Assembly (NCBI GenBank): GCA_004293445.1
Contig: RDYP01000003.1
Location: 310,001 to 374,000, forward strand
Length of the DNA: 64,000 nucleotides
Origin: Verrucomicrobiota bacterium
GTDB lineage: Bacteria; Verrucomicrobiota; Verrucomicrobiia; Verrucomicrobiales; Akkermansiaceae
Direction: 5' to 3'
Part shown: piece by piece, positions 1 to 64,000 of the stretch
Layout of the letters: each line of letters opens with the position of its first letter
Numbering within the stretch: the first letter of the stretch is position 1
Position numbers and translations under genes: made by a program
Notes under the pieces: model-generated
What the model saw: the letters and a program-made list of their open reading frames with translations, nothing else
The model's database searches: none
What the model was told of the DNA's origin: nothing

Positions 1-2
1 GC

Positions 3-218
3 GCCGTCCTCGACTTCACCTACACCCGCCGCAAGACCGCGCCCGGCGAAGCCGCTTTCACCGTCGAGTGGTCCGATACCCTCGCCGCCCCCTGGACCCC
101 CGTCGTCTCCGACCCGCCCGTCTCCCTCGACGCCACCCGCGAGTCCGTCCACACCGCCATCCCCGCCGGCCCCAACGGCCGCCGCTTCGTCCGCTTGAAA
201 ATCACGCCCGGGCCCTGA
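3..218 (+). CDS. 3' end of a secreted protein (C-terminal module only; start lies outside the window)
   Basis: Open frame from the window edge reads AVLDFTYTRRKTAPGEAAFTVEWSDTLAAPWTPVVSDPPVSLDATRESVHTAIPAGPNGRRFVRLKITPGP*, matching the C-termini of the next four genes. Confidence 0.85.
   Translation, partial: AVLDFTYTRRKTAPGEAAFTVEWSDTLAAPWTPVVSDPPVSLDATRESVHTAIPAGPNGRRFVRLKITPGP
66..190 (+). repeat. 125-bp direct repeat, copy 1 (encodes C-terminal module)
   Basis: Aligned by eye with 9385..9509: 123 of 125 positions identical. Confidence 0.85.
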
Positions 219-303
219 CCCCGACACCCGCACCATCGCCACCAATCGGAGTCACTAATCCACCGACACCGTCCACTCTCCCGCCCCTGCGATCCACTCC
301 TTC

Positions 304-3300
304 GTGAAAACGCCTCGCCGTCTCCCGCTCATTCTGCCCTGCCTCGCCGGCTTGACCGTCCTTGCCCTTTTCATTTGGCAACCCGCCGTGGAACCGGTCG
401 ATGGTCCCGGAGAGGCTCAGCCCTCCACCGTCGCGCCGCCCACGGACGCTCCGTCCGCAGCCAACCGGCACCCGGCCCGCACAACAGGGATCGCCGCCGC
501 CCCGGCGTCCACGCTCGCCGCGATGGAGCCCGGTCGTCCCCCTCGCCAGGTCGAACTGTCACCAGACTTCCTCGATCGTATCGTCCGGGGTGACGCGGTG
601 ACCTTCGACCTGCCCGACGGCCGCCAGGTGGAATGCGAGGAAGCGCGGGTCGAACGGGACGAGAAAGGCGTGGTCTCCCTGACCGGGGAGTTCACCCGGC
701 CCGTGCCCGGAACCTTTTTCTTCCGCCGTCAGTATTTCCCCGGGGTGGCCGGCAAGATGGCTGGCAATGTGATCTTCAAGGGCGAGAAAACCGCGTGGAA
801 GATCCTGCCCGAAGGAAAGAACGGCGACCCCCTGCTCAAGGAAGTCCCGATCGGCGAGGTCATCTGCGTTGACTACACCCCGCCGCTCGAGATGCCGCAG
901 GACCACCCGTCCACCGTGGCGCTGCCGGAATACCAGGACGTCATCCCGCTCGAAAGCCTGCCCGGCGCGCCGGGCGCGATCTACCTCGACTTCGACGGAT
1001 CGAAGGGACCCCACGACACCTGGTCCTACAAGGGCGATGCCGCGCCGTCTGGCTTCAGCAATTCGACCATCCGCGACATCTGGATCCGCGTGGCGGAGGA
1101 CTTCCTGCCGTTCAATATCAACGTCACCACCGATGCGAAGGTCTATGAGAACGCCACCCGCGGCCGCCGCATCCGCTGCATCGTCACGCCCACCAACTGG
1201 TACAGCGCGGGCGGCGTTGCCTATGTCGGCTCCTACAACTGGGGCGGCGATCCGGTCTGCTGGGCATCCAATTACACCGGCGACAGCGCGGTGACCGTGA
1301 TCTCCCACGAGGTCGGACACACCCTCGGTCTCTACCACCACGGCTACGACACCAGCGAGTACTACTCCGGCCACGGCAGCGGGGCCACGGCTTGGGCACC
1401 GATCATGGGGACCGGCTATGGCAAAACCCTCAAGCACTGGTCGGACGGCAGCTACTACCTCGCCACCCGGAAGAGCCAGAAGGACCTCACGACCATCACG
1501 AATCAGAACGGCGTCGATTTCCGCCCGGACGACTGTGGCGACGCTCTCGCCGGCGCCCGCTACCTCTGGATCGGTCCGGGCAACACCGTCACCAACCAGC
1601 AGGGGATCATCGGAGCCCCGGGCGAAATCGACGCCTTCCGCTTCAAGACGACCGGCGGCGCGGTGAATCTAACAGCCAGTACCGCCACGACCGGCATCAA
1701 TCTCGACATCAAGGCGGACATCGTCGACGCCGCCACCAGCACGGTCGTCTTCACCAACGATTCCACCGCTTCGGCCAACGCCACGATCTCCACCAACCTC
1801 GCCGCCGGCGAGTATCTGCTGCGGATCACGGGAGCCACCGTCGGAACGCCCGCCACCTCCCGTGGCGGCTATTCGAACTACGGCTGCCTCGGTTCATACA
1901 AGATCGACGGCACCGTCGCCGGCGGCGAAACCCACCAGGCCTTCGCCATCGCGGAAAACAGCGCCAACGGCACCGTCATCGGCACCATCGCCCCGCGCAC
2001 GGTCGGCGGCAGTCCCCTGAGCTACACCATCGCCAGCGGCAACACCGGCAATATCCTCGCACTGAACCCGTCCACCGGCAGTCTCACCGTAGCGAACTCC
2101 GCCTCGCTGGATTTCGAAACCTTGTCGTCCCAATACGACGATCCGGCGGTGTTCGAGTTGTTCGTCACCGTCACCAATACCGGCACCTCCGCCACTGAAA
2201 CCGTGCGCGCCATCGTAACCGTGACCGACGTCAACGAGCCGCCGGTTCTCGCGGCCATCCCTACGGAAATCGCCGTTTACGAAGGCACCACACCTGGCGT
2301 CCGGGTGGTGGATCTCAGCGCCACCGATCCCGACCGCTTCGACGGCCCGGTGTATGAGATCGTTTCCGGCAACTCCGCCGGATACTTCGCCATCAACCCG
2401 CGCACCGGCTCGCTCACCGTGGTCAACGTGCCGCAGGTCGCCGCCAACACTCCGGTCACCCTGGTGCTCCGTGCCCGCGACCAGAAAACCCCCACGCAGT
2501 ACTCGGTCGACCGCACCCTCACGATCACCATCACGGACCTTCCGGGCACCGTCCCCGGCACGCCAGGCACCATCGTCCGCACCTTCTTCCGCAATATCGG
2601 CGGCTCGACGGTCGCGGATCTCACGGGAAACGCGAACTTCCCCAACAAGCCGGGTGAGGAAGTGGTTCTCACCTCCTTTGACGGCGGCGCCAACGCCGGC
2701 GACAACTACGGCAGCACCATCCGCGGCTACCTGATCCCGCCGGTCAGCGGCCAATACCATTTCTGGATCGCCGGCGACGACGCTTCCCAGCTCATCCTGG
2801 GGAGCGGCGCGTCGCAGGTCTCCACGCCGGTGATCGCTTCCCACCCGACCAACACCGGGCAATACGCTTGGGACGCCCAGGCATCGCAGGTCTCCGCGCC
2901 GGTCACTCTCACCGCCGGTCAGCCCTATTACATCGAGGCCCGCCACAAGGAGGCGGGCGGCGGCGACCACCTCGCGGTGGCCTGGTCCGGCCCCGGCATC
3001 ACCCGCCAGGTGATTCCCGGCCTTTACCTGGTGCCGTTCTATCAGAACTACGCGCCCACTCCGTCCGGCACCTTCACGATCATGGAAACCGCCCCCGCGG
3101 GCACCGTGGTCGGTACCGCCAGCGTGGCGGACGTGAACAAACAGGACTCGCACGAAAACTTCACCATCACCGCCGGCAACACCAACAACGTCTTCGCGAT
3201 CAACCCGACCTCCGGCCAGATCACCGTGGCCGCTGCCGGGCTGCTCAACGCGAACACCACGCCGTTCTACAACCTGACGGTCAGGACCACCGACGACGGC

Positions 3301-6300
3301 ACGCCCGCGCTCGATGGCAGCGGCACCGTGCGCGTCAACATCAACGCGAGCCGGTTGTATTTCGACCCCAACGGCACCGCCGCGGGATCCGTGGCGGATG
3401 CCGGCAGCTATGCTTGGCGCACCACCTCATGGGCCACCGCCCCGGGCGGCACCGCCGCCGTGGCCAGTTGGGTCCCGAACGCCCAGGCGATCTTCTCCGC
3501 CACCACGCCGACAGGTCCGTTCGCCTACGATGTGGACATCGCTTCCTACAACACGGGCACCCACGGCGGTTTCGGTGCGATCCGCGCGCTGGGCGGCACG
3601 GTGCGCTTCGTCGGGAATGTCGATAACTTCTATCTATTCGCAGACACCGCGGTGGAAGCCGCGCCGGGAGCGGCCATCGAGTTCAACCAGACCCGCTCCG
3701 GCAACTCCATCCTCGCCTTCAACCTGAATTCCCGGACGGCCACGTTCGACGGCGATGTCACCTTCAACAACGGCGGCATGGGCAATGCCGGCAACGTCGT
3801 CGTCAACAGCGGCAAGCTCGCCCTCAACGCCGCGAACCCCTACACCGGCTCCACCACCGTCAACAGCGGCACGCTTTCCCTGCTCGGCTCCGGCGCGATC
3901 TACACCACCCTCAACTGGGCCAACCAAACCGTCACCCTCAACCCCGGCAGCACCCTGGAACTCGACCGCTGGGTCGGCGCCAACCGCAGCCTCGGCCAGT
4001 TGGGCTACGCCGCGCAAAACCTCGTCATCGATGGCGCGACCGTCCGCAACAGCGGCCCGGGGAACCCGCTGGTCACCGACGACAGCCCGGGCTTCACCAT
4101 CGGGACGAACGGAGCCACGCTCGAATCGGCGACCGCGGGCCAAATGTGGCGCATCCTCACGGACAACCGCAATGCCGGCTTCGGGATCGCCAGCAACGGC
4201 GGCCCGCTCGTCCTCACCGGCGCTGGCGACGGCTCGATCACGAAGAACATTTCCGGCACCACCACCGCGCTCCTCAAGACCGGCCCCGGCACCTGGCATC
4301 TCGGCGGCACCAACACCTACGGCGGCGGCACCACGGTTTCCGAAGGCACCTTGCAGTGCAACAACACGGTCAGCCTGCCCGGTGCGGCGACCGTGGAGTC
4401 GAATTCGTCCGATGAGACGAAGTTCGGCACCCTCTTCATGAACCTCGGCAACACGACCTGGAGCCAGGACGTGAGCGGCTCCGGCCTGTGGAAGGCCGCC
4501 ACCGGCAGCGGTTCGCAAACCACCGTGCTTTCCGGCAACTACAGCGCGTTCAACGGCACGCTCGAAGTCGCCACCGGCAGCGGCAAGATCCAACTCGCCA
4601 ACGCCGCCAATTACCCCGCCGCGGGATCGACCATCCAGCTCGATTCCAACACCACCCTTTTCCTCGCCGGCGGCGGCACCTTGCAAAGCGACCTCCGTCT
4701 CTTCGGCGGCACCATCGGCGAACCGTCCTACGGCCAACTGCGCGTGGGCGCCGCGAATGCCATCCTCAACGGCGACGTCACGCTGCATGCCAACACCACC
4801 ATCGCGGCGGACAGCGGCCGCACGGCCACGATCAACGGCGTGATCGGCCAGAGCGGCGGCGGCTTCGGTTTCACCAAGAACCAGCCCGGCACCCTCGTTC
4901 TCACAGCCGACAACACCTACACCGGCGGCACCACCGTGGCCGTGGGCACGCTCCAGACGGGCGCCACCAGCGGCAAGCCCGGGCCGGGCAATCTCACCGT
5001 CGCCAACGGCGCGACCTGCCAGATCCGCCACACCACCGGCGCGCTCGGCCGCCAAGCCTACGTGTCTCTCAACGGCACCGGCAAACTCGACATCGCCGGC
5101 GGCGTGACCGAGCGGGTGGCGCGCCTTTACGTCGTCGGCGTCCTGCAAGCGGCCGGCACCTACACCGCGGCCAACCTTCCTTCCAACCTTTCGGGCGCGG
5201 GCTCGTTGATCGTCGGTGAAGTCGTCCCCGATGCCCCGACAGGTCTGGCCGCGGCGCTCGCCTCATGGAATGCGGTGCGCCTCAACTGGTCGCATGTCAC
5301 GGTCAACGACACCTCGGTGCGCGTGGAGCGCTCGCTCTCGCCGACCGGCGGGTTCGCGGAAATCGCCAGCCTCGGCCCGGGCACCAGCACCTACCTGGAT
5401 CCTGGGCTGAACCTGCTCACGCCTTATTATTACCGCGTCCGCGTTTCGAATGCCGCCGGTTTCTCGGCCTATTCCGAGGTGGCCGGCGTCACCACCCGCT
5501 CGGCGGATCCGCCTGCCGATCTCACCGCGGTGGCCGGCAATGCCCAAGTGGCCCTGTCATGGTTGGCCAGCGATGGCGCCACCGGCTATCTGGTCAAGCG
5601 CGGCACGGAGTCCGGCGGTCCTTACACCACCGTGGGCACCACGGCCGTCACCAGCTTCACCGATACCACGGCAGCCAATGGCACCTGGTACTATTACATC
5701 GTCCTTGCCACCGCCCTCGGCGCGGAAAGCGACCCGTCCGACGAAGTATCCGCCCGCCCGCTGCCGCCTGCCGGCACCGGCACCTGGGCCGCCGACTCCG
5801 GTGGCAATTGGTCGGATCCCGACAACTGGCAGAATTTCATCGTCGCCGATGGCGCAAGCAACAGCGCCACCTTCGGCCGGGCCGCAGGCGGCACGGTGAC
5901 GTTGGACTCCGCCGGCCGCACGCTGGGTTCGCTGAATTTTGCCGCCGGGGATTATGTCCTCACCGGTTCCCCGGTCGCGCTCGACAACGGTACCGCGACT
6001 CCGGTCATCGATGTCGCGAGCAACCGCCTCGCCACGATCGAACCGGCAATCAGCAGCACCAACGGCCTGCGCAAAACCGGCGGCGGCCGCCTGATCTTCG
6101 CCGGCGGCAGCAGCTACACCGGCTCCACCAGCGTCGATGGCGGCGTGCTCGTCTTGGGAAATGCCTACGCCGGCAGCGCCCATGTCATCGCCTCCGGGGC
6201 CGCCCTCGAACTCGACACCACCGGCGGCGATTTCAGCCTGCCCGCCACCAGCTTCACCGGCACGGGCACACTCAGGAAATCCGGACGGAACCGCGCGTTC

Positions 6301-9300
6301 TGGGGATCCAGCGCGGCCACTTTCGCGCTGGGCTCCGGGTCGCTCATCGACGTCACCGGCGGCACTCTCGTCGGCGGCTCGAACGCCAACGAAGTCTGGA
6401 CCAACAACCTCTCCGACCTCTCCGTCGCCAGCGGTGCCATCTTCGACGGCGTCGAGGCCAACGTCCGCGTCGACGGCATCAGCGGCAGCGGCACCCTCAA
6501 GACCGGCTACAACGGCGCCGGTTACGCCAACCTCACCATCGGCGTCGACAACGGCAGCTCGACCTTCGACGGCGTGATCGCCAACAGCAGCAGCACCGGC
6601 AATCTCGCCAAGCAGGGCAGCGGCACCATCACCCTCCGCGGCACGAACACCTTCGGCGGCAGCGTTTCCATCAGCGGCGGCGTCCTCCGCATCACCCGCG
6701 CCGCCGCCCTCGGCAGCGGCACCAAGACCGTCACCATCAACGGCTCCACCACCAAGATGCTCGAGCTCGACGGCAGCGGCGGGGCCATCGCGCTCCCAAG
6801 CAGCGTGAGCTTCGTCACCAGCGGCATCAGCGGCGTGATCCGCAACACCGCCGGCAACAACAGCATCGCCGGCGCCTTCACCATCACCGACGGCAACGGC
6901 AACTCCCGGATCATTTCCGACGGCGGCGCGCTGACCCTCTCCGGCAACGTCACCGCCAACAGGAGCGGCCGCGTCCTCGACCTCGCCGGCAGCTCCACCG
7001 CCGCCAATACCTTCAGCGGAGCGCTCTCCAACACCAACACCCCGGCCCTCACCAAGTCCGGCACCGGCACCTGGATCGTCTCCGGCGCGAACACCTATCA
7101 GGGCGCGACCACCATCGACGGCGGCACCCTCGTCCTCAGCGGCAGCCTCGCCAGCAGCATCACCACCCACAGCGCCATCCTCGCGCCGCAAGGCACGCCG
7201 TCCACCAGCGCCAACCTCACCCAGAACGCCACCTCGACCTACCGCGTCCGCGTCAATGCCGGCGCGGCCGACCGCCTCGCCGTCGGCGGCAGCGTCACCC
7301 TCGCTGGCACCCTCGATCTGATCGCCCCGCCCGGCCTCTACGCCGGCAGCAGCTTCACCACCCTCGACAAAACCAGCACCGGCGCCATCAGCGGCACCTT
7401 CGCCGGACTCGCCCAGGGAGCCAGCTTCGCCCTCGGCGGCTACACCTGGCAGATCAGCTACAACGGCGGCAACGGCAACGACGTCGTGCTCAGCATCACC
7501 AACGGCCCGACCACCGCGCTCGAAGCCTGGCGCCACGTGAACTTCGGCATCTTCACCAACACCGGAACCGCCGCCGACAGCGCCGACCCCGACAACGACG
7601 GCTACGACAACCTCGCCGAGTTCAACGCCGCGACCAACCCGAACGACCCGGCCTCACCCGGCTCCTTCATCTGGACCAGCACCAGCTCCGGCCCCTGGAC
7701 CACCGGCGCGAACTGGAACAACGGCATCGCCCCCGCCAGCCACCCCGCCGCCAAGCTCGAGTTCCTGACCGGCAACGCCGCGCTTCCCGCCGGACCCATC
7801 GTCGCGAACAACGACCACGCCGCGACCTTCCTCCTCAACCGCCTGGTCCTCGCCGGCAGCGGCAGCGGCAACCTCGCCGTGAATCTTACCGGCGGCCCGC
7901 TCGAGTTCCGCGCCACCCCCGCGGCCCTGCCGAATCTCCAGCTCGCCGCAAGCCCGGCCACCCTCGCCTACACCGTCGCCAACGCCCTCACCCTCGCCGC
8001 CGACACCACCTTCCACGGCTCCGGCAGCGGCGCGTTCCTCTTCACCGGCCCGATCTCCGGCCCCGGCGCGCTCGTCCGCAGCGGCAGCTCCGGCACCCTC
8101 GTCCTCGCCGCCGACAACAGCTACCTGGGCGGCACCACCATCAGCGCCGGCAGCACCCTGCAGATCGGCAACGACGGCGCCACCGGCAGCCCCGGCAGCG
8201 GCCCCATCGTCAACCACGGCACGCTCCGCATCGACCGCGCGGGCAGCCTCGCCCTGCCCCAGGCCATCAGCGGCTCCGGAGCCCTCGCCATCGACGCCCC
8301 GGCGGCCACCGACAGCGTGACCCTCGGCGGCGACAATTCCTTCAGTGGTGCGGTCACCCTGACCCGCGGCACCCTCAAGCTCACCCGCAACAGCGCGCTC
8401 GGAAGCACCAGCGCCGGCACCAGCGTCAGTACCGGTGCGAAAATCCAGCTCGAAGGCGGCACCCTGAACATCCCCGAGCCCCTCTCCCTCGGCACCGGCT
8501 CCACCGGCGTCACCATCGAGAACCTCGCCGGCGACAATACCCTCGCCGGCACCATCACCCGCAACGGCGCGCTGAATTTCCTCTCGCAATCGGGCAAGCT
8601 CACCATCCTGAGCGCCATCGGCGGCACCAGCAATTCGGTGAACCTCCAAGGCGACGGCGACGGCCTGATGAGCGGCCCCATCACCCTCGCCTTCGCCGTG
8701 ACCAAGTCCGGCGCCGGCACCTGGACCCTCAGCGGCGCGAGCAGCTACACCAGCGCCACCACTATCAGCGGCGGCAAGCTCGTCCTCACCGGCTCCCTCA
8801 CCAGTCCGGTCACCGCCACCACCGGCACCCTCGCCCCGCAAGGCACGCCCGCCACCACCGGCACCCTCGCCATCAACTCCGACGGCCGCCTCGAAGCCCG
8901 CCCCGGCGACACCCTCACTGTCGGCGGCTCCGTCACCCTCGCCGGCCAGCTCGACCTCGTCGTCCCGCCCGGCTTCACCCCCGGCACGTCCTACACCCTT
9001 CTCCACAAGACCAGCGCCGGCGCGGTCGCCGGCAGCTTCGCCGGTAAACCGGAAGCCGCCACCTTCACCGCCGGCGGCCACCTCTGGCGGATCACCTACC
9101 TCGGCGGCGACGGCAACGACGTCGTCCTGACCATCGTCCCCCCGCTCACCGCCATCGAATCCTGGCGACAGACCCACTTCGGCGACCCGTCCAACAGCGG
9201 CAACGGCTCCGACAGCGCCGATCCCAACCACGACGGCGAAACCAACCTGCTGGAATTCGCCACCGGCCAGAACCCCCATGCCGCCACCCGCGCCGCTACG

Positions 9301-9537
9301 ACGCTGACTCCCTCCGGCACCGATCTTCTCTTTCAATACACACGCAGCAAGACCGCCGTGAATGAGGGCTTTTCGTTTATCGTTGAGTGGTCCGACACCC
9401 TCGCCGCCCCCTGGACCCCCGCCGTCTCCGACCCGCCCGTCTCCCTCGACGCCACCCGCGAGTCCGTCCACACCGCCATCCCCGCCGGCCCCAACGGCCG
9501 CCGCTTCGTGCGGGTCAGGATCACCCCATCGCCTTGA
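304..9537 (+). CDS. Giant (3077 aa) secreted multidomain protein: signal/anchor, metzincin-like zinc metalloprotease, cadherin-like repeats, PA14, many PATR beta-helix repeats, FN3 repeats, C-terminal DxDxDG/GRRFVRV module
   Basis: GTG start; HEVGHTLGLYHHG (HExxHxxGxxH) followed by a Met-turn-like PIMGTG; cadherin-type ENSANGTVIGTI...VTVTDVNEPP; PA14-like RTFFRNIGGSTVADL...GQYHFWIAGDDASQLIL; repeated LxKTGxGTWxLxGxNTYxGxTTVxxGTL PATR units; FN3-like YYYRVRVSNAAG. Confidence 0.9.
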   Translation: MKTPRRLPLILPCLAGLTVLALFIWQPAVEPVDGPGEAQPSTVAPPTDAPSAANRHPARTTGIAAAPASTLAAMEPGRPPRQVELSPDFLDRIVRGDAVTFDLPDGRQVECEEARVERDEKGVVSLTGEFTRPVPGTFFFRRQYFPGVAGKMAGNVIFKGEKTAWKILPEGKNGDPLLKEVPIGEVICVDYTPPLEMPQDHPSTVALPEYQDVIPLESLPGAPGAIYLDFDGSKGPHDTWSYKGDAAPSGFSNSTIRDIWIRVAEDFLPFNINVTTDAKVYENATRGRRIRCIVTPTNWYSAGGVAYVGSYNWGGDPVCWASNYTGDSAVTVISHEVGHTLGLYHHGYDTSEYYSGHGSGATAWAPIMGTGYGKTLKHWSDGSYYLATRKSQKDLTTITNQNGVDFRPDDCGDALAGARYLWIGPGNTVTNQQGIIGAPGEIDAFRFKTTGGAVNLTASTATTGINLDIKADIVDAATSTVVFTNDSTASANATISTNLAAGEYLLRITGATVGTPATSRGGYSNYGCLGSYKIDGTVAGGETHQAFAIAENSANGTVIGTIAPRTVGGSPLSYTIASGNTGNILALNPSTGSLTVANSASLDFETLSSQYDDPAVFELFVTVTNTGTSATETVRAIVTVTDVNEPPVLAAIPTEIAVYEGTTPGVRVVDLSATDPDRFDGPVYEIVSGNSAGYFAINPRTGSLTVVNVPQVAANTPVTLVLRARDQKTPTQYSVDRTLTITITDLPGTVPGTPGTIVRTFFRNIGGSTVADLTGNANFPNKPGEEVVLTSFDGGANAGDNYGSTIRGYLIPPVSGQYHFWIAGDDASQLILGSGASQVSTPVIASHPTNTGQYAWDAQASQVSAPVTLTAGQPYYIEARHKEAGGGDHLAVAWSGPGITRQVIPGLYLVPFYQNYAPTPSGTFTIMETAPAGTVVGTASVADVNKQDSHENFTITAGNTNNVFAINPTSGQITVAAAGLLNANTTPFYNLTVRTTDDGTPALDGSGTVRVNINASRLYFDPNGTAAGSVADAGSYAWRTTSWATAPGGTAAVASWVPNAQAIFSATTPTGPFAYDVDIASYNTGTHGGFGAIRALGGTVRFVGNVDNFYLFADTAVEAAPGAAIEFNQTRSGNSILAFNLNSRTATFDGDVTFNNGGMGNAGNVVVNSGKLALNAANPYTGSTTVNSGTLSLLGSGAIYTTLNWANQTVTLNPGSTLELDRWVGANRSLGQLGYAAQNLVIDGATVRNSGPGNPLVTDDSPGFTIGTNGATLESATAGQMWRILTDNRNAGFGIASNGGPLVLTGAGDGSITKNISGTTTALLKTGPGTWHLGGTNTYGGGTTVSEGTLQCNNTVSLPGAATVESNSSDETKFGTLFMNLGNTTWSQDVSGSGLWKAATGSGSQTTVLSGNYSAFNGTLEVATGSGKIQLANAANYPAAGSTIQLDSNTTLFLAGGGTLQSDLRLFGGTIGEPSYGQLRVGAANAILNGDVTLHANTTIAADSGRTATINGVIGQSGGGFGFTKNQPGTLVLTADNTYTGGTTVAVGTLQTGATSGKPGPGNLTVANGATCQIRHTTGALGRQAYVSLNGTGKLDIAGGVTERVARLYVVGVLQAAGTYTAANLPSNLSGAGSLIVGEVVPDAPTGLAAALASWNAVRLNWSHVTVNDTSVRVERSLSPTGGFAEIASLGPGTSTYLDPGLNLLTPYYYRVRVSNAAGFSAYSEVAGVTTRSADPPADLTAVAGNAQVALSWLASDGATGYLVKRGTESGGPYTTVGTTAVTSFTDTTAANGTWYYYIVLATALGAESDPSDEVSARPLPPAGTGTWAADSGGNWSDPDNWQNFIVADGASNSATFGRAAGGTVTLDSAGRTLGSLNFAAGDYVLTGSPVALDNGTATPVIDVASNRLATIEPAISSTNGLRKTGGGRLIFAGGSSYTGSTSVDGGVLVLGNAYAGSAHVIASGAALELDTTGGDFSLPATSFTGTGTLRKSGRNRAFWGSSAATFALGSGSLIDVTGGTLVGGSNANEVWTNNLSDLSVASGAIFDGVEANVRVDGISGSGTLKTGYNGAGYANLTIGVDNGSSTFDGVIANSSSTGNLAKQGSGTITLRGTNTFGGSVSISGGVLRITRAAALGSGTKTVTINGSTTKMLELDGSGGAIALPSSVSFVTSGISGVIRNTAGNNSIAGAFTITDGNGNSRIISDGGALTLSGNVTANRSGRVLDLAGSSTAANTFSGALSNTNTPALTKSGTGTWIVSGANTYQGATTIDGGTLVLSGSLASSITTHSAILAPQGTPSTSANLTQNATSTYRVRVNAGAADRLAVGGSVTLAGTLDLIAPPGLYAGSSFTTLDKTSTGAISGTFAGLAQGASFALGGYTWQISYNGGNGNDVVLSITNGPTTALEAWRHVNFGIFTNTGTAADSADPDNDGYDNLAEFNAATNPNDPASPGSFIWTSTSSGPWTTGANWNNGIAPASHPAAKLEFLTGNAALPAGPIVANNDHAATFLLNRLVLAGSGSGNLAVNLTGGPLEFRATPAALPNLQLAASPATLAYTVANALTLAADTTFHGSGSGAFLFTGPISGPGALVRSGSSGTLVLAADNSYLGGTTISAGSTLQIGNDGATGSPGSGPIVNHGTLRIDRAGSLALPQAISGSGALAIDAPAATDSVTLGGDNSFSGAVTLTRGTLKLTRNSALGSTSAGTSVSTGAKIQLEGGTLNIPEPLSLGTGSTGVTIENLAGDNTLAGTITRNGALNFLSQSGKLTILSAIGGTSNSVNLQGDGDGLMSGPITLAFAVTKSGAGTWTLSGASSYTSATTISGGKLVLTGSLTSPVTATTGTLAPQGTPATTGTLAINSDGRLEARPGDTLTVGGSVTLAGQLDLVVPPGFTPGTSYTLLHKTSAGAVAGSFAGKPEAATFTAGGHLWRITYLGGDGNDVVLTIVPPLTAIESWRQTHFGDPSNSGNGSDSADPNHDGETNLLEFATGQNPHAATRAATTLTPSGTDLLFQYTRSKTAVNEGFSFIVEWSDTLAAPWTPAVSDPPVSLDATRESVHTAIPAGPNGRRFVRVRITPSP
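9385..9509 (+). repeat. 125-bp direct repeat, copy 2 (encodes C-terminal module)
   Basis: Two mismatches to 66..190; the pair brackets the giant gene 304..9537. Confidence 0.85.
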
Positions 9538-9541
9538 ACCG

Positions 9542-12500
9542 ATGCGCCTCCTGATAGCCCTTGCCGTTTTCACCGCGGCCGGACTCGCCCAGGCGCAAGT
9601 CCTGGTCAACCAGAGCGGCTACAACACCATCGGCAGCAAGCGCTTCACCGCACCCCTCGCCGCCGCCGGCACGCCCTTCTCCGTGGTCACCGATCCCGCC
9701 GGGGACGTCGTCTTCGGCGGCGCGCTCGAGGCCAGCGGCGACGGCTCGGTCGGCGACTTCTCCGCCTTCCAGCCGGCCGCCACCGGCAACTACCGCATCG
9801 TCCTCGCCACCACGCCCGCGCCCCAGCAGTCGCACGTCTTCGGCATCGGCCCCTTCTGGATCGAGCGCGTCAGCTACCGACGCATGCTCCAGTTCTTCAT
9901 CGACAGCCGCAGCGGCTTTGGCGACGCGACCAGCTGGAACGTCGCCGGCGGCAAGAACAGCTCCGGCATCGCCTGGCGCGATTCCCACCAGTTCTCCTTC
10001 GAGCTGCGCACCCTGATCCAGTGGTATGCCGCCAACCCCGACGCCTTCGGCCCCGACCGCATGCCGCTCGAAGGAAGCTACCTCGGCCTCCGCGACACCC
10101 TCCCGGCCGACACGCCGGAAATCGTCCGCCTCATCCACTGGGGCGTCGACATCTACCTCCGCGGCAATCTCAACCACACCCTGATCAAGGAAGAGCTCGC
10201 CTACTTCCTCTACTACTACCCGCTGCTCCAGCCGTGGATCCCGATCTCGCTCTACCACGAGGCCCGCGACTACCTGTTCCCCCTGTGGACCAACACGGCG
10301 CGCGACCGCTGGAACTGGTACGACATCACCCACACCGCCGACCTGCTCCAGACCTACTCCGTGATGGGCGGTACCAAGGGCTCGCTGCCGCCCGGTCACT
10401 CCATCGTCCCGAACCTGCTGATGCACCAGGTCGCCCTGCGCGAAGGGCGCGGCGACGCCGCGCTTTATCTAACCGCCGCGCGCAATCAGGCGCAGTGGAT
10501 CGTCAACAACCTCGACCCCGCCAATCCGCTCGTCACCAAGGGACAGCGGATGTCCGAGCACATCCTCGTCCCCGCCCTCGCCGAGCTGATGCTGCGCGAT
10601 CCCGCGACGCCCGTCACCGGCATCGACGCCTGGCTGGCGAACTGGACCGACACCGTCATCGCCCGCTCCGCCAATCTCTGGGACTTCCGGAAATACTCCG
10701 ACACGATCTGGACGCCCGAGAACGTCCCCGGCGGCCACCCGTGGTGGAACGAGCCCGGCAACATTGCCGGCTTCCCCGCCTCCGCCCTTGCCGCCGCCAC
10801 CCGCATCACCGATCCCGCCAAAGCCGCGCGCCTCCGCCAGATCGCCACCTCCCAGCTCGATCAGGTCTTCGGCCGCAATCCCCACAACCGCCACTTCTGC
10901 TTCCGCGCCACCCAGCCGACCCACGGCTTCGAAGGAGTGGAAAGCGGCTGGTTCTCCCAGCACATCGGCGGCCTCGGCATCCTCGAAAACGCCCGAGGCG
11001 TGCTCGACGCCTCCGCCAAGCACCTCTCCTTCCCTTACAACCCGAACGTCTCGCCCGGCTACGTCGAAGGTTGGGTCGCCTTCAACTCCGCTTGGAATGC
11101 CGGCATGACCTGGGCCGCCCGCGACCGCAGCAGCATTGCCTTCCTCGCCAACGGCGCGACCGACGGCACGGTGCAGGTCGAACTCACCGCGCCCCTCAAT
11201 TTCAACCGCGCCCTCGCCGAAACCGCGACCGTCCGCCTCACCAGCCCGACCGGCGATGCGGAAAGCCTCACCCTCACCGAGTCCGGCCCCGACACCTCGG
11301 TCTTCCGCGGCCAGATGGTGCTGGAAAACTCCGGCACTTCCGCACCCGGCGACAGCTCGCTCGAAGCCCCCGCCGGCACCGCGCTCAGCGCGAGCTACGC
11401 TCACGACATCTTTGCCCGCAGCGCCACCACCACCGCCGCCGATACCAGTCTCGCGCCGCTGGTCATCGTCACCACATCCCTCCCGGTCGCCCGCGTTGGC
11501 AGCGCTTACCCGCCGCTCGCCTTGACCAGTGCCCACGGCGATGGCGCGCCGCAGTGGCAGATCCTCTCCGGCAGCCTGCCCGCCGGGATGGAGCTCAGCG
11601 CCGCCGGCATCCTCCAAGGCACGCCGACCGCCGCCGGCACCTTCACCCCGGTCTTCCGCGTCCAGGATGGCGCCGAACAGGCCGACAAGGCGCTGACCCT
11701 CGCCTGCTCCGGCCTCCGCATCACCACCATCGTGCTGGGCGATGCCGCCAGCGGCCAAGCCTACCAGCAAACCCTTCTCACCGCCGACGGACTCGGCGCG
11801 GTGACTTGGTCGCTCGCCGCTGCTTCCACCCTGCCCGCCGGCCTGACGCTCGATCCCGCCGGCCAGCTCTCCGGCACGCCCTCCGCCGCCGGCACCTATG
11901 CCTTCTCGCTCACCGCCACCGACAGCAGCGGTGCCAACTCCACCTCCGCCTACCAACTCCTCGTCCTCGGCACGCCGTCCGGCGTGATCTTCACCGACAC
12001 CTTCGACAGCGGCACCGGTGCCTGGTTTAAGGCCGCGCCTGTCGCTGGCGATTCACTTTCCAACAAATCCGGCGCGCTGGTCTGGACGGAAAACGGCAAC
12101 TCGATGTCCGAATCCATCGGCCGCTCCTTCCCCGCGCTCACCCTGGAAGTCGGCCAAACCCTGCGGCTGTCCTTCGACTACCGCCAAACCGGCACCCAGC
12201 CCGCCACGCACATCGTCCGTGCCGGGCTCTATCAGCTCGCCACGCCCATCGCCGACCACAACTGGGCAGGCGCGAACGCCGTCGGCACATGGAAAGGCTA
12301 CGGCACCTTCGTCCGCGACAACAGCACCCAAACCAACGTCGCCCGCGTCGAAAGCGGCAGTTCCACTTCGGGCAGCACGGGACCGAACAACGGCACCGCG
12401 GGTGCCTACACCGACATCGGCAGCAAGATCACCTCATACGACTTGGCCGACGACGGCAGCGTCACCTATCGTTTCGTCTTCGACGCCACCCTCGTCTCGC

Positions 12501-13108
12501 CGACCCGGATGGACACCCTGCTGACCGTCACCAGCGGCAGCGGCCCATCGGCGCTCACCCATTTCTCCATCCCCGGCTCGCAGACCAGCGGCAGCGTCCA
12601 CACCGGATTCAATACCGTCGTCCTCAAACAAGCCGGCGGCACCGCGATGCCCGCGACCTACGACAACCTCCAGGTCGAGCTGATCGGCGGCCTCAACCCC
12701 GCCTTCTTCGCCGATTGGCAGGAACTCACCTGGCCCGGCGTCGGCGACAGCAACATCATCGGGCTCGACGCCGATCCCGATGGCGACGGCCGCGGCAACT
12801 TCCTCGAATGGGCGCTCCGCCTCGACGCCACCGCGCCGGACCCCTTCCAGCCCGGACTGGTGCGCGACGGCGACTTCCTGCTCTTCACCTACCCACGCCG
12901 CAAGACCGCGCTCGGCGAAGCCACCTTCACCGTCGAATGGTCCGACACCCTCGGCAACGACTGGACCGACCTCGATGTCGTCAACGCCCCACCGAACCCG
13001 ATCGACGCCACCCGCGAGTCCGTCACCGCTAGCATCCCCGCTGGCACCGTAGGCCGCCGCTTCGTGCGGGTGCGCGTCTCGTCTTCCGGGGAAAGCCCGC
13101 AATCCTGA
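9542..13108 (+). CDS. Secreted GH9-like glycoside hydrolase with N-terminal CelD_N-type Ig domain, putative Ig (He_PIG-like) domains and C-terminal module
   Basis: ATG at 9542 starts signal peptide MRLLIALAVFTAAGLAQA; VLVNQSGYNTIGSKRF is typical of GH9 N-terminal Ig domains; DQVFGRNPHNRHF...GYVEGWVAFNSAW resembles the GH9 C-terminal catalytic region. The ORF-track start at 9362 overlaps the previous gene and is unlikely. Confidence 0.75.
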   Translation: MRLLIALAVFTAAGLAQAQVLVNQSGYNTIGSKRFTAPLAAAGTPFSVVTDPAGDVVFGGALEASGDGSVGDFSAFQPAATGNYRIVLATTPAPQQSHVFGIGPFWIERVSYRRMLQFFIDSRSGFGDATSWNVAGGKNSSGIAWRDSHQFSFELRTLIQWYAANPDAFGPDRMPLEGSYLGLRDTLPADTPEIVRLIHWGVDIYLRGNLNHTLIKEELAYFLYYYPLLQPWIPISLYHEARDYLFPLWTNTARDRWNWYDITHTADLLQTYSVMGGTKGSLPPGHSIVPNLLMHQVALREGRGDAALYLTAARNQAQWIVNNLDPANPLVTKGQRMSEHILVPALAELMLRDPATPVTGIDAWLANWTDTVIARSANLWDFRKYSDTIWTPENVPGGHPWWNEPGNIAGFPASALAAATRITDPAKAARLRQIATSQLDQVFGRNPHNRHFCFRATQPTHGFEGVESGWFSQHIGGLGILENARGVLDASAKHLSFPYNPNVSPGYVEGWVAFNSAWNAGMTWAARDRSSIAFLANGATDGTVQVELTAPLNFNRALAETATVRLTSPTGDAESLTLTESGPDTSVFRGQMVLENSGTSAPGDSSLEAPAGTALSASYAHDIFARSATTTAADTSLAPLVIVTTSLPVARVGSAYPPLALTSAHGDGAPQWQILSGSLPAGMELSAAGILQGTPTAAGTFTPVFRVQDGAEQADKALTLACSGLRITTIVLGDAASGQAYQQTLLTADGLGAVTWSLAAASTLPAGLTLDPAGQLSGTPSAAGTYAFSLTATDSSGANSTSAYQLLVLGTPSGVIFTDTFDSGTGAWFKAAPVAGDSLSNKSGALVWTENGNSMSESIGRSFPALTLEVGQTLRLSFDYRQTGTQPATHIVRAGLYQLATPIADHNWAGANAVGTWKGYGTFVRDNSTQTNVARVESGSSTSGSTGPNNGTAGAYTDIGSKITSYDLADDGSVTYRFVFDATLVSPTRMDTLLTVTSGSGPSALTHFSIPGSQTSGSVHTGFNTVVLKQAGGTAMPATYDNLQVELIGGLNPAFFADWQELTWPGVGDSNIIGLDADPDGDGRGNFLEWALRLDATAPDPFQPGLVRDGDFLLFTYPRRKTALGEATFTVEWSDTLGNDWTDLDVVNAPPNPIDATRESVTASIPAGTVGRRFVRVRVSSSGESPQS

Positions 13109-13133
13109 TTCTCTCCGTTCCTCACCTCGATCA

Positions 13134-16100
13134 ATGTCCCAGCCTCTTCACGAAAAGCCTACCACTAGACGTTTCCAAGCGGTCTTGCTCGCGTGGCTTG
13201 CGTTGCTCCCTTGTCTTTGCTCGGGAGCTGGATTCGATCAGCAGTCCTACACGCCTTCCCACGACACCTTCGTCCAGCGCGGCGCGCCGACCGCCACCGC
13301 TGGCAGCGGCGACGAGTTTCTGGTGAAGCGCGACTCCGCCACGGTCTCCGGCGGCTCCGACCGACTCGGCTACCTGCGCTTCTCCACCGCCGCGCCTTAT
13401 CCCGTCGTCGATAGCGCCAGCCTCTTCCTCTCCATCAACAACTACCCCGGCGACGGCACCACGCCCTTCACCTTTGAAGTCTTCGGCTTGCCCGACGGCC
13501 ACCCGAACGAGTCCTTCAACGAGTCGCTCCTCACCTTCAACACCGCCAGCAACGCCACCACTGCGATGCCTGGCAGCCTGAACCCCGCCGGCCTCACTTC
13601 GCTGGGCACCTTCACGCCCGCCGTCGCCTCGGGAAGCACCCGCGTCGAGTTTACCAGTACCGCCTTGCGCGACTTCATCGCTGCCAGCGGAAACTCCGAG
13701 CTGACCTTTCTCGTCTTCCGCCAGACCGCGAACGCCGGCCTTCCCACCTACTTTGCCAGCGGCGAGGACGCCAGCTCCACCAGGCGCCCCACCTTGCTCA
13801 TCCGCACCAGCAGCGATTCGCTCGCCGTCGCCAACACGATCGCCAGTTCCACTCTAACAGGTTCCGCCGCGGCCAACGGCACCGACAGCGATTTCACCAC
13901 TCGCTGGATCGCCAACGCCGATACCTCCTCCACCAAATCCTGGATCACCCTCGACCTCGGCTCGCCCCAGACCGTCAACCGCCTTAATTTCATCGCCTAC
14001 CAGCACGGCCGATCGTTCAAGATCGAATCCTCCGACGACAACGCCAGCTGGAGCCTCATCACCACCAACTTCCGCAGCGGCGTCGGCACCGCGGTTAACC
14101 CGCTGCTCCAAGATACCAACCGCTATTTCCAGCCCCGCACCGCCCGCTACTTCCGCCTCAGCTCGCTCACCTCCACCACCGGCAACAGCCTCTCGTTGTG
14201 GGAGGTGAAGCTCTACAACGACCCCACCGCCGCCCCGGTCCTCGCCCGCCTCGATTCGCTGACCGCTTCGGTGAGCGCGCTCCCTAACAGCTCGAACGCG
14301 GAGCAACTCAAGCGCGTCGTGCTCGAACTCGCCCTCGAGCGAGCCCAGGCCTGCCTCAACATCGGCGACTTCCCCGCCGCCAACCTGCTGCTGGACGATG
14401 TGCAGAACAACCTCGCCACCGACTCCGCCACCATGGCCGCCGTCACCACCGGGGTCACCCAGGTCCGCGCCATCCGCCCGCTGATCGAGACGACTCCGGA
14501 AACCAATCCCTACCTCAAACGCATCAACGACGGCGCCGCGCTCTATCTAACAACGACCGACCTCCCCTGGGAAAAGAACACGCCCGAGCTCAACGTCTTC
14601 GCCGATTTCAACCTCGCCCGCAGCACCGCCGGCGACATGGACGCCCTGCTCTGGGTCTTCGCCCACCCGAACAGCGCCCTGCGCCACCACCCGGAAATTC
14701 TCCGCCGCCTGCTGCGCCGCACCTACGCTTACCTCGATGCCATCAACGTCCACGGCCCGCTCCTTCCCGCTGGCCAGCTCGCCAGTTTCTACGACGACTT
14801 CGCCAGCGCCCCGGCCTCCATCGTGTTTCGCGAGTTCCAGCTTCTTTATCCCGGCCTCATCCCCACGAACTCGAACACCGAGTGGGACAACGCCATGACC
14901 ACCGCCGCCAACAACCTCTGGGCGGCCTTCGGCAACCGCAACGCCTCCTGGGTCAACACCGATGTCGCCATTGCCGTGGAACTCCACAACCTCGGCATGA
15001 AAACCGGCCGCCAGGAGCTCGTCGACAAGGGCCGCTACTTCATCGACGACGTTCTAACAAGCGGCCGCATGTTCGCCGACGGTGCGGTCGGCTACATCGG
15101 CACCCAAAACGAATCCGGCGGCTACCAAGGTACTGTCGAATCCTACGTCAACCGCTACTACCAGATCACCGGCCGACCGCAGGCTCTGGAAATCCTGCAA
15201 AAGATGGAATGGTACGGCCCGATCAACGGCCGCATGATCGATTGGTGGACCTCGCCCTCGTGGAAGCACGCGTGGAATTTCATCAGCGGCTCCGGTCAAA
15301 CCGGGGAGTCGACCAACGGCAAGAATCCCTACACCCGCGCCACCCTCGATGCCGCGATCGCGGCCGCCGCGACTGCCACCAACTGGACCGGCAGCGTCTC
15401 ACAGGTCGGATGGTATGAAAGCGGCACCACCGCCCTCACGCGACCGGATACCTACACCGTCTTTGACCGCAACATCCAAGGCCCGCGTTCGTGGCAGGGC
15501 GGCCTTTGGAATACCACCGGCACCCTCCGCGCCATCAACGACAACGAGTCCGGCCACCACACGATCGTGGGCGCCCAGGTCATGGACCCGGATCCCAACT
15601 TCCGCGTCAATGCCTCGCTCATGGGCGTCTTCCCCCGCATCCGCACCGCCGCGGGCGGCTCGCGCGATACCGACGGCACCTTCGCCGAAGCCCGCCACGC
15701 TTGGCTCACCTCGAAACTAACAGGTGCCTCCACCGTCACCCCTGACTTCACCGCCATCGGTGCCTCGCACAAGATCCACGTCTTCGCCAGCTCCACCAAG
15801 GGTACCGAGCACGATTGGACCGCCCGCCAGATCTGGTTGAACCTGCCCGACCGCAGCATCGGCCTGCTCGATCTCTCCCCGAATGCGAACCTCACCGCCT
15901 ACGAAGTTCAGGGCGCGATCCGCCTCGGCTACGGCGGCACCGCTTACAGCTCCGCGAAAACCCTCGCCGCCACCGGCAACAACGCGTGGAGCTACGGCAA
16001 GCTTCGTATCAAACTCCACGACCACAACTACGCCGAAGTCGTCCCGGAGGAATACGAGTTCCGCGTCGCTAACGCCCCGATCACCGAGATCACCCTGCGC

Positions 16101-18077
16101 GATCAGGTCGGTGGGGCCTCTAACAACACGCTCAACACCTACAACGCCGGCACCCGCTGGAAATACCTCGCCGAAGTCCGGCCCGACACCACCACCGACG
16201 AAGTCACGGTCACCGAAGTCGCCGAATCCGGCGGCCTGATCGGTATCCACGTCGAGTATCTCTCTAACAGTAAGCGCTACCGCATTCTCTACAACCCCGG
16301 CACCGCCGCCGTAGCTCACAGCCCTTCGCTCAATTGGCCGGGCATGATCCGCCTCCACCGCAGCGGCCAGCATTTCCGGCCCGACTGGGTGCCCGATCCC
16401 ACCGGCACGCCCGCCCCGGAATTCCTCGCCCCGGGCCAATCGATCTCCATCGAGCCGAAAGCCCACATCGTGCTGGCACTCGATCCCTTTCCCACGCCCA
16501 CCCTCACCATCAGCAGTCCCGCCGAAGCGGCCACCCTTTCCGACCCCACCCTGAAGCTCCACGTCTCTGCCGCCATCGATACCCACGGCAGCCCCGGCAG
16601 CCCCGCCATTGCCTGGTCGCAAGTCTCCGGCCCCGGCACGGTGAGCTTCGATGACCCATCCTCGCCCGACACCCGCGCCACCTTCTCCGCCGTCGGCATC
16701 TATCAGATCCAATGCGCTGCCACCCTCAATGGCATCACCGGCAGCGCCACGCGCACGATTGCCGTCGATACCCCGGTCGAACTCAGCTTTCGCCAAGGCG
16801 TCGGCGCTTACTCGCAGGAAACCACCACCCTCCGCGCCGACAACCCCACTTGGAACGCGGGCGCGCGGAACCAATTTCTGGTCGGTCGCATCAATACGAA
16901 CAGCAGCGCCACCCGCGGACTGCTTTCCTTCGATCTAACAGGCATCCCGTCCGGCACCCTCATCGAGTCCGCGCAACTCGAACTCACCACCAGCAACGAA
17001 GCGGGCAGCGGCTCCGTGTCTCAACTCGAACTGCGCACGCTCACGACCGACTTCACCGAAGGCAGCGGCAGCGGCCTCTCGGCCACCCCCGCCGATCCCA
17101 ACACCAACTCCGGCGCGAATTGGCAGCGCCGCAGCGACGCCACTGCCAACCTCACTTGGACCAACCCCGGCGGATCCCTCGGGACCACCGTGTTGTCCAC
17201 CTTGCCCGGTTACAACGCCAGCACCGCTACCAGCTCTTCGAAGACCTTTCCGAGCAGCCCGGAATTCGTCGCCGCCACCCAGGCGGCTCTTGCCACGGGA
17301 CGCTTGAATCTCTCGGTCGTCTCGCCCCTGACCGAAGCCCTTGCCGCCGCGAACTTCACCCGCATCCACTCCGACGACGCGCTCACCGAAAGCCAGCGTC
17401 CGCAACTCCGCCTGTTCGCGGTCCTGAACCCGCTGCCCGTCATCACCACCGGAGTCGCGCCAAGTGCAGTCGCCGGTACAGCCGTTGCTCTCACCGGCAG
17501 CGCCAGCGGAGCCAGCTCCACCAGTTGGTCCCTCGTCTCCGGACCCGGCACGGCCAGCTTCATCGATTCTAACCATCCCACCCCCATCGTCACCTTCAGC
17601 CAGCCCGGCTTCTACAGGCTGCGCCTGCTTGCTTCGAATACGAGCGGCACGGTTTCCCGCACTCTCGACGTCGCCGTGTCTCACAACCCCGCCATCTTCG
17701 CCGACTGGCAGGCGCTCACTTGGCCCGACCAAAGCGACTCCGCCATCATCGGCCCCGACGCCGATCCCGATGGCGATGGACTGAGCAACTTCGCCGAGTG
17801 GGCACTCCATCTCGACGCCACCGCGCCCAGCGTCTATCAGCCCGGTTTCGTCAAGAACGGCGGCGTTCTCACCTATACCTACACCCGCCGCAAAACCGCT
17901 CCTGGCGAAGCCACCTTCACCGTCGAATGGTCCGACACCCTCGCACCGCCGTGGACACCCGCGATCTCCGATCCGCCCGTCTCTCTCGACGATGTCCGCG
18001 AATCCGTCCACACCCCCATCCCCGCCGGATCGAACGGCCGCCGCTTCGCCCGGCTCAAGATCACTCCGCGTCCATGA
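13134..18077 (+). CDS. Secreted multidomain putative polysaccharide lyase (divergent, PL8-like toroid): DNRLRE, F5/8-type C, lyase, DNRLRE, Ig-like, C-terminal module
   Basis: Signal peptide; DNRLRE-type TYTPSHDTFVQRG...GYLRFSTAA; discoidin-like RWIANADTSSTKSWITLDLGSPQTVNRL; lyase core DGAVGYIGTQNESGGYQG and YTVFDRNIQGPRSW shared with paralogs at 37708 and 40043. Confidence 0.75.
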   Translation: MSQPLHEKPTTRRFQAVLLAWLALLPCLCSGAGFDQQSYTPSHDTFVQRGAPTATAGSGDEFLVKRDSATVSGGSDRLGYLRFSTAAPYPVVDSASLFLSINNYPGDGTTPFTFEVFGLPDGHPNESFNESLLTFNTASNATTAMPGSLNPAGLTSLGTFTPAVASGSTRVEFTSTALRDFIAASGNSELTFLVFRQTANAGLPTYFASGEDASSTRRPTLLIRTSSDSLAVANTIASSTLTGSAAANGTDSDFTTRWIANADTSSTKSWITLDLGSPQTVNRLNFIAYQHGRSFKIESSDDNASWSLITTNFRSGVGTAVNPLLQDTNRYFQPRTARYFRLSSLTSTTGNSLSLWEVKLYNDPTAAPVLARLDSLTASVSALPNSSNAEQLKRVVLELALERAQACLNIGDFPAANLLLDDVQNNLATDSATMAAVTTGVTQVRAIRPLIETTPETNPYLKRINDGAALYLTTTDLPWEKNTPELNVFADFNLARSTAGDMDALLWVFAHPNSALRHHPEILRRLLRRTYAYLDAINVHGPLLPAGQLASFYDDFASAPASIVFREFQLLYPGLIPTNSNTEWDNAMTTAANNLWAAFGNRNASWVNTDVAIAVELHNLGMKTGRQELVDKGRYFIDDVLTSGRMFADGAVGYIGTQNESGGYQGTVESYVNRYYQITGRPQALEILQKMEWYGPINGRMIDWWTSPSWKHAWNFISGSGQTGESTNGKNPYTRATLDAAIAAAATATNWTGSVSQVGWYESGTTALTRPDTYTVFDRNIQGPRSWQGGLWNTTGTLRAINDNESGHHTIVGAQVMDPDPNFRVNASLMGVFPRIRTAAGGSRDTDGTFAEARHAWLTSKLTGASTVTPDFTAIGASHKIHVFASSTKGTEHDWTARQIWLNLPDRSIGLLDLSPNANLTAYEVQGAIRLGYGGTAYSSAKTLAATGNNAWSYGKLRIKLHDHNYAEVVPEEYEFRVANAPITEITLRDQVGGASNNTLNTYNAGTRWKYLAEVRPDTTTDEVTVTEVAESGGLIGIHVEYLSNSKRYRILYNPGTAAVAHSPSLNWPGMIRLHRSGQHFRPDWVPDPTGTPAPEFLAPGQSISIEPKAHIVLALDPFPTPTLTISSPAEAATLSDPTLKLHVSAAIDTHGSPGSPAIAWSQVSGPGTVSFDDPSSPDTRATFSAVGIYQIQCAATLNGITGSATRTIAVDTPVELSFRQGVGAYSQETTTLRADNPTWNAGARNQFLVGRINTNSSATRGLLSFDLTGIPSGTLIESAQLELTTSNEAGSGSVSQLELRTLTTDFTEGSGSGLSATPADPNTNSGANWQRRSDATANLTWTNPGGSLGTTVLSTLPGYNASTATSSSKTFPSSPEFVAATQAALATGRLNLSVVSPLTEALAAANFTRIHSDDALTESQRPQLRLFAVLNPLPVITTGVAPSAVAGTAVALTGSASGASSTSWSLVSGPGTASFIDSNHPTPIVTFSQPGFYRLRLLASNTSGTVSRTLDVAVSHNPAIFADWQALTWPDQSDSAIIGPDADPDGDGLSNFAEWALHLDATAPSVYQPGFVKNGGVLTYTYTRRKTAPGEATFTVEWSDTLAPPWTPAISDPPVSLDDVRESVHTPIPAGSNGRRFARLKITPRP

Positions 18078-21000
18078 GTCTGCGACGCGATCGCTTGCTT
18101 CCGATTGCGCGATAATGAAACTGCGTGAAATGTGAACGCCGGATGTTGTTCCACTCTGCCACCACCTTGCTTCCCATCGCCCTCGGTTTCGCCGTTGTGG
18201 CAATGACTTCGGCGAGGCTACCCGCGGCGACCCCCACCGGGGCCGGCTGGACCCTCGCATGGAACGACGAGTTCGAGGGCAGCACCATCGACACCGCCAA
18301 GTGGCGCCATTGGCTCCCCGGCGCCCGACGCGATGCGGTGAATTCCCCTAGCGCCGTTGCGGTCGCCGATGGTGCCCTTGCCATCTCCACTTACACCAGC
18401 GGAGGCACCCACTACACCGGGATGCTCTCCACGCAGGATACCTACCCCTACACCTACGGTTACATCGAGGCCCGCATCGATTACGACAGCTCGCCCGGCA
18501 TGTGGTCGGCCTTCTGGATGCAATCGCCCACGATGGGAAATCCCATTGGCTCGCCGAACAGCGCCGGCACCGAGATCGACATCTGCGAGCACCGCAAGGT
18601 CGACGGCAGCGGTACCAACCGCGACGGCAATGTCGGCGGTGTCATCCACTGGGACGGCTACGGAGCGGATCACAAGAGCCACGGCTACGACTCCGGAAAC
18701 CTCGGCCTCGGCACCGGCTACCACATCTACGGCATGGAGTGGACGCCCACCCAACAGAAATTCTACATCGACGGCGTCCTCCGCTGGACCATCAACAACG
18801 CGCCCAACACCCCCGTCTCCCAGCGCAGCGAATTCATCATCCTCAGCAGCGAGGTCGATGACACCAGCACCACCTGGGCGGGACCGATCCCCGCGGGCGG
18901 CTACGGTACGCTCGCGACGACGACTACGAAGATGAAGGTCGATTACGTCCGCGTTTATCGCCGGTCCGAGACCGTAGTGAACGGCGACTTTGAGGGAAAA
19001 ATCGGCCCTTTCAGCGCCAGCGGTCAAGCCACATGGTCGGCCACCGGTGGGCGCAACGATCCCGCCGCCGCGAAGATCGCTCCCACCTCCGGCGGATCAT
19101 CGGTCGAACAAAGCGTCCGCGGCCTGCTGCCGGACACCGCTTACCAGTTCAACGCTTGGGGCAATGCCGGGACCACCTCGCCCGGTCTTCTCATCGCCGC
19201 CAAAAACTACGGCGGCAGCCAAACCGGCCAAACCCTGAGCTCCGCCACCTACACCCAGGCCAGCGTTCCTTTCACCACCGGCTCTAACAACCGCAGCGCC
19301 ACGGTCCTCGCCCACTCCGCCAACATCGGCTCCACCGCTTACGTCGATGACTTCCAGCTCCGCCGCGCGGCCAGCGTGCCGAACGGTCACCTCGAGCACG
19401 ATGCTTCCCACGCTTGGACCAGCTCCTACGGCGGTGCGATCGTCTCGGGCGATTCCACCTACGACGGCGAATTTGCGTGGAAAATTCCCGCCAGTAGCTC
19501 CAGCGCGGGCGTCGAGCAGGATATCGTCGGCCTCACACCCTCAACCGCCTATCGCCTCAGCGGCTGGACCACCAACGGCAACACCAGCCTGAGCTTCGGC
19601 GTGAAAAACCACGGCGCGTCCCAAGTGACCAGCGCTGTATCTTCTAACATCTGGGCCCGCGCCACCGTCAATTTCACCACCGGCTCCGCCAGCACCACCG
19701 CCACCGTCTTCGCCTTCCGTCCCTCTAGCGCGCAGACCGCTTACGCCGATTCCTTCTTCCTCCACCAACCGCTCGCCGCGCCTTGGGCCAGCGCCGACCT
19801 CACGACCACCGGCCGCTCCGGCATCGCCGGCCGCCTCGGCGACCGCCTCGTCCTCCAGGCCGGCGGCAACAACCTCGGCGGCAGCAACGACGCCATCCAC
19901 TTCCTCCACCAGCCGCTCAATGGCGACGGGACCATTACCGCCCGCCTCGTCGGCGTGGACACGACCGCCTACCACGCCAAGGCCGGCCTGATGATCCGCG
20001 AATCGACCGCCCCCGGTGCCCGCAGCGCATCCGTCGTCTGGGGCCCAGTCAATCAGTTGGTCGAATTCAACCGCCGCACCACCGGCAATGCGAGCGCCAG
20101 CTCGACGCTCACCCCGCGCGACATTGTCGAGCCGCCTTGGCTCCGCCTCACCCGCCGTGGCAACACCTTCACCGCCTACCGCTCGCCCGACGGCCAGTCG
20201 TGGACCCGTGTTGGATCGCCGCAGACCATCGCCATGTCCGCCAACGCCCTGGTCGGCATCCCCGCCTGCGCCGGCGACACCACCCGCCTCACCGAGGTCG
20301 CCGTGGATGACGTGTCGATCACGGCACCGATCGCCGATGTCTCGATCACTTCGCCCGCCGATGGCAGCACGCTGTCCGGCACCGGCCAGGCGCTCCATCT
20401 CACTGCAACGGTCAGCTCGACGACGACTCCAACCCTTGCTTGGAGCATGGTCAGCGGCCCCGGCAGCGTGAGCTTCGTCGATCCCAACCTCGCCACTACC
20501 AGCGCCACCTTTTCGGCCACCGGCAGCTACGTGCTCCGTCTCACCGCTACCACTGCCGCCGGCAGCGGCAGCGCCGACCTCACCGTTCACGTCGCCTCCG
20601 CTCCCGTGCCCGATGCATCACTGGTCCTTCACCTGAAACTCGACGAGTCCTCCGGCACGATCGCCAGCGATAGTTCCGGCAGCGCCAACCACGGCACCGC
20701 CACCGGTGGCTTCGCTTGGCAACCTGCCAGCGGTGCGATCACTGGCGCGGCCGACTTCAACGGCACCGATTCCTACTTCGCCGTTCCCGACAGCGCTTCT
20801 CTCGACAACACCGCCGCCTTTACCCTCTCGTACTGGTTCCGCGCCGAAACCCTCGGCAACAACACCGGCCTCGTCGCCAAGCGCGTCGGTCCCAGCGACA
20901 ACAATTCCTACGGGTTCTTCCTCGGTCTCGATGGCAAGTTGTCCGTGGATGTGAATTCGTCCAACAACCGATTCACTAGCAACACGACCTTCAACAGCGG

Positions 21001-22520
21001 CAGATGGTACCACATCGCGCTGGTTTTCGATGGCAGCCTCGCAGAGGCCCAGCGCGCGAAACTCTACGTCAACGGTGCGCTCGATACCACCGCGGCGGAA
21101 ACCAGCAGCTCCGTTCCCAATCATGCCTCGCAGCTTTACGTTGGAGTGCTCGCCCCGGGCAGCGCGGTCTTCGATGGTCTGATCGACGAGGTCCGCTTCC
21201 ACCGGCGTGCCCTCTCCGGCACCGAGGTCGCTGCCCTGGAAAGCGCGACCGACAACTTCGCCCCGACCGTCGCCACCGGCCCCGCTCCCGCCGCGATTCC
21301 GGGCATCGCCGCGAACCTAACAGGATCAGCCGGGATTGATGCCGGACCTTCGCCCACAGTCGTTTGGAGCAAGGTCGGCGGTCCCGGCAATGCGATCTTC
21401 GCCAACCCTTCCTCCGCCAGCACCACCGTCACTTTCGACCAAGCCGGCACTTACCTTCTTCGTCTCACAGCAAGCAGCCCGGGCGCTCAAACTTCCGCCG
21501 ATCTCAGTGTCACCGCCGCTTACCCACCCCCGCTGCTGGCCATTGTCGACCCTCCGGCTCCCGTCGCGCTTGCCGATGCGGCCGATGCTCTCCGCCTGAT
21601 TGTCAGCACCGATGCCAATGGCGCACCCGGTAGCCCGACCATTGCTTGGAGTCAGTTCAGCGGCCCCGCTGCGGTGATCTTCGACGATCCCTCCGCGGCC
21701 GATACCCGTGCCCATTTTTCTGCACCCGGCAGTTATCTGCTTCGCTGCACCGCTACCGGCAGCGGCGGCAGCACCAGCGCGGATGTCTCCGTCACCATTG
21801 CCACCCCCGCCAGCCTCTCTCTCCGCCAAGGAGAAAACAGCTACAACCACGCCGCCACCTTTCTCCGTAGCGATGTCACGACCTGGAACTCCGGCGCGCG
21901 CGACCAGCTCGTCGTCGGCAAGTCGGCCAGCTCCTCGAACTTCTTCCGCAGCGTGCTTTCGTTCCCTCTAACAGGCGTCCCCGCCAATGCGACGCTCACC
22001 GCCGTCTCGCTCGACGTCTGGACCCATCCCACCCAAGCGGGTACCAGCAGCGTCGCCGCCCTCGAACTCCGCGCGGTCGCCGCCACCCCGGTCGAAGGCA
22101 GTGGCACCAGCAGCGACGCGAACAATATCAACGGCACCGGTACGGGTGCCACCTGGCTCAATCGCAGCGCCGCCACCGCGTGGACCAGCCCCGGCGGCGA
22201 CTTCGGCCCGACCGTTCTTTCGACGCTTCCCGGCTTCAACGCCGCCACGACTGCTGCTGCGAAAAACTTCCCGTCCTCCTCCGCCTTCCTCGCCACTACC
22301 CAAGCCGCCCTTGCCGCCGGTCAGCCGCTCAACTTGATGCTGATTTCTCCTCTAACAGAAAGCGGCCCCGTCGCCGCCTTCACCCGGCTTGCTTCGGACG
22401 ACCACCCGACCGTCGCCCAGCGCCCGCGCCTCAGTCTCATCTGGTCCGTCAATCCGGCCCCTGCCATCAGTTCCGGTCCCGCTCCGAACGCCATCACCGG
22501 CACGCCCGCCGCTCTAACAG
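13853..22520 (+). other. Cluster of TCTAACAG-like words inside two coding genes
   Basis: TCTAACA at 13853, 14546, 15053, 16119, 16263, 16934, 19283, 19643, 21967, 22351, 22513; near variants CCTAACAG 14283, ACTAACAG 15716, CCTAACAG 21316, TCTAACCA 17568. Confidence 0.7.
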
Positions 22521-23104
22521 GCAATGCCACCGGTGCCGATTCCACCACTTGGATCTTCGTTTCTGGCCCCGGCAGCGCCAGTTTCGCCTCTCCCGACAAC
22601 CCTGCCACCTCCGTCACCTTCAGTCAGGCCGGCAGCTATTTGCTCAGGCTGATCGCTTCCAATTCAAACGGCGAGGTGTCGCGGGATCTCTCGGTCGAGG
22701 TCAGGTCGGCGCTCGATCCTGCCAGCTTCGAAGACTGGCAAGAACTTACCTGGCAGGGGGTCGTCAGTCCGCAGATCATCGGCCCCGACGCCGATCCCGA
22801 TCGCGACGGTCTTACGAACCTCATCGAGTGGGCCCTGCACCTTGATGCTATGGTGCCTGGTTCCTTCGATCCCGATTTTGCGAAAAACGGAGCGCTCCTC
22901 GACTTTACCTACACCCGGCGCAAGATCGCCCCCGGCGAGGCGGAATTCCAGGTGGAATGGTCGGACAGCCTTAACAACGCATGGTCCAGCAGCGGGGTAG
23001 CTGAAACTCGGATCTCCCAGACCCCCGAGACCGAAACCATGGAGGCCACCATACCCGCAGGCCTCGGCAGGCGATTCGTTCGTCTCAATGTCCGGCGTCC
23101 CTGA
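18125..23104 (+). CDS. Secreted GH16-family glycoside hydrolase with CBM-like, LamG, DNRLRE, Ig-like domains and C-terminal module
   Basis: GH16 signature GTEIDICEH (ExDxxE) after WTLAWNDEFEGSTIDTAKW; LamG-like SLVLHLKLDESSGTIASDSSGSANHG; C-terminal half parallels the previous gene. Confidence 0.85.
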   Translation: MKCERRMLFHSATTLLPIALGFAVVAMTSARLPAATPTGAGWTLAWNDEFEGSTIDTAKWRHWLPGARRDAVNSPSAVAVADGALAISTYTSGGTHYTGMLSTQDTYPYTYGYIEARIDYDSSPGMWSAFWMQSPTMGNPIGSPNSAGTEIDICEHRKVDGSGTNRDGNVGGVIHWDGYGADHKSHGYDSGNLGLGTGYHIYGMEWTPTQQKFYIDGVLRWTINNAPNTPVSQRSEFIILSSEVDDTSTTWAGPIPAGGYGTLATTTTKMKVDYVRVYRRSETVVNGDFEGKIGPFSASGQATWSATGGRNDPAAAKIAPTSGGSSVEQSVRGLLPDTAYQFNAWGNAGTTSPGLLIAAKNYGGSQTGQTLSSATYTQASVPFTTGSNNRSATVLAHSANIGSTAYVDDFQLRRAASVPNGHLEHDASHAWTSSYGGAIVSGDSTYDGEFAWKIPASSSSAGVEQDIVGLTPSTAYRLSGWTTNGNTSLSFGVKNHGASQVTSAVSSNIWARATVNFTTGSASTTATVFAFRPSSAQTAYADSFFLHQPLAAPWASADLTTTGRSGIAGRLGDRLVLQAGGNNLGGSNDAIHFLHQPLNGDGTITARLVGVDTTAYHAKAGLMIRESTAPGARSASVVWGPVNQLVEFNRRTTGNASASSTLTPRDIVEPPWLRLTRRGNTFTAYRSPDGQSWTRVGSPQTIAMSANALVGIPACAGDTTRLTEVAVDDVSITAPIADVSITSPADGSTLSGTGQALHLTATVSSTTTPTLAWSMVSGPGSVSFVDPNLATTSATFSATGSYVLRLTATTAAGSGSADLTVHVASAPVPDASLVLHLKLDESSGTIASDSSGSANHGTATGGFAWQPASGAITGAADFNGTDSYFAVPDSASLDNTAAFTLSYWFRAETLGNNTGLVAKRVGPSDNNSYGFFLGLDGKLSVDVNSSNNRFTSNTTFNSGRWYHIALVFDGSLAEAQRAKLYVNGALDTTAAETSSSVPNHASQLYVGVLAPGSAVFDGLIDEVRFHRRALSGTEVAALESATDNFAPTVATGPAPAAIPGIAANLTGSAGIDAGPSPTVVWSKVGGPGNAIFANPSSASTTVTFDQAGTYLLRLTASSPGAQTSADLSVTAAYPPPLLAIVDPPAPVALADAADALRLIVSTDANGAPGSPTIAWSQFSGPAAVIFDDPSAADTRAHFSAPGSYLLRCTATGSGGSTSADVSVTIATPASLSLRQGENSYNHAATFLRSDVTTWNSGARDQLVVGKSASSSNFFRSVLSFPLTGVPANATLTAVSLDVWTHPTQAGTSSVAALELRAVAATPVEGSGTSSDANNINGTGTGATWLNRSAATAWTSPGGDFGPTVLSTLPGFNAATTAAAKNFPSSSAFLATTQAALAAGQPLNLMLISPLTESGPVAAFTRLASDDHPTVAQRPRLSLIWSVNPAPAISSGPAPNAITGTPAALTGNATGADSTTWIFVSGPGSASFASPDNPATSVTFSQAGSYLLRLIASNSNGEVSRDLSVEVRSALDPASFEDWQELTWQGVVSPQIIGPDADPDRDGLTNLIEWALHLDAMVPGSFDPDFAKNGALLDFTYTRRKIAPGEAEFQVEWSDSLNNAWSSSGVAETRISQTPETETMEATIPAGLGRRFVRLNVRRP

Positions 23105-23153
23105 CCTCGGAAACGTGATGATGTGCAACTTGTTTATCGGGTCACTCCTCAGC

Positions 23154-23175
23154 TTGTCCGCTATTTGGGGGACAA
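23154..23175 (+). promoter_or_regulatory. Inverted-repeat element copy 1: TTGTCCGCTATTTGGGGGACAA
   Basis: Perfect 6-bp outer arms TTGTCC/GGACAA; followed by AGAGAAACTTT; precedes the GH29 gene by about 320 bp. Confidence 0.65.
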
Positions 23176-23494
23176 AGAGAAACTTTTTGTCCCAGAGAGG
23201 CCGTGCCACGTTTTGGCGAGGTGGATTCGAGTGTCTCAACATCCATCGTCCGCCACGAAATCCGTGAAACCTCTCCGTTCAAAAATCCGCGCCAATCCTC
23301 GCTCTTGCTAAACTGATGATGGCAACGACCCCGGCCACCGCGCCAATACCCGAAGAGGCGGGCTTCCCTTACCAGACAGCCTCTCCGGTCTGGTCACTGG
23401 AACGATCGGGATCCAAGTGAAGCGCTTTATCCAGCCACCCGAATTCCGGTAAGTTCAGGCGGCATAATTTGAACTCTCGAATCCGAACCAACCC

Positions 23495-24988
23495 ATGAAG
23501 ACCGTTTCCGCGATCCTAGTTTTTTTCCTTGGGCAGTACGTGAGCTTGGTTCGTGCCGCCGAATCCGGTGACGAGGCCATCATGAAGCGCAATGCGGCCG
23601 AACAGGCCGCGGCGCTGAATCAGGATCCCGGCGGCACGGATCGCAAAGCGCTGCTGGATGCCCGGAGCAAAGAAAAGATCCACGCGGGGCTGTCGGGCGA
23701 ACGCAACGCGCATCCGGACGCCCAATGGTTCGGCAATGCTTCGCTCGGTCTGTTTCTTCATTGGAGCATCTCCTCCGTACACGGCGGCATCGATCTTTCC
23801 TGGCCGATGATCCAAAACATGGGGCCCAGTTTGAAATTCAAACCGTCGGACTATTGGAGGCTGGCGGAAGACTTCAAAGCCGAACATTACGATCCGAATC
23901 TCTGGCTCAAGGCGGCGAAAGATGCGGGCTTCGAATACGCCGTTCTCACCACGAAACATCACGATGGCTTCACGCTTTGGCCTACCACTGCCTCCGAAAT
24001 CGGCGTGCGCACCTCGCTGCCCGGTCGGGATCTGGTGAAGGAATACGTCGCCGCCTGCCGCGCGAACGGGATCAAGGTGGGCTTTTACTACTCCGGACCC
24101 GATTGGTTCAAAGGCAAGGACCACATGTCGTTCAACTATCGCAGCGAGAGCGGCGGCAATTCGTCGTTGCCTCCGATCCCCGGCCGACCCGACCTCGATA
24201 TGAACTGGGAGCCGACCAAGCTGAAACCCATGCCCGCCGAAGTCCGAGCCCGGATGCAAAAGGAGTGTCGCCAGCAATTGATCGAATTGCTCACCAACTA
24301 CGGGAAGATCGACGTGCTGTGGTTTGACGGCGGTTCGGGATCCGACATCACGCTGGAAGAGATTCGCAAGCTCCAGCCCGGCATCATCATCAACAACCGC
24401 GGCGGTCTGGCGCAAAAACAAGGCGGCCAGAAATTCAACGGCGATTACTTCACCGTGGAGCACGGGGATCAGCCCTTTCGCCCGCCGGGTTGGTGGGAGC
24501 AGTTGCGCATCTGGAATTCCCCCACATGGGGCTACATGAAGCAGAACGAGAAGAACTACGCTCCCACCGCATCCATTCTCAAGAGCTTAGCCCGTACGAA
24601 AGGGTGGGGTGGATCGGTGATGGTAAACTGCGGCCCACGCCCGGATGGCACGATGCCGCCGCCTTACTATCAGGGCATGAGCGAGGTCCGCGATTGGATG
24701 AAGGCGAACGCCGAATCCGTCGTCGGTGCGGATGCCATGCCACGCAACATGCAAGCCAACGTTCCCGTCACAACCCGCGGCCACACATGGTATCTTCACG
24801 CGGTTGCCGGAACCCGAGGCCGATTGTCGGTTAAGCCCGGCACGCCAATCGAATCCATCAAGTCCGCGCGTCTGCTTCGCACCGGAGAACCTGTGAAGTT
24901 CCAGTGGGCGGACGGCAACTTGGCGATCGATTTCCCGGAGCCCCCGCGCAGCACGCCGCACGAGGTGATTGCCGTCACGGTGAATTGA
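23495..24988 (+). CDS. GH29-type alpha-L-fucosidase, secreted
   Basis: Signal peptide; LGLFLHWSISSVHG, YAVLTTKHHDGFTLWPT, GFYYSGPDW and GKIDVLWFDGGSG motifs typical of GH29. Confidence 0.9.
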   Translation: MKTVSAILVFFLGQYVSLVRAAESGDEAIMKRNAAEQAAALNQDPGGTDRKALLDARSKEKIHAGLSGERNAHPDAQWFGNASLGLFLHWSISSVHGGIDLSWPMIQNMGPSLKFKPSDYWRLAEDFKAEHYDPNLWLKAAKDAGFEYAVLTTKHHDGFTLWPTTASEIGVRTSLPGRDLVKEYVAACRANGIKVGFYYSGPDWFKGKDHMSFNYRSESGGNSSLPPIPGRPDLDMNWEPTKLKPMPAEVRARMQKECRQQLIELLTNYGKIDVLWFDGGSGSDITLEEIRKLQPGIIINNRGGLAQKQGGQKFNGDYFTVEHGDQPFRPPGWWEQLRIWNSPTWGYMKQNEKNYAPTASILKSLARTKGWGGSVMVNCGPRPDGTMPPPYYQGMSEVRDWMKANAESVVGADAMPRNMQANVPVTTRGHTWYLHAVAGTRGRLSVKPGTPIESIKSARLLRTGEPVKFQWADGNLAIDFPEPPRSTPHEVIAVTVN

Positions 24989-25078
24989 GCCAGCGATGAG
25001 CGCGCGCGGTCGAACCCACTTTTTCCCACTCACGATCTCAAGCCACAACTGAGAAGCATCATCCGATTTTCACCTCTT

Positions 25079-27952
25079 ATGAAACCACACTGCTGGCTAT
25101 CCGTTCTTCTCACCCTCGGCGCTTGGTGCGCATGCACTCATGCCGCTGAAATCCAAGCTCTCGCCGAAACGTTCAAGTCCCCGCCCAAGGAAACCCATCC
25201 GGTCCTCTGGTGGCGTTTCATGGATGATTACGCCAGCCGCGAGGGCATGGTGGCCGACTTAGATGGGATGAAACACATCAGCCTCGGTGGCGCGGTGGTT
25301 TCCTACTGCTCCAGTAGCTCCGGCATGAGCAAACCCGTGCCCGGCGCGCCCTTTGTCCCGATGCTTTCGACGGCATGGTGGGAGAACATGGACTTCACGC
25401 TCAAGCAGGCCGCCGATCGCGATCTCGATCTTTGGTTCCAGCTCTGCCCGGGCTACGCGACCTCGGGCGGACCCTGGATCACTCCGGAGCTTTCGATGCA
25501 GAAACTTGTTTGGAGCCAGGTCTCATGCAGCGCCGAAAAACCATACGATAAGATCCTGCCAACGCCCAATGTGGATAAGAAATGGAACTACTACCGCGAT
25601 GTCGCGGTGCTCGCGTTTCCCAACGGCAAAGGGCCTGTGGATCTGAAAAAGATCATCGACATTACTTCTTCGATGGACGCTGCGGGCCGATTGCAGTGGA
25701 AGCCGACGACCGGGAAATGGATCATCGTTCGCCTCGGCCACACGACCACCGGCGTCCCGGTGCATCCGGTGACGGAAGCGGGATATGGGCTGGAATGCGA
25801 CAAACTCAGCAAGGAGGCCACGCGCCACCAGTTCAACAGCTACTTCAAAAAGATCGCCGACAAACGTCCCGCAGGTTCGAAATCCAAGGTCGAGTTGTTC
25901 TTCGACAGCTGGGAAGCTCAGAACCAGAACTGGACGCCGACGTTTCTAACAGAATTCAAAAAGCGCCGCGGCTACGATGCGCTCCCTTGGCTGCTGGTCG
26001 CCACGAAACGAATCGTCGCCAGCGAGGAGCTGAGCCGCCGATTCGACTACGATTGGAAAACCACCATCGAGGAGTTGATCAACGACAACCATTTCTCCGA
26101 ACTCGTGCGGCTGTCCCACGAAAGCGGCTGCCGCGAGTTGCGTGCGCAACCTTACAATGGCCCCGTCAATTTCATGACCGCCGGAGCGCTGTTCGATATC
26201 CCCGAAGCCGAATACTGGCTCAACAAACGCGAATACGGCTGGTGGAGCCTGCGCATGATCGCATCGGTCGCCCACATCCACGGGAAAAAACTCGCCGCCG
26301 CCGAGTCGCTTACGGCCATGCCCGCCAACCATCATATGGACGCGGACCCTTTCAGCATGAAGGCGCAGACGGATCTCGCCTTCACCATGGGCATCAACAG
26401 CATGGCCATCCACGCCTCCGGCCACAATCCATGGCCGAAACATAAGCCGGGCATCACCAGCGGGTTTTTCCCGCCGCTCGTCGGTGCTTGGCAGACTTGG
26501 AATGACCTGGCCGGCTCGTGGATCCACTATCTAAGCCGTTGCTGTTACCTGCTGCAACAAGGATCGCCCACTGCCGATGTGGTGAAACTCTTCCGCCCCA
26601 ACGAAAAGGGTTATCCCGTGATCCCCGGTCACGCCAGCGACCTGTGCAACGAGGAGTTGATCGTTTCCTCGATGACCTTCGACGGCAAGGCGCTGTGCCT
26701 GCCCAGCGGCATGCGCTATCGGATCCTGGAGCTCCCGGACACGACCAAGATCGTGAACGCCCAGATGTCGCCCTCGGGCATCGAAAAACAAACCGGTCGA
26801 AAGCCGATGCCCCAGAACATCTCGCTGCCGCTGCTGCGCAAAGTGCGCGAGCTGGTTCTCGCAGGGGCCACGGTGCTCGGTCCGCGCCCGGAAATCAGCG
26901 CCGGGCTGACCGGATATCCGCAGTCGGATCGGGAACTCCAAGCCATTGCCACCGAGTTGTGGGGGCCTGCGGGAAACACCACGGTGGATCGCAAGGTCGG
27001 CAAAGGCCGCGTTCTATCAGGAATCTCCATCACCGAGGCGCTCGCCCGCATCAACTTGCAACCGGATTTCAAAACCGTCGAAAAGCTCCCCAGCGACGAT
27101 GTGCCTTGGATCCATCGCAAGGTCGGCGCGGACGATTGGTATTTCGTTTCCAACCAGCGCAACAAGCCGCTCAAGGTCACGGCTTCGTTTCGCGTCAGCG
27201 GCAAAATTCCGGAACTCTGGCATGCCGATACCGGCACCACCGAACCCGCTCGCGCCTGGACTATCCGCGACGGACGCACCGAGGTGGAACTGGATTTCGC
27301 GCCCCGTGGTTCGGTCTTCGTGCGCTTCAGCCCGGGAAAAATTCCTTCTCTGCCGGTCAAAATTGCCCAGCCAAAAATCATCGAATCCACCATCGTGAAA
27401 GGTGACTGGAAAGTCCGTTTCTCGCCGGATATGGGCGCACCCGCCGAGGTGGAGTTTCCCAAGCTCATCTCGTGGACCGAGCACTCGAACCCGGAAATCC
27501 GCCACTACTCGGGCATCGCAACCTATCAGACTGAAATCAACATCCCTGCTTCCAGGGGAAGGATCGTCCTCGACCTCGGCGAAGTGAAAAACCTGGCCCG
27601 CGTCACGGTCAACGGCACCCGTTTTCCCGAGCTATGGAAGCCGCCCTTCACTTGCGACATCAGCTCCGCTGTCAAACCCGGCGCAAACCCACTCACCATC
27701 GAGGTCGCCAACCTCTGGGCCAACCGCCTGATCGGTGATGAACTCCAACCACCGGACGTCATCTGGGAAACCAAGGGCAAAAGCGGCGGCATCCGACCGC
27801 TCGCCACGCTGCCCGATTGGCTGCTCCAAGGAAAACCCCGCCCATCATCCGGCCGCCGTGCGTTCTCCACCTGGAATTACATCCAGCCCAAACAGAAGCT
27901 CCTGCCGTCGGGGCTGATCGGACCTGTAACAATCAGCATCCAGCGCCCGTGA
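25079..27952 (+). CDS. GH106-type alpha-L-rhamnosidase, secreted
   Basis: FKSPPKETHPVLWWRFMDDYASREGMVADLDGMKHISLGGAV N-terminus and C-terminal beta-sandwich LDLGEVKNLARVTVNGTRFPELWKPPF...IEVANLWANRLIGD are GH106-like. Confidence 0.82.
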   Translation: MKPHCWLSVLLTLGAWCACTHAAEIQALAETFKSPPKETHPVLWWRFMDDYASREGMVADLDGMKHISLGGAVVSYCSSSSGMSKPVPGAPFVPMLSTAWWENMDFTLKQAADRDLDLWFQLCPGYATSGGPWITPELSMQKLVWSQVSCSAEKPYDKILPTPNVDKKWNYYRDVAVLAFPNGKGPVDLKKIIDITSSMDAAGRLQWKPTTGKWIIVRLGHTTTGVPVHPVTEAGYGLECDKLSKEATRHQFNSYFKKIADKRPAGSKSKVELFFDSWEAQNQNWTPTFLTEFKKRRGYDALPWLLVATKRIVASEELSRRFDYDWKTTIEELINDNHFSELVRLSHESGCRELRAQPYNGPVNFMTAGALFDIPEAEYWLNKREYGWWSLRMIASVAHIHGKKLAAAESLTAMPANHHMDADPFSMKAQTDLAFTMGINSMAIHASGHNPWPKHKPGITSGFFPPLVGAWQTWNDLAGSWIHYLSRCCYLLQQGSPTADVVKLFRPNEKGYPVIPGHASDLCNEELIVSSMTFDGKALCLPSGMRYRILELPDTTKIVNAQMSPSGIEKQTGRKPMPQNISLPLLRKVRELVLAGATVLGPRPEISAGLTGYPQSDRELQAIATELWGPAGNTTVDRKVGKGRVLSGISITEALARINLQPDFKTVEKLPSDDVPWIHRKVGADDWYFVSNQRNKPLKVTASFRVSGKIPELWHADTGTTEPARAWTIRDGRTEVELDFAPRGSVFVRFSPGKIPSLPVKIAQPKIIESTIVKGDWKVRFSPDMGAPAEVEFPKLISWTEHSNPEIRHYSGIATYQTEINIPASRGRIVLDLGEVKNLARVTVNGTRFPELWKPPFTCDISSAVKPGANPLTIEVANLWANRLIGDELQPPDVIWETKGKSGGIRPLATLPDWLLQGKPRPSSGRRAFSTWNYIQPKQKLLPSGLIGPVTISIQRP

Positions 27953-27990
27953 ATCCCCGCAAAGTGACATCCCACCGCTTCATCCCTGCC

Positions 27991-30192
27991 ATGCAACGCC
28001 CTTTTTCCACGGTCCTCATCGGCATCATGCTGTGCGGACAGGCCATTGAATCCCGAGCGTCCTCCGATCCGTTTCGTGATCCGGCTCTCCCGCTGGAACA
28101 GCGCGTTCAGGATCTCATCGGCCGTCTCACCCTGGAGGAAAAAGCGTTGTTGCTCGACCACAAGGGCCCCACGCTGGATCGCCTCAAGATCCGTTCGGAC
28201 CAGTGGAACCAATGTCTCAACGGCGTCCAGTGGGACCGTCCCACCACCATGTTCCCGACCTGCATCGCCATGGGAGCGACATGGGATCCGTCGTTGATCA
28301 ATGAGGTCGCCACTGCCCTCTCCGACGAGGCGCGCGCCATCTACAATGCCTGGCAACGTGATCCCGGTTTCAAGGGCGCGAAAAAAGGACTCATCTACCG
28401 CGCTCCCGTGATCAACATCTGTCGGAATCCTTATTGGGGACGCATCCACGAGGTTTACAGTGAAGATCCATTCCTCACCGGAAGAATGGCCGTGGCCTAT
28501 GTGAAGGGCCTTCAGGGTGACGATCCGCATTACCTGAAAGTCGCCGCCACTCTCAAACACTTCGCGGTCAACAATGTGGAGACCGACCGTCAGAAACTCG
28601 ATGCCCGGGTGCCGGAACGCTGGTTGCGCGAATACTGGCTGCCCCATTTCCGTGACGCGGTGGTGGAAGGCAAGGCCCAGTCGCTGATGGCGTCCTACAA
28701 CGCCATCAACGGCACCCCGAACAACGTCAACCACTGGCTGCTCACGGACCTGCTCAAGAAGGAGTGGGGGCACGAGGGTTTCGTCGTCTCGGACCTCGGC
28801 GGCGTGCGCACTTTGGTGCAGGGGCACGGAGCGGGGAAAATGGACTATGTGGACGCCGTCGCCCGCAGCGTGATGGCCGGATGCGATTTCTCCGACAAGG
28901 AATACCGGCTGAACATTCCCCAGGCGGTGAGGGAGGGGAAAATCACCGAGGAACGCCTCAATGATGCCCTCGCCCGCGTGCTCCGGGTTCGCATGAAACT
29001 CGGCGAATTCGATCCGCCCGAACGCCTGCCGTGGAGCAAAATCCCGCTCGATGTGATCGATGGTCCCGCACACCGCGCGCTGGCATTGAAGGTGGCCGAA
29101 CAATCGATCGTGCTGCTCCAAAACAAAGGCGGCCTTCTCCCGCTGGACCCAGGAACGATGAAGCGCGTCGCGGTTCTTGGCCCCCGAATCGATAGGATCA
29201 ACACCAACAATTACAACGGCAAGTTCCGCAACGGTATCACCCCGCTGCAAGGAATCATGAACCGTTTGCCGGTCGGCTGCGAAGTCACACACAGCGCCGG
29301 AGCAGTCATTGGCGGCAAGCCCCACAACTGGATCAAGGAGCCGCCGTTTCCGGAACTGGATCAAGCGGCGGAACTTCAAAAGGCTGCGGAACTCGCGAAA
29401 AACGCGGATGTCGCCATTGTCGTCGTCGGCACCGATTTCACCATTGAGCATGAAGCGCGCGATCGCACCAGCCTCGGACTGCCCGGCAATCAGGAGGAAC
29501 TCGTGAAAACCGTGCTTGCGGCAAACCCGCGCACCATCGTCGTTTTCACCAGCGCCGGGCCGCTTGCGGTGCCGTGGATCAAGGAACATGTCCCCGCCGT
29601 GCTACAAGCCTGGTGGCCGGGTGAAGAGGGCGGCAACGCGATAGCCGATGTGCTGCTTGGCCATATCAATCCGGCCGGGCGGCTTCCCTACACGATGTAT
29701 GCCTCCGACGCGCAGGTGCCTTCGCGCGACGTTTATGATATTTCCCGAGGGTTTACCTACATGTATCTCAAGGGCGATCCGCTCTACGCCTTTGGCCACG
29801 GCCTGAGCTATACGTCCTTCGAATATGCCAATTGCCAAGTCTCTCCTAGGCAATTCCCGGCCGAAGGAACGGTGAAAGTCAGCGTGGAGGTGAAAAACAC
29901 CGGCAAGCGTGAGGGCGACGAAGTGGTCCAGCTTTATGTTCGCGATCTGGAATGCAGCGTGGTTCGGGCTTCCAAGGAACTCCGCGGTTTCCAGCGCATT
30001 GCCCTCAAGCCGGGTGAGAAGAAAACGGTGACCCTGGAAGTCCCGGGCCGGAAGCTGGCGTTTTGGGATGAAACAAAACATGCCTTTGTGGTTGAACCGG
30101 GAAAGTTTGAAATCCTGATCGGCAGCGCCTCGGACGACATCCGGGTGAAAGAACAGATCGAAGCGATCTCAGCAGGGCAATGGAGACCCTAG
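27991..30192 (+). CDS. GH3-type beta-glycosidase, secreted
   Basis: ATG 27991 gives a signal peptide; RVQDLIGRLTLEEKALLL, VAATLKHFAVNN, GFVVSDLGGV, C-terminal FN3-like domain (VKNTGKREGDEVVQLYVRD). Confidence 0.92.
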   Translation: MQRPFSTVLIGIMLCGQAIESRASSDPFRDPALPLEQRVQDLIGRLTLEEKALLLDHKGPTLDRLKIRSDQWNQCLNGVQWDRPTTMFPTCIAMGATWDPSLINEVATALSDEARAIYNAWQRDPGFKGAKKGLIYRAPVINICRNPYWGRIHEVYSEDPFLTGRMAVAYVKGLQGDDPHYLKVAATLKHFAVNNVETDRQKLDARVPERWLREYWLPHFRDAVVEGKAQSLMASYNAINGTPNNVNHWLLTDLLKKEWGHEGFVVSDLGGVRTLVQGHGAGKMDYVDAVARSVMAGCDFSDKEYRLNIPQAVREGKITEERLNDALARVLRVRMKLGEFDPPERLPWSKIPLDVIDGPAHRALALKVAEQSIVLLQNKGGLLPLDPGTMKRVAVLGPRIDRINTNNYNGKFRNGITPLQGIMNRLPVGCEVTHSAGAVIGGKPHNWIKEPPFPELDQAAELQKAAELAKNADVAIVVVGTDFTIEHEARDRTSLGLPGNQEELVKTVLAANPRTIVVFTSAGPLAVPWIKEHVPAVLQAWWPGEEGGNAIADVLLGHINPAGRLPYTMYASDAQVPSRDVYDISRGFTYMYLKGDPLYAFGHGLSYTSFEYANCQVSPRQFPAEGTVKVSVEVKNTGKREGDEVVQLYVRDLECSVVRASKELRGFQRIALKPGEKKTVTLEVPGRKLAFWDETKHAFVVEPGKFEILIGSASDDIRVKEQIEAISAGQWRP

Positions 30193-30222
30193 TTGTCTTT
30201 GTTCACCTATTCATTTTGGCAT

Positions 30223-32136
30223 ATGAGATCCGATTTTATCCCGTCACTTAAGACTTCCCGCCGCGAGTTTTTGGTCATGACCGGGAGTGCCGTCGCCGCC
30301 TCTTCGCTGCCTGCCCGGTTGCATGGAGCCGAGGAGAGCCCGGGGATGGTTTTGCTTGAAGCCGAGCAGTTTGATGATTTCGGCGGCTGGGTGCTCGACC
30401 AGCAATCGATGGACCAGATGGGATCGCCCTACCTGCTGGCCCACGGCTTGGGAATCCCGGTCAAGGACGCCACCACAGCCGCAAACATTGCTTCCCCGGG
30501 AACTTATCGCGCATGGGTCCGCACACGCGATTGGGTGGCACCGTGGAAGGCACCGGGAGCACCCGGGAAATTCCAAGTGAAGGTCAACGGCACACCGCTG
30601 GAGACCACCTTTGGCACCACGGGAGCGCAGTGGCACTGGCAGGACGGCGGACTGGTTGAGCTTGGTGCCCGCATCCAAGTCGCACTGAATGATTTGACCG
30701 GATTCGAAGGCCGCTGCGACGCGGTTCTGTTCTGCAAGGACCCCGGTTTCGCGCCGCCCAACGAGCTCGCCGAGTTGACTCGGTTCCGCCGAAGCGTGCT
30801 GGGCCTCGGGATGGACCCGGAGCCGGGCGGGGACTTCGACCTGGTGGTGGCCGGGGGCGGCATCGCGGGCACCTGCGCGGCACTGAGCGCCGCGCGCAAC
30901 GGCTTGAAAGTGGCCCTCGTCCAGGATCGTCCCGTGCTCGGCGGCAACGGGTCTTCCGAAGTCCGGGTCTGGCCACAGGGCAAGGTCAACCAGCAGCCTT
31001 ACCCGCATCTGGGGGACATTGTGCGGGAAATCGTGCCGGAAAGAAAATCCAAGGACCCCACGCGAACCGGTGCCGCATTCGGCGACGAACTCAAGACGAA
31101 GGCGATTGCCGGCGAACCGCGGATTACCTTGTTCACCGATCAGCGGGTGTATGCCGTGGAGATGGCAGGCAAGACCATCCAAGCTGTGCTGGCCCAGCAC
31201 ACCCGCACCGGCCGTCGGATCCGACTCAAGGGGAAATTGTTTGCCGATTGCACCGGCGACGCCACCGTGGGTTATCTCGCGGGAGCGGATTACGAGCAGA
31301 CCCGCGAGGGCCATCAGGGGATGACGAACCTCTGGAGACTGGTTGACGCGGCCGACAAACAACAGGTGCTCCAATGCGAGTGCAAAGACAAGACGGCTTT
31401 GTCCCTGGCATACGAGTCCGGCAAGGTGGCGCAGCCCTTTCCGCGCTGCCCTTGGGCCCTTGACCTGAGCGACAAACCGTTCCCGGGCCGCAAGACTTAC
31501 AAAGGCCAGTGGGGAGGGGAATCACCGCTGAGCAATTTGGGGCGCTGGTTCTGGGAGAGCGGCTTTGACATGGACCCGATCGCCGATGTCGAGCGGATCC
31601 GGGACATGAATTTGCGGGCCATGTACGGCGCATGGGACGCGCTCAAGAATGTCGATCACCTCTATCCCAACCATCGCATCGGCTGGGCGGCCTACATTGC
31701 AGGGAAACGCGAATCGCGCCGGCTTCTGGGCGACGTGATTCTTTCGGCCGACGATTTCCGCAACGCGAAGTACTACCCCGACGGCTGTTTTCCGTGCACC
31801 TGGCATATCGATATCCATGGGCCGCATCCGAAATACAAATCGGGCCTGGAAAGCCACGAGTTCATTTCCGAGGCGACCGTCGGCAAGGACTTCTCCTACA
31901 AGGGGCCTTACTGGGCACCCTACCGCTGCCTGTATAGCCGCAATATCTCCAATTTGTTCATGGCAGGCCGCGACATCAGCGTGACGCACGACGGCTTGGG
32001 CCCGGTGCGTGTGATGAAGACCTGTGGAATCATGGGTGAGGTGGTCGGCAAGGCTGCTGCCATCTGCATGGAAGAGAATACCAATCCCCGCGGGGTTTAT
32101 GAACGCCATTGGGCGCGTCTCCAGGCCCGCTTCTAA
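30223..32136 (+). CDS. Tat-exported FAD-dependent oxidoreductase
   Basis: Twin-arginine signal TSRREFLVMTGSAVAASS; Rossmann FDLVVAGGGIAGTCAALSAARNG; YLAGADYE; stop TAA lies inside a TCTAACAG word. Start may alternatively be TTG 30193. Confidence 0.88.
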   Translation: MRSDFIPSLKTSRREFLVMTGSAVAASSLPARLHGAEESPGMVLLEAEQFDDFGGWVLDQQSMDQMGSPYLLAHGLGIPVKDATTAANIASPGTYRAWVRTRDWVAPWKAPGAPGKFQVKVNGTPLETTFGTTGAQWHWQDGGLVELGARIQVALNDLTGFEGRCDAVLFCKDPGFAPPNELAELTRFRRSVLGLGMDPEPGGDFDLVVAGGGIAGTCAALSAARNGLKVALVQDRPVLGGNGSSEVRVWPQGKVNQQPYPHLGDIVREIVPERKSKDPTRTGAAFGDELKTKAIAGEPRITLFTDQRVYAVEMAGKTIQAVLAQHTRTGRRIRLKGKLFADCTGDATVGYLAGADYEQTREGHQGMTNLWRLVDAADKQQVLQCECKDKTALSLAYESGKVAQPFPRCPWALDLSDKPFPGRKTYKGQWGGESPLSNLGRWFWESGFDMDPIADVERIRDMNLRAMYGAWDALKNVDHLYPNHRIGWAAYIAGKRESRRLLGDVILSADDFRNAKYYPDGCFPCTWHIDIHGPHPKYKSGLESHEFISEATVGKDFSYKGPYWAPYRCLYSRNISNLFMAGRDISVTHDGLGPVRVMKTCGIMGEVVGKAAAICMEENTNPRGVYERHWARLQARF

Positions 32137-32288
32137 CAGATGCCGTCGGCCAAAACCGATCATCTACAACTCGCAACCTCCACCGATTTCGAAATATGGA
32201 AACGCCACAAAAGCACCAAGTTTCCACCCCGCGCCCAGCACGGCAGGCGCTTTCTGGCATCCGAATCCGCGGTCGCGTGAAGCATCCA

Positions 32289-34613
32289 ATGAAAATCATC
32301 AAGGCATGGCTCTGCCTCCTCTGCGTTGCAGGCCCGACCCAGGCGGCACAGGATTCCGAACCCGTCATCGCGTCTGAAACGCTGCGAGAGGCCGGGGAGA
32401 AAATCGTGTCCTTCGGCGCTGCGGGTACGGTCCGCCGGGCGGCGCTCGACTGGGCCATGATGGAGTGTCGACGTTTGCAGGATACACGCGGAGCTGCAGC
32501 CTCGGCCATGATCGAGGGCCTGGCGAAGGATCTGTCACGCGCCACGGCCGATTCAAGCTATGGAAAAAAGAATGACGAACCGGTTACGATTTTTCCCGTA
32601 ATTCGTTCCCTGACTACGAACCCCGCTGCCCACAAGCTCTTTGATATCGGCGACTATGCGAAAACCAATCCCCTTCATCCTCTGAAGGCCGGGCGTAATT
32701 CGGCATTGGCCGATTCTGACGCGCTGCATCTCGCCTACGCCGCGCTTCATCCGCAAAGCCCTGCCAGAGGAAATCCGCAGGCGATCATCGCCTTGCTCAC
32801 CGTCATGAATCAGTCGTGGTGTGTTCGGCAAAAAGACACTTGGTCGGAACAGGATGCGATCATCGCCTACATCTTGCTCGATGCGGTCTATCCCGATTTG
32901 ATTCCCGCGACGATCCGCGCTGAGTGGATCAAATCCATGCGCGGCCGTTGTGACCGGCAAATAGCGGCTTACACTCCCTTGCTTGATGAAGACTACATTT
33001 CCCGGAGTTGGCTCAATGGCGATATCCGCAACATCATTCATGTCGGCTTCGCCGGGATCGCCCTGCAGGATGCCCGCTACCGCAAGTGGATGGATGACGC
33101 CCTCGGCCGGATCTATCTGACGCTCCAGCCCGACGGGGCCACCAATTACACCGGCTATCAGAACGAGGCGGGATTGTATCACGATGCCGCCGTGCAATGT
33201 CTGGCGTGGTATTGGCTGTTTAGCCGCAATCCCCAGGCGTCCGACTTCGTCGCGAAATCAGCCCGCTTCTACCCGCTCACCGCCCATCGTTTTATCTGCG
33301 AGGAATACACCGCGCCCGAGCAAAAGCATTACTACAACGGCAACCTCGCCTGTAAGACTTTCGCCGGATGTTTCGCCGGAGATCCCTTTGCAGTCGCCGC
33401 CTGCCAATGGACCACCAGCCACCTTGGAGCTTTTTCCTATGATCCCTCGATGACGGTCGTCCCGCTTCCGGACAACTACACGCTCTTCGACCGCAACATC
33501 ATCGGCCCGCGCGGACGTTATGGAAACTTGGACTTCGCCATTTCGACCCGCGATTTCAGCTACTATCCGGGAAAAACCAATCCCGTCTCCCGCACCCCCG
33601 ACAAGGGTTTCGGCGTGACATCCTTCCTTGGCATGCGGGTGATGAACCCGCCGGATTTCAACGGCTGGCCGATGAACGCCGTTGTCGAACGCGTCATGAA
33701 CCGTGCCCGCATCGGCAAACAGGAATATGACAAGGGCGAGCTGATCGAGTCCTCGGTGAGCATGGCGGGAACCGCGTCCGCTGTTTCCGCCGACTACATG
33801 ACCTCCGGCCGCCAAGGGCAGAATTGGAACTGGGGCCCGGTGCCGTTTTCCAACACCCAGGCATGGATCATCAATGGCGAGCGCGCCGTCGGATTCATGC
33901 GCATCGAGGCCGCGGCCCCCGTCAAGGATTCCCGCATGTCCACCATGTTTGAGTTTGTCAGCGGCCGCGGCAAGTGGGGCCAGCGCAAGGAACTCGTCAC
34001 TCGTGAAAAGGGGTCGCACGAATACGGTGATCTCCGGCTCCGCGTGATCGGAACTTCCTACAAGGATTTTGAGGTCACTTACACCAAGGGCGGATTGTCC
34101 GGCGACGACAAGATGCGCGCGCTGTTCCGCCTCGTCGAAGAACCCGGAGAACAGGACAGGCTCCGCAATTATGAAAGCGGCAAGGCCAACTGGTGCCTTG
34201 TCGAACTCCGGCCCGCATCCTCCGCGCCCGCCGAATCCATCCGCCTGCTGGAGGCCGGTCCAGGCCTCACCGCGTTCACCTATACGGCTTCGGGCAGATC
34301 ATTCGCCCTCGTCCACAACCCGGGAACCACATCTGCCAGGGCGAATTTCGACATGCCGCCGTCATTCGCCATTCACTCCGTCCACTTGGGCACCGATGGC
34401 AACGTGGACCGCGACAAATACCTCAACATGTCGGATTTCCTGAAATCCGGCGAGCGTGACAGCCAAGCGAAGACCATCGCCATCCCCGGGCGGCAGGTCA
34501 GCTTCACCATCCCGCCGAAACGGCACATTCTTGTCATCGCCAGCAACGATCCCGCCGACCACACGAGCGGCATGAAGTTCTATCAAGACGTTTTCACGGT
34601 TCCCCGGAACTGA
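32289..34613 (+). CDS. Putative secreted polysaccharide lyase-like protein (subfamily B of the local paralog family)
   Basis: ATG 32289 gives signal peptide MKIIKAWLCLLCVAGPTQA; LTLQPDGATNYTGYQNEAGLYHD and YTLFDRNIIGPRG shared with the C-terminal part of 45785..50683. Confidence 0.7.
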   Translation: MKIIKAWLCLLCVAGPTQAAQDSEPVIASETLREAGEKIVSFGAAGTVRRAALDWAMMECRRLQDTRGAAASAMIEGLAKDLSRATADSSYGKKNDEPVTIFPVIRSLTTNPAAHKLFDIGDYAKTNPLHPLKAGRNSALADSDALHLAYAALHPQSPARGNPQAIIALLTVMNQSWCVRQKDTWSEQDAIIAYILLDAVYPDLIPATIRAEWIKSMRGRCDRQIAAYTPLLDEDYISRSWLNGDIRNIIHVGFAGIALQDARYRKWMDDALGRIYLTLQPDGATNYTGYQNEAGLYHDAAVQCLAWYWLFSRNPQASDFVAKSARFYPLTAHRFICEEYTAPEQKHYYNGNLACKTFAGCFAGDPFAVAACQWTTSHLGAFSYDPSMTVVPLPDNYTLFDRNIIGPRGRYGNLDFAISTRDFSYYPGKTNPVSRTPDKGFGVTSFLGMRVMNPPDFNGWPMNAVVERVMNRARIGKQEYDKGELIESSVSMAGTASAVSADYMTSGRQGQNWNWGPVPFSNTQAWIINGERAVGFMRIEAAAPVKDSRMSTMFEFVSGRGKWGQRKELVTREKGSHEYGDLRLRVIGTSYKDFEVTYTKGGLSGDDKMRALFRLVEEPGEQDRLRNYESGKANWCLVELRPASSAPAESIRLLEAGPGLTAFTYTASGRSFALVHNPGTTSARANFDMPPSFAIHSVHLGTDGNVDRDKYLNMSDFLKSGERDSQAKTIAIPGRQVSFTIPPKRHILVIASNDPADHTSGMKFYQDVFTVPRN

Positions 34614-34636
34614 ATTACTTCCCACCAATTCTCCAT

Positions 34637-36118
34637 ATGAATCCTGATTATTTCATCCCCGCACTTCTATCGTTACTCCTGCTGGCAAGCCACGCCGCGC
34701 TTCCCGCAGCAGAGACCCGTCCCGAAAGCCCGGAATCCAAAGATCGCCAACCCGCCATTACCGACGCCGCCGACGCACAGGCAGCAGCCCTCCAGCAATC
34801 ATTCCAGAAACCCGCCAGCCCAAACACTCATCCGGATGCCCAATGGTTCCCCTATGCTGGTCTCGGACTCTTCATCCACTGGGGTATCGCCTCGGTCAAA
34901 GGCGAGGGCGATCTCTCCTGGTGCATGCTGGCGAACAGACCCTGGTATGACGCCACCATCACACCCAACGATTACTACGGACTCATCCGCCAGTGGAATC
35001 CCGACAAGCTCGACTTCGACAAGATTCTCGGTGCCGCCAAGGCAGCGGGATTCGAATACGCAGTCTTCACCACCAAACACCACGACGGTTTCACCATGTG
35101 GCCATCGGCCTTCGGTGACATCGGCACAAAGTCCAGCTTCGGCGGACGCGACATCGTCCGGGAGTTCGTCAACGCCTGCCGCAAGCACTCGCTGAAGGTC
35201 GGCTTTTACTACTCGCCGCCCGATTGGAGGTTCGATCGCGACTACCGCAGTTGGTCGTTCACTGGCAAGTCGCTCGATATGGATCACAAGCCGGTTGTTC
35301 GTCCGAAGAAACCTGCCGACCACGACCGCAAACGCGCAGAACTCGTGAAGGGACAGGTCACTGAACTACTCACCCACTACGGAAAAATCGACCTGATGTG
35401 GTTCGACGGAGGCAAAGGTGAAATCCCCAATGACACGGTCCGCAGCCTGCAACCCGGCATCGTCATCAACCACCGCAATGGCGGCTCCGGCGACTATGGT
35501 GACTCCGAAGGCAAGCTGCCAGGAAAGCGTTTCAATGGCTGGTTCGAGTCGTGCGTGACCGTCTGGCCGATGCGCAAATGGAGCTATTCCAACGAATACC
35601 CACAAACAGGCGCGCCGATGACGCTGACCATGCTCTCCATCCTCCGCGGCTGGGGCGGGAATCTGTTGGCCAACGTCGGCCCCGCGGGTGACGGATCGAT
35701 CCCAGGCACCGTCACCGGGGTCTGGTCAGAAATGGCGGCATGGATGAAACACAGCGGCGAGTCCGTGCATGGCACCCGCCCCGGACCGTGGCCGAAACAA
35801 GTCAATCTTCCCGTCACCACCCGCGATGGTGCGGCCTACATCCATTTCCTGCCGAAACTTCCGGAAAACCTTCAGGGCCTTCCCGCAGGTGTAAAGACGC
35901 TCACCCAGACCCGGCAGGTCATTCCGGCGCTCCCGAAATACTCCGAGACGGTGGTCTGGAAAAACGCGCCAAGACCCGCAAAGGTAACCCTGTTGCGCAC
36001 CGGGCAAGCACTCCCGTTCAGCCATGAGAACAGCACCCTCACCCTGACGCTCGCTCCGGAGCTTCGCAGCACCCACGTCGATGTCGTGAAAGTCCAATGG
36101 GATGAAACCTCGCGCTAG
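34637..36118 (+). CDS. GH29-type alpha-L-fucosidase, secreted (second copy)
   Basis: LGLFIHWGIASVKG, FEYAVFTTKHHDGFTMWPS, GKIDLMWFDGGKG. Confidence 0.9.
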   Translation: MNPDYFIPALLSLLLLASHAALPAAETRPESPESKDRQPAITDAADAQAAALQQSFQKPASPNTHPDAQWFPYAGLGLFIHWGIASVKGEGDLSWCMLANRPWYDATITPNDYYGLIRQWNPDKLDFDKILGAAKAAGFEYAVFTTKHHDGFTMWPSAFGDIGTKSSFGGRDIVREFVNACRKHSLKVGFYYSPPDWRFDRDYRSWSFTGKSLDMDHKPVVRPKKPADHDRKRAELVKGQVTELLTHYGKIDLMWFDGGKGEIPNDTVRSLQPGIVINHRNGGSGDYGDSEGKLPGKRFNGWFESCVTVWPMRKWSYSNEYPQTGAPMTLTMLSILRGWGGNLLANVGPAGDGSIPGTVTGVWSEMAAWMKHSGESVHGTRPGPWPKQVNLPVTTRDGAAYIHFLPKLPENLQGLPAGVKTLTQTRQVIPALPKYSETVVWKNAPRPAKVTLLRTGQALPFSHENSTLTLTLAPELRSTHVDVVKVQWDETSR

Positions 36119-36142
36119 AAACCTCACACCCACTCGCCCATT

Positions 36143-37696
36143 ATGTCTGATTCATCCACTCTGTTCGCCATCTTGTTCTCCGGCGCCTTCCTCGGCATCG
36201 CCCCGCTCCATGCGGAGGCCTTGCCGTCGATCTATCAGCCCGCAAACTCCCCGCAGCCGTTGGCTCCGCTGCCCACTCCCTCCCAGTTCCGCTGGCACCA
36301 GCAGGAGTTGCAGATCTTCATCCACTTCGGCGTCAACACATTCACCGGATTGGGCTGGGGCGATGGCACGGAAAACCCGGACCTGTTTGCGCCAACCGAT
36401 CTCGACTGCGAGCAATGGGCACGCGTCGCGAAGGAGAACGGCTTCACCCGCATGACCCTCAGCGCCAAGCATCACGACGGCTTCTGCCTCTGGCCCAGCT
36501 AATACACGGACCACTGCGTGAAATCCAGCAAGTGGCGCGATGGCAAGGGCGACGTGGTCGGTGAATTCGTCAAAGCCTGCCGGAAATACGGCCTCGGAGC
36601 CGGCATCTATCTCTCGCCCTGGGACCGCCACGACAAACGCTACGGCACTCCCGCTTACAACGATTACTACATCAGCCAGGTGAACGAACTCTTTGACCGC
36701 TATGGCAGGATCGACTCGTTCTGGCTGGATCTCGCCTTCAAGGATGAAGGTTACACCATGCCCTTCGAGTGGCAGCGGATCTATGATGCGATGTACCGCC
36801 GCAATCCCGCCGTCACCATCGAGATGGGCGGCCCGGACGTCGGATGGATCGGCAACGAGGCGGGCTCCGGTTTGGAAACCTGCTGGAATTTCCACGAACT
36901 CCCCTACGCCACGACCTCCGGCGCGCTGCCCGGAAGAATGCCATTCGCTTACACCGGCGGCATCCAGCCGGAAGCGGAAAACGTCGGCAAGCACCCGAAC
37001 TACAAGGCCATCCCCGCCCTGCGTTATTGCCCGCGTCTCGGCGATGCATCGGTCCGCCGCGGCTGGTTCTGGAACCCCGACCAAAGCCGCGGCCCGGAGT
37101 GGTGGAAACAGATCTACTTCAATTGCGTCGGACGCGGCAGCAGCATGATGTATGGTTTCGCCCCGGACCGCCGCGGACATTTCCCCGAAGAGGATGTCGC
37201 CGGAGCCGTGGCGCTCAGGAAGATGCTCGATGAAATCCAGCAGACGGATTTCGCCGCAGGCAAACCCATCACCGCCGATACCACCTGGAAATCCATCGCC
37301 GGTCACGAAGCCGCAAAATCCGTCGATGGCGACCCGCTCAGCTATTGGGCGGCCGAGGAATCCTCAACCACGGCCGCGCTGGAAGTGGACCTCGGAAAGC
37401 CCTGCCAATTCAATGTCGTCAACCTGCAGGAACCGGTCTTCATGGGCCAGCGCGTGAAAAAATACCGCGTCGAATACCTCGACGGCGAGACATGGAAACC
37501 CTTCTCCGAAGGCACCACCATCGGCCACCGCAAGCTCGACCGCCGCGCCGCCGTCACCGCCAGCAAGGTGCGCCTCATCATCGATGACGCCCGAGCCTAT
37601 CCGCTCATCTCGACCTTCAGCCTCCACCGCACATCCTTCATCGTCAAAGAGGCTGAGGAGAAGAAAACCGGCACCCGCGAGGAAAAGGCGATCTAA
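36143..37696 (+). pseudogene. GH29-type alpha-L-fucosidase with C-terminal discoidin-like domain, interrupted by one in-frame TAA at 36500-36502
   Basis: Both ORFs (36143..36502 and 36518..37696) are in the same frame; conceptual read-through ...[56 protein letters not shown] is continuous with the fucosidase fold. Confidence 0.85.
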
Positions 37697-37707
37697 CATT
37701 CATTCGC

Positions 37708-40029
37708 ATGCACCCACGATTCATTCCGTTCCTGGCAGCTTCATGCATGATCCTACTGCATCCTAGTTCCCGGGCCGGAGTTCCGGCGCTGGAAACCATC
37801 AGCAAGGCGGTCGATGCCTTGCCGAACAAGTCCGGTGAGGATCAAGCCAAACGTGCGGTTCTGGAGATCGCCCTCGAGCGGGCGAAAGCCAGCACCGAGG
37901 CCGGAATCCCCGAAAAAGCCGCATCCTTGTTGGCGGACATCGAGGCCGCGATGGAGGTTTCATCCGCCACCATGGCCAGGCAGGCGACCACGGATTCCCC
38001 GCACATCGCAGCCATCAAGCCGGTGCCCGTCACGGTGGACAATCCCTACCTGGACGCGCTCGCGGCATGGGGAAACAAGATGCTTGCCAAGCCGGAAAAC
38101 CCATGGGCCCGCGCCACACCGACCACCGTAGTGATGAAGGGCCTGACCACCCGCGAAGTCGGCGAGGAAATCCGCAACTGCGTCTGGCTCTACGCCAACC
38201 CGGCAAGCCCGCTCCGCGGAAATGGCGAGCTTCTCAAACGCCTGCTACGCCGCTGCCACGCGTTCATCGATGCCGCGAACCTCGATCGGGACCCTGCGGC
38301 AAAGGCGAAAACGGCCGTTTATGATCAGTTCGCCACCGAAGCCGGATTCAGCGGCTTGATCGAGTTCATCTCACTTTACCCCGGCCTGCTGCTTCCATCG
38401 CAACGCACTGAGTGGGACTCCGGACTTCAAGCGGCTTTTGACAAAATCTGGAGCGAAGCCAAAGGAGCCAACAACTGGAACCTCAACATCGAGACCGCAC
38501 GCATGGTCGCCGTCCTCCACTTCGGCTATTACCACAAAAAGCAGGAGGTGATCGACAAGGTGCTCCGCCATGTGGACGTCACGATTTCAAAAATGAAACC
38601 GGACGGAGCATTCCCCTACAACGGCGACAGCAACCCGTCCTGCAACTACCACGGAGCGATCGTCGGTTCCTTGTCGAAAATCTACGACATTTCCGGCCAT
38701 CAGCCCATCGCCAAGGCCCTCGCCGCCACCCAGTGGAAAGGCCCTGTGATGGGGCGGACCGATGAGTTCTGGACCTCGCCGTTTCACAAAACCTTTCGTT
38801 GGAACTACGAACGTGGTACCGAGAATGCGAACCAACTCGTCCTCGCGCTGAGCAGGAATCCCTACGCCAATTTCTTGCGTGGCAAGTCCGGCGGCCCCTA
38901 CCGCGATTCCATTTCTTGGTATCGCGGTGATCTCCCGTCGAAGCCGATGCCGGACCACTACACGATCATCGATCGCAACGTGGAGGGCCCGCGTGCCTGG
39001 TATGGTCGCTTCAATTACGCCGCCACCTACCACAGCAAGTCTCCCACGGAGAACATCACCGGCGGCCATGAAACCTTGATGGGCTGCATGACCGTCGACG
39101 ATCCGAACGGACGGGTGAACTCGATCCTCGTCAACGCGGCCCCGCGAGTGAAAGTCGCGAAGCAAGATCTCAAGGACGCCAAGGGCATACCGCAGAGCAC
39201 TGCCTGGGCCCAGCTCAGCGCGGGTCTCAAGGGCGTCTATCTTACCGGCAGGCACTACAGCGCGTCTGCCGCTACTTACTCGCTCACCACGACCCGCGCT
39301 TGGGCGTATCAGGGAAAAATGACCGATTGGCAGAGCCGCCAAGTCTGGCTCGGCCTGCCGGACCGCATCATCGGCCTGCTATCCACCGTGCCCACGAAAG
39401 AAGGAGCGCAAGCCTTCGAAATCAACACCGTGCTGCGCCTCATTTCCGGTGGCACCGCCGGTGCCGTGCTTTGCAAGAAGCTCGTGAAAACCGGCGAAAA
39501 CCGTTACCGCTACGGCGAGCTCGATATCATCGTGCACCAGTCGAATTTCGCGGCGATCACTGAGGAACTCCTTCCTTATCGTCGGAAGCACTACCCGGCC
39601 TCGGAACTGACCTTCCGCGCGCGACCGGGTGTTCACGAGACCCCGAAGACCTATACCGCCTCGACCCGTTTCCAATGCGTGGTGGAAGTGCGTCCGATCT
39701 GGGCGGAAGGGGAGGCGAAGCTTGCGGCATCTCACGAAAACCACCTGCTGAAACTCCACGCCCTGCTCCACGGCAAGCGCTGGCACATCCTTTTCAACGC
39801 AGGCGACAAAGCCACCACGGTCCAGCTGCCCGCCAACAGCGGCCCGGACATTCGCAGGAGCCTCCGCGTCTCGGATCTCCACCAAGGGCTGCCCAACAAA
39901 GTCCTCCGCCGCTCCGTAACGCTCGCTCCTCAGCAGGAAGCCGTGCTCATCGAAAGCGCCGACCCCATCGACCATCTTCCCGGCTGGCCTTCCTTTGAAG
40001 CCATGGTCGGGCATAAGGAATCTCCCTGA
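37708..40029 (+). CDS. Putative secreted polysaccharide lyase-like protein (subfamily A)
   Basis: LPNKSGEDQAKRAVLEIALERAKA and DGAFPYNGDSNPSCNYHGAIVGSL, YTIIDRNVEGPRAWYG shared with 13134..18077. Confidence 0.7.
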   Translation: MHPRFIPFLAASCMILLHPSSRAGVPALETISKAVDALPNKSGEDQAKRAVLEIALERAKASTEAGIPEKAASLLADIEAAMEVSSATMARQATTDSPHIAAIKPVPVTVDNPYLDALAAWGNKMLAKPENPWARATPTTVVMKGLTTREVGEEIRNCVWLYANPASPLRGNGELLKRLLRRCHAFIDAANLDRDPAAKAKTAVYDQFATEAGFSGLIEFISLYPGLLLPSQRTEWDSGLQAAFDKIWSEAKGANNWNLNIETARMVAVLHFGYYHKKQEVIDKVLRHVDVTISKMKPDGAFPYNGDSNPSCNYHGAIVGSLSKIYDISGHQPIAKALAATQWKGPVMGRTDEFWTSPFHKTFRWNYERGTENANQLVLALSRNPYANFLRGKSGGPYRDSISWYRGDLPSKPMPDHYTIIDRNVEGPRAWYGRFNYAATYHSKSPTENITGGHETLMGCMTVDDPNGRVNSILVNAAPRVKVAKQDLKDAKGIPQSTAWAQLSAGLKGVYLTGRHYSASAATYSLTTTRAWAYQGKMTDWQSRQVWLGLPDRIIGLLSTVPTKEGAQAFEINTVLRLISGGTAGAVLCKKLVKTGENRYRYGELDIIVHQSNFAAITEELLPYRRKHYPASELTFRARPGVHETPKTYTASTRFQCVVEVRPIWAEGEAKLAASHENHLLKLHALLHGKRWHILFNAGDKATTVQLPANSGPDIRRSLRVSDLHQGLPNKVLRRSVTLAPQQEAVLIESADPIDHLPGWPSFEAMVGHKESP

Positions 40030-40042
40030 TGCTCTCTAGTGT

Positions 40043-42871
40043 ATGAAAACCTCGTTTCGTTCCTCGCTCCTTCGATCCCTACTCTGCAGTTTCGCCTTCG
40101 CAGGTCTGGCGAGTGCGAATCCATCGATCTTCATCGCGGACCTCGTCAAAAAGACTGATGGTGGCGCACTCGAAGTCGGTGACAAAATTTCGGGATTCAA
40201 AGTCGCGCCTGTGATTGCCGAGGATGGTGGCACCCGTTTCTTGATGGGACCCGGTAGCTGGGAGCTCGCTCCGACCGACGGCATCGTTTCATTGAAGTTT
40301 ACCATGCTCGGTTTCGAATCCGGCTATCAACATGAGCTGATGTCGATCGGGTCGGACACTGGCCAACCCTACGGCGTCATCCGCAACGTCAATTCCTCCG
40401 GCCGCCTCGAAGGAGCCACCGTGATTTCCGGCGCGAACAACCGCTACACGCCCGGCGGCTGGCACGCGGTGGAAATCACGATCGACACCCGCAAGGGTCT
40501 GCTTTCCGTCCAGACCGATGGAAAGGTCCGCTATGAGCGCAAAACCGGAATCGAAAACGCGAGGTTCACCGGCGTTAGTTTCGCGAATACGATGAAGCTC
40601 CGCGACTTCTCGGTCAACGTCGCCCCGCTTCCGGTTCTCTCAGCACAGGAGATCACTTTGATAGAAGCCGCTCCCGCGTTGGGAAAGCAGATCCACGCCC
40701 TTCCCGAGGCCACGCCCGATCAGGCCCGTAAGAAGACGGCGCTTCTCTATCAGCTCGAAAAACTCGGGAAGGCGATGGAACAAAACGCTTTCGACATCGG
40801 TCTGGACATCAGGGCCGACATCGAGGACGGCCTGACAAGGGACATGGGCCGGAAGGATACGAATCACCCCTGGCTCCAGCCCGTCGTGCAGGCGAAGAAC
40901 AATCCGTTCCTCGATCCCGCGATGAACGACCGCTGGTATCAGGAATTTGTTTCCAATCCGGACTATGCCTGGAACCTGCCCACCAGGACGACGGCAGGCT
41001 ACACCGGTCTTTACGGCAAACATGGCTCGTTCACCGAGGCCGTCAATGCGACCGGGTGGCTCATGATGGCGGTCCATCCGCAAAGTCCGCTGCAGGACAA
41101 GCGCGAGCTGCTGCTCCGCGCCCTGCGGAGGATCGATGTCTATCTGGAGGACGATTACCATGGGCGGAAGAATTATCACTTCTTCGCCCTCGGCGCGGCT
41201 GTGATGGGTGCGGTGATCTTCGACAAAACCTATCCGGAAATGATCCTGCCACGGCAAAAGGCGCGCTGGACCGAGGCGATTCGGCGGATCGCAAAAGATC
41301 ACGACGGCAACCCGGGCGGCAGTTATTCCAACGCCGACCTTGGTTACGGCCGCATCCGCATCGCCTGCGGTCTGTTCCTCGGCGACAAGCCCTACATGGA
41401 ACGCGGGCTGGCCCAGGTGCATACGTGGGACGCAAATATCTTCGAGGACGGCGGCAGCTCCTACATTTTGAAGCAAAACGAAAGCCCGGGATACCACGGT
41501 GCCTGCATCGATCTCGCCTACGACTCGTTCATCATGACCCGCGATCCCGAGATTTCCGACATGCTCAGAAAACTCGAGCTCTACCCGATCTCCATCACCG
41601 ACTCCAATCACACCACCGAGTGGTACACTGTGCCTTCCTGGAAGCAGTCCTGGTACGGCGCCGGTAGCGTCGGCCCCCATCGCGTGGTCCACTATCTCAG
41701 CGGCAATCCCTACCACTTCGCTCTCAGGGGCTATGATTATTTCCACAAGCCGACCGAACCCTCGATGAAAGACGCGCTGCTCTACCGATCGCATCCGCGC
41801 AGCAAGCTCGGGCTGCCCGATCGCTACACCGTTTACGACCGGAACATCCAGGGCGTGCGCATGAATTATGGGCTCTACTCCGCCGCGATGAACGGGCGCG
41901 TCACCGACCAACTCGTCGGCAAGAACACCTACGTCGGCCTCACCCTCGCCGAGCCGCCGAGGGACGGAAAACGGGCCTTCAGCGCTGCCGTGTACGGCAT
42001 CAATGCCTTCCCCATGGGCGCGATGACGATTTCCCGAGAGAGCGTCTCCGTGGCGATCGGCCGCGACTTCTCGTCGCTTTCCGCAGATTACACCCTGGCA
42101 CGACGACTCTCTGGCCCCTCGCGTCGCGAAGTCCCGTGGAAAGGCCGGCAGTCCTGGCTTTATCTGCCCGACCGCATGATCGGCCTCGTCGAACTCACGC
42201 CCGACGGCAGACAGCGTAGCAATGCCATCACGCTCAACATCGAACTGGGCCGAAGCAAAAGTGGCGCGCTGGATCACAGTCCGGCGCGAAAGCTCGATGC
42301 CTTGACCTGCCAGTTTGGAGAGCTGCTGGTCAGGGTGCTCGACACCAACCTCAAGGGCATCAAGCTTGCTCCAGAGGCTGACGGGATCGCCTACGACGGT
42401 GTCCGGGGACCCCACAACGAATTCCATCTCGTCGATGAGGCGAACCTCGACGCATGGTCGTCCGCGCAGCGCGATTATGAGGGCACCTACTATGCCGTGA
42501 TCGAACTCAAGCCAACGAGTACCCGATCGCTCGCAAAGGTGGCAAAGATCCAGCAAGGCGGACTCGTCGGCCTGAAGGTATCGTGCGAAGGCCGTAAATA
42601 CACCGTTCTTTACAACTCAGGGGAGGCGACCCTGCCCCTTTCCTCCGCACCTTACACGCCGTCGCACAAGTCTTCGGTTTTCAGCGACAGGAATACCCAC
42701 ACGTTCGCCCAGCCTCTTGCGGTACCTGCTACCCTCACGCTTCCGGGAAAGCAGAGCGTGATTCTTGTCTCCGGCGATCATGACCGCCTTTATCAACCCG
42801 GCTTCATCGGTTGGCGGACCTTGCTCAATGCCCATACAAGCCACTCGGCGGCCTCTTCCAAGAACCCCTGA
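40043..42871 (+). CDS. Putative secreted polysaccharide lyase-like protein with N-terminal beta-sandwich/LamG-like region
   Basis: Signal peptide; DGGSSYILKQNESPGYHGACIDLA and YTVYDRNIQGVRMNYGL match the local paralog family. Confidence 0.68.
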   Translation: MKTSFRSSLLRSLLCSFAFAGLASANPSIFIADLVKKTDGGALEVGDKISGFKVAPVIAEDGGTRFLMGPGSWELAPTDGIVSLKFTMLGFESGYQHELMSIGSDTGQPYGVIRNVNSSGRLEGATVISGANNRYTPGGWHAVEITIDTRKGLLSVQTDGKVRYERKTGIENARFTGVSFANTMKLRDFSVNVAPLPVLSAQEITLIEAAPALGKQIHALPEATPDQARKKTALLYQLEKLGKAMEQNAFDIGLDIRADIEDGLTRDMGRKDTNHPWLQPVVQAKNNPFLDPAMNDRWYQEFVSNPDYAWNLPTRTTAGYTGLYGKHGSFTEAVNATGWLMMAVHPQSPLQDKRELLLRALRRIDVYLEDDYHGRKNYHFFALGAAVMGAVIFDKTYPEMILPRQKARWTEAIRRIAKDHDGNPGGSYSNADLGYGRIRIACGLFLGDKPYMERGLAQVHTWDANIFEDGGSSYILKQNESPGYHGACIDLAYDSFIMTRDPEISDMLRKLELYPISITDSNHTTEWYTVPSWKQSWYGAGSVGPHRVVHYLSGNPYHFALRGYDYFHKPTEPSMKDALLYRSHPRSKLGLPDRYTVYDRNIQGVRMNYGLYSAAMNGRVTDQLVGKNTYVGLTLAEPPRDGKRAFSAAVYGINAFPMGAMTISRESVSVAIGRDFSSLSADYTLARRLSGPSRREVPWKGRQSWLYLPDRMIGLVELTPDGRQRSNAITLNIELGRSKSGALDHSPARKLDALTCQFGELLVRVLDTNLKGIKLAPEADGIAYDGVRGPHNEFHLVDEANLDAWSSAQRDYEGTYYAVIELKPTSTRSLAKVAKIQQGGLVGLKVSCEGRKYTVLYNSGEATLPLSSAPYTPSHKSSVFSDRNTHTFAQPLAVPATLTLPGKQSVILVSGDHDRLYQPGFIGWRTLLNAHTSHSAASSKNP

Positions 42872-42906
42872 AATTTTATCGAATTCCGAATTTCTTCGTC
42901 CGCACC

Positions 42907-45069
42907 ATGAACCCGAAGCCTCCCAGTCGACTTTTTGGGAATCAGCTGCTGCTGAGCGTCACCCGCGTGCTTCTGTTGTACTTTGCCGCGTTCGTTCTCG
43001 CTGCTGCGGCGGAGGATGCACGTGCGCCTCTGACTCGTATCGCCGACATCCGCCGGCTGTCCCGCGAAGACGCGGCCCAAGCCCTGCCGGTGCGAATCTC
43101 CGGCGTTTCCCTGTGGACCGGATTCTCGGCGGTCGTGGTGGACGATGGGGAGGAGAGCATTTGGGTCCCCATCGATCGCATCACGAAATCGCCCGGCATC
43201 GGACTCCGGCCCGCGGATTTCGAGCCTGGCAACCGGCTCGAGATCGAAGGCGTCACCGATCCCGGAGGCTACGCGCCGGTGGTCGTTCCCACCGTCATTC
43301 GCTGCAGTGGCACTTTGCCGATTCGTCCCGCCCGGCGCGTCTCGGTGGACCGTCTCCTTGCCGGTGGCGAGGATGGCCAGCGGCTGGAAATCGAGGGCGT
43401 GGTGCAGGAAATGGCTCGGTCGTCGCTGGGTCCGGAGGCGGTCATGATTTCGATGATCACTAACGGCAATTTCTGCCGCGTTTTTGTAGCGAACGGCAGC
43501 GCCCTAAAAGAGTCGGGATTCATTGATGCGCGGGTCCGCGTCCGCGGCATTTTCGCGCCTGACCATAACGCACGCGGGGAGGCCGTGAACTTCAAACTCC
43601 TCACCACTTCGGTGGCAGACTTCGATATCCTCACGCAGCCTCCTGCTGATCCCTTTCGCTCGCCCCGGGTACCGCTGGACCGTCTGGCCTTGTTTTCTCC
43701 CGACGCGGCACCGTGGCACCGCAAGGTCGTCTCCGGCGTCGTCGTGCTCGCCATACCCGGCCAATATCTCTTCCTCCAAGACGGCGAGCGGAGCGTGAGA
43801 ATCCATTCGACTGCCACTGGCCTGCGGCCCGGCATGCGTGTTGAAGCCGCTGGATTCCTCGATCGCTTTGACAGCATGGCTTCCATCCGCAACGCCCTCG
43901 TCCGATCCGTGGGTGAAGCTCCGCTGCCTGAGCCTGTGGTGACCACCCCGGACACGATTCTCCATCCCTACGGCCACAATCGTCGCTCGCGTCCTGCGGA
44001 GGACTTGGCCTGTCGCATGGTGCAACTGCGCGGCCGCATCCAGCGGATCGACTGGGAGCGGCCGGGCTCGCCGAAGGCGGTATGGATCAGCAGCGAGGAC
44101 CGCCTTTTTCCTGCCTACCTGCCGATGAGGCAGCGCCTCGATCCCGAACAAATCCGAACCTGGGTGCCCGGTGCCCTCGGGTCCTTCACGGGTGTCTGCG
44201 AACTGAAATTCACTGGAGCCGACAAGCTGCAGCGGAATTACACTCCGGAAGCCTTCCACCTTTTGATGCCGGGTCCCGGCTCGATTGAAATCCTCGAGCT
44301 TCCGCCCTGGTGGACACCACCGCGCACGCGCTTCGCCCTCGCCGCTGTTCTTGCTGCCGCACTCCTTCTGCTTCTCTGGGTCGGAACCCTGCGCCGCCAG
44401 GTGAAACGCCAGTCGCGCGTCATCGGCGACAAGATCGCCGCGGAAGCCGTGCAGGAGGAACGCACCCGCATCGCCCGCGACCTGCACGACTCGATCGAAC
44501 AGCAGCTCACCGGAGTCTCTCTTCACCTCTACGGTGCCCGTGCATCCATCGCCTCCGACCCCGGAGCTGCCGCTGCGGCCCTCGATCTCGCCCGTCAGAT
44601 GCTGAAGCATTCCCGGCGCGAGGCTCGCAATTCGATCCGCGACCTCCGCTCGCCGCTGCTCGAGCGACGCGGCCTTGCCGATGCCCTGCGCCGCTTGGCC
44701 TCCGATTCCGCCAGCCAAGTCGGACCACGCGTTGAAACCCGGCTGGACGAGTGGATCCCCGGCTTGGATCCCGATGCGGAATACCAGCTCCTTCGACTCG
44801 CGCAGGAAGCTCTCGCCAATGCGCTCAAGCACTCCAGGGCCACCCGCATCACGCTCGCGCTTGGGGTCGATGAGGGCCGGGTTCGATTGCGGATTGCCGA
44901 CGACGGCTGTGGATTTCTTCCCGACTTCACCGCCGCCGCCGATCTTTCCCACTTCGGCATGCTCGGGATGCGGGAACGCGCTGCGAAAATCGGTGCGGAT
45001 CTCGATGTCGACAGTTCCTCCGGCCGAGGTACCACCGTCACCGTCACCCTTCCTCCCCGCAATCCATGA
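42907..45069 (+). CDS. Membrane sensor histidine kinase, NarL/HisKA_3 type, with large periplasmic sensor (OB-fold-like segments)
   Basis: ATG 42907 + hydrophobic N-terminus; TM LAAVLAAALLLLLWVGTL; DHp EERTRIARDLHDSIEQQLTGVSLHL; HATPase RLRIADDGCGFLPD...GMLGMRERAAKIGADLDVDSSSGRGTTVTVTLP. Confidence 0.93.
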   Translation: MNPKPPSRLFGNQLLLSVTRVLLLYFAAFVLAAAAEDARAPLTRIADIRRLSREDAAQALPVRISGVSLWTGFSAVVVDDGEESIWVPIDRITKSPGIGLRPADFEPGNRLEIEGVTDPGGYAPVVVPTVIRCSGTLPIRPARRVSVDRLLAGGEDGQRLEIEGVVQEMARSSLGPEAVMISMITNGNFCRVFVANGSALKESGFIDARVRVRGIFAPDHNARGEAVNFKLLTTSVADFDILTQPPADPFRSPRVPLDRLALFSPDAAPWHRKVVSGVVVLAIPGQYLFLQDGERSVRIHSTATGLRPGMRVEAAGFLDRFDSMASIRNALVRSVGEAPLPEPVVTTPDTILHPYGHNRRSRPAEDLACRMVQLRGRIQRIDWERPGSPKAVWISSEDRLFPAYLPMRQRLDPEQIRTWVPGALGSFTGVCELKFTGADKLQRNYTPEAFHLLMPGPGSIEILELPPWWTPPRTRFALAAVLAAALLLLLWVGTLRRQVKRQSRVIGDKIAAEAVQEERTRIARDLHDSIEQQLTGVSLHLYGARASIASDPGAAAAALDLARQMLKHSRREARNSIRDLRSPLLERRGLADALRRLASDSASQVGPRVETRLDEWIPGLDPDAEYQLLRLAQEALANALKHSRATRITLALGVDEGRVRLRIADDGCGFLPDFTAAADLSHFGMLGMRERAAKIGADLDVDSSSGRGTTVTVTLPPRNP

Positions 45070-45695
45070 ACCCGCCGTCCCTCACCCGCATCCTGCTCGT
45101 GGATGACCACTTCATGGTCCGACTCGGCCTCTCGGCCGTGCTGTCCCGCGAACCCGATCTCGAAGTCGTCGGCCAAGCCGCGAATGGTAAAGAGGCGCTG
45201 GAACTGTTCGACCGGCTCCGGCCCGATGTCGTGCTGATGGATGGCGTCCTGCCCGACATGCACGGCTTCGAGGTCGTCCGTCTGCTCCTTTCCCGACATC
45301 CCTATGCCCGCGTGCTGATGCTCTCGGTCAACGATACCGAAGAGGACATCCACCAGGCCGTCGAGGCCGGTGCCCGCGGCTACATGCCGAAGTCCAGCGA
45401 GGAGGACGAAACCATCCTCGCCATCCGCCGGGTCGCCGCCGGACACGAATTCCTGCCGCCGGAAGTCGCGCGAAAGCTCGCCGTCCGCAAGCTCCACTCG
45501 GCCTTGAGCGAACGCGAGCTCGCCGTCCTTCGCCTTGCCGCCGAGGGCAGGACCAACAAGGAAATCGCCGCCGCCTTGGGTCTCGGCGGAGCCAGCGTGA
45601 AAACTTACCTCGCCCGTATCTTCACCAAGCTGGGTGCGACCGATCGTACCCAAGCCGTGAGCATTGCCCGCGACCGCGGCATTCTTCGGCGCTGA
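45066..45695 (+). CDS. Response regulator, REC + LuxR/NarL-type HTH
   Basis: ILLVDDHFMVRLGLSAVL, DVVLMDGVLPDMHG, LSERELAVLRLAAEGRTNKEIAAALGLGGASVKTYLARIFTKLGATDRTQAV; overlaps the kinase stop by 4 nt (ATGA). Confidence 0.95.
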   Translation: MNPPSLTRILLVDDHFMVRLGLSAVLSREPDLEVVGQAANGKEALELFDRLRPDVVLMDGVLPDMHGFEVVRLLLSRHPYARVLMLSVNDTEEDIHQAVEAGARGYMPKSSEEDETILAIRRVAAGHEFLPPEVARKLAVRKLHSALSERELAVLRLAAEGRTNKEIAAALGLGGASVKTYLARIFTKLGATDRTQAVSIARDRGILRR

Positions 45696-45720
45696 CGCGG
45701 TACTCCCGCCCTGTCGCGCC

Positions 45721-45741
45721 TGTCCGCCATCCGGGGGACAA
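45721..45741 (+). promoter_or_regulatory. Inverted-repeat element copy 2: TGTCCGCCATCCGGGGGACAA
   Basis: Arms TGTCC/GGACA; between the response regulator and the PATR-lyase gene, about 45 bp before the ATG. Confidence 0.7.
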
Positions 45742-45784
45742 GCCGGAACTTCTCGCCGGGCCGATCTTCCGCCACGATCGGCGG

Positions 45785-48700
45785 ATGCGTCGGAAATTCA
45801 CTCCATCGGCCTGCTCGCTTGCCGCTAGCGCCAGCTTGCTCGCCCTGGTACTGTCCGGCGCTTCGCATGCGGCCACCTTCAACTGGTCCAACGGAGCCAC
45901 CGGCAACTGGAGCAGCACGAGTCCCACCACCGACTGGAAATCCGCCACCGTGCCCAACGCGGCAGGCGCGGTGGTCCGCTACACCCACACCGGCAACGCC
46001 TCGGCCGGCGGCAGCGTCACCCTCGATCAGGACGCCACGGTCGGCATCATCGACCACCAGACCGGCGTCAGCGCCAGTACCGGAGTGTTCACCGTCGCGC
46101 GCTCGGGCGGCTTCGCCCTCACCATGGACAACAGCGGCGGCGGCAACAGTTTGTTCGGCAACAACAACGCCGCCATCATCGGCAACGGCAACAGCAACAC
46201 TTACAACATCACCCGGGTCCATTCGGACATCGTCATCGCCAACACCGATCTCGATATCGGCTCCATCAGCGGCGGTGTGCTCATCGGGACTTCTGCGAAC
46301 AGCAACAGCATCACCGCCAGCACCGACCAAAATTTGAACCTACGCTGGAACGCCGGCAACACGGGCCGCCCCATGACCGTCAATGCCGCCATCGGCACCA
46401 GCGGCGCGGGAACCATCACCCTGAACCACTACGGCAGCGGCGTGGGAACCCACACGATGAACCTCAACGGCGTGATCGGTGCCAAAGTCGGCGCCATCAT
46501 CCAGGACACAAGCGTTTCGATTCTTAGCCTGAACGCCGACAACAGCGCGTTTGTAGGCAGCATCCTTCTCAAGTCCGGCACCCTCAGCGCCAACCATGCC
46601 AACGCCCTCGGCAGCAGCGGAGACATCACCTTCTCCGGTGGCACGCTTCGCTACACCGCCGCCAGCGCGGGCCAAGATTGGGCACCGCGTTTCAAGAACA
46701 GCGGCAGCCCCATCACCCTCGATACCAACGGCCGCAGCGTCACGCTTTCCGGCATCGACGCCACCAACACCGCCGGCCTGAACAAATCCGGAACCGGCAC
46801 GCTCACGCTCTCGGGCTCCAACAGTTTCACCGGCCCCACCACGGTCAACACCGGCACGCTCCGCCTCGGCAATGGCACCACATCGGCCAGCCTTTCGGAT
46901 TCCGACGCGGTGATCGTCTCGGGCGGGACGCTCGAACTCAACTACAGCGGCACCGACACCATCCGCGAACTTTGGCTGAACGGCACGCAAATGCCTCCCG
47001 GCGTCCATGGTGCTTCCGATCCGTCCGGACTGCTAACAGGAGCCGGCACGCTCACCGTCACCGGCACCGCGGACGTTTTGCCATCGGCTCCCGGCCAGAA
47101 GCCCGGACTCCGCGAAGGCATGCTCGCCGTAGCTTTTAACCTCACCGATCCCAACCCGGGCCACGAGGTGCCGCTCTCCACCCGCATGGCGGACACCGCC
47201 ACCGGCTGGACGGAAAACACCACCTGGCTCTACACCGGCGAGATCCACCTGGACGGCGGAACCTATGTCTTCGCGGAACATTTCGACGACAGCGTCTCGC
47301 TCTGCATCGACGGGCAGGTCGTGCTCAACGACGGCCAGTCGTCCATCTCCACCGACTCGTCGCTCACCTTGCCCGCCGGTTGGCACACCATCGAGCTGCG
47401 CCTCGGTAACACCTCGGGAGCCGCCGGCCCATCGAGCGGCGGTTTGAGCGGACTCGGCGTGGCATGGAAAAAACAGGGCGATGCCACCTGGAATCCGCTC
47501 GCCGATTCCGGTGACGGAAGTTTCCTGCGGACCACTTACACCGCCGGACTGCGCGCGGGCTGGTTGTCCGCTGCTTTCAACACCACCGACGTGAACCCCG
47601 GCACGCTGATTAAGCCGGGCGCGGAACTCGCGGACACCGGCAGCGGATGGTTCGACCTCACCACCTGGATCTACAGCGGCGAAATCTACCTCGGGAGCGG
47701 CTTCTACACCTTCGCCGAAAACTTCGCCGACAGCGTTTCGTTGACCATCGACGGACAGTCGGTTCTGAACGACGCCCAGAGCTCGGTTTCCACCAACCGG
47801 ACGCTCTCGTTCGAGGCCGGCTGGCATTCCTTCGAACTCCGGCTCGGCAACACCGCGGGTGCCGCTGGCCCATCCGGTAGCAACCTCGGCGGCCTTGGAG
47901 TGGCCTGGCGCAAGAACGGCGCGCTCGTGTGGAACGCCTTCGCCAATCCGGAGTCCGGAATCCTCCTGCGAACACCCACGGTGATCGATCCCTCGCCATT
48001 CCAATCCCCGACCCAGCCCGCCCTCGACGCACTCAACCACGCGAGGGAACAGTGGACCGCGAATCCACCGCCCGTCGGACAAACCGTGAAGCGCGGAGGC
48101 GTTCTCTGGCTGTTGGAAATGGCCAACCGCCATCTCGTGGAAGGCATGTCGGACCCGGCCAAACTCGCCACTTCCATCAGCCTGTCCCAGAACGCGGAAG
48201 CCGCCCTTGCCGATCCTTCCTACGGAGCATTCGTAAATACCCGCCCGGAACTTTGTCCGACCATCCGCGACATGGCGAACAATCCCGGAGCCGAAGGCTT
48301 GTTCGAAATTTCCGCCTTCAATTCCACCCGTCCCGCGGAGCCCACCTTGAACGGCGCGACACTGAATGAAGGAGATTCGCAGAAACTCGCCTACGCCGTC
48401 TGCCACCCCCAGAGCCCCGCCTTCGGCAGTGAAAACGGCGTCGTCGCGCTCCTCACTACCTTGCACGAACTCTTCATGGTCCAGGGAGCCCACGGATGGG
48501 GCGAGTCGCCGCTGGGAATCTCCTACGTGCTGCTCCAGTCGGCGTTTCCCAGTCTCCTGACGTCAACCCTCGATCCCGCATGGAAAGACGTCATGCGCAC
48601 CCGCGCCAACACCATCGCCAACAACTACCGCAGCCAGGCGGCCGCGCCGGACTACGTCTCGAGCAGTTGGGTCAACGCCCATTTCCGCGATTCCTTCTGC

Positions 48701-50683
48701 ATCGGCTACTATGGCCTCGCCCTCAACGACGCGCCGCTGAAGCAACTCATGTCGGATCTGATCCGGCAGTATTACCTCACCCTCCAGCCCGACGGCGCCA
48801 CCAACTACACCGGCTATCAGAACGAGGCGCAGATGTACCATGGCATCGGCCTCGCGGCGATGTATTGGATGCACCTCTTCATCGACGATCCGGCCACGAA
48901 GGAACTCTGCCGGAAATACGTCCACCATGCCGCTCCCTATCGCACCATGGCCTCGCAGCGTTTCGTCACCGAGGAATTCACCGCCCCCGCACAGAAGCAC
49001 TACTACAACACCGCCCGCGCCGGTGAAGCCTACGTCGGCCATTTCGCCGGAGATCCGTTCCGCGTCGCATCGTCCCTCACCCTGGCGGACCACGCACCCA
49101 CCGCGTTTTCCTACGATCCCGACCTGCCCTTGGTCAGTCCACCGGAAAACTACTTCGTCTACGACCGCAATCTCATCGGCGTCCGCGGAAACTTCGGCCT
49201 GATGAACCACGCGTTCACCACCCGGGACTTCAGCTACTACCCCGGCAAGACCGCGCCCGGCGGCAGACGTCCCGGACTCGGCTTTGGCGTCACCACGCTC
49301 TTCGGCATGCGCCTGATGCACACTCCCGCCGAGGAAAGCGCCGGCGCCTGGCCGGTGAACGCCATCCTCGAACGTGTGATGAACCACGCCATCTACAAGG
49401 GAAACGACCTCAAGCTCGGCCAGGAAATCAACGGCTCGGTCGCGATGTCCGGAAGAGCCGCCGCCTTGGGCGCGCAATACCAGACCAGCACTCGCGCGTG
49501 GCAGAACGTGAGCTGGGAAATCGCCCCCTTCCTCAACCAGCAGGCATGGATCGCCACCGACAAGCGCGCCATCGGGCTCATGCGCATCGAATCCCAGATC
49601 GCCGGTGCCGCCGACCTGCAGAGCGGCTTCGAATTCGTCGGCGGCAGGTCCGGCCAGTGGGGCGGCCAGCTCAACCTGACGGAGACGGATCCCGGAACCT
49701 ATCAGTTCGGAAAATTCCAACTCTCCATCCTGGAAACCACCTACCCGGACCGGAACATCTTCTACTCGGCCGGCGGACTTTCCGAAGACACCTACCGCGG
49801 CAATCTCCGACTGCTCCGCGACAACGGCGGCGTGCAGCGCACGGTTTCCGTCGGTGAGAACGAATGGTGCTTCGTCGAGGTGAAGGCGGAAGGTACGCCC
49901 GCCGCCACGAATGCCAGACGCCTGAGCCTGCCATCCGGCCTCTACGGCATCGCCTTCAACGAGACCGATCAGGAAGTCGCGCTGATTTACAACCCCACCA
50001 CCAGCACCCAGCCGATCTCCCACCTCGCCAGCACCGACTTCGCCCACCACTCGCTCCACGTCGGCGGAGCCGGGCTTGTGGATCGCGCCAAATACCTCAA
50101 CCGCCGCGACTACGAACTCGCGCGCCGGACCGACAGCGGCGACCGCAGCCTCATGCTCGCCTCGAATTCCGTGAGCTACGCGCTCCCTCCCGGCCGTGTC
50201 GCCCTGATCGTCTCCAGCAACGATCCCGCCGACCATCCCCGTGCCCGACAGTATTACGAGGACGTCTTCTCCACGCCCGCCTCGCTCACCTCGCTGCAAT
50301 CCTGGAGAAAGGAAAACTTCGGCTCCGTCGCCGGCGAAGGCGTGGCGCATGAAGCGGAGGACCCCGATCGCGACGGCCTCGTCAATCTCGTGGAGTTCGC
50401 CTTGGGTTCCTCGCCACTCGCTTCGGATCCCGACTACGCCAGCCTGCGCGCGGTTCCGACGGCGGACGCGCTCCACTTCGACCATCGCCGCAATGCCAAC
50501 GCCGCCGCTTCCGGCGTCGTCTCCATCGTCGAATGGAGCGACGACCTGCAATCCTGGCAAAGCGATGGCGTGACCACCGAGGTCCTCGGCACCACCGGCT
50601 CCGTGCAGACCCTGCGCCACACCCTGCCGAAGAGTCCTGACGGCCGACGCTTCGTGCGGCTCCGCATCGAAGGCGGCGAGTGA
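45785..50683 (+). CDS. Secreted protein with N-terminal PATR repeats, two PA14-like domains, subfamily-B lyase-like domain and C-terminal DxDxDG/GRRFVRL module
   Basis: GNWSS...TGTLTLSGSNSFTGPTTVNTGTL (PATR); DSVSLCIDGQVVLND and DSVSLTIDGQSVLND (PA14-like tandem); LTLQPDGATNYTGYQNEAQMYHG; EWSDDLQSWQ...GRRFVRLRIEGGE. Confidence 0.85.
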   Translation: MRRKFTPSACSLAASASLLALVLSGASHAATFNWSNGATGNWSSTSPTTDWKSATVPNAAGAVVRYTHTGNASAGGSVTLDQDATVGIIDHQTGVSASTGVFTVARSGGFALTMDNSGGGNSLFGNNNAAIIGNGNSNTYNITRVHSDIVIANTDLDIGSISGGVLIGTSANSNSITASTDQNLNLRWNAGNTGRPMTVNAAIGTSGAGTITLNHYGSGVGTHTMNLNGVIGAKVGAIIQDTSVSILSLNADNSAFVGSILLKSGTLSANHANALGSSGDITFSGGTLRYTAASAGQDWAPRFKNSGSPITLDTNGRSVTLSGIDATNTAGLNKSGTGTLTLSGSNSFTGPTTVNTGTLRLGNGTTSASLSDSDAVIVSGGTLELNYSGTDTIRELWLNGTQMPPGVHGASDPSGLLTGAGTLTVTGTADVLPSAPGQKPGLREGMLAVAFNLTDPNPGHEVPLSTRMADTATGWTENTTWLYTGEIHLDGGTYVFAEHFDDSVSLCIDGQVVLNDGQSSISTDSSLTLPAGWHTIELRLGNTSGAAGPSSGGLSGLGVAWKKQGDATWNPLADSGDGSFLRTTYTAGLRAGWLSAAFNTTDVNPGTLIKPGAELADTGSGWFDLTTWIYSGEIYLGSGFYTFAENFADSVSLTIDGQSVLNDAQSSVSTNRTLSFEAGWHSFELRLGNTAGAAGPSGSNLGGLGVAWRKNGALVWNAFANPESGILLRTPTVIDPSPFQSPTQPALDALNHAREQWTANPPPVGQTVKRGGVLWLLEMANRHLVEGMSDPAKLATSISLSQNAEAALADPSYGAFVNTRPELCPTIRDMANNPGAEGLFEISAFNSTRPAEPTLNGATLNEGDSQKLAYAVCHPQSPAFGSENGVVALLTTLHELFMVQGAHGWGESPLGISYVLLQSAFPSLLTSTLDPAWKDVMRTRANTIANNYRSQAAAPDYVSSSWVNAHFRDSFCIGYYGLALNDAPLKQLMSDLIRQYYLTLQPDGATNYTGYQNEAQMYHGIGLAAMYWMHLFIDDPATKELCRKYVHHAAPYRTMASQRFVTEEFTAPAQKHYYNTARAGEAYVGHFAGDPFRVASSLTLADHAPTAFSYDPDLPLVSPPENYFVYDRNLIGVRGNFGLMNHAFTTRDFSYYPGKTAPGGRRPGLGFGVTTLFGMRLMHTPAEESAGAWPVNAILERVMNHAIYKGNDLKLGQEINGSVAMSGRAAALGAQYQTSTRAWQNVSWEIAPFLNQQAWIATDKRAIGLMRIESQIAGAADLQSGFEFVGGRSGQWGGQLNLTETDPGTYQFGKFQLSILETTYPDRNIFYSAGGLSEDTYRGNLRLLRDNGGVQRTVSVGENEWCFVEVKAEGTPAATNARRLSLPSGLYGIAFNETDQEVALIYNPTTSTQPISHLASTDFAHHSLHVGGAGLVDRAKYLNRRDYELARRTDSGDRSLMLASNSVSYALPPGRVALIVSSNDPADHPRARQYYEDVFSTPASLTSLQSWRKENFGSVAGEGVAHEAEDPDRDGLVNLVEFALGSSPLASDPDYASLRAVPTADALHFDHRRNANAAASGVVSIVEWSDDLQSWQSDGVTTEVLGTTGSVQTLRHTLPKSPDGRRFVRLRIEGGE

Positions 50684-50719
50684 TGCGTCATTGCGGAATG
50701 CAAGGATCCTCCGCTGACC

Positions 50720-50741
50720 TTGTCCGCCATTTGGGGGACAA
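50720..50741 (+). promoter_or_regulatory. Inverted-repeat element copy 3: TTGTCCGCCATTTGGGGGACAA
   Basis: Perfect arms; followed by GAGAAATCTTT; upstream of the truncated PATR remnant. Confidence 0.7.
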
Positions 50742-50828
50742 GAGAAATCTTTCCGGCCGGTCTGCGTCGATGCAATGATCTCAGGTTCATATACCCAAAA
50801 TTGTAAAACCCACAACATCGGTCCCCCC

Positions 50829-51050
50829 ATGCCAACCATCTCTTCGCGAGGCCTTGTGGTCTTGCCCGTCATCACTCTCGCACTGCAAGGCCCTACGTTT
50901 GCTGCTACCGCCAACTGGAAAAACAACACCAGTGGCAACTGGAGCGACACCGCCAAATGGAACCCTGCCACCGTCCCCAACGCTGCGGGTACGGTGGTCC
51001 GCTACACCCACGCCGGCACGGCCTCGGCCGCTGGTAATGTCACCCCCTGA
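50829..51050 (+). pseudogene. Truncated N-terminus of a PATR surface protein paralogous to 45785..50683
   Basis: MPTISSRGLVVLPVITLALQGPTFAATANWKNNTSGNWSDTAKWNPATVPNAAGTVVRYTHAGTASAAGNVTP* aligns with ATFNWSNGATGNWSSTSPTTDWKSATVPNAAGAVVRYTHTGNASAGGSVTLDQDA in 45785; frame shifts at GTCACCCCCTGATCAA vs GTCACCCTCGATCAGG. Confidence 0.7.
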
Positions 51051-51076
51051 TCAACCTGACTCCCCGACATATCCCG

Positions 51077-51098
51077 TTGCCCGCCATCTGGGGGATAC
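51077..51098 (+). promoter_or_regulatory. Inverted-repeat element copy 4 (degenerate arms): TTGCCCGCCATCTGGGGGATAC
   Basis: Core CCGCCATCTGGGGG conserved; followed by GGGAAATTT; about 70 bp upstream of the PATR gene 51167. Confidence 0.6.
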
Positions 51099-51166
51099 GG
51101 GAAATTTCCCCCGCGTCGGCGATTCGACGCATGATACCCCCGATCGTCTCCTAAACCCGAAATCCC

Positions 51167-54100
51167 ATGAAAAACCGCCGTAATCCATTTCTCCGTCCCA
51201 GCCTCTTCCTCTCCGCCATCACCGTCCTTGTGCCCGCTCCTGCTGCTCAGGCGGCGAATACGGTGATCGTCTGGGGCAATGCCGCGACCCCAACCAACTA
51301 CAACACTGGCACGTTCGATTGGAACACCGCCACCAACTGGGCTGCCGGTGCGGGACCGGTTCCGACCGGCTCGACCACCGTCGCCCATCTCAAGGGCAAT
51401 ACGGCGCAAACGATCACCCTCAATCTTTCCAGCCCGATCACGATTGGTGCCATTTCCCGCACGGGGCAGACCAATTTCATCCTCACGGGAAGCGCTATCA
51501 CTATGGATGGCACGGGGATCTTGGCTCAAGGAACCATCAATGGGGCTGATCCAGCTGTTTTTTTAAACGGCGAAGCGGCGATCAGTTCTAACATGATCAA
51601 TACGACTTATGGCGATCTAAACGTCAAAAGCAACATCGTCATGCTGAACACCAATCTCGGGATTGGCGGCTATTCAAGCAACGGGAATTCCAGAAACAGT
51701 GTCACAATTGGCGGCACCATCACCAATGGCGACAGCGCGACGCGGCAGTTGAACATCCGGGGAGGAGCGGGAATCGTTGCCTACAACACTCAGGTCACCG
51801 GCGCCATCGGGGCCACGCTGGGAGCGGGCGGAGGAGGCATTGCGATTCAAAATCTGATCACCGGCACCAGTCCGGTCAATCTCCAGGGAGCCATCGGGGG
51901 AGACACCGGCACCGGCGCGGCCATCACGATTTCCAATGCTGCCACGGGAACGGGTGCCTTCAACATCAGCGGAGCTCTCGGCCAAAGCGTCAGTTCGGTC
52001 ACCCAGAACACCAGGACTTCCAACACCACACTCTCCGGCAACAACGCCAGCTTCGGCGGCACCATCACGGTCAGCAGCGGCGTGCTTTCCTTCCTCAACA
52101 CAGCCGCAAAATCCGGTACCACCACCGTGGAGAATGGAGCCACTCTCGGCCTCTGGATGGGAGCAGCCACCAATCCCTTCCTCCCGGACGATGTGGACAA
52201 CCTGTTCGCCAACACTCTCGGCGGCGTGTCGATGGGGGCGACTGCGAATGTCGGCATCGATACCACCAACGGAAACTTCAGTTATGATTCTGATGTCGCC
52301 AGCACGACCGAAGGCTTGAACAAACTCGGCGGCAACACCCTCACCCTGACCGGCACGAACGCCTATACCGGTGTCACCACGATCACAGCGGGCACGCTCA
52401 GCGTGGAAACCATCGGCAATGGAGGCGAGGCCGGGAACCTCGGCCAGGCAACCAACGCCGCATCCAACCTGGTCTTCAACGGCGGCACCTTGAAATACAC
52501 CGGAGCCAACGCGACTTCTGACCGGGCTTTCACGATCACTGCGGGCACCATTGCCACGGTCGAAACGTCCAGCCATTTGTCTTTACCCGGAGCTACCGGC
52601 ACCGCGACCACGGGAAACCTGACAAAAACCGGCAGCGGTGTCCTGACCCTCACGGGAGTCAATACCTACAGTGGTATCACCCGGGTCAGCGCTGGCACAC
52701 TGAGCATCGCAAGTAATGCGTCATTCACCACGACGGTCGCCAACAACACCAGCCTCTCCGTCGGCAATGTTGCGGGCAAGTCCCTGCTCCACATCCAAAG
52801 TGGTGGTGCCGGCACCGCCAGCCGCCTGCAGGTTGGCACCGTCAACGGCGGCAATGGCGCGATCTACAATCAGGGCACGCTCACCGTCAATGGAACCGCC
52901 AACCTTGGCAACTTCGCCCTCGGCTATGCGACTGGCGGCTATGGCTACTACCGCCACGACACCAGCACTACAACAAGCGTGGTTGAAATCGGAATCGGAA
53001 CCACGAGCAACGCCTCTTCTGCGAACCTCGGCGGCAATGGTGTCATGGACGTCCTTCAAGGAAAAGTGGCCAATACCGGGTGGTTGGCCATGAACCGTGG
53101 CGATGCCACCCAATACAGCCAGTTGAATATTTCCGGCGGCACCTTTGAACTCGCGAACAGCGCCACCCAGGTCGGCCTGTTCTTGAACAACAATGAGACG
53201 CATAACAACAAGGGTGGACAATCGGTCATCAACGTCAGCGGCACCGGCAGCCTGACCTCCGCCGGCACGACCACCGAGCTGGACTTGATGCGCGTCTCCG
53301 CGACAAGCGCCACTGGCATGCTCGGCGTGCTCAACATCGGTAGCGGCGGCACCGTGCAGACCAACGTGATCAAGGCCACGCAGGCCAATGGCGCCGCCTT
53401 GGTCAACTTCAACGGCGGAACGCTCAAAGCCAACAAAGACGCTGTCACCATTCTGGGCGGCAGCAACATCGACGGTGCCTACATCTATTCCGACGGTGCC
53501 ATCATCGACACGAATGGCAAGACGGTGACCATCTCCCAAAACCTGCTGGCCCCGACCGTCAGCGGAGTGAGCAGCATCCCCGTCACCTCCAATGGCACCG
53601 GCTACATCGGCCGTCCGGTGGTCTATCTGACTGGCGGCGGTGGCTCCGGTGCCACCGCCGTCGCGGACTTCAATCCAGCCACGGGCGAGGTCACGGGCAT
53701 CACCATCACCAACCCGGGCACCGGTTATACCTCCGCGCCGACCGTGACAATTACCGGCGGCGGCGGTACGGCCCCCACGCTCGGCACCGTCACCCTCAGC
53801 CCCAACACCTCCGGCGGCCTGACCAAGTCCGGCACCGGCACCCTCAGCCTCACCGCCGCCAACTCCTACACTGGCGATACGACCGTCAGCGAGGGAACGC
53901 TCAGCCTCGGCGATGCCACCAACAACACCTCGCTCGCAGATAACGCCAAAGTCTTCATCGCCCCCGGTGCTGTCCTCAACCTGAACTACCTCGTCGGCAA
54001 CACCGACACCGTCAAAGAACTCTGGATCGGCGATGTACAGAAACCCGCGGGCGTTTATGATCTATCGGATGCCTCGGGACAAATCACCGGCACTGGTACC

Positions 54101-54565
54101 CTCACCGTCACCAACGGCCCGACACCCGCGGATCCCTTCGTCGCGTGGATCAGCGCCCCGCCCTACAACCTCACCGGCCCAAGCGCCGCCTTCGATTCCG
54201 ATTCCGACAACGACGGCATCACAAACGGCCTCGAATGGATCCTCGGCGGCAATCCGACCCAGAACGACAATCCGTCCATCCTGCCCGTCGTCACCGGCAA
54301 CGCCGCCACCGGGCTCACCCTCGTCTTCAACCGGTCCGCCGACTCGCTGCCGCCCGCCAGCACCTTGGTGATCGAATTCGACAGCGATCTCGATGCGACC
54401 TGGTCGAAATCCGTGACTGTCGGAGCCGCCAACTCCGGCCCCGATGCCAATGGCGTGACCGTCGCCGTGGACACTCCCTCCGTCGGCAAGCTCACCGTCA
54501 ACATTCCCGCCACGAACGCTTCCAACGGACGGCTCTTCGCACGCTTCCGCGCGGTGAAACCTTAA
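51167..54565 (+). CDS. PATR-repeat surface protein with C-terminal DxDxDG/GRLFARF module
   Basis: Signal MKNRRNPFLRPSLFLSAITVL; repeated LTKTGSGVLTLTGVNTYSGITRVSAGTL; DSDNDGITNGLEWILGG...GRLFARFRAVKP. Confidence 0.88.
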   Translation: MKNRRNPFLRPSLFLSAITVLVPAPAAQAANTVIVWGNAATPTNYNTGTFDWNTATNWAAGAGPVPTGSTTVAHLKGNTAQTITLNLSSPITIGAISRTGQTNFILTGSAITMDGTGILAQGTINGADPAVFLNGEAAISSNMINTTYGDLNVKSNIVMLNTNLGIGGYSSNGNSRNSVTIGGTITNGDSATRQLNIRGGAGIVAYNTQVTGAIGATLGAGGGGIAIQNLITGTSPVNLQGAIGGDTGTGAAITISNAATGTGAFNISGALGQSVSSVTQNTRTSNTTLSGNNASFGGTITVSSGVLSFLNTAAKSGTTTVENGATLGLWMGAATNPFLPDDVDNLFANTLGGVSMGATANVGIDTTNGNFSYDSDVASTTEGLNKLGGNTLTLTGTNAYTGVTTITAGTLSVETIGNGGEAGNLGQATNAASNLVFNGGTLKYTGANATSDRAFTITAGTIATVETSSHLSLPGATGTATTGNLTKTGSGVLTLTGVNTYSGITRVSAGTLSIASNASFTTTVANNTSLSVGNVAGKSLLHIQSGGAGTASRLQVGTVNGGNGAIYNQGTLTVNGTANLGNFALGYATGGYGYYRHDTSTTTSVVEIGIGTTSNASSANLGGNGVMDVLQGKVANTGWLAMNRGDATQYSQLNISGGTFELANSATQVGLFLNNNETHNNKGGQSVINVSGTGSLTSAGTTTELDLMRVSATSATGMLGVLNIGSGGTVQTNVIKATQANGAALVNFNGGTLKANKDAVTILGGSNIDGAYIYSDGAIIDTNGKTVTISQNLLAPTVSGVSSIPVTSNGTGYIGRPVVYLTGGGGSGATAVADFNPATGEVTGITITNPGTGYTSAPTVTITGGGGTAPTLGTVTLSPNTSGGLTKSGTGTLSLTAANSYTGDTTVSEGTLSLGDATNNTSLADNAKVFIAPGAVLNLNYLVGNTDTVKELWIGDVQKPAGVYDLSDASGQITGTGTLTVTNGPTPADPFVAWISAPPYNLTGPSAAFDSDSDNDGITNGLEWILGGNPTQNDNPSILPVVTGNAATGLTLVFNRSADSLPPASTLVIEFDSDLDATWSKSVTVGAANSGPDANGVTVAVDTPSVGKLTVNIPATNASNGRLFARFRAVKP

Positions 54566-54649
54566 ATCAAATTCTTTCCCCAAGTCATTGCTACCGCCAG
54601 ATACGACTCCTCCGACGGATTCTCAAACTCGAGCCCCCCATCTAGTCTC

Positions 54650-57319
54650 ATGAAATCCCGCTCGAATCCATTCCTCCGCTCCGCCTTGCTCGCGGCTTGC
54701 ATCGTAATCTGCCACGATCACGTGGCTTTTGCCGGTTCTTACTACTGGGACAACAACAGCACCACCTCCGGATTCGGAGCGGCGGGCGGCACTTGGGGTA
54801 CCGATGCTTTCTGGACTCTTGATTCTTCGGGGGCCTTCGGTGTTGCCGGGATCTCCAACCCATTGATCACCGATGACCTGAATTTCGGCAGCAGCACACT
54901 CGGGCTTGCTGCTGGAACGGTCGCCATCACCGGTTCAGTCAATGCGCAGAGCCTCACCTTCGGCTCTGCCTCAGGGGCTCTTGTGGTCTCGGGAGGCACT
55001 AAAATCACACTCGGGGGAACAGGAAATGTGTCGGTGAACAATTCCTCCGGCACCATCAGCACGACGCTTGATGGCACCGTCGGCTTGACCAAGCTCGGCA
55101 CCGGGGCGCTTGTTCTCAATGGATCAGCGGTGAACACCTTCACCGGCGGTCTCAATATCAAGCAAGGCACTCTGACAATCGATTACACGGGCGGCTCCCC
55201 GACCAACCTTGTGAACGCTGGTAATGCCGTCTCGCTCGGCGGCGGAACCCTGGGCGTGAAAGGCGCGGCTTCTGGCACGACCTCGCAGAGTTTCAATGGC
55301 GTCAATTTCGCCTCCGGCATTTCAGGCGTAACCGTCAATAGGAACGGTGGCACCTCCACCACCTTGAATCTTGGGACCATCACTCGCTCCGTAGGCGGCG
55401 TGGCAAACTTCACTATCAGTTCGCCGGCACTGGGGGGCACCGCCTCCACGACGGAAATGATCAAGGTGATGAATGGCACCACCGCTCCGGGCACTGCCTT
55501 GGGTGCTTGGGCAGTAACCACACCCTCGGCTATAACCGCCCGTTATATTGCTGTGGATGCCACGGGCACGCTGAAATTGGTGACTGCCAACACAGGCATT
55601 GGAACCAACTGGTCAGGCATCACCAACCCCTCACAAGTCTACACGGCAAGTGCTGCGGCGTCGCTTGGAGCGAATGCAACCGCGCAAGCGATTCAAAACA
55701 ATAACGGCGGCAATACATTGGTTCAGTTGAATGGTAATACGTTGACCACCAATGGACTTAATGCAATCCAGGGATTTACATGGAGCTTCACTCGCACCGG
55801 ATCGGGCGGCATTACCGTGGGTGCGGAAAACGAACTGGTGATCGTAGGCTTGGGTAGCGTCAAGATTTCCGCACCTATTGCCGATAAGAGCGGCAACAAT
55901 TCCAATGTTACCATGGCAGCCGGCGGGACGCTGACCCTCGACACCGTCGCCAGCACCTACACCGGCACGACCACGGTCAACTCGGGCACCGTTACGCTGG
56001 GCTTGAACAACGTCCTGAACAGCGCATCGGGCATTGTTGTGAATGGCGGGACATTGGGATATTCCAGTTTTAACCAGAGCGTCAACTCGGTGAAGTTGAC
56101 CGGGGGCACGATTTCCGGCACATTGGGAACGCTCACCAGCGCCACCGCATTCGACCTGCAAGCGGGAACGGTTTCTGGCATCCTCGCCGGCAGCGTCGGG
56201 GCAAACAAAACCACCGCCGGCACGCTTACCCTCTCCGGAGCCAACACCTACACCGGCGACACCCGCTCGAACGCTGGCACGCTCGCCCTCGGCCATGTCA
56301 ACGCGCTCTCGGCCTCCACGCTCGACATGAACGCCGCGGACGCGGGTGCCGTCACCTTCACGGTCAGCGGCAGCAACACCTACAACGTCGGCGCTTTGAA
56401 GGGGTCCCGGAACCTGAGCGGCAACAACAACACCCTCAGTATCGGAGGAAACAATCTCTCCACGGAATACAGCGGCTCTCTCGGCAACGGCGCTCTAACC
56501 AAAACCGGATCCGGTACGCTGACTCTATCGGGTGCCAATACCCACGGCGGAACCACCGCCATCGACAACGGAACCCTCGCCGTCACCGGGTCCGGCTCCA
56601 TCAACTCCACCAGCGGCGTCACCATCGCCTCCACCGGGACCTTCCGCTATAACTCCTCCGTCGCCTACACCGGCGGGGCCCTCACCAACAACGGCGGCAC
56701 CATCACCGGCACCGGAGATATCGGCGTCTCGCTCACGCTCGATTCCCTCGCCGACAAGCTCGCCCCCGGCAACAGCCCCGGCATCCAGCATTACTCGGTC
56801 GGCCAAACTTGGAATTCCTTCACCTATCAGTGGGAGACCAACGATTTTACCGGCACCAACGCCGGCACCCACTTCGATCAGCTTGCGATTACCGGAGCCC
56901 TCTCCCTCACCGGAGGCGCGGGATCCTACGCCCTCGACGTGCTTTCACTCACCGGCACCAATGCGGCCGGAGCCGTTCCGAATTTCAGCGAAACCTCCCG
57001 CCAGTGGACCGTTCTTACCGCCACCGACGGGATCTCCGGTTTCAACGCGGCCTATTGGAACATCGTCACCGGCGGCTTCACCAGCAGCCCGACCTGGACC
57101 GGCTCGTTCTCCCTCACCGCCGACAGCAACAACATCTACCTCAACTATGCCGCCGTTCCGGAACCCTCCGCCGCGTTGTTGGCCGGACTCGGCCTACTTG
57201 CCCTTTGGCGCCGCCGGCGCTCCCTAGATCCGGAGTTCGATGCCTCCAAGCCTGCCACGGATGGAATCAGCCATCCACAGCCCTCACAGTCTTGCCCTTC
57301 AAGCCGCTCCCTGTCGTAG
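54650..57319 (+). CDS. PATR-repeat surface protein with PEP-CTERM sorting signal and an atypical 33-aa extension
   Basis: Signal MKSRSNPFLRSALLAACIVI; TKTGSGTLTLSGANTHGGTTAIDNGTL; VPEPSAALLAGLGLLALWRRRRS followed by LDPEFDASKPATDG.... Confidence 0.88.
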   Translation: MKSRSNPFLRSALLAACIVICHDHVAFAGSYYWDNNSTTSGFGAAGGTWGTDAFWTLDSSGAFGVAGISNPLITDDLNFGSSTLGLAAGTVAITGSVNAQSLTFGSASGALVVSGGTKITLGGTGNVSVNNSSGTISTTLDGTVGLTKLGTGALVLNGSAVNTFTGGLNIKQGTLTIDYTGGSPTNLVNAGNAVSLGGGTLGVKGAASGTTSQSFNGVNFASGISGVTVNRNGGTSTTLNLGTITRSVGGVANFTISSPALGGTASTTEMIKVMNGTTAPGTALGAWAVTTPSAITARYIAVDATGTLKLVTANTGIGTNWSGITNPSQVYTASAAASLGANATAQAIQNNNGGNTLVQLNGNTLTTNGLNAIQGFTWSFTRTGSGGITVGAENELVIVGLGSVKISAPIADKSGNNSNVTMAAGGTLTLDTVASTYTGTTTVNSGTVTLGLNNVLNSASGIVVNGGTLGYSSFNQSVNSVKLTGGTISGTLGTLTSATAFDLQAGTVSGILAGSVGANKTTAGTLTLSGANTYTGDTRSNAGTLALGHVNALSASTLDMNAADAGAVTFTVSGSNTYNVGALKGSRNLSGNNNTLSIGGNNLSTEYSGSLGNGALTKTGSGTLTLSGANTHGGTTAIDNGTLAVTGSGSINSTSGVTIASTGTFRYNSSVAYTGGALTNNGGTITGTGDIGVSLTLDSLADKLAPGNSPGIQHYSVGQTWNSFTYQWETNDFTGTNAGTHFDQLAITGALSLTGGAGSYALDVLSLTGTNAAGAVPNFSETSRQWTVLTATDGISGFNAAYWNIVTGGFTSSPTWTGSFSLTADSNNIYLNYAAVPEPSAALLAGLGLLALWRRRRSLDPEFDASKPATDGISHPQPSQSCPSSRSLS

Positions 57320-57371
57320 GCCCTCCAGACCTGACGATCCACAACCGATTTCCCCCAAAAAAAACACGACC

Positions 57372-60300
57372 ATGAAATCCGAACTCAATTCATTCTTTAT
57401 CTTCCTTACTCTCTGCTCCGGCGCCCATGCTGCGGATCAATACACCAGCAACCCCGGAACCTGGAACACCACGAATCTCAACTGGAGCGCCGCTGCCACC
57501 CCCGGCGGACCTTACACTTCAGCGTGGGCCAACACCACCGCCGACATCGCCGTCTTTGAAGGCACCGCCGGAACCGTGACGGTGGGCCAGAACCTCAATG
57601 CGGACGGCCTCACCTTCAATGTGACCGGCTATAATCTGAGCGCGGCATCCGCCGTCACCCTGACCGGCGCTGGTGGCATGACCTACAGTCTCGCCCCCAA
57701 CGTGACCGCCACGATCGGAGCAAATGTGACGCTGCAATCCTCCGGCACCAGCCAGACTTGGACTCTTAGCGGTGCCAACAAAAACACCAGCGTACTCGAC
57801 CTGAATGGAACGATCACCGCCGCCACCAACAACACGGAAACCATCAGGGACATCACCGTCAATGTGAATAGCGGTGGGCGCCTGAATGGTGCCTCCAGCA
57901 TCGTGGTCGGTTCCGGCACCAACGGTAGTGGTTCCAATCTGAACATCTCTGGCGGCACCCTCGCCATCGGTAGCGCCAACACGTCGGCCTCGCTGATTCT
58001 GAACAACAGCGGTGGCATCACCGCCGATACCACCGTCACCCTGTCCAGCGGTGGGGCCATCACCTTCGCGGCGAACTCCACGGTGAATGGCCTCCGCTTC
58101 GGCCCCACTGGCACCATTTCAGCGGCAGGCACCAACCTGACGGGAACCTTCAATCTGGACGGCGGCACCCTGACCACCAACAAGATTTTCATGGGCTCCA
58201 TCACCTACACAGGCGGTGCGACATACAATGCCACCTTCAACTTCAACGGCGGCACCCTCAAGGCGCTGGCGACCAACAACACCGACTTCATGGGCCCGCT
58301 GCGAGGCACCGGCTACATTGTGAAATCCCTCGGCGCGAAGATCGACAGCAACGGCAAGGACATCACCATCGCCCAGCCGCTGCTCGACGGCACCGGCGGC
58401 GGCGGCCTCACCAAGGAAGGCCTTGGTACGCTCACTCTTAGTGGCGCGAATACCTACACCGGTGACACCATCATCAATGGCGGCAAGCTCGCCATCACCG
58501 CTCCCTACAGCGCCATCACCGCGACCACCATCAACAACGGCGGCCGCCTCAAGATCAACTCGAACGGTACCACCCCGTCCTCGCTTGGCACCGTATCCGT
58601 CAACACCGGCGGCGGCTTCGAGTTCAACCTCGGCAGCGTCAACGCCGCCAATCAACCCGCGGTCAACGTCGGAACTCTCAACGCAAACGCCAACTACGCG
58701 GTGGATCTAGCCGTCGGCACCGTTGTCCCCGGCGCCTACACGGTCACCCTGCTGAACTACACCGCTAAAACCGGATCGGGCACCCCGACGATTGGCACGC
58801 TGCCTCCGGGAGTGATCCTTACCAGCGGTCCCACGGATACCGGTTCCTCCATCCAGATCGGCTTCAGCGTCGCCAATCAATTGGTCTGGTCGAAGGGCGA
58901 TGGCGACTGGGATACCACCAGCTCCAACTGGAATTCCAACGCCGCCATCTATGCGGAACCCGCTGTTGTCAGCTTTCCCGACCTCGCAGAGGCGGGCAAC
59001 GGCATCAACGAGTTGAATGTCGCCGGAACCGTCTCCCCACTCGATGTCACCATCAACAACACCGGTGATTTCGACACCAACGCTTACAGCTTCTCCGGCA
59101 GCGGTGCGATCTCCGGTGCCACCGGCATTACCAAGACCGGTGCGGGCATTGTCACATTCAGCAACGCGAACTCTTACTCCGGAAATCTCGCCATCAATGG
59201 AGGTGCCGTGGTCAAAACCGTTGCAGACACCACTTCCGGAAATATCACCGTCGCCGACACCGCTACCTTCGCCCTTTCCGGCAGTATCGCCGACGGCAGC
59301 GGTCAGACCCTTACTGTTGCCGGCCCCGGTGCGGCGACCGGTATTCTTGCCAGCGGCACGATCCTCTCTCGTGGCTCGCTCCAGAGCGTCTCTGGCAACA
59401 ACACCTGGGATGGCAACCTCATCCTCGCCGGCACCGCCGGTACCGGCGGTAACACTCGCATCGGGGTTCAGAACGGAGCCTCTCTGACGCTGAATGGAAA
59501 CATCAGCGAGAGCGTTGTCGGAATGAGTCCCTTGTTCCGCGCGGGACTTACCCTCGCTGACAGCATCACCATCAACGGGATCGGATCATGGACCGGCACG
59601 ACCCGCCTGTTCTCCGAGGGCGGGGCCATCAAACTTGGTGGCCACGACCGATTTCCCACCACCGCGCCACTGAGTGCCGGCTCCACTGCCAGTGCCGGTG
59701 TCTCCGTCTTTGATGTTGCTGGCTACAACCAAACGGCCGCCGGTCTCACCGGTGACGGCACCGGCCGCATCCAGAACAGCGGCGGGTCGTCCGTCCTTAC
59801 CAGCAACCCCGCCGCTGCCTGCACCTTTGCCGGCATCATGCAGGACAACATCTCCTTCGTCATCGGCGGCACCGCTGTTCAGTCCCTCAGCGGAGACAAC
59901 ACCTACAGCGGAAACACCACGATCGCCTCCGGCGCGTCACTCACCGTTACCGGCACCGGGGAGCTGAAATTCTACCCCGCCACGAACGGTATCACCAACT
60001 CCGTCGACGGCAGCGGCACGCTTCTGGTCAACGGCATCCTTCGCATCGAACTCGCCGATGCGGATCCAACCGCGGGCAACTTCTGGACCCTCGTCGATGT
60101 CGCGAATCTTACCGAGACCTTCGGCACCACCTTCAAGCCTTCCGCCGTCACGGGTGGAGACTTCACCGAGACCGCCCTCGGCTCCGGCATCTGGGAACTC
60201 GCCGATAGCGGCAAAATCTGGACCTTCACCGAGTCCGATGGAAAATTGACCGTTGCCAATGCCGTTGCCGGCTACTCCGCCTGGTCTGCCGCCAACGCTC

Positions 60301-60620
60301 CCGGTCAAACCGTCGATCAGGATCATGACTTCGACGGCGTGAAGAACGGTGTCGAGTATTTCATGGGTCTCTCCGGCAACGCCTTCACCGCTACTCCGAC
60401 ACTCGATTCTGCCAAGCAAATCTCTTGGACCATGGGAGACGCTTACACCGGCGTCTATGGCATTGACTATCTCGTACAAACTTCCGTTGACCTCAACGTC
60501 TGGACACCTGTCCTTGAGGCTGATGTCACCATCGACACCACCATCCCCGGCAAGTCGGTCTCCTATACCCTTGGCGGCACCGGCCCGCGCTTCGTGCGTC
60601 TTGTGGTGAATGAGAATTGA
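57372..60620 (+). CDS. PATR-repeat surface protein with C-terminal DxDxDG/RFVRL module
   Basis: ATG 57372 gives signal MKSELNSFFIFLTLCSGAHA; TKEGLGTLTLSGANTYTGDTIINGGKL; DQDHDFDGVKNGVEYFMGL...GPRFVRLVVNEN. Confidence 0.87.
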   Translation: MKSELNSFFIFLTLCSGAHAADQYTSNPGTWNTTNLNWSAAATPGGPYTSAWANTTADIAVFEGTAGTVTVGQNLNADGLTFNVTGYNLSAASAVTLTGAGGMTYSLAPNVTATIGANVTLQSSGTSQTWTLSGANKNTSVLDLNGTITAATNNTETIRDITVNVNSGGRLNGASSIVVGSGTNGSGSNLNISGGTLAIGSANTSASLILNNSGGITADTTVTLSSGGAITFAANSTVNGLRFGPTGTISAAGTNLTGTFNLDGGTLTTNKIFMGSITYTGGATYNATFNFNGGTLKALATNNTDFMGPLRGTGYIVKSLGAKIDSNGKDITIAQPLLDGTGGGGLTKEGLGTLTLSGANTYTGDTIINGGKLAITAPYSAITATTINNGGRLKINSNGTTPSSLGTVSVNTGGGFEFNLGSVNAANQPAVNVGTLNANANYAVDLAVGTVVPGAYTVTLLNYTAKTGSGTPTIGTLPPGVILTSGPTDTGSSIQIGFSVANQLVWSKGDGDWDTTSSNWNSNAAIYAEPAVVSFPDLAEAGNGINELNVAGTVSPLDVTINNTGDFDTNAYSFSGSGAISGATGITKTGAGIVTFSNANSYSGNLAINGGAVVKTVADTTSGNITVADTATFALSGSIADGSGQTLTVAGPGAATGILASGTILSRGSLQSVSGNNTWDGNLILAGTAGTGGNTRIGVQNGASLTLNGNISESVVGMSPLFRAGLTLADSITINGIGSWTGTTRLFSEGGAIKLGGHDRFPTTAPLSAGSTASAGVSVFDVAGYNQTAAGLTGDGTGRIQNSGGSSVLTSNPAAACTFAGIMQDNISFVIGGTAVQSLSGDNTYSGNTTIASGASLTVTGTGELKFYPATNGITNSVDGSGTLLVNGILRIELADADPTAGNFWTLVDVANLTETFGTTFKPSAVTGGDFTETALGSGIWELADSGKIWTFTESDGKLTVANAVAGYSAWSAANAPGQTVDQDHDFDGVKNGVEYFMGLSGNAFTATPTLDSAKQISWTMGDAYTGVYGIDYLVQTSVDLNVWTPVLEADVTIDTTIPGKSVSYTLGGTGPRFVRLVVNEN

Positions 60621-60660
60621 TGGGAGCGGAAACATTTTGCCTCCCACGGGGGCAAGCTCA

Positions 60661-60704
60661 GGGCGGAGTCCGGATTTGGGATTTTCGGGACTCCGCCCGT
60701 TTTG
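60661..60704 (+). terminator. Rho-independent terminator-like hairpin
   Basis: Perfect 11-bp stem GGGCGGAGTCC (60661-60671) / GGACTCCGCCC (60688-60698) followed by GTTTTG, 41 bp after the stop of 57372..60620. Confidence 0.8.
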
Positions 60705-61163
60705 TTGCGGTGCGATGCCACGCGCCCCGATGTCTCCGAGCCGGATCTCTTGCGCGATCGCGACTTCCTTTTTCCTGCTAAAGTCGCCGATGCCCGCCTG
60801 ATGAGGCCCTTTTTTCGGCCGAGTGGCCTGGCCTTCTCGGCAACGATTGGGGTGCTTTCGATGTTGTGACGGCTCCGCGACATGTGAGCCACGGCACTTG
60901 TGAGGCCAACACTGCAAATCTTTCTTTCAGTTCCCAGAGGCGGCCTTTCTTGCGTTTGGGGGCAATTCGCCCGCGGAGGCCATCGGGCACCGATTCGGGG
61001 CGGGGGACAGGCCTCCATTTGGCGCAATTGTGCATATTAAATGCGCAGAATGATCTTTTTCACATCAAGGATTTCGGATACATTGTCAAAAGGTATCGGA
61101 TGGATTCGCCCCGGATCCGCTTCGGGCCCCGTTTTCCATCATAAACCCTTGTCGAGAAACTCC

Positions 61164-64000
61164 ATGAAAACCACTGCCACCACGCGCCTCGCGCTCCTGA
61201 CCCTCGCCACCACTCTCGGTAGCCTCCCGCTCCACGCCGGCACGACCTGGGACGGCGGCGCCACGCCCGACACGAACATCAACACCGCGGCGAACTGGGA
61301 TGCGGATACCGCGCCAAGCCTTCTCGGTACGACAGGCGTTGTTTTTCAATCCGCCAACAACGTGGCGACACTGAATGTTCCCGCGGCGTTTCGCCTTCCT
61401 ACCACGTCCACTCCCGCGGTGGCCTTCGGCGGGAATTTCACGGTCAACTCGGTCGATGGCAACGCTCTCACGCTTTATGGGACCAACAGTAGTGGAAATG
61501 CTCCCGTCTTGCGTACCAATAGCGGCGCAAGTGCCGTGACCATCAATGCTCCGATTAAGGTTTTCTCGACCGCACCCGTGGCTTCGCCCTTGGGCTCCCT
61601 CTTGATCATCGGCGTTAACAACACCACCGCTTCGAATACCGCCCTCAATATCACCGGCGGCATCACCCGTGATCCCGCCAGCTCGGGTGCGACTTACGAC
61701 ATCCGCTACGTGGGAACTGCCAGCATGACGACCCAGGCTAAGGCCAAGATCGGTGGCACGATCAGTGGCCTTGGAACGCTGACCAACATTCAAGGTGGAA
61801 CGGGAGTATGGGCCGGCGACCTCATCATCGCAGGTGATCAAGCCTCGACGGCCACTTCCAACATCACCCTCTCCAGCGGTGGTACTGCTCCAACCACCAA
61901 TGCACGCATTATTCTTGGTGAAACGAGCGCCGACGAGCAGTCTTGGAACAACGTAACCCTCAACACCGTGATGAATCTCGCCGTCGGCGGGACCATCACC
62001 GCAAACGCTTTCTCTGGGAACATCGCGAACACTAAAATCACCGGTTACGGTGCGGGTGGTACGATCTCGTTTGCGAGCGGCACCATTGGCGCGAACGTGG
62101 CCCTCGGTGGTGCTGGGACGGATCAAAACAATCTCTCCATCACCAAGAAAGGCAGCGGCACCCTCACCATCAATTCCACCGCCACCACCTACACCGGAGC
62201 GACCACGGTGGAGGCAGGGACCCTCACCCTCGCAGCTCCGTCACTGGCATCCCCGGTGACGGTGAATGCAGGCGCGACGCTCGCAGGCGAGGGCGCCACC
62301 AGCGCCGCACTTACCTTTGCTGCAGGCACCAGTAACTTGACCTTTGATGCTACGACTACCGGAGCATTGAGCATCGGCAGTCTCGTCAGTACCGGAGCCA
62401 CGGTCGTGGTCAGCCCCTCGGGCTCGACCACCTTGGGCACTACCTACAATGTTCTAACCAAGAGCGCAGGGACCTTCAGTTCGACGGAAGTCGCTTCTTT
62501 CCTTGCTGCGGGCCGCGCGACGATTGGTGGTGCTGACACCAGCACGATCACTTACACCGCGGCAGCTCCTGCTTCCTTGACCTGGAAGGGCAACGATGGC
62601 TCCAACCCCTCATTCTGGGACGTGGCCACTACTTTCAACTGGGGCAGCCCGAGCAGCGACCGCTTCTTCGCGAATGATGCGGTCACCTTCGACGATACTG
62701 CGACGTCCTATCTCGTGTCGATCCAAGGCGCATCGGTGAGCCCCGGTAACATGGTGTTCGACCACAGCGCCAACAACTACGTGCTGAGCGGCGGCACGAT
62801 TGGTGGATCGGGTTCTCTCACGAAGACGGGTTCCGGAACTCTCACGCTCGAGCAATCCGGCACCAACTCGTTCAACGGTGCCCTTCAGATCAACGGTGGG
62901 GTGCTCAGTATCTCCAACCTCAACCAGATCGGTGGGTCGTCATCGAATCGGGCCGTTCAGCTCGGCGGCGGCACTTTGGAATACACCTACGGTACCTCAA
63001 ATGCCCAAACCTCCGATACCATCCCATTCGTCATCAACGCCGGCGACTCGACTCTCGCGATCACCGGTAGCTACGCGACGAGCAGCGTGAACGGAGCGAC
63101 GGCACCCGCCACTCTCCGTCTCGGTGCGCCGATCACTGGCAGCGGGAATTTGACGAAATCGGGTTCCGGCATCTTCGCCATTGGCAAGAACAGCGTCACC
63201 ACGCTCGGGAATACCTTCACTGGAAGCCTCACGGTCACGGCAGGCATTCTTGATATCCGCAACGCCGACGCCCTCGGTGCCACAAGCGCGGGGACTACGA
63301 TTTCCAATGCCCAGCTTGAGCTTTTCTCCTTCAACCAGAATGCCGGGGTAAGCTTTGCCGCCGAGCCCTTGACCTTCAGCGGAAACAGTTATCTCCGCGG
63401 GAAGAACGAGGATATGGACAGCGACATTCAATACGTTTTGAATGGCCCGGTTACGGTGTCTTCGGGAGCGGTCGTAGGCATTGCCGCCGTCAAGGCGGTC
63501 ACCGCTTCCACGACGACAGCAAATACTCTCGATGCGGTTTCGCCAAACATCTCATCGCTCGAGATCACTGCACCTGTGACCACTGCGGCTGGATCGACGC
63601 TGAAGTTGGGCCTGATCCAAGCTTCCAGCACCTTGCCCGTTGTTCAGGAAACCGTCCAGCAGACGGTCACCCTCAGTGGCACCCTCACCGGTTCCGCCGC
63701 CGTGGAAACCCAAGGCTCGGCCGCGTCGCTGTTCACCTTGGCCGATCCGGAATACTCCGGCAACACCACCGTCAACGGCGGCATCCTGAAGCTCGGGGCC
63801 GATAACTCCGCCAACGACGCTTCCACGGTCAACATCGCCGCTTCCGGGGCTACCCTGAACCTGAATTTCGCCGGCACCGACACCGTGGATAAGTTGTTCA
63901 TCGGCGGTGTCCAGCAGGCCGCTGGTGTCTATGAAGCGGTCGGCAATGCTGGCAGCGGCACCGAGGTCGGCCAGATCACTGGCAGCGGTACGCTCACCGT
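61164..64000 (+). CDS. PATR-repeat surface protein, 3' end beyond the window
   Basis: ATG 61164 MKTTATTRLALLTLATTLGSLPLHAGTTWDGGATPDTNINTAANWDADTAPS...; SITKKGSGTLTINSTATTYTGATTVEAGTL; open to the window end, which explains its absence from the ORF track. Confidence 0.88.
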   Translation, partial: MKTTATTRLALLTLATTLGSLPLHAGTTWDGGATPDTNINTAANWDADTAPSLLGTTGVVFQSANNVATLNVPAAFRLPTTSTPAVAFGGNFTVNSVDGNALTLYGTNSSGNAPVLRTNSGASAVTINAPIKVFSTAPVASPLGSLLIIGVNNTTASNTALNITGGITRDPASSGATYDIRYVGTASMTTQAKAKIGGTISGLGTLTNIQGGTGVWAGDLIIAGDQASTATSNITLSSGGTAPTTNARIILGETSADEQSWNNVTLNTVMNLAVGGTITANAFSGNIANTKITGYGAGGTISFASGTIGANVALGGAGTDQNNLSITKKGSGTLTINSTATTYTGATTVEAGTLTLAAPSLASPVTVNAGATLAGEGATSAALTFAAGTSNLTFDATTTGALSIGSLVSTGATVVVSPSGSTTLGTTYNVLTKSAGTFSSTEVASFLAAGRATIGGADTSTITYTAAAPASLTWKGNDGSNPSFWDVATTFNWGSPSSDRFFANDAVTFDDTATSYLVSIQGASVSPGNMVFDHSANNYVLSGGTIGGSGSLTKTGSGTLTLEQSGTNSFNGALQINGGVLSISNLNQIGGSSSNRAVQLGGGTLEYTYGTSNAQTSDTIPFVINAGDSTLAITGSYATSSVNGATAPATLRLGAPITGSGNLTKSGSGIFAIGKNSVTTLGNTFTGSLTVTAGILDIRNADALGATSAGTTISNAQLELFSFNQNAGVSFAAEPLTFSGNSYLRGKNEDMDSDIQYVLNGPVTVSSGAVVGIAAVKAVTASTTTANTLDAVSPNISSLEITAPVTTAAGSTLKLGLIQASSTLPVVQETVQQTVTLSGTLTGSAAVETQGSAASLFTLADPEYSGNTTVNGGILKLGADNSANDASTVNIAASGATLNLNFAGTDTVDKLFIGGVQQAAGVYEAVGNAGSGTEVGQITGSGTLT

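Follow-up and report, generated by a model that had tools for sequence, protein, structure and literature searches.

YCTAACAR, an over-represented DNA word of many Akkermansiaceae, as a possible self-signal of the DNA-uptake type

The short word CTAACA recurs in two genes for large secreted proteins, where it is read in different frames. Which constraint keeps a word fixed while the reading frame changes, and how far does it extend beyond these genes?

Copies of the word in the window

The window comprises the whole 64-kb stretch of DNA that was analysed. The core CTAACA occurs 20 times, always on the + strand, and 14 of the 20 copies lie inside 13853-22520. A first-pass annotation had reported about 15 recurrences in 9 kb. 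Its coordinates were all correct, and the reading of the word as CTA ACA, TCT AAC or CCT AAC, with C-TAA-CA at the two stop codons at 32132 and 37692, was borne out. Its further copies were found as described, with TCTAACAG at 1668 and 25945, TCTAACAT at 51587 and GCTAACAG at 47032. Genes were predicted with a simple codon-usage caller. The copies and the two central genes are:

1668..1675, + strand, TCTAACAG, CTA ACA (Leu-Thr), within the giant autotransporter-repeat gene 304-9537
13134..18077, + strand, secreted 1647-aa gene, F5/8 C, DNRLRE and PKD, eight core words
13853..13860, + strand, TCTAACAG, CTA ACA, conserved in the G007 ortholog
14283..14290, + strand, CCTAACAG, CCT AAC (Pro-Asn), conserved in the G007 ortholog
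14546..14553, + strand, TCTAACAA, CTA ACA, conserved in the G007 ortholog
15053..15060, + strand, TCTAACAA, CTA ACA, CTG ACA in the G007 ortholog
15716..15723, + strand, ACTAACAG, CTA ACA, conserved in the G007 ortholog
16119..16126, + strand, TCTAACAA, TCT AAC (Ser-Asn), TCG AAC in the G007 ortholog
16263..16270, + strand, TCTAACAG, TCT AAC, TCC AAC in the G007 ortholog
16934..16941, + strand, TCTAACAG, CTA ACA, conserved in the G007 ortholog
18125..23104, + strand, secreted 1659-aa gene, GH16, laminin-G and PKD, six core words
19283..19290, + strand, TCTAACAA, TCT AAC
19643..19650, + strand, TCTAACAT, TCT AAC
21316..21323, + strand, CCTAACAG, CTA ACA
21967..21974, + strand, TCTAACAG, CTA ACA
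22351..22358, + strand, TCTAACAG, CTA ACA
22513..22520, + strand, TCTAACAG, CTA ACA
25945..25952, + strand, TCTAACAG, CTA ACA, within the GH106 rhamnosidase gene
32132..32139, + strand, TCTAACAG across the TAA stop of gene 30193-32136
37692..37699, + strand, TCTAACAT across the TAA stop of ORF 36518-37696
47032..47039, + strand, GCTAACAG, CTA ACA
51587..51594, + strand, TCTAACAT, TCT AAC

The product of gene 13134-18077 has an N-terminal stretch resembling an alginate lyase chain. This gene places all five of its CTA codons and five of its seven ACA codons inside the word. At paralogous sites CTCACCGGC at 17490 stands against CTAACAGGC at 22514, and the earlier reading of a synonymous choice was right.

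The nine copies of TCTAACAG in the window compare with a mean of 0.24 and a maximum of 2 in dinucleotide shuffles. In 600 within-gene synonymous codon shuffles the mean was 0.07 (maximum 2) for TCTAACAG, and TCTAACA, present 15 times, reached a mean of 0.70 (maximum 4). Preserving the flanking codon bases as well (600 shuffles) raised these means to 0.14 and 0.88, respectively. TCTAACA and CTAACAG were the highest-ranking 7-mers of the window genes against the plain codon shuffle. Codon-shuffle controls were required, because maximum-order Markov scoring masks a word whose own sub-words carry the signal.

Abundance and consensus across Akkermansiaceae

The host genome (G000; 3.35 Mb, 49 contigs) lies near Luteolibacter/Haloferula in Akkermansiaceae according to its UvrA relatives. 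It contains 112 copies of TCTAACAG and 65 of the reversed word. The 112 copies are split 54/58 between the strands; the one-sidedness noted at first thus holds for the window, from which CTGTTAGA is absent, and not for the word as such. Nor is the word restricted to the lyase and GH16 genes. It is a genomic word across much of the family. Word-rich relatives carry TCTAACAG well above control (G006, 714/184; G007, 331/64; G008, 630/172; G029, 416/113), and word-poor relatives carry it below control (G001, 4/27; G013, 11/80; G019, 6/58). The line between word-rich and word-poor was drawn by the authors from the word's ratio to its reversed form, a control that covers base composition alone.

The consensus is a sharp, non-palindromic 8-bp word, YCTAACAR, with about 14 bits of information (Y at position 1, the core CTAACA, R at position 8). 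A is preferred to T at position 5; TCTATCAG is enriched too, more weakly. The bases flanking the octamer carry little signal. Relatives with one mismatch are enriched 1.3-2.5-fold, and those with two mismatches show no enrichment. There are apparent dialects: G048 and G067 prefer TCTAACAA/CCTAACAA, i.e. endings in ...AACAA. Spacing between copies is near random (CV 0.94). Close pairs occur at or below chance, very few of them are inverted, and no excess of inverted pairs was found; terminator hairpins were rejected on this ground.

Counts of YCTAACAR against control were 1489/659 in Luteolibacter pohnpeiensis, 1554/813 in Roseibacillus persicicus and 1532/702 in Haloferula sp. BvORR071. The poor species H. 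luteola and R. ishigakijimensis gave 101/502 and 152/537, respectively. The extreme is the 3.0-Mb MAG G097, with 3322 copies against 394 of the control, or one per 0.9 kb. The proposed check against codon-context shuffles showed an excess over expectation, with the word top-ranked in several genomes, among them those of distant species. It ranks first among 6-, 7- and 8-mers in G006, G008 and R. persicicus (8-mer: 41 vs 1.1, 31 vs 1.1 and 29 vs 0.7, respectively), first among 8-mers only in G075 (21 vs 1.1), and is also top-ranked in G000.

Many Akkermansiaceae accumulate the word, namely Luteolibacter-, Haloferula- and Roseibacillus-like species and not Akkermansia. Nearly all genomes outside the family were poor in it in a class-wide sample; four were elevated, three of them in a single genus of family f4 and the fourth in family f14. 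Within Akkermansiaceae, genus g3 was low throughout 18 sampled genomes, and 26 of the 45 species of the Luteolibacter-like clade were word-rich. Abundance differs strongly between sister species, and on a uvrA tree the word-rich label requires about 17 changes. This patchy presence corresponds to repeated loss, or to gain and loss. No alternative dominant word stood out in samples of the word-poor G013 and G016.

Frame, orientation and retention at silent sites

The word occupies every stop-free frame, and the TAA-containing frame is barred inside genes. At gene ends, 30 of 273 TAA stops lie within C-TAA-CA across seven word-rich genomes, compared with 0 of 14 across two word-poor genomes. Per 10 kb, G006 carries 3.3 copies outside genes and 2.8 inside, and G008 carries 3.0 and 2.8, respectively; in neither genome did density depend on gene length. 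The majority of their genic copies are antisense, read as CTG TTA GA (Leu-Leu-Asp/Glu). Corrected for peptide content, enrichment in sense and antisense orientation was 22x/27x in G006, 16x/21x in G008 and 29x/44x in G000. Both orientations are enriched, mostly 10-40x, and antisense at least equals sense in every genome tested. Since the word stays constant while the reading frame shifts, the constraint acts on nucleic acid, a part of the earlier claim that is strongly supported. The choice between DNA and RNA had been left open. DNA is preferred because extragenic density is equal and antisense enrichment at least equal. Selection or drive thus works on the word at the DNA level and not through protein or mRNA.

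The one-sided window has a simple source: giant secreted proteins offer Leu-Thr and Ser-Asn but few Leu-Leu-Asp/Glu. Both in G000 and in a small G007 sample, giant secreted genes contain the word at several times the density of ordinary genes. The excess is greater than peptide content predicts, and the copies in the giant genes of G000 are in sense orientation. The density ratio in G000 is inflated because the stretches were picked around clusters; the whole-genome list nonetheless confirms the clustering. The giant genes may have been imported from word-rich donors, or the word may have decayed in the rest of the genome once the drive was lost.

The word is maintained at silent sites between word-rich species. 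Comparison with related genomes, proposed along with the original observation, bore this out. The 80%-identical G007 ortholog of gene 13134-18077 conserves five of the eight words. In the same comparison CTA was kept at four of five sites, and GTA, TCA, CCA and GCA together at one of eight. The ortholog comparison drew on eight small loci from a protein search. The uvrA sample comprised 71 species, with the word-poor comparison as matched null. Among word-rich pairs of 70-80% identity, CTA/TTA was kept in 242 of 703 comparisons in the word vs 480 of 5035 outside (34% vs 10%). No in-word excess was found towards word-poor species (11/193 vs 71/1190). The p-values of the uvrA comparison are not to be taken literally, because species pairs are non-independent. 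Base-call error, once a concern, is refuted, since an independent genome conserves the word and sequenced isolates contain it in high numbers.

Candidate functions of the word

A protein or other factor in Akkermansiaceae cells may recognise YCTAACAR on DNA, which would lead to its accumulation across the genome and its retention at silent sites. The recognising step would most likely be DNA uptake in natural transformation, for which a minor pilin of the type IV pilus, or some other receptor for DNA, is the candidate. Fragments bearing the word would be preferentially taken up and recombined, so that the word would spread and mark the DNA of kin. Where the receptor changed or was lost, the word would no longer be maintained and would decay. 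By analogy with known uptake sequences, YCTAACAR is tentatively read as working like a self-signal of the DNA-uptake type, at a probability of roughly 0.45, and is not filed as a DUS. It is rather probable that the word belongs to the broader class of hyperabundant self-DNA words, being either the first signal of the DUS/USS kind outside Neisseriaceae and Pasteurellaceae or a genome word of undescribed function. To our knowledge, no transformation uptake signal of this kind is known outside these two families. A search of an open literature library yielded nothing on uptake sequences in Verrucomicrobia.

As expected of an uptake sequence, the word is among the most over-represented in both coding and non-coding DNA. 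Uptake sequences are non-palindromic, lie within and between ORFs without orientation bias and lack strong replication polarity (PMC1939737). Neisseria DUS number about 1,900 copies in the 2.2-2.3 Mb of meningococcus and gonococcus, DUS dialects exist, and some Neisseriaceae lack the repeat (PMC3630211). Like the DUS of Neisseriaceae and the USS of Pasteurellaceae, YCTAACAR is hyperabundant, non-palindromic, independent of orientation and both genic and intergenic; it has dialects and relatives without the word, and its maximum of near one per kb is similar to the published Neisseria density. The comparison, made by sequence, also revealed differences, since YCTAACAR has 8 bp instead of 9-12, belongs to another phylum and lacks an arrangement in inverted pairs. 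Such pairs are common in all Neisseriaceae genomes with DUS (PMC3630211). Inverted pairs at terminators, a trait of Neisseriaceae DUS (about 10% of DUES inverted repeats), were not in excess here. The brevity of the motif also speaks against a DUS, as does the modest enrichment of its one-mismatch relatives, which vanishes at two mismatches. ComEC and PilM were present in every genome tested, which is compatible with competence and no proof of it. The two genes do not discriminate, because word-poor species have both.

A rather unlikely alternative is an epigenetic or structural role, in which the word would serve chromosome organisation or self-marking as the target of a methyltransferase acting on DNA, of a nucleoid protein or of a segregation protein. 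The sharp, DNA-level, evenly spread motif would fit such a target, and its complement TGTTAG is shaped like a BREX-type site. BREX-type sites are non-palindromic, 6 bp long and have adenine at the fifth position. A BREX site was rejected, as PglZ is missing from most word-rich genomes. Methylation sites are, moreover, not usually over-represented, the word shows no KOPS-like polarity, and the literature search yielded no paper describing it as a bacterial motif. The cyanobacterial HIP1 (GCGATCGC) is likewise a clade-limited, hyperabundant octamer in genic and intergenic DNA; it has been lost in some lineages and its function is debated. Unlike YCTAACAR, for which no methylase is known, HIP1 is a palindrome that includes the site of a methyltransferase.

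A Chi-like hotspot, at which AddAB (or RecBCD) would read the word and switch from degradation to recombination, is judged unlikely. Octamer length and genome-wide over-representation are shared with Chi, and adjacent PDDEXK_1 genes of AddAB size occur in most genomes tested. AddAB is, however, equally present in word-poor species, including sisters that lack the word, and one word family occurs with both AddAB and RecBCD, the word-rich G048 (same genome as G124) having RecC instead. RecC was found in only two of the tested genomes, G048 and the word-poor G030; nearly all family members lack it, and a RecBCD-Chi was rejected. Chi is over-represented in the core genome. The word does occur in uvrA of word-rich species; in G000 it is densest in giant accessory-type genes, the opposite of Chi's bias.

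KOPS are strongly strand-polarised towards the terminus. YCTAACAR resembles such FtsK-orienting words as a non-palindromic octamer across the chromosome but is not strand-polarised. Published Chi motifs show leading-strand polarity (PMC8022716). On fragments with clear GC skew, 88 copies of the word were leading vs 116 lagging (p 0.06). The single contig of G009 shows a weak lean, with 60 of the first 100 copies on the minus strand; this is lagging if the origin is near base 1, as was assumed, and gives about 58% combined. Antisense CTG TTA GA in leading-strand genes may cause the lean. The strand-biased Chi/KOPS role suggested at first is not upheld, given the lack of leading-strand polarity and the presence of AddAB-like genes irrespective of word abundance.

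It is very doubtful that the word is a functionless product of mutation, such as deamination of a methylated precursor in a certain context, or of biased repair. Mutation would affect all frames and both strands and might vary by species. The likely precursors TCTGACAG and TCCAACAG show no depletion, however, and deamination was rejected. The motif shows the kind of degeneracy seen in binding sites (Y and R at its ends, A over T at position 5), and retention is preferential between word-rich species, with no such preference towards word-poor ones. Scarcely plausible is an mRNA element of giant transcripts (processing, boxA-like antitermination or RNase site; a processing or binding role had been suggested), which the dense giant genes of G000 and G007 and their sense copies in G000 would suit, but which fails on antisense enrichment no lower than sense, on the mostly antisense genic copies, equal extragenic density and indifference to gene length of G006 and G008, and on a window sense bias that follows protein composition.

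Actively accumulated words are rare, the classic cases being DUS, USS, Chi and HIP1. Verrucomicrobiota now supply a further one. No earlier description of YCTAACAR as a bacterial motif was found in the open library. Word-rich and word-poor sister isolates exist, e.g. Roseibacillus persicicus and R. ishigakijimensis. The recognising protein should therefore be findable by comparison, and it becomes directly testable whether kin-biased uptake has evolved once more. The word also affects analyses of codon usage and gene transfer in these polysaccharide degraders.

Genes with and without the word

Giant secreted genes of 9-11 kb differ in their content of CTAACA, the core of the word YCTAACAR:

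L036:8753-19999, giant secreted gene
L042:7177-17088, giant secreted gene
Window 304-9537, giant secreted gene

In sense orientation, the sampled stretches L036 and L042 carry 15 and 12 cores in these genes, respectively, a load far above that of the remainder of the same genome. The giant gene of the window contains one core. Two neighbouring prepilin-like genes have one TCTAACAG each; one of them partially matches Verru_Chthon cassette C.

L044:18850-20000, prepilin-like gene pair

The word is mostly missing from a polysaccharide-degradation cluster in the window.

Window 23495-60620, cluster with two alpha-L-fucosidases, a GH106 rhamnosidase, a FAD oxidoreductase, a weak alginate-lyase match and a PATR autotransporter-type gene

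A long UvrA frame

The UvrA frame in L035 has about twice the usual length, and long uvrA frames recur throughout the Akkermansiaceae.

L035:10290-16178, minus strand, UvrA reading frame (1962 aa)

Variant word and avoided palindromes

In coding samples of four genomes (G006, G008, G065, G067), the main word is accompanied by a roughly threefold enrichment of a variant form, TCTATCAG or YCTATCA. Certain palindromes are strongly avoided in sampled stretches (L053-L062, L073-L082, L108-L127) of the word-rich relatives G006 and G008. For example, CTCGAG is avoided in both, and G008 contains 81 GGCGCC (366 expected) and 8 CAGCTG (118 expected). This avoidance likely represents restriction-site avoidance.
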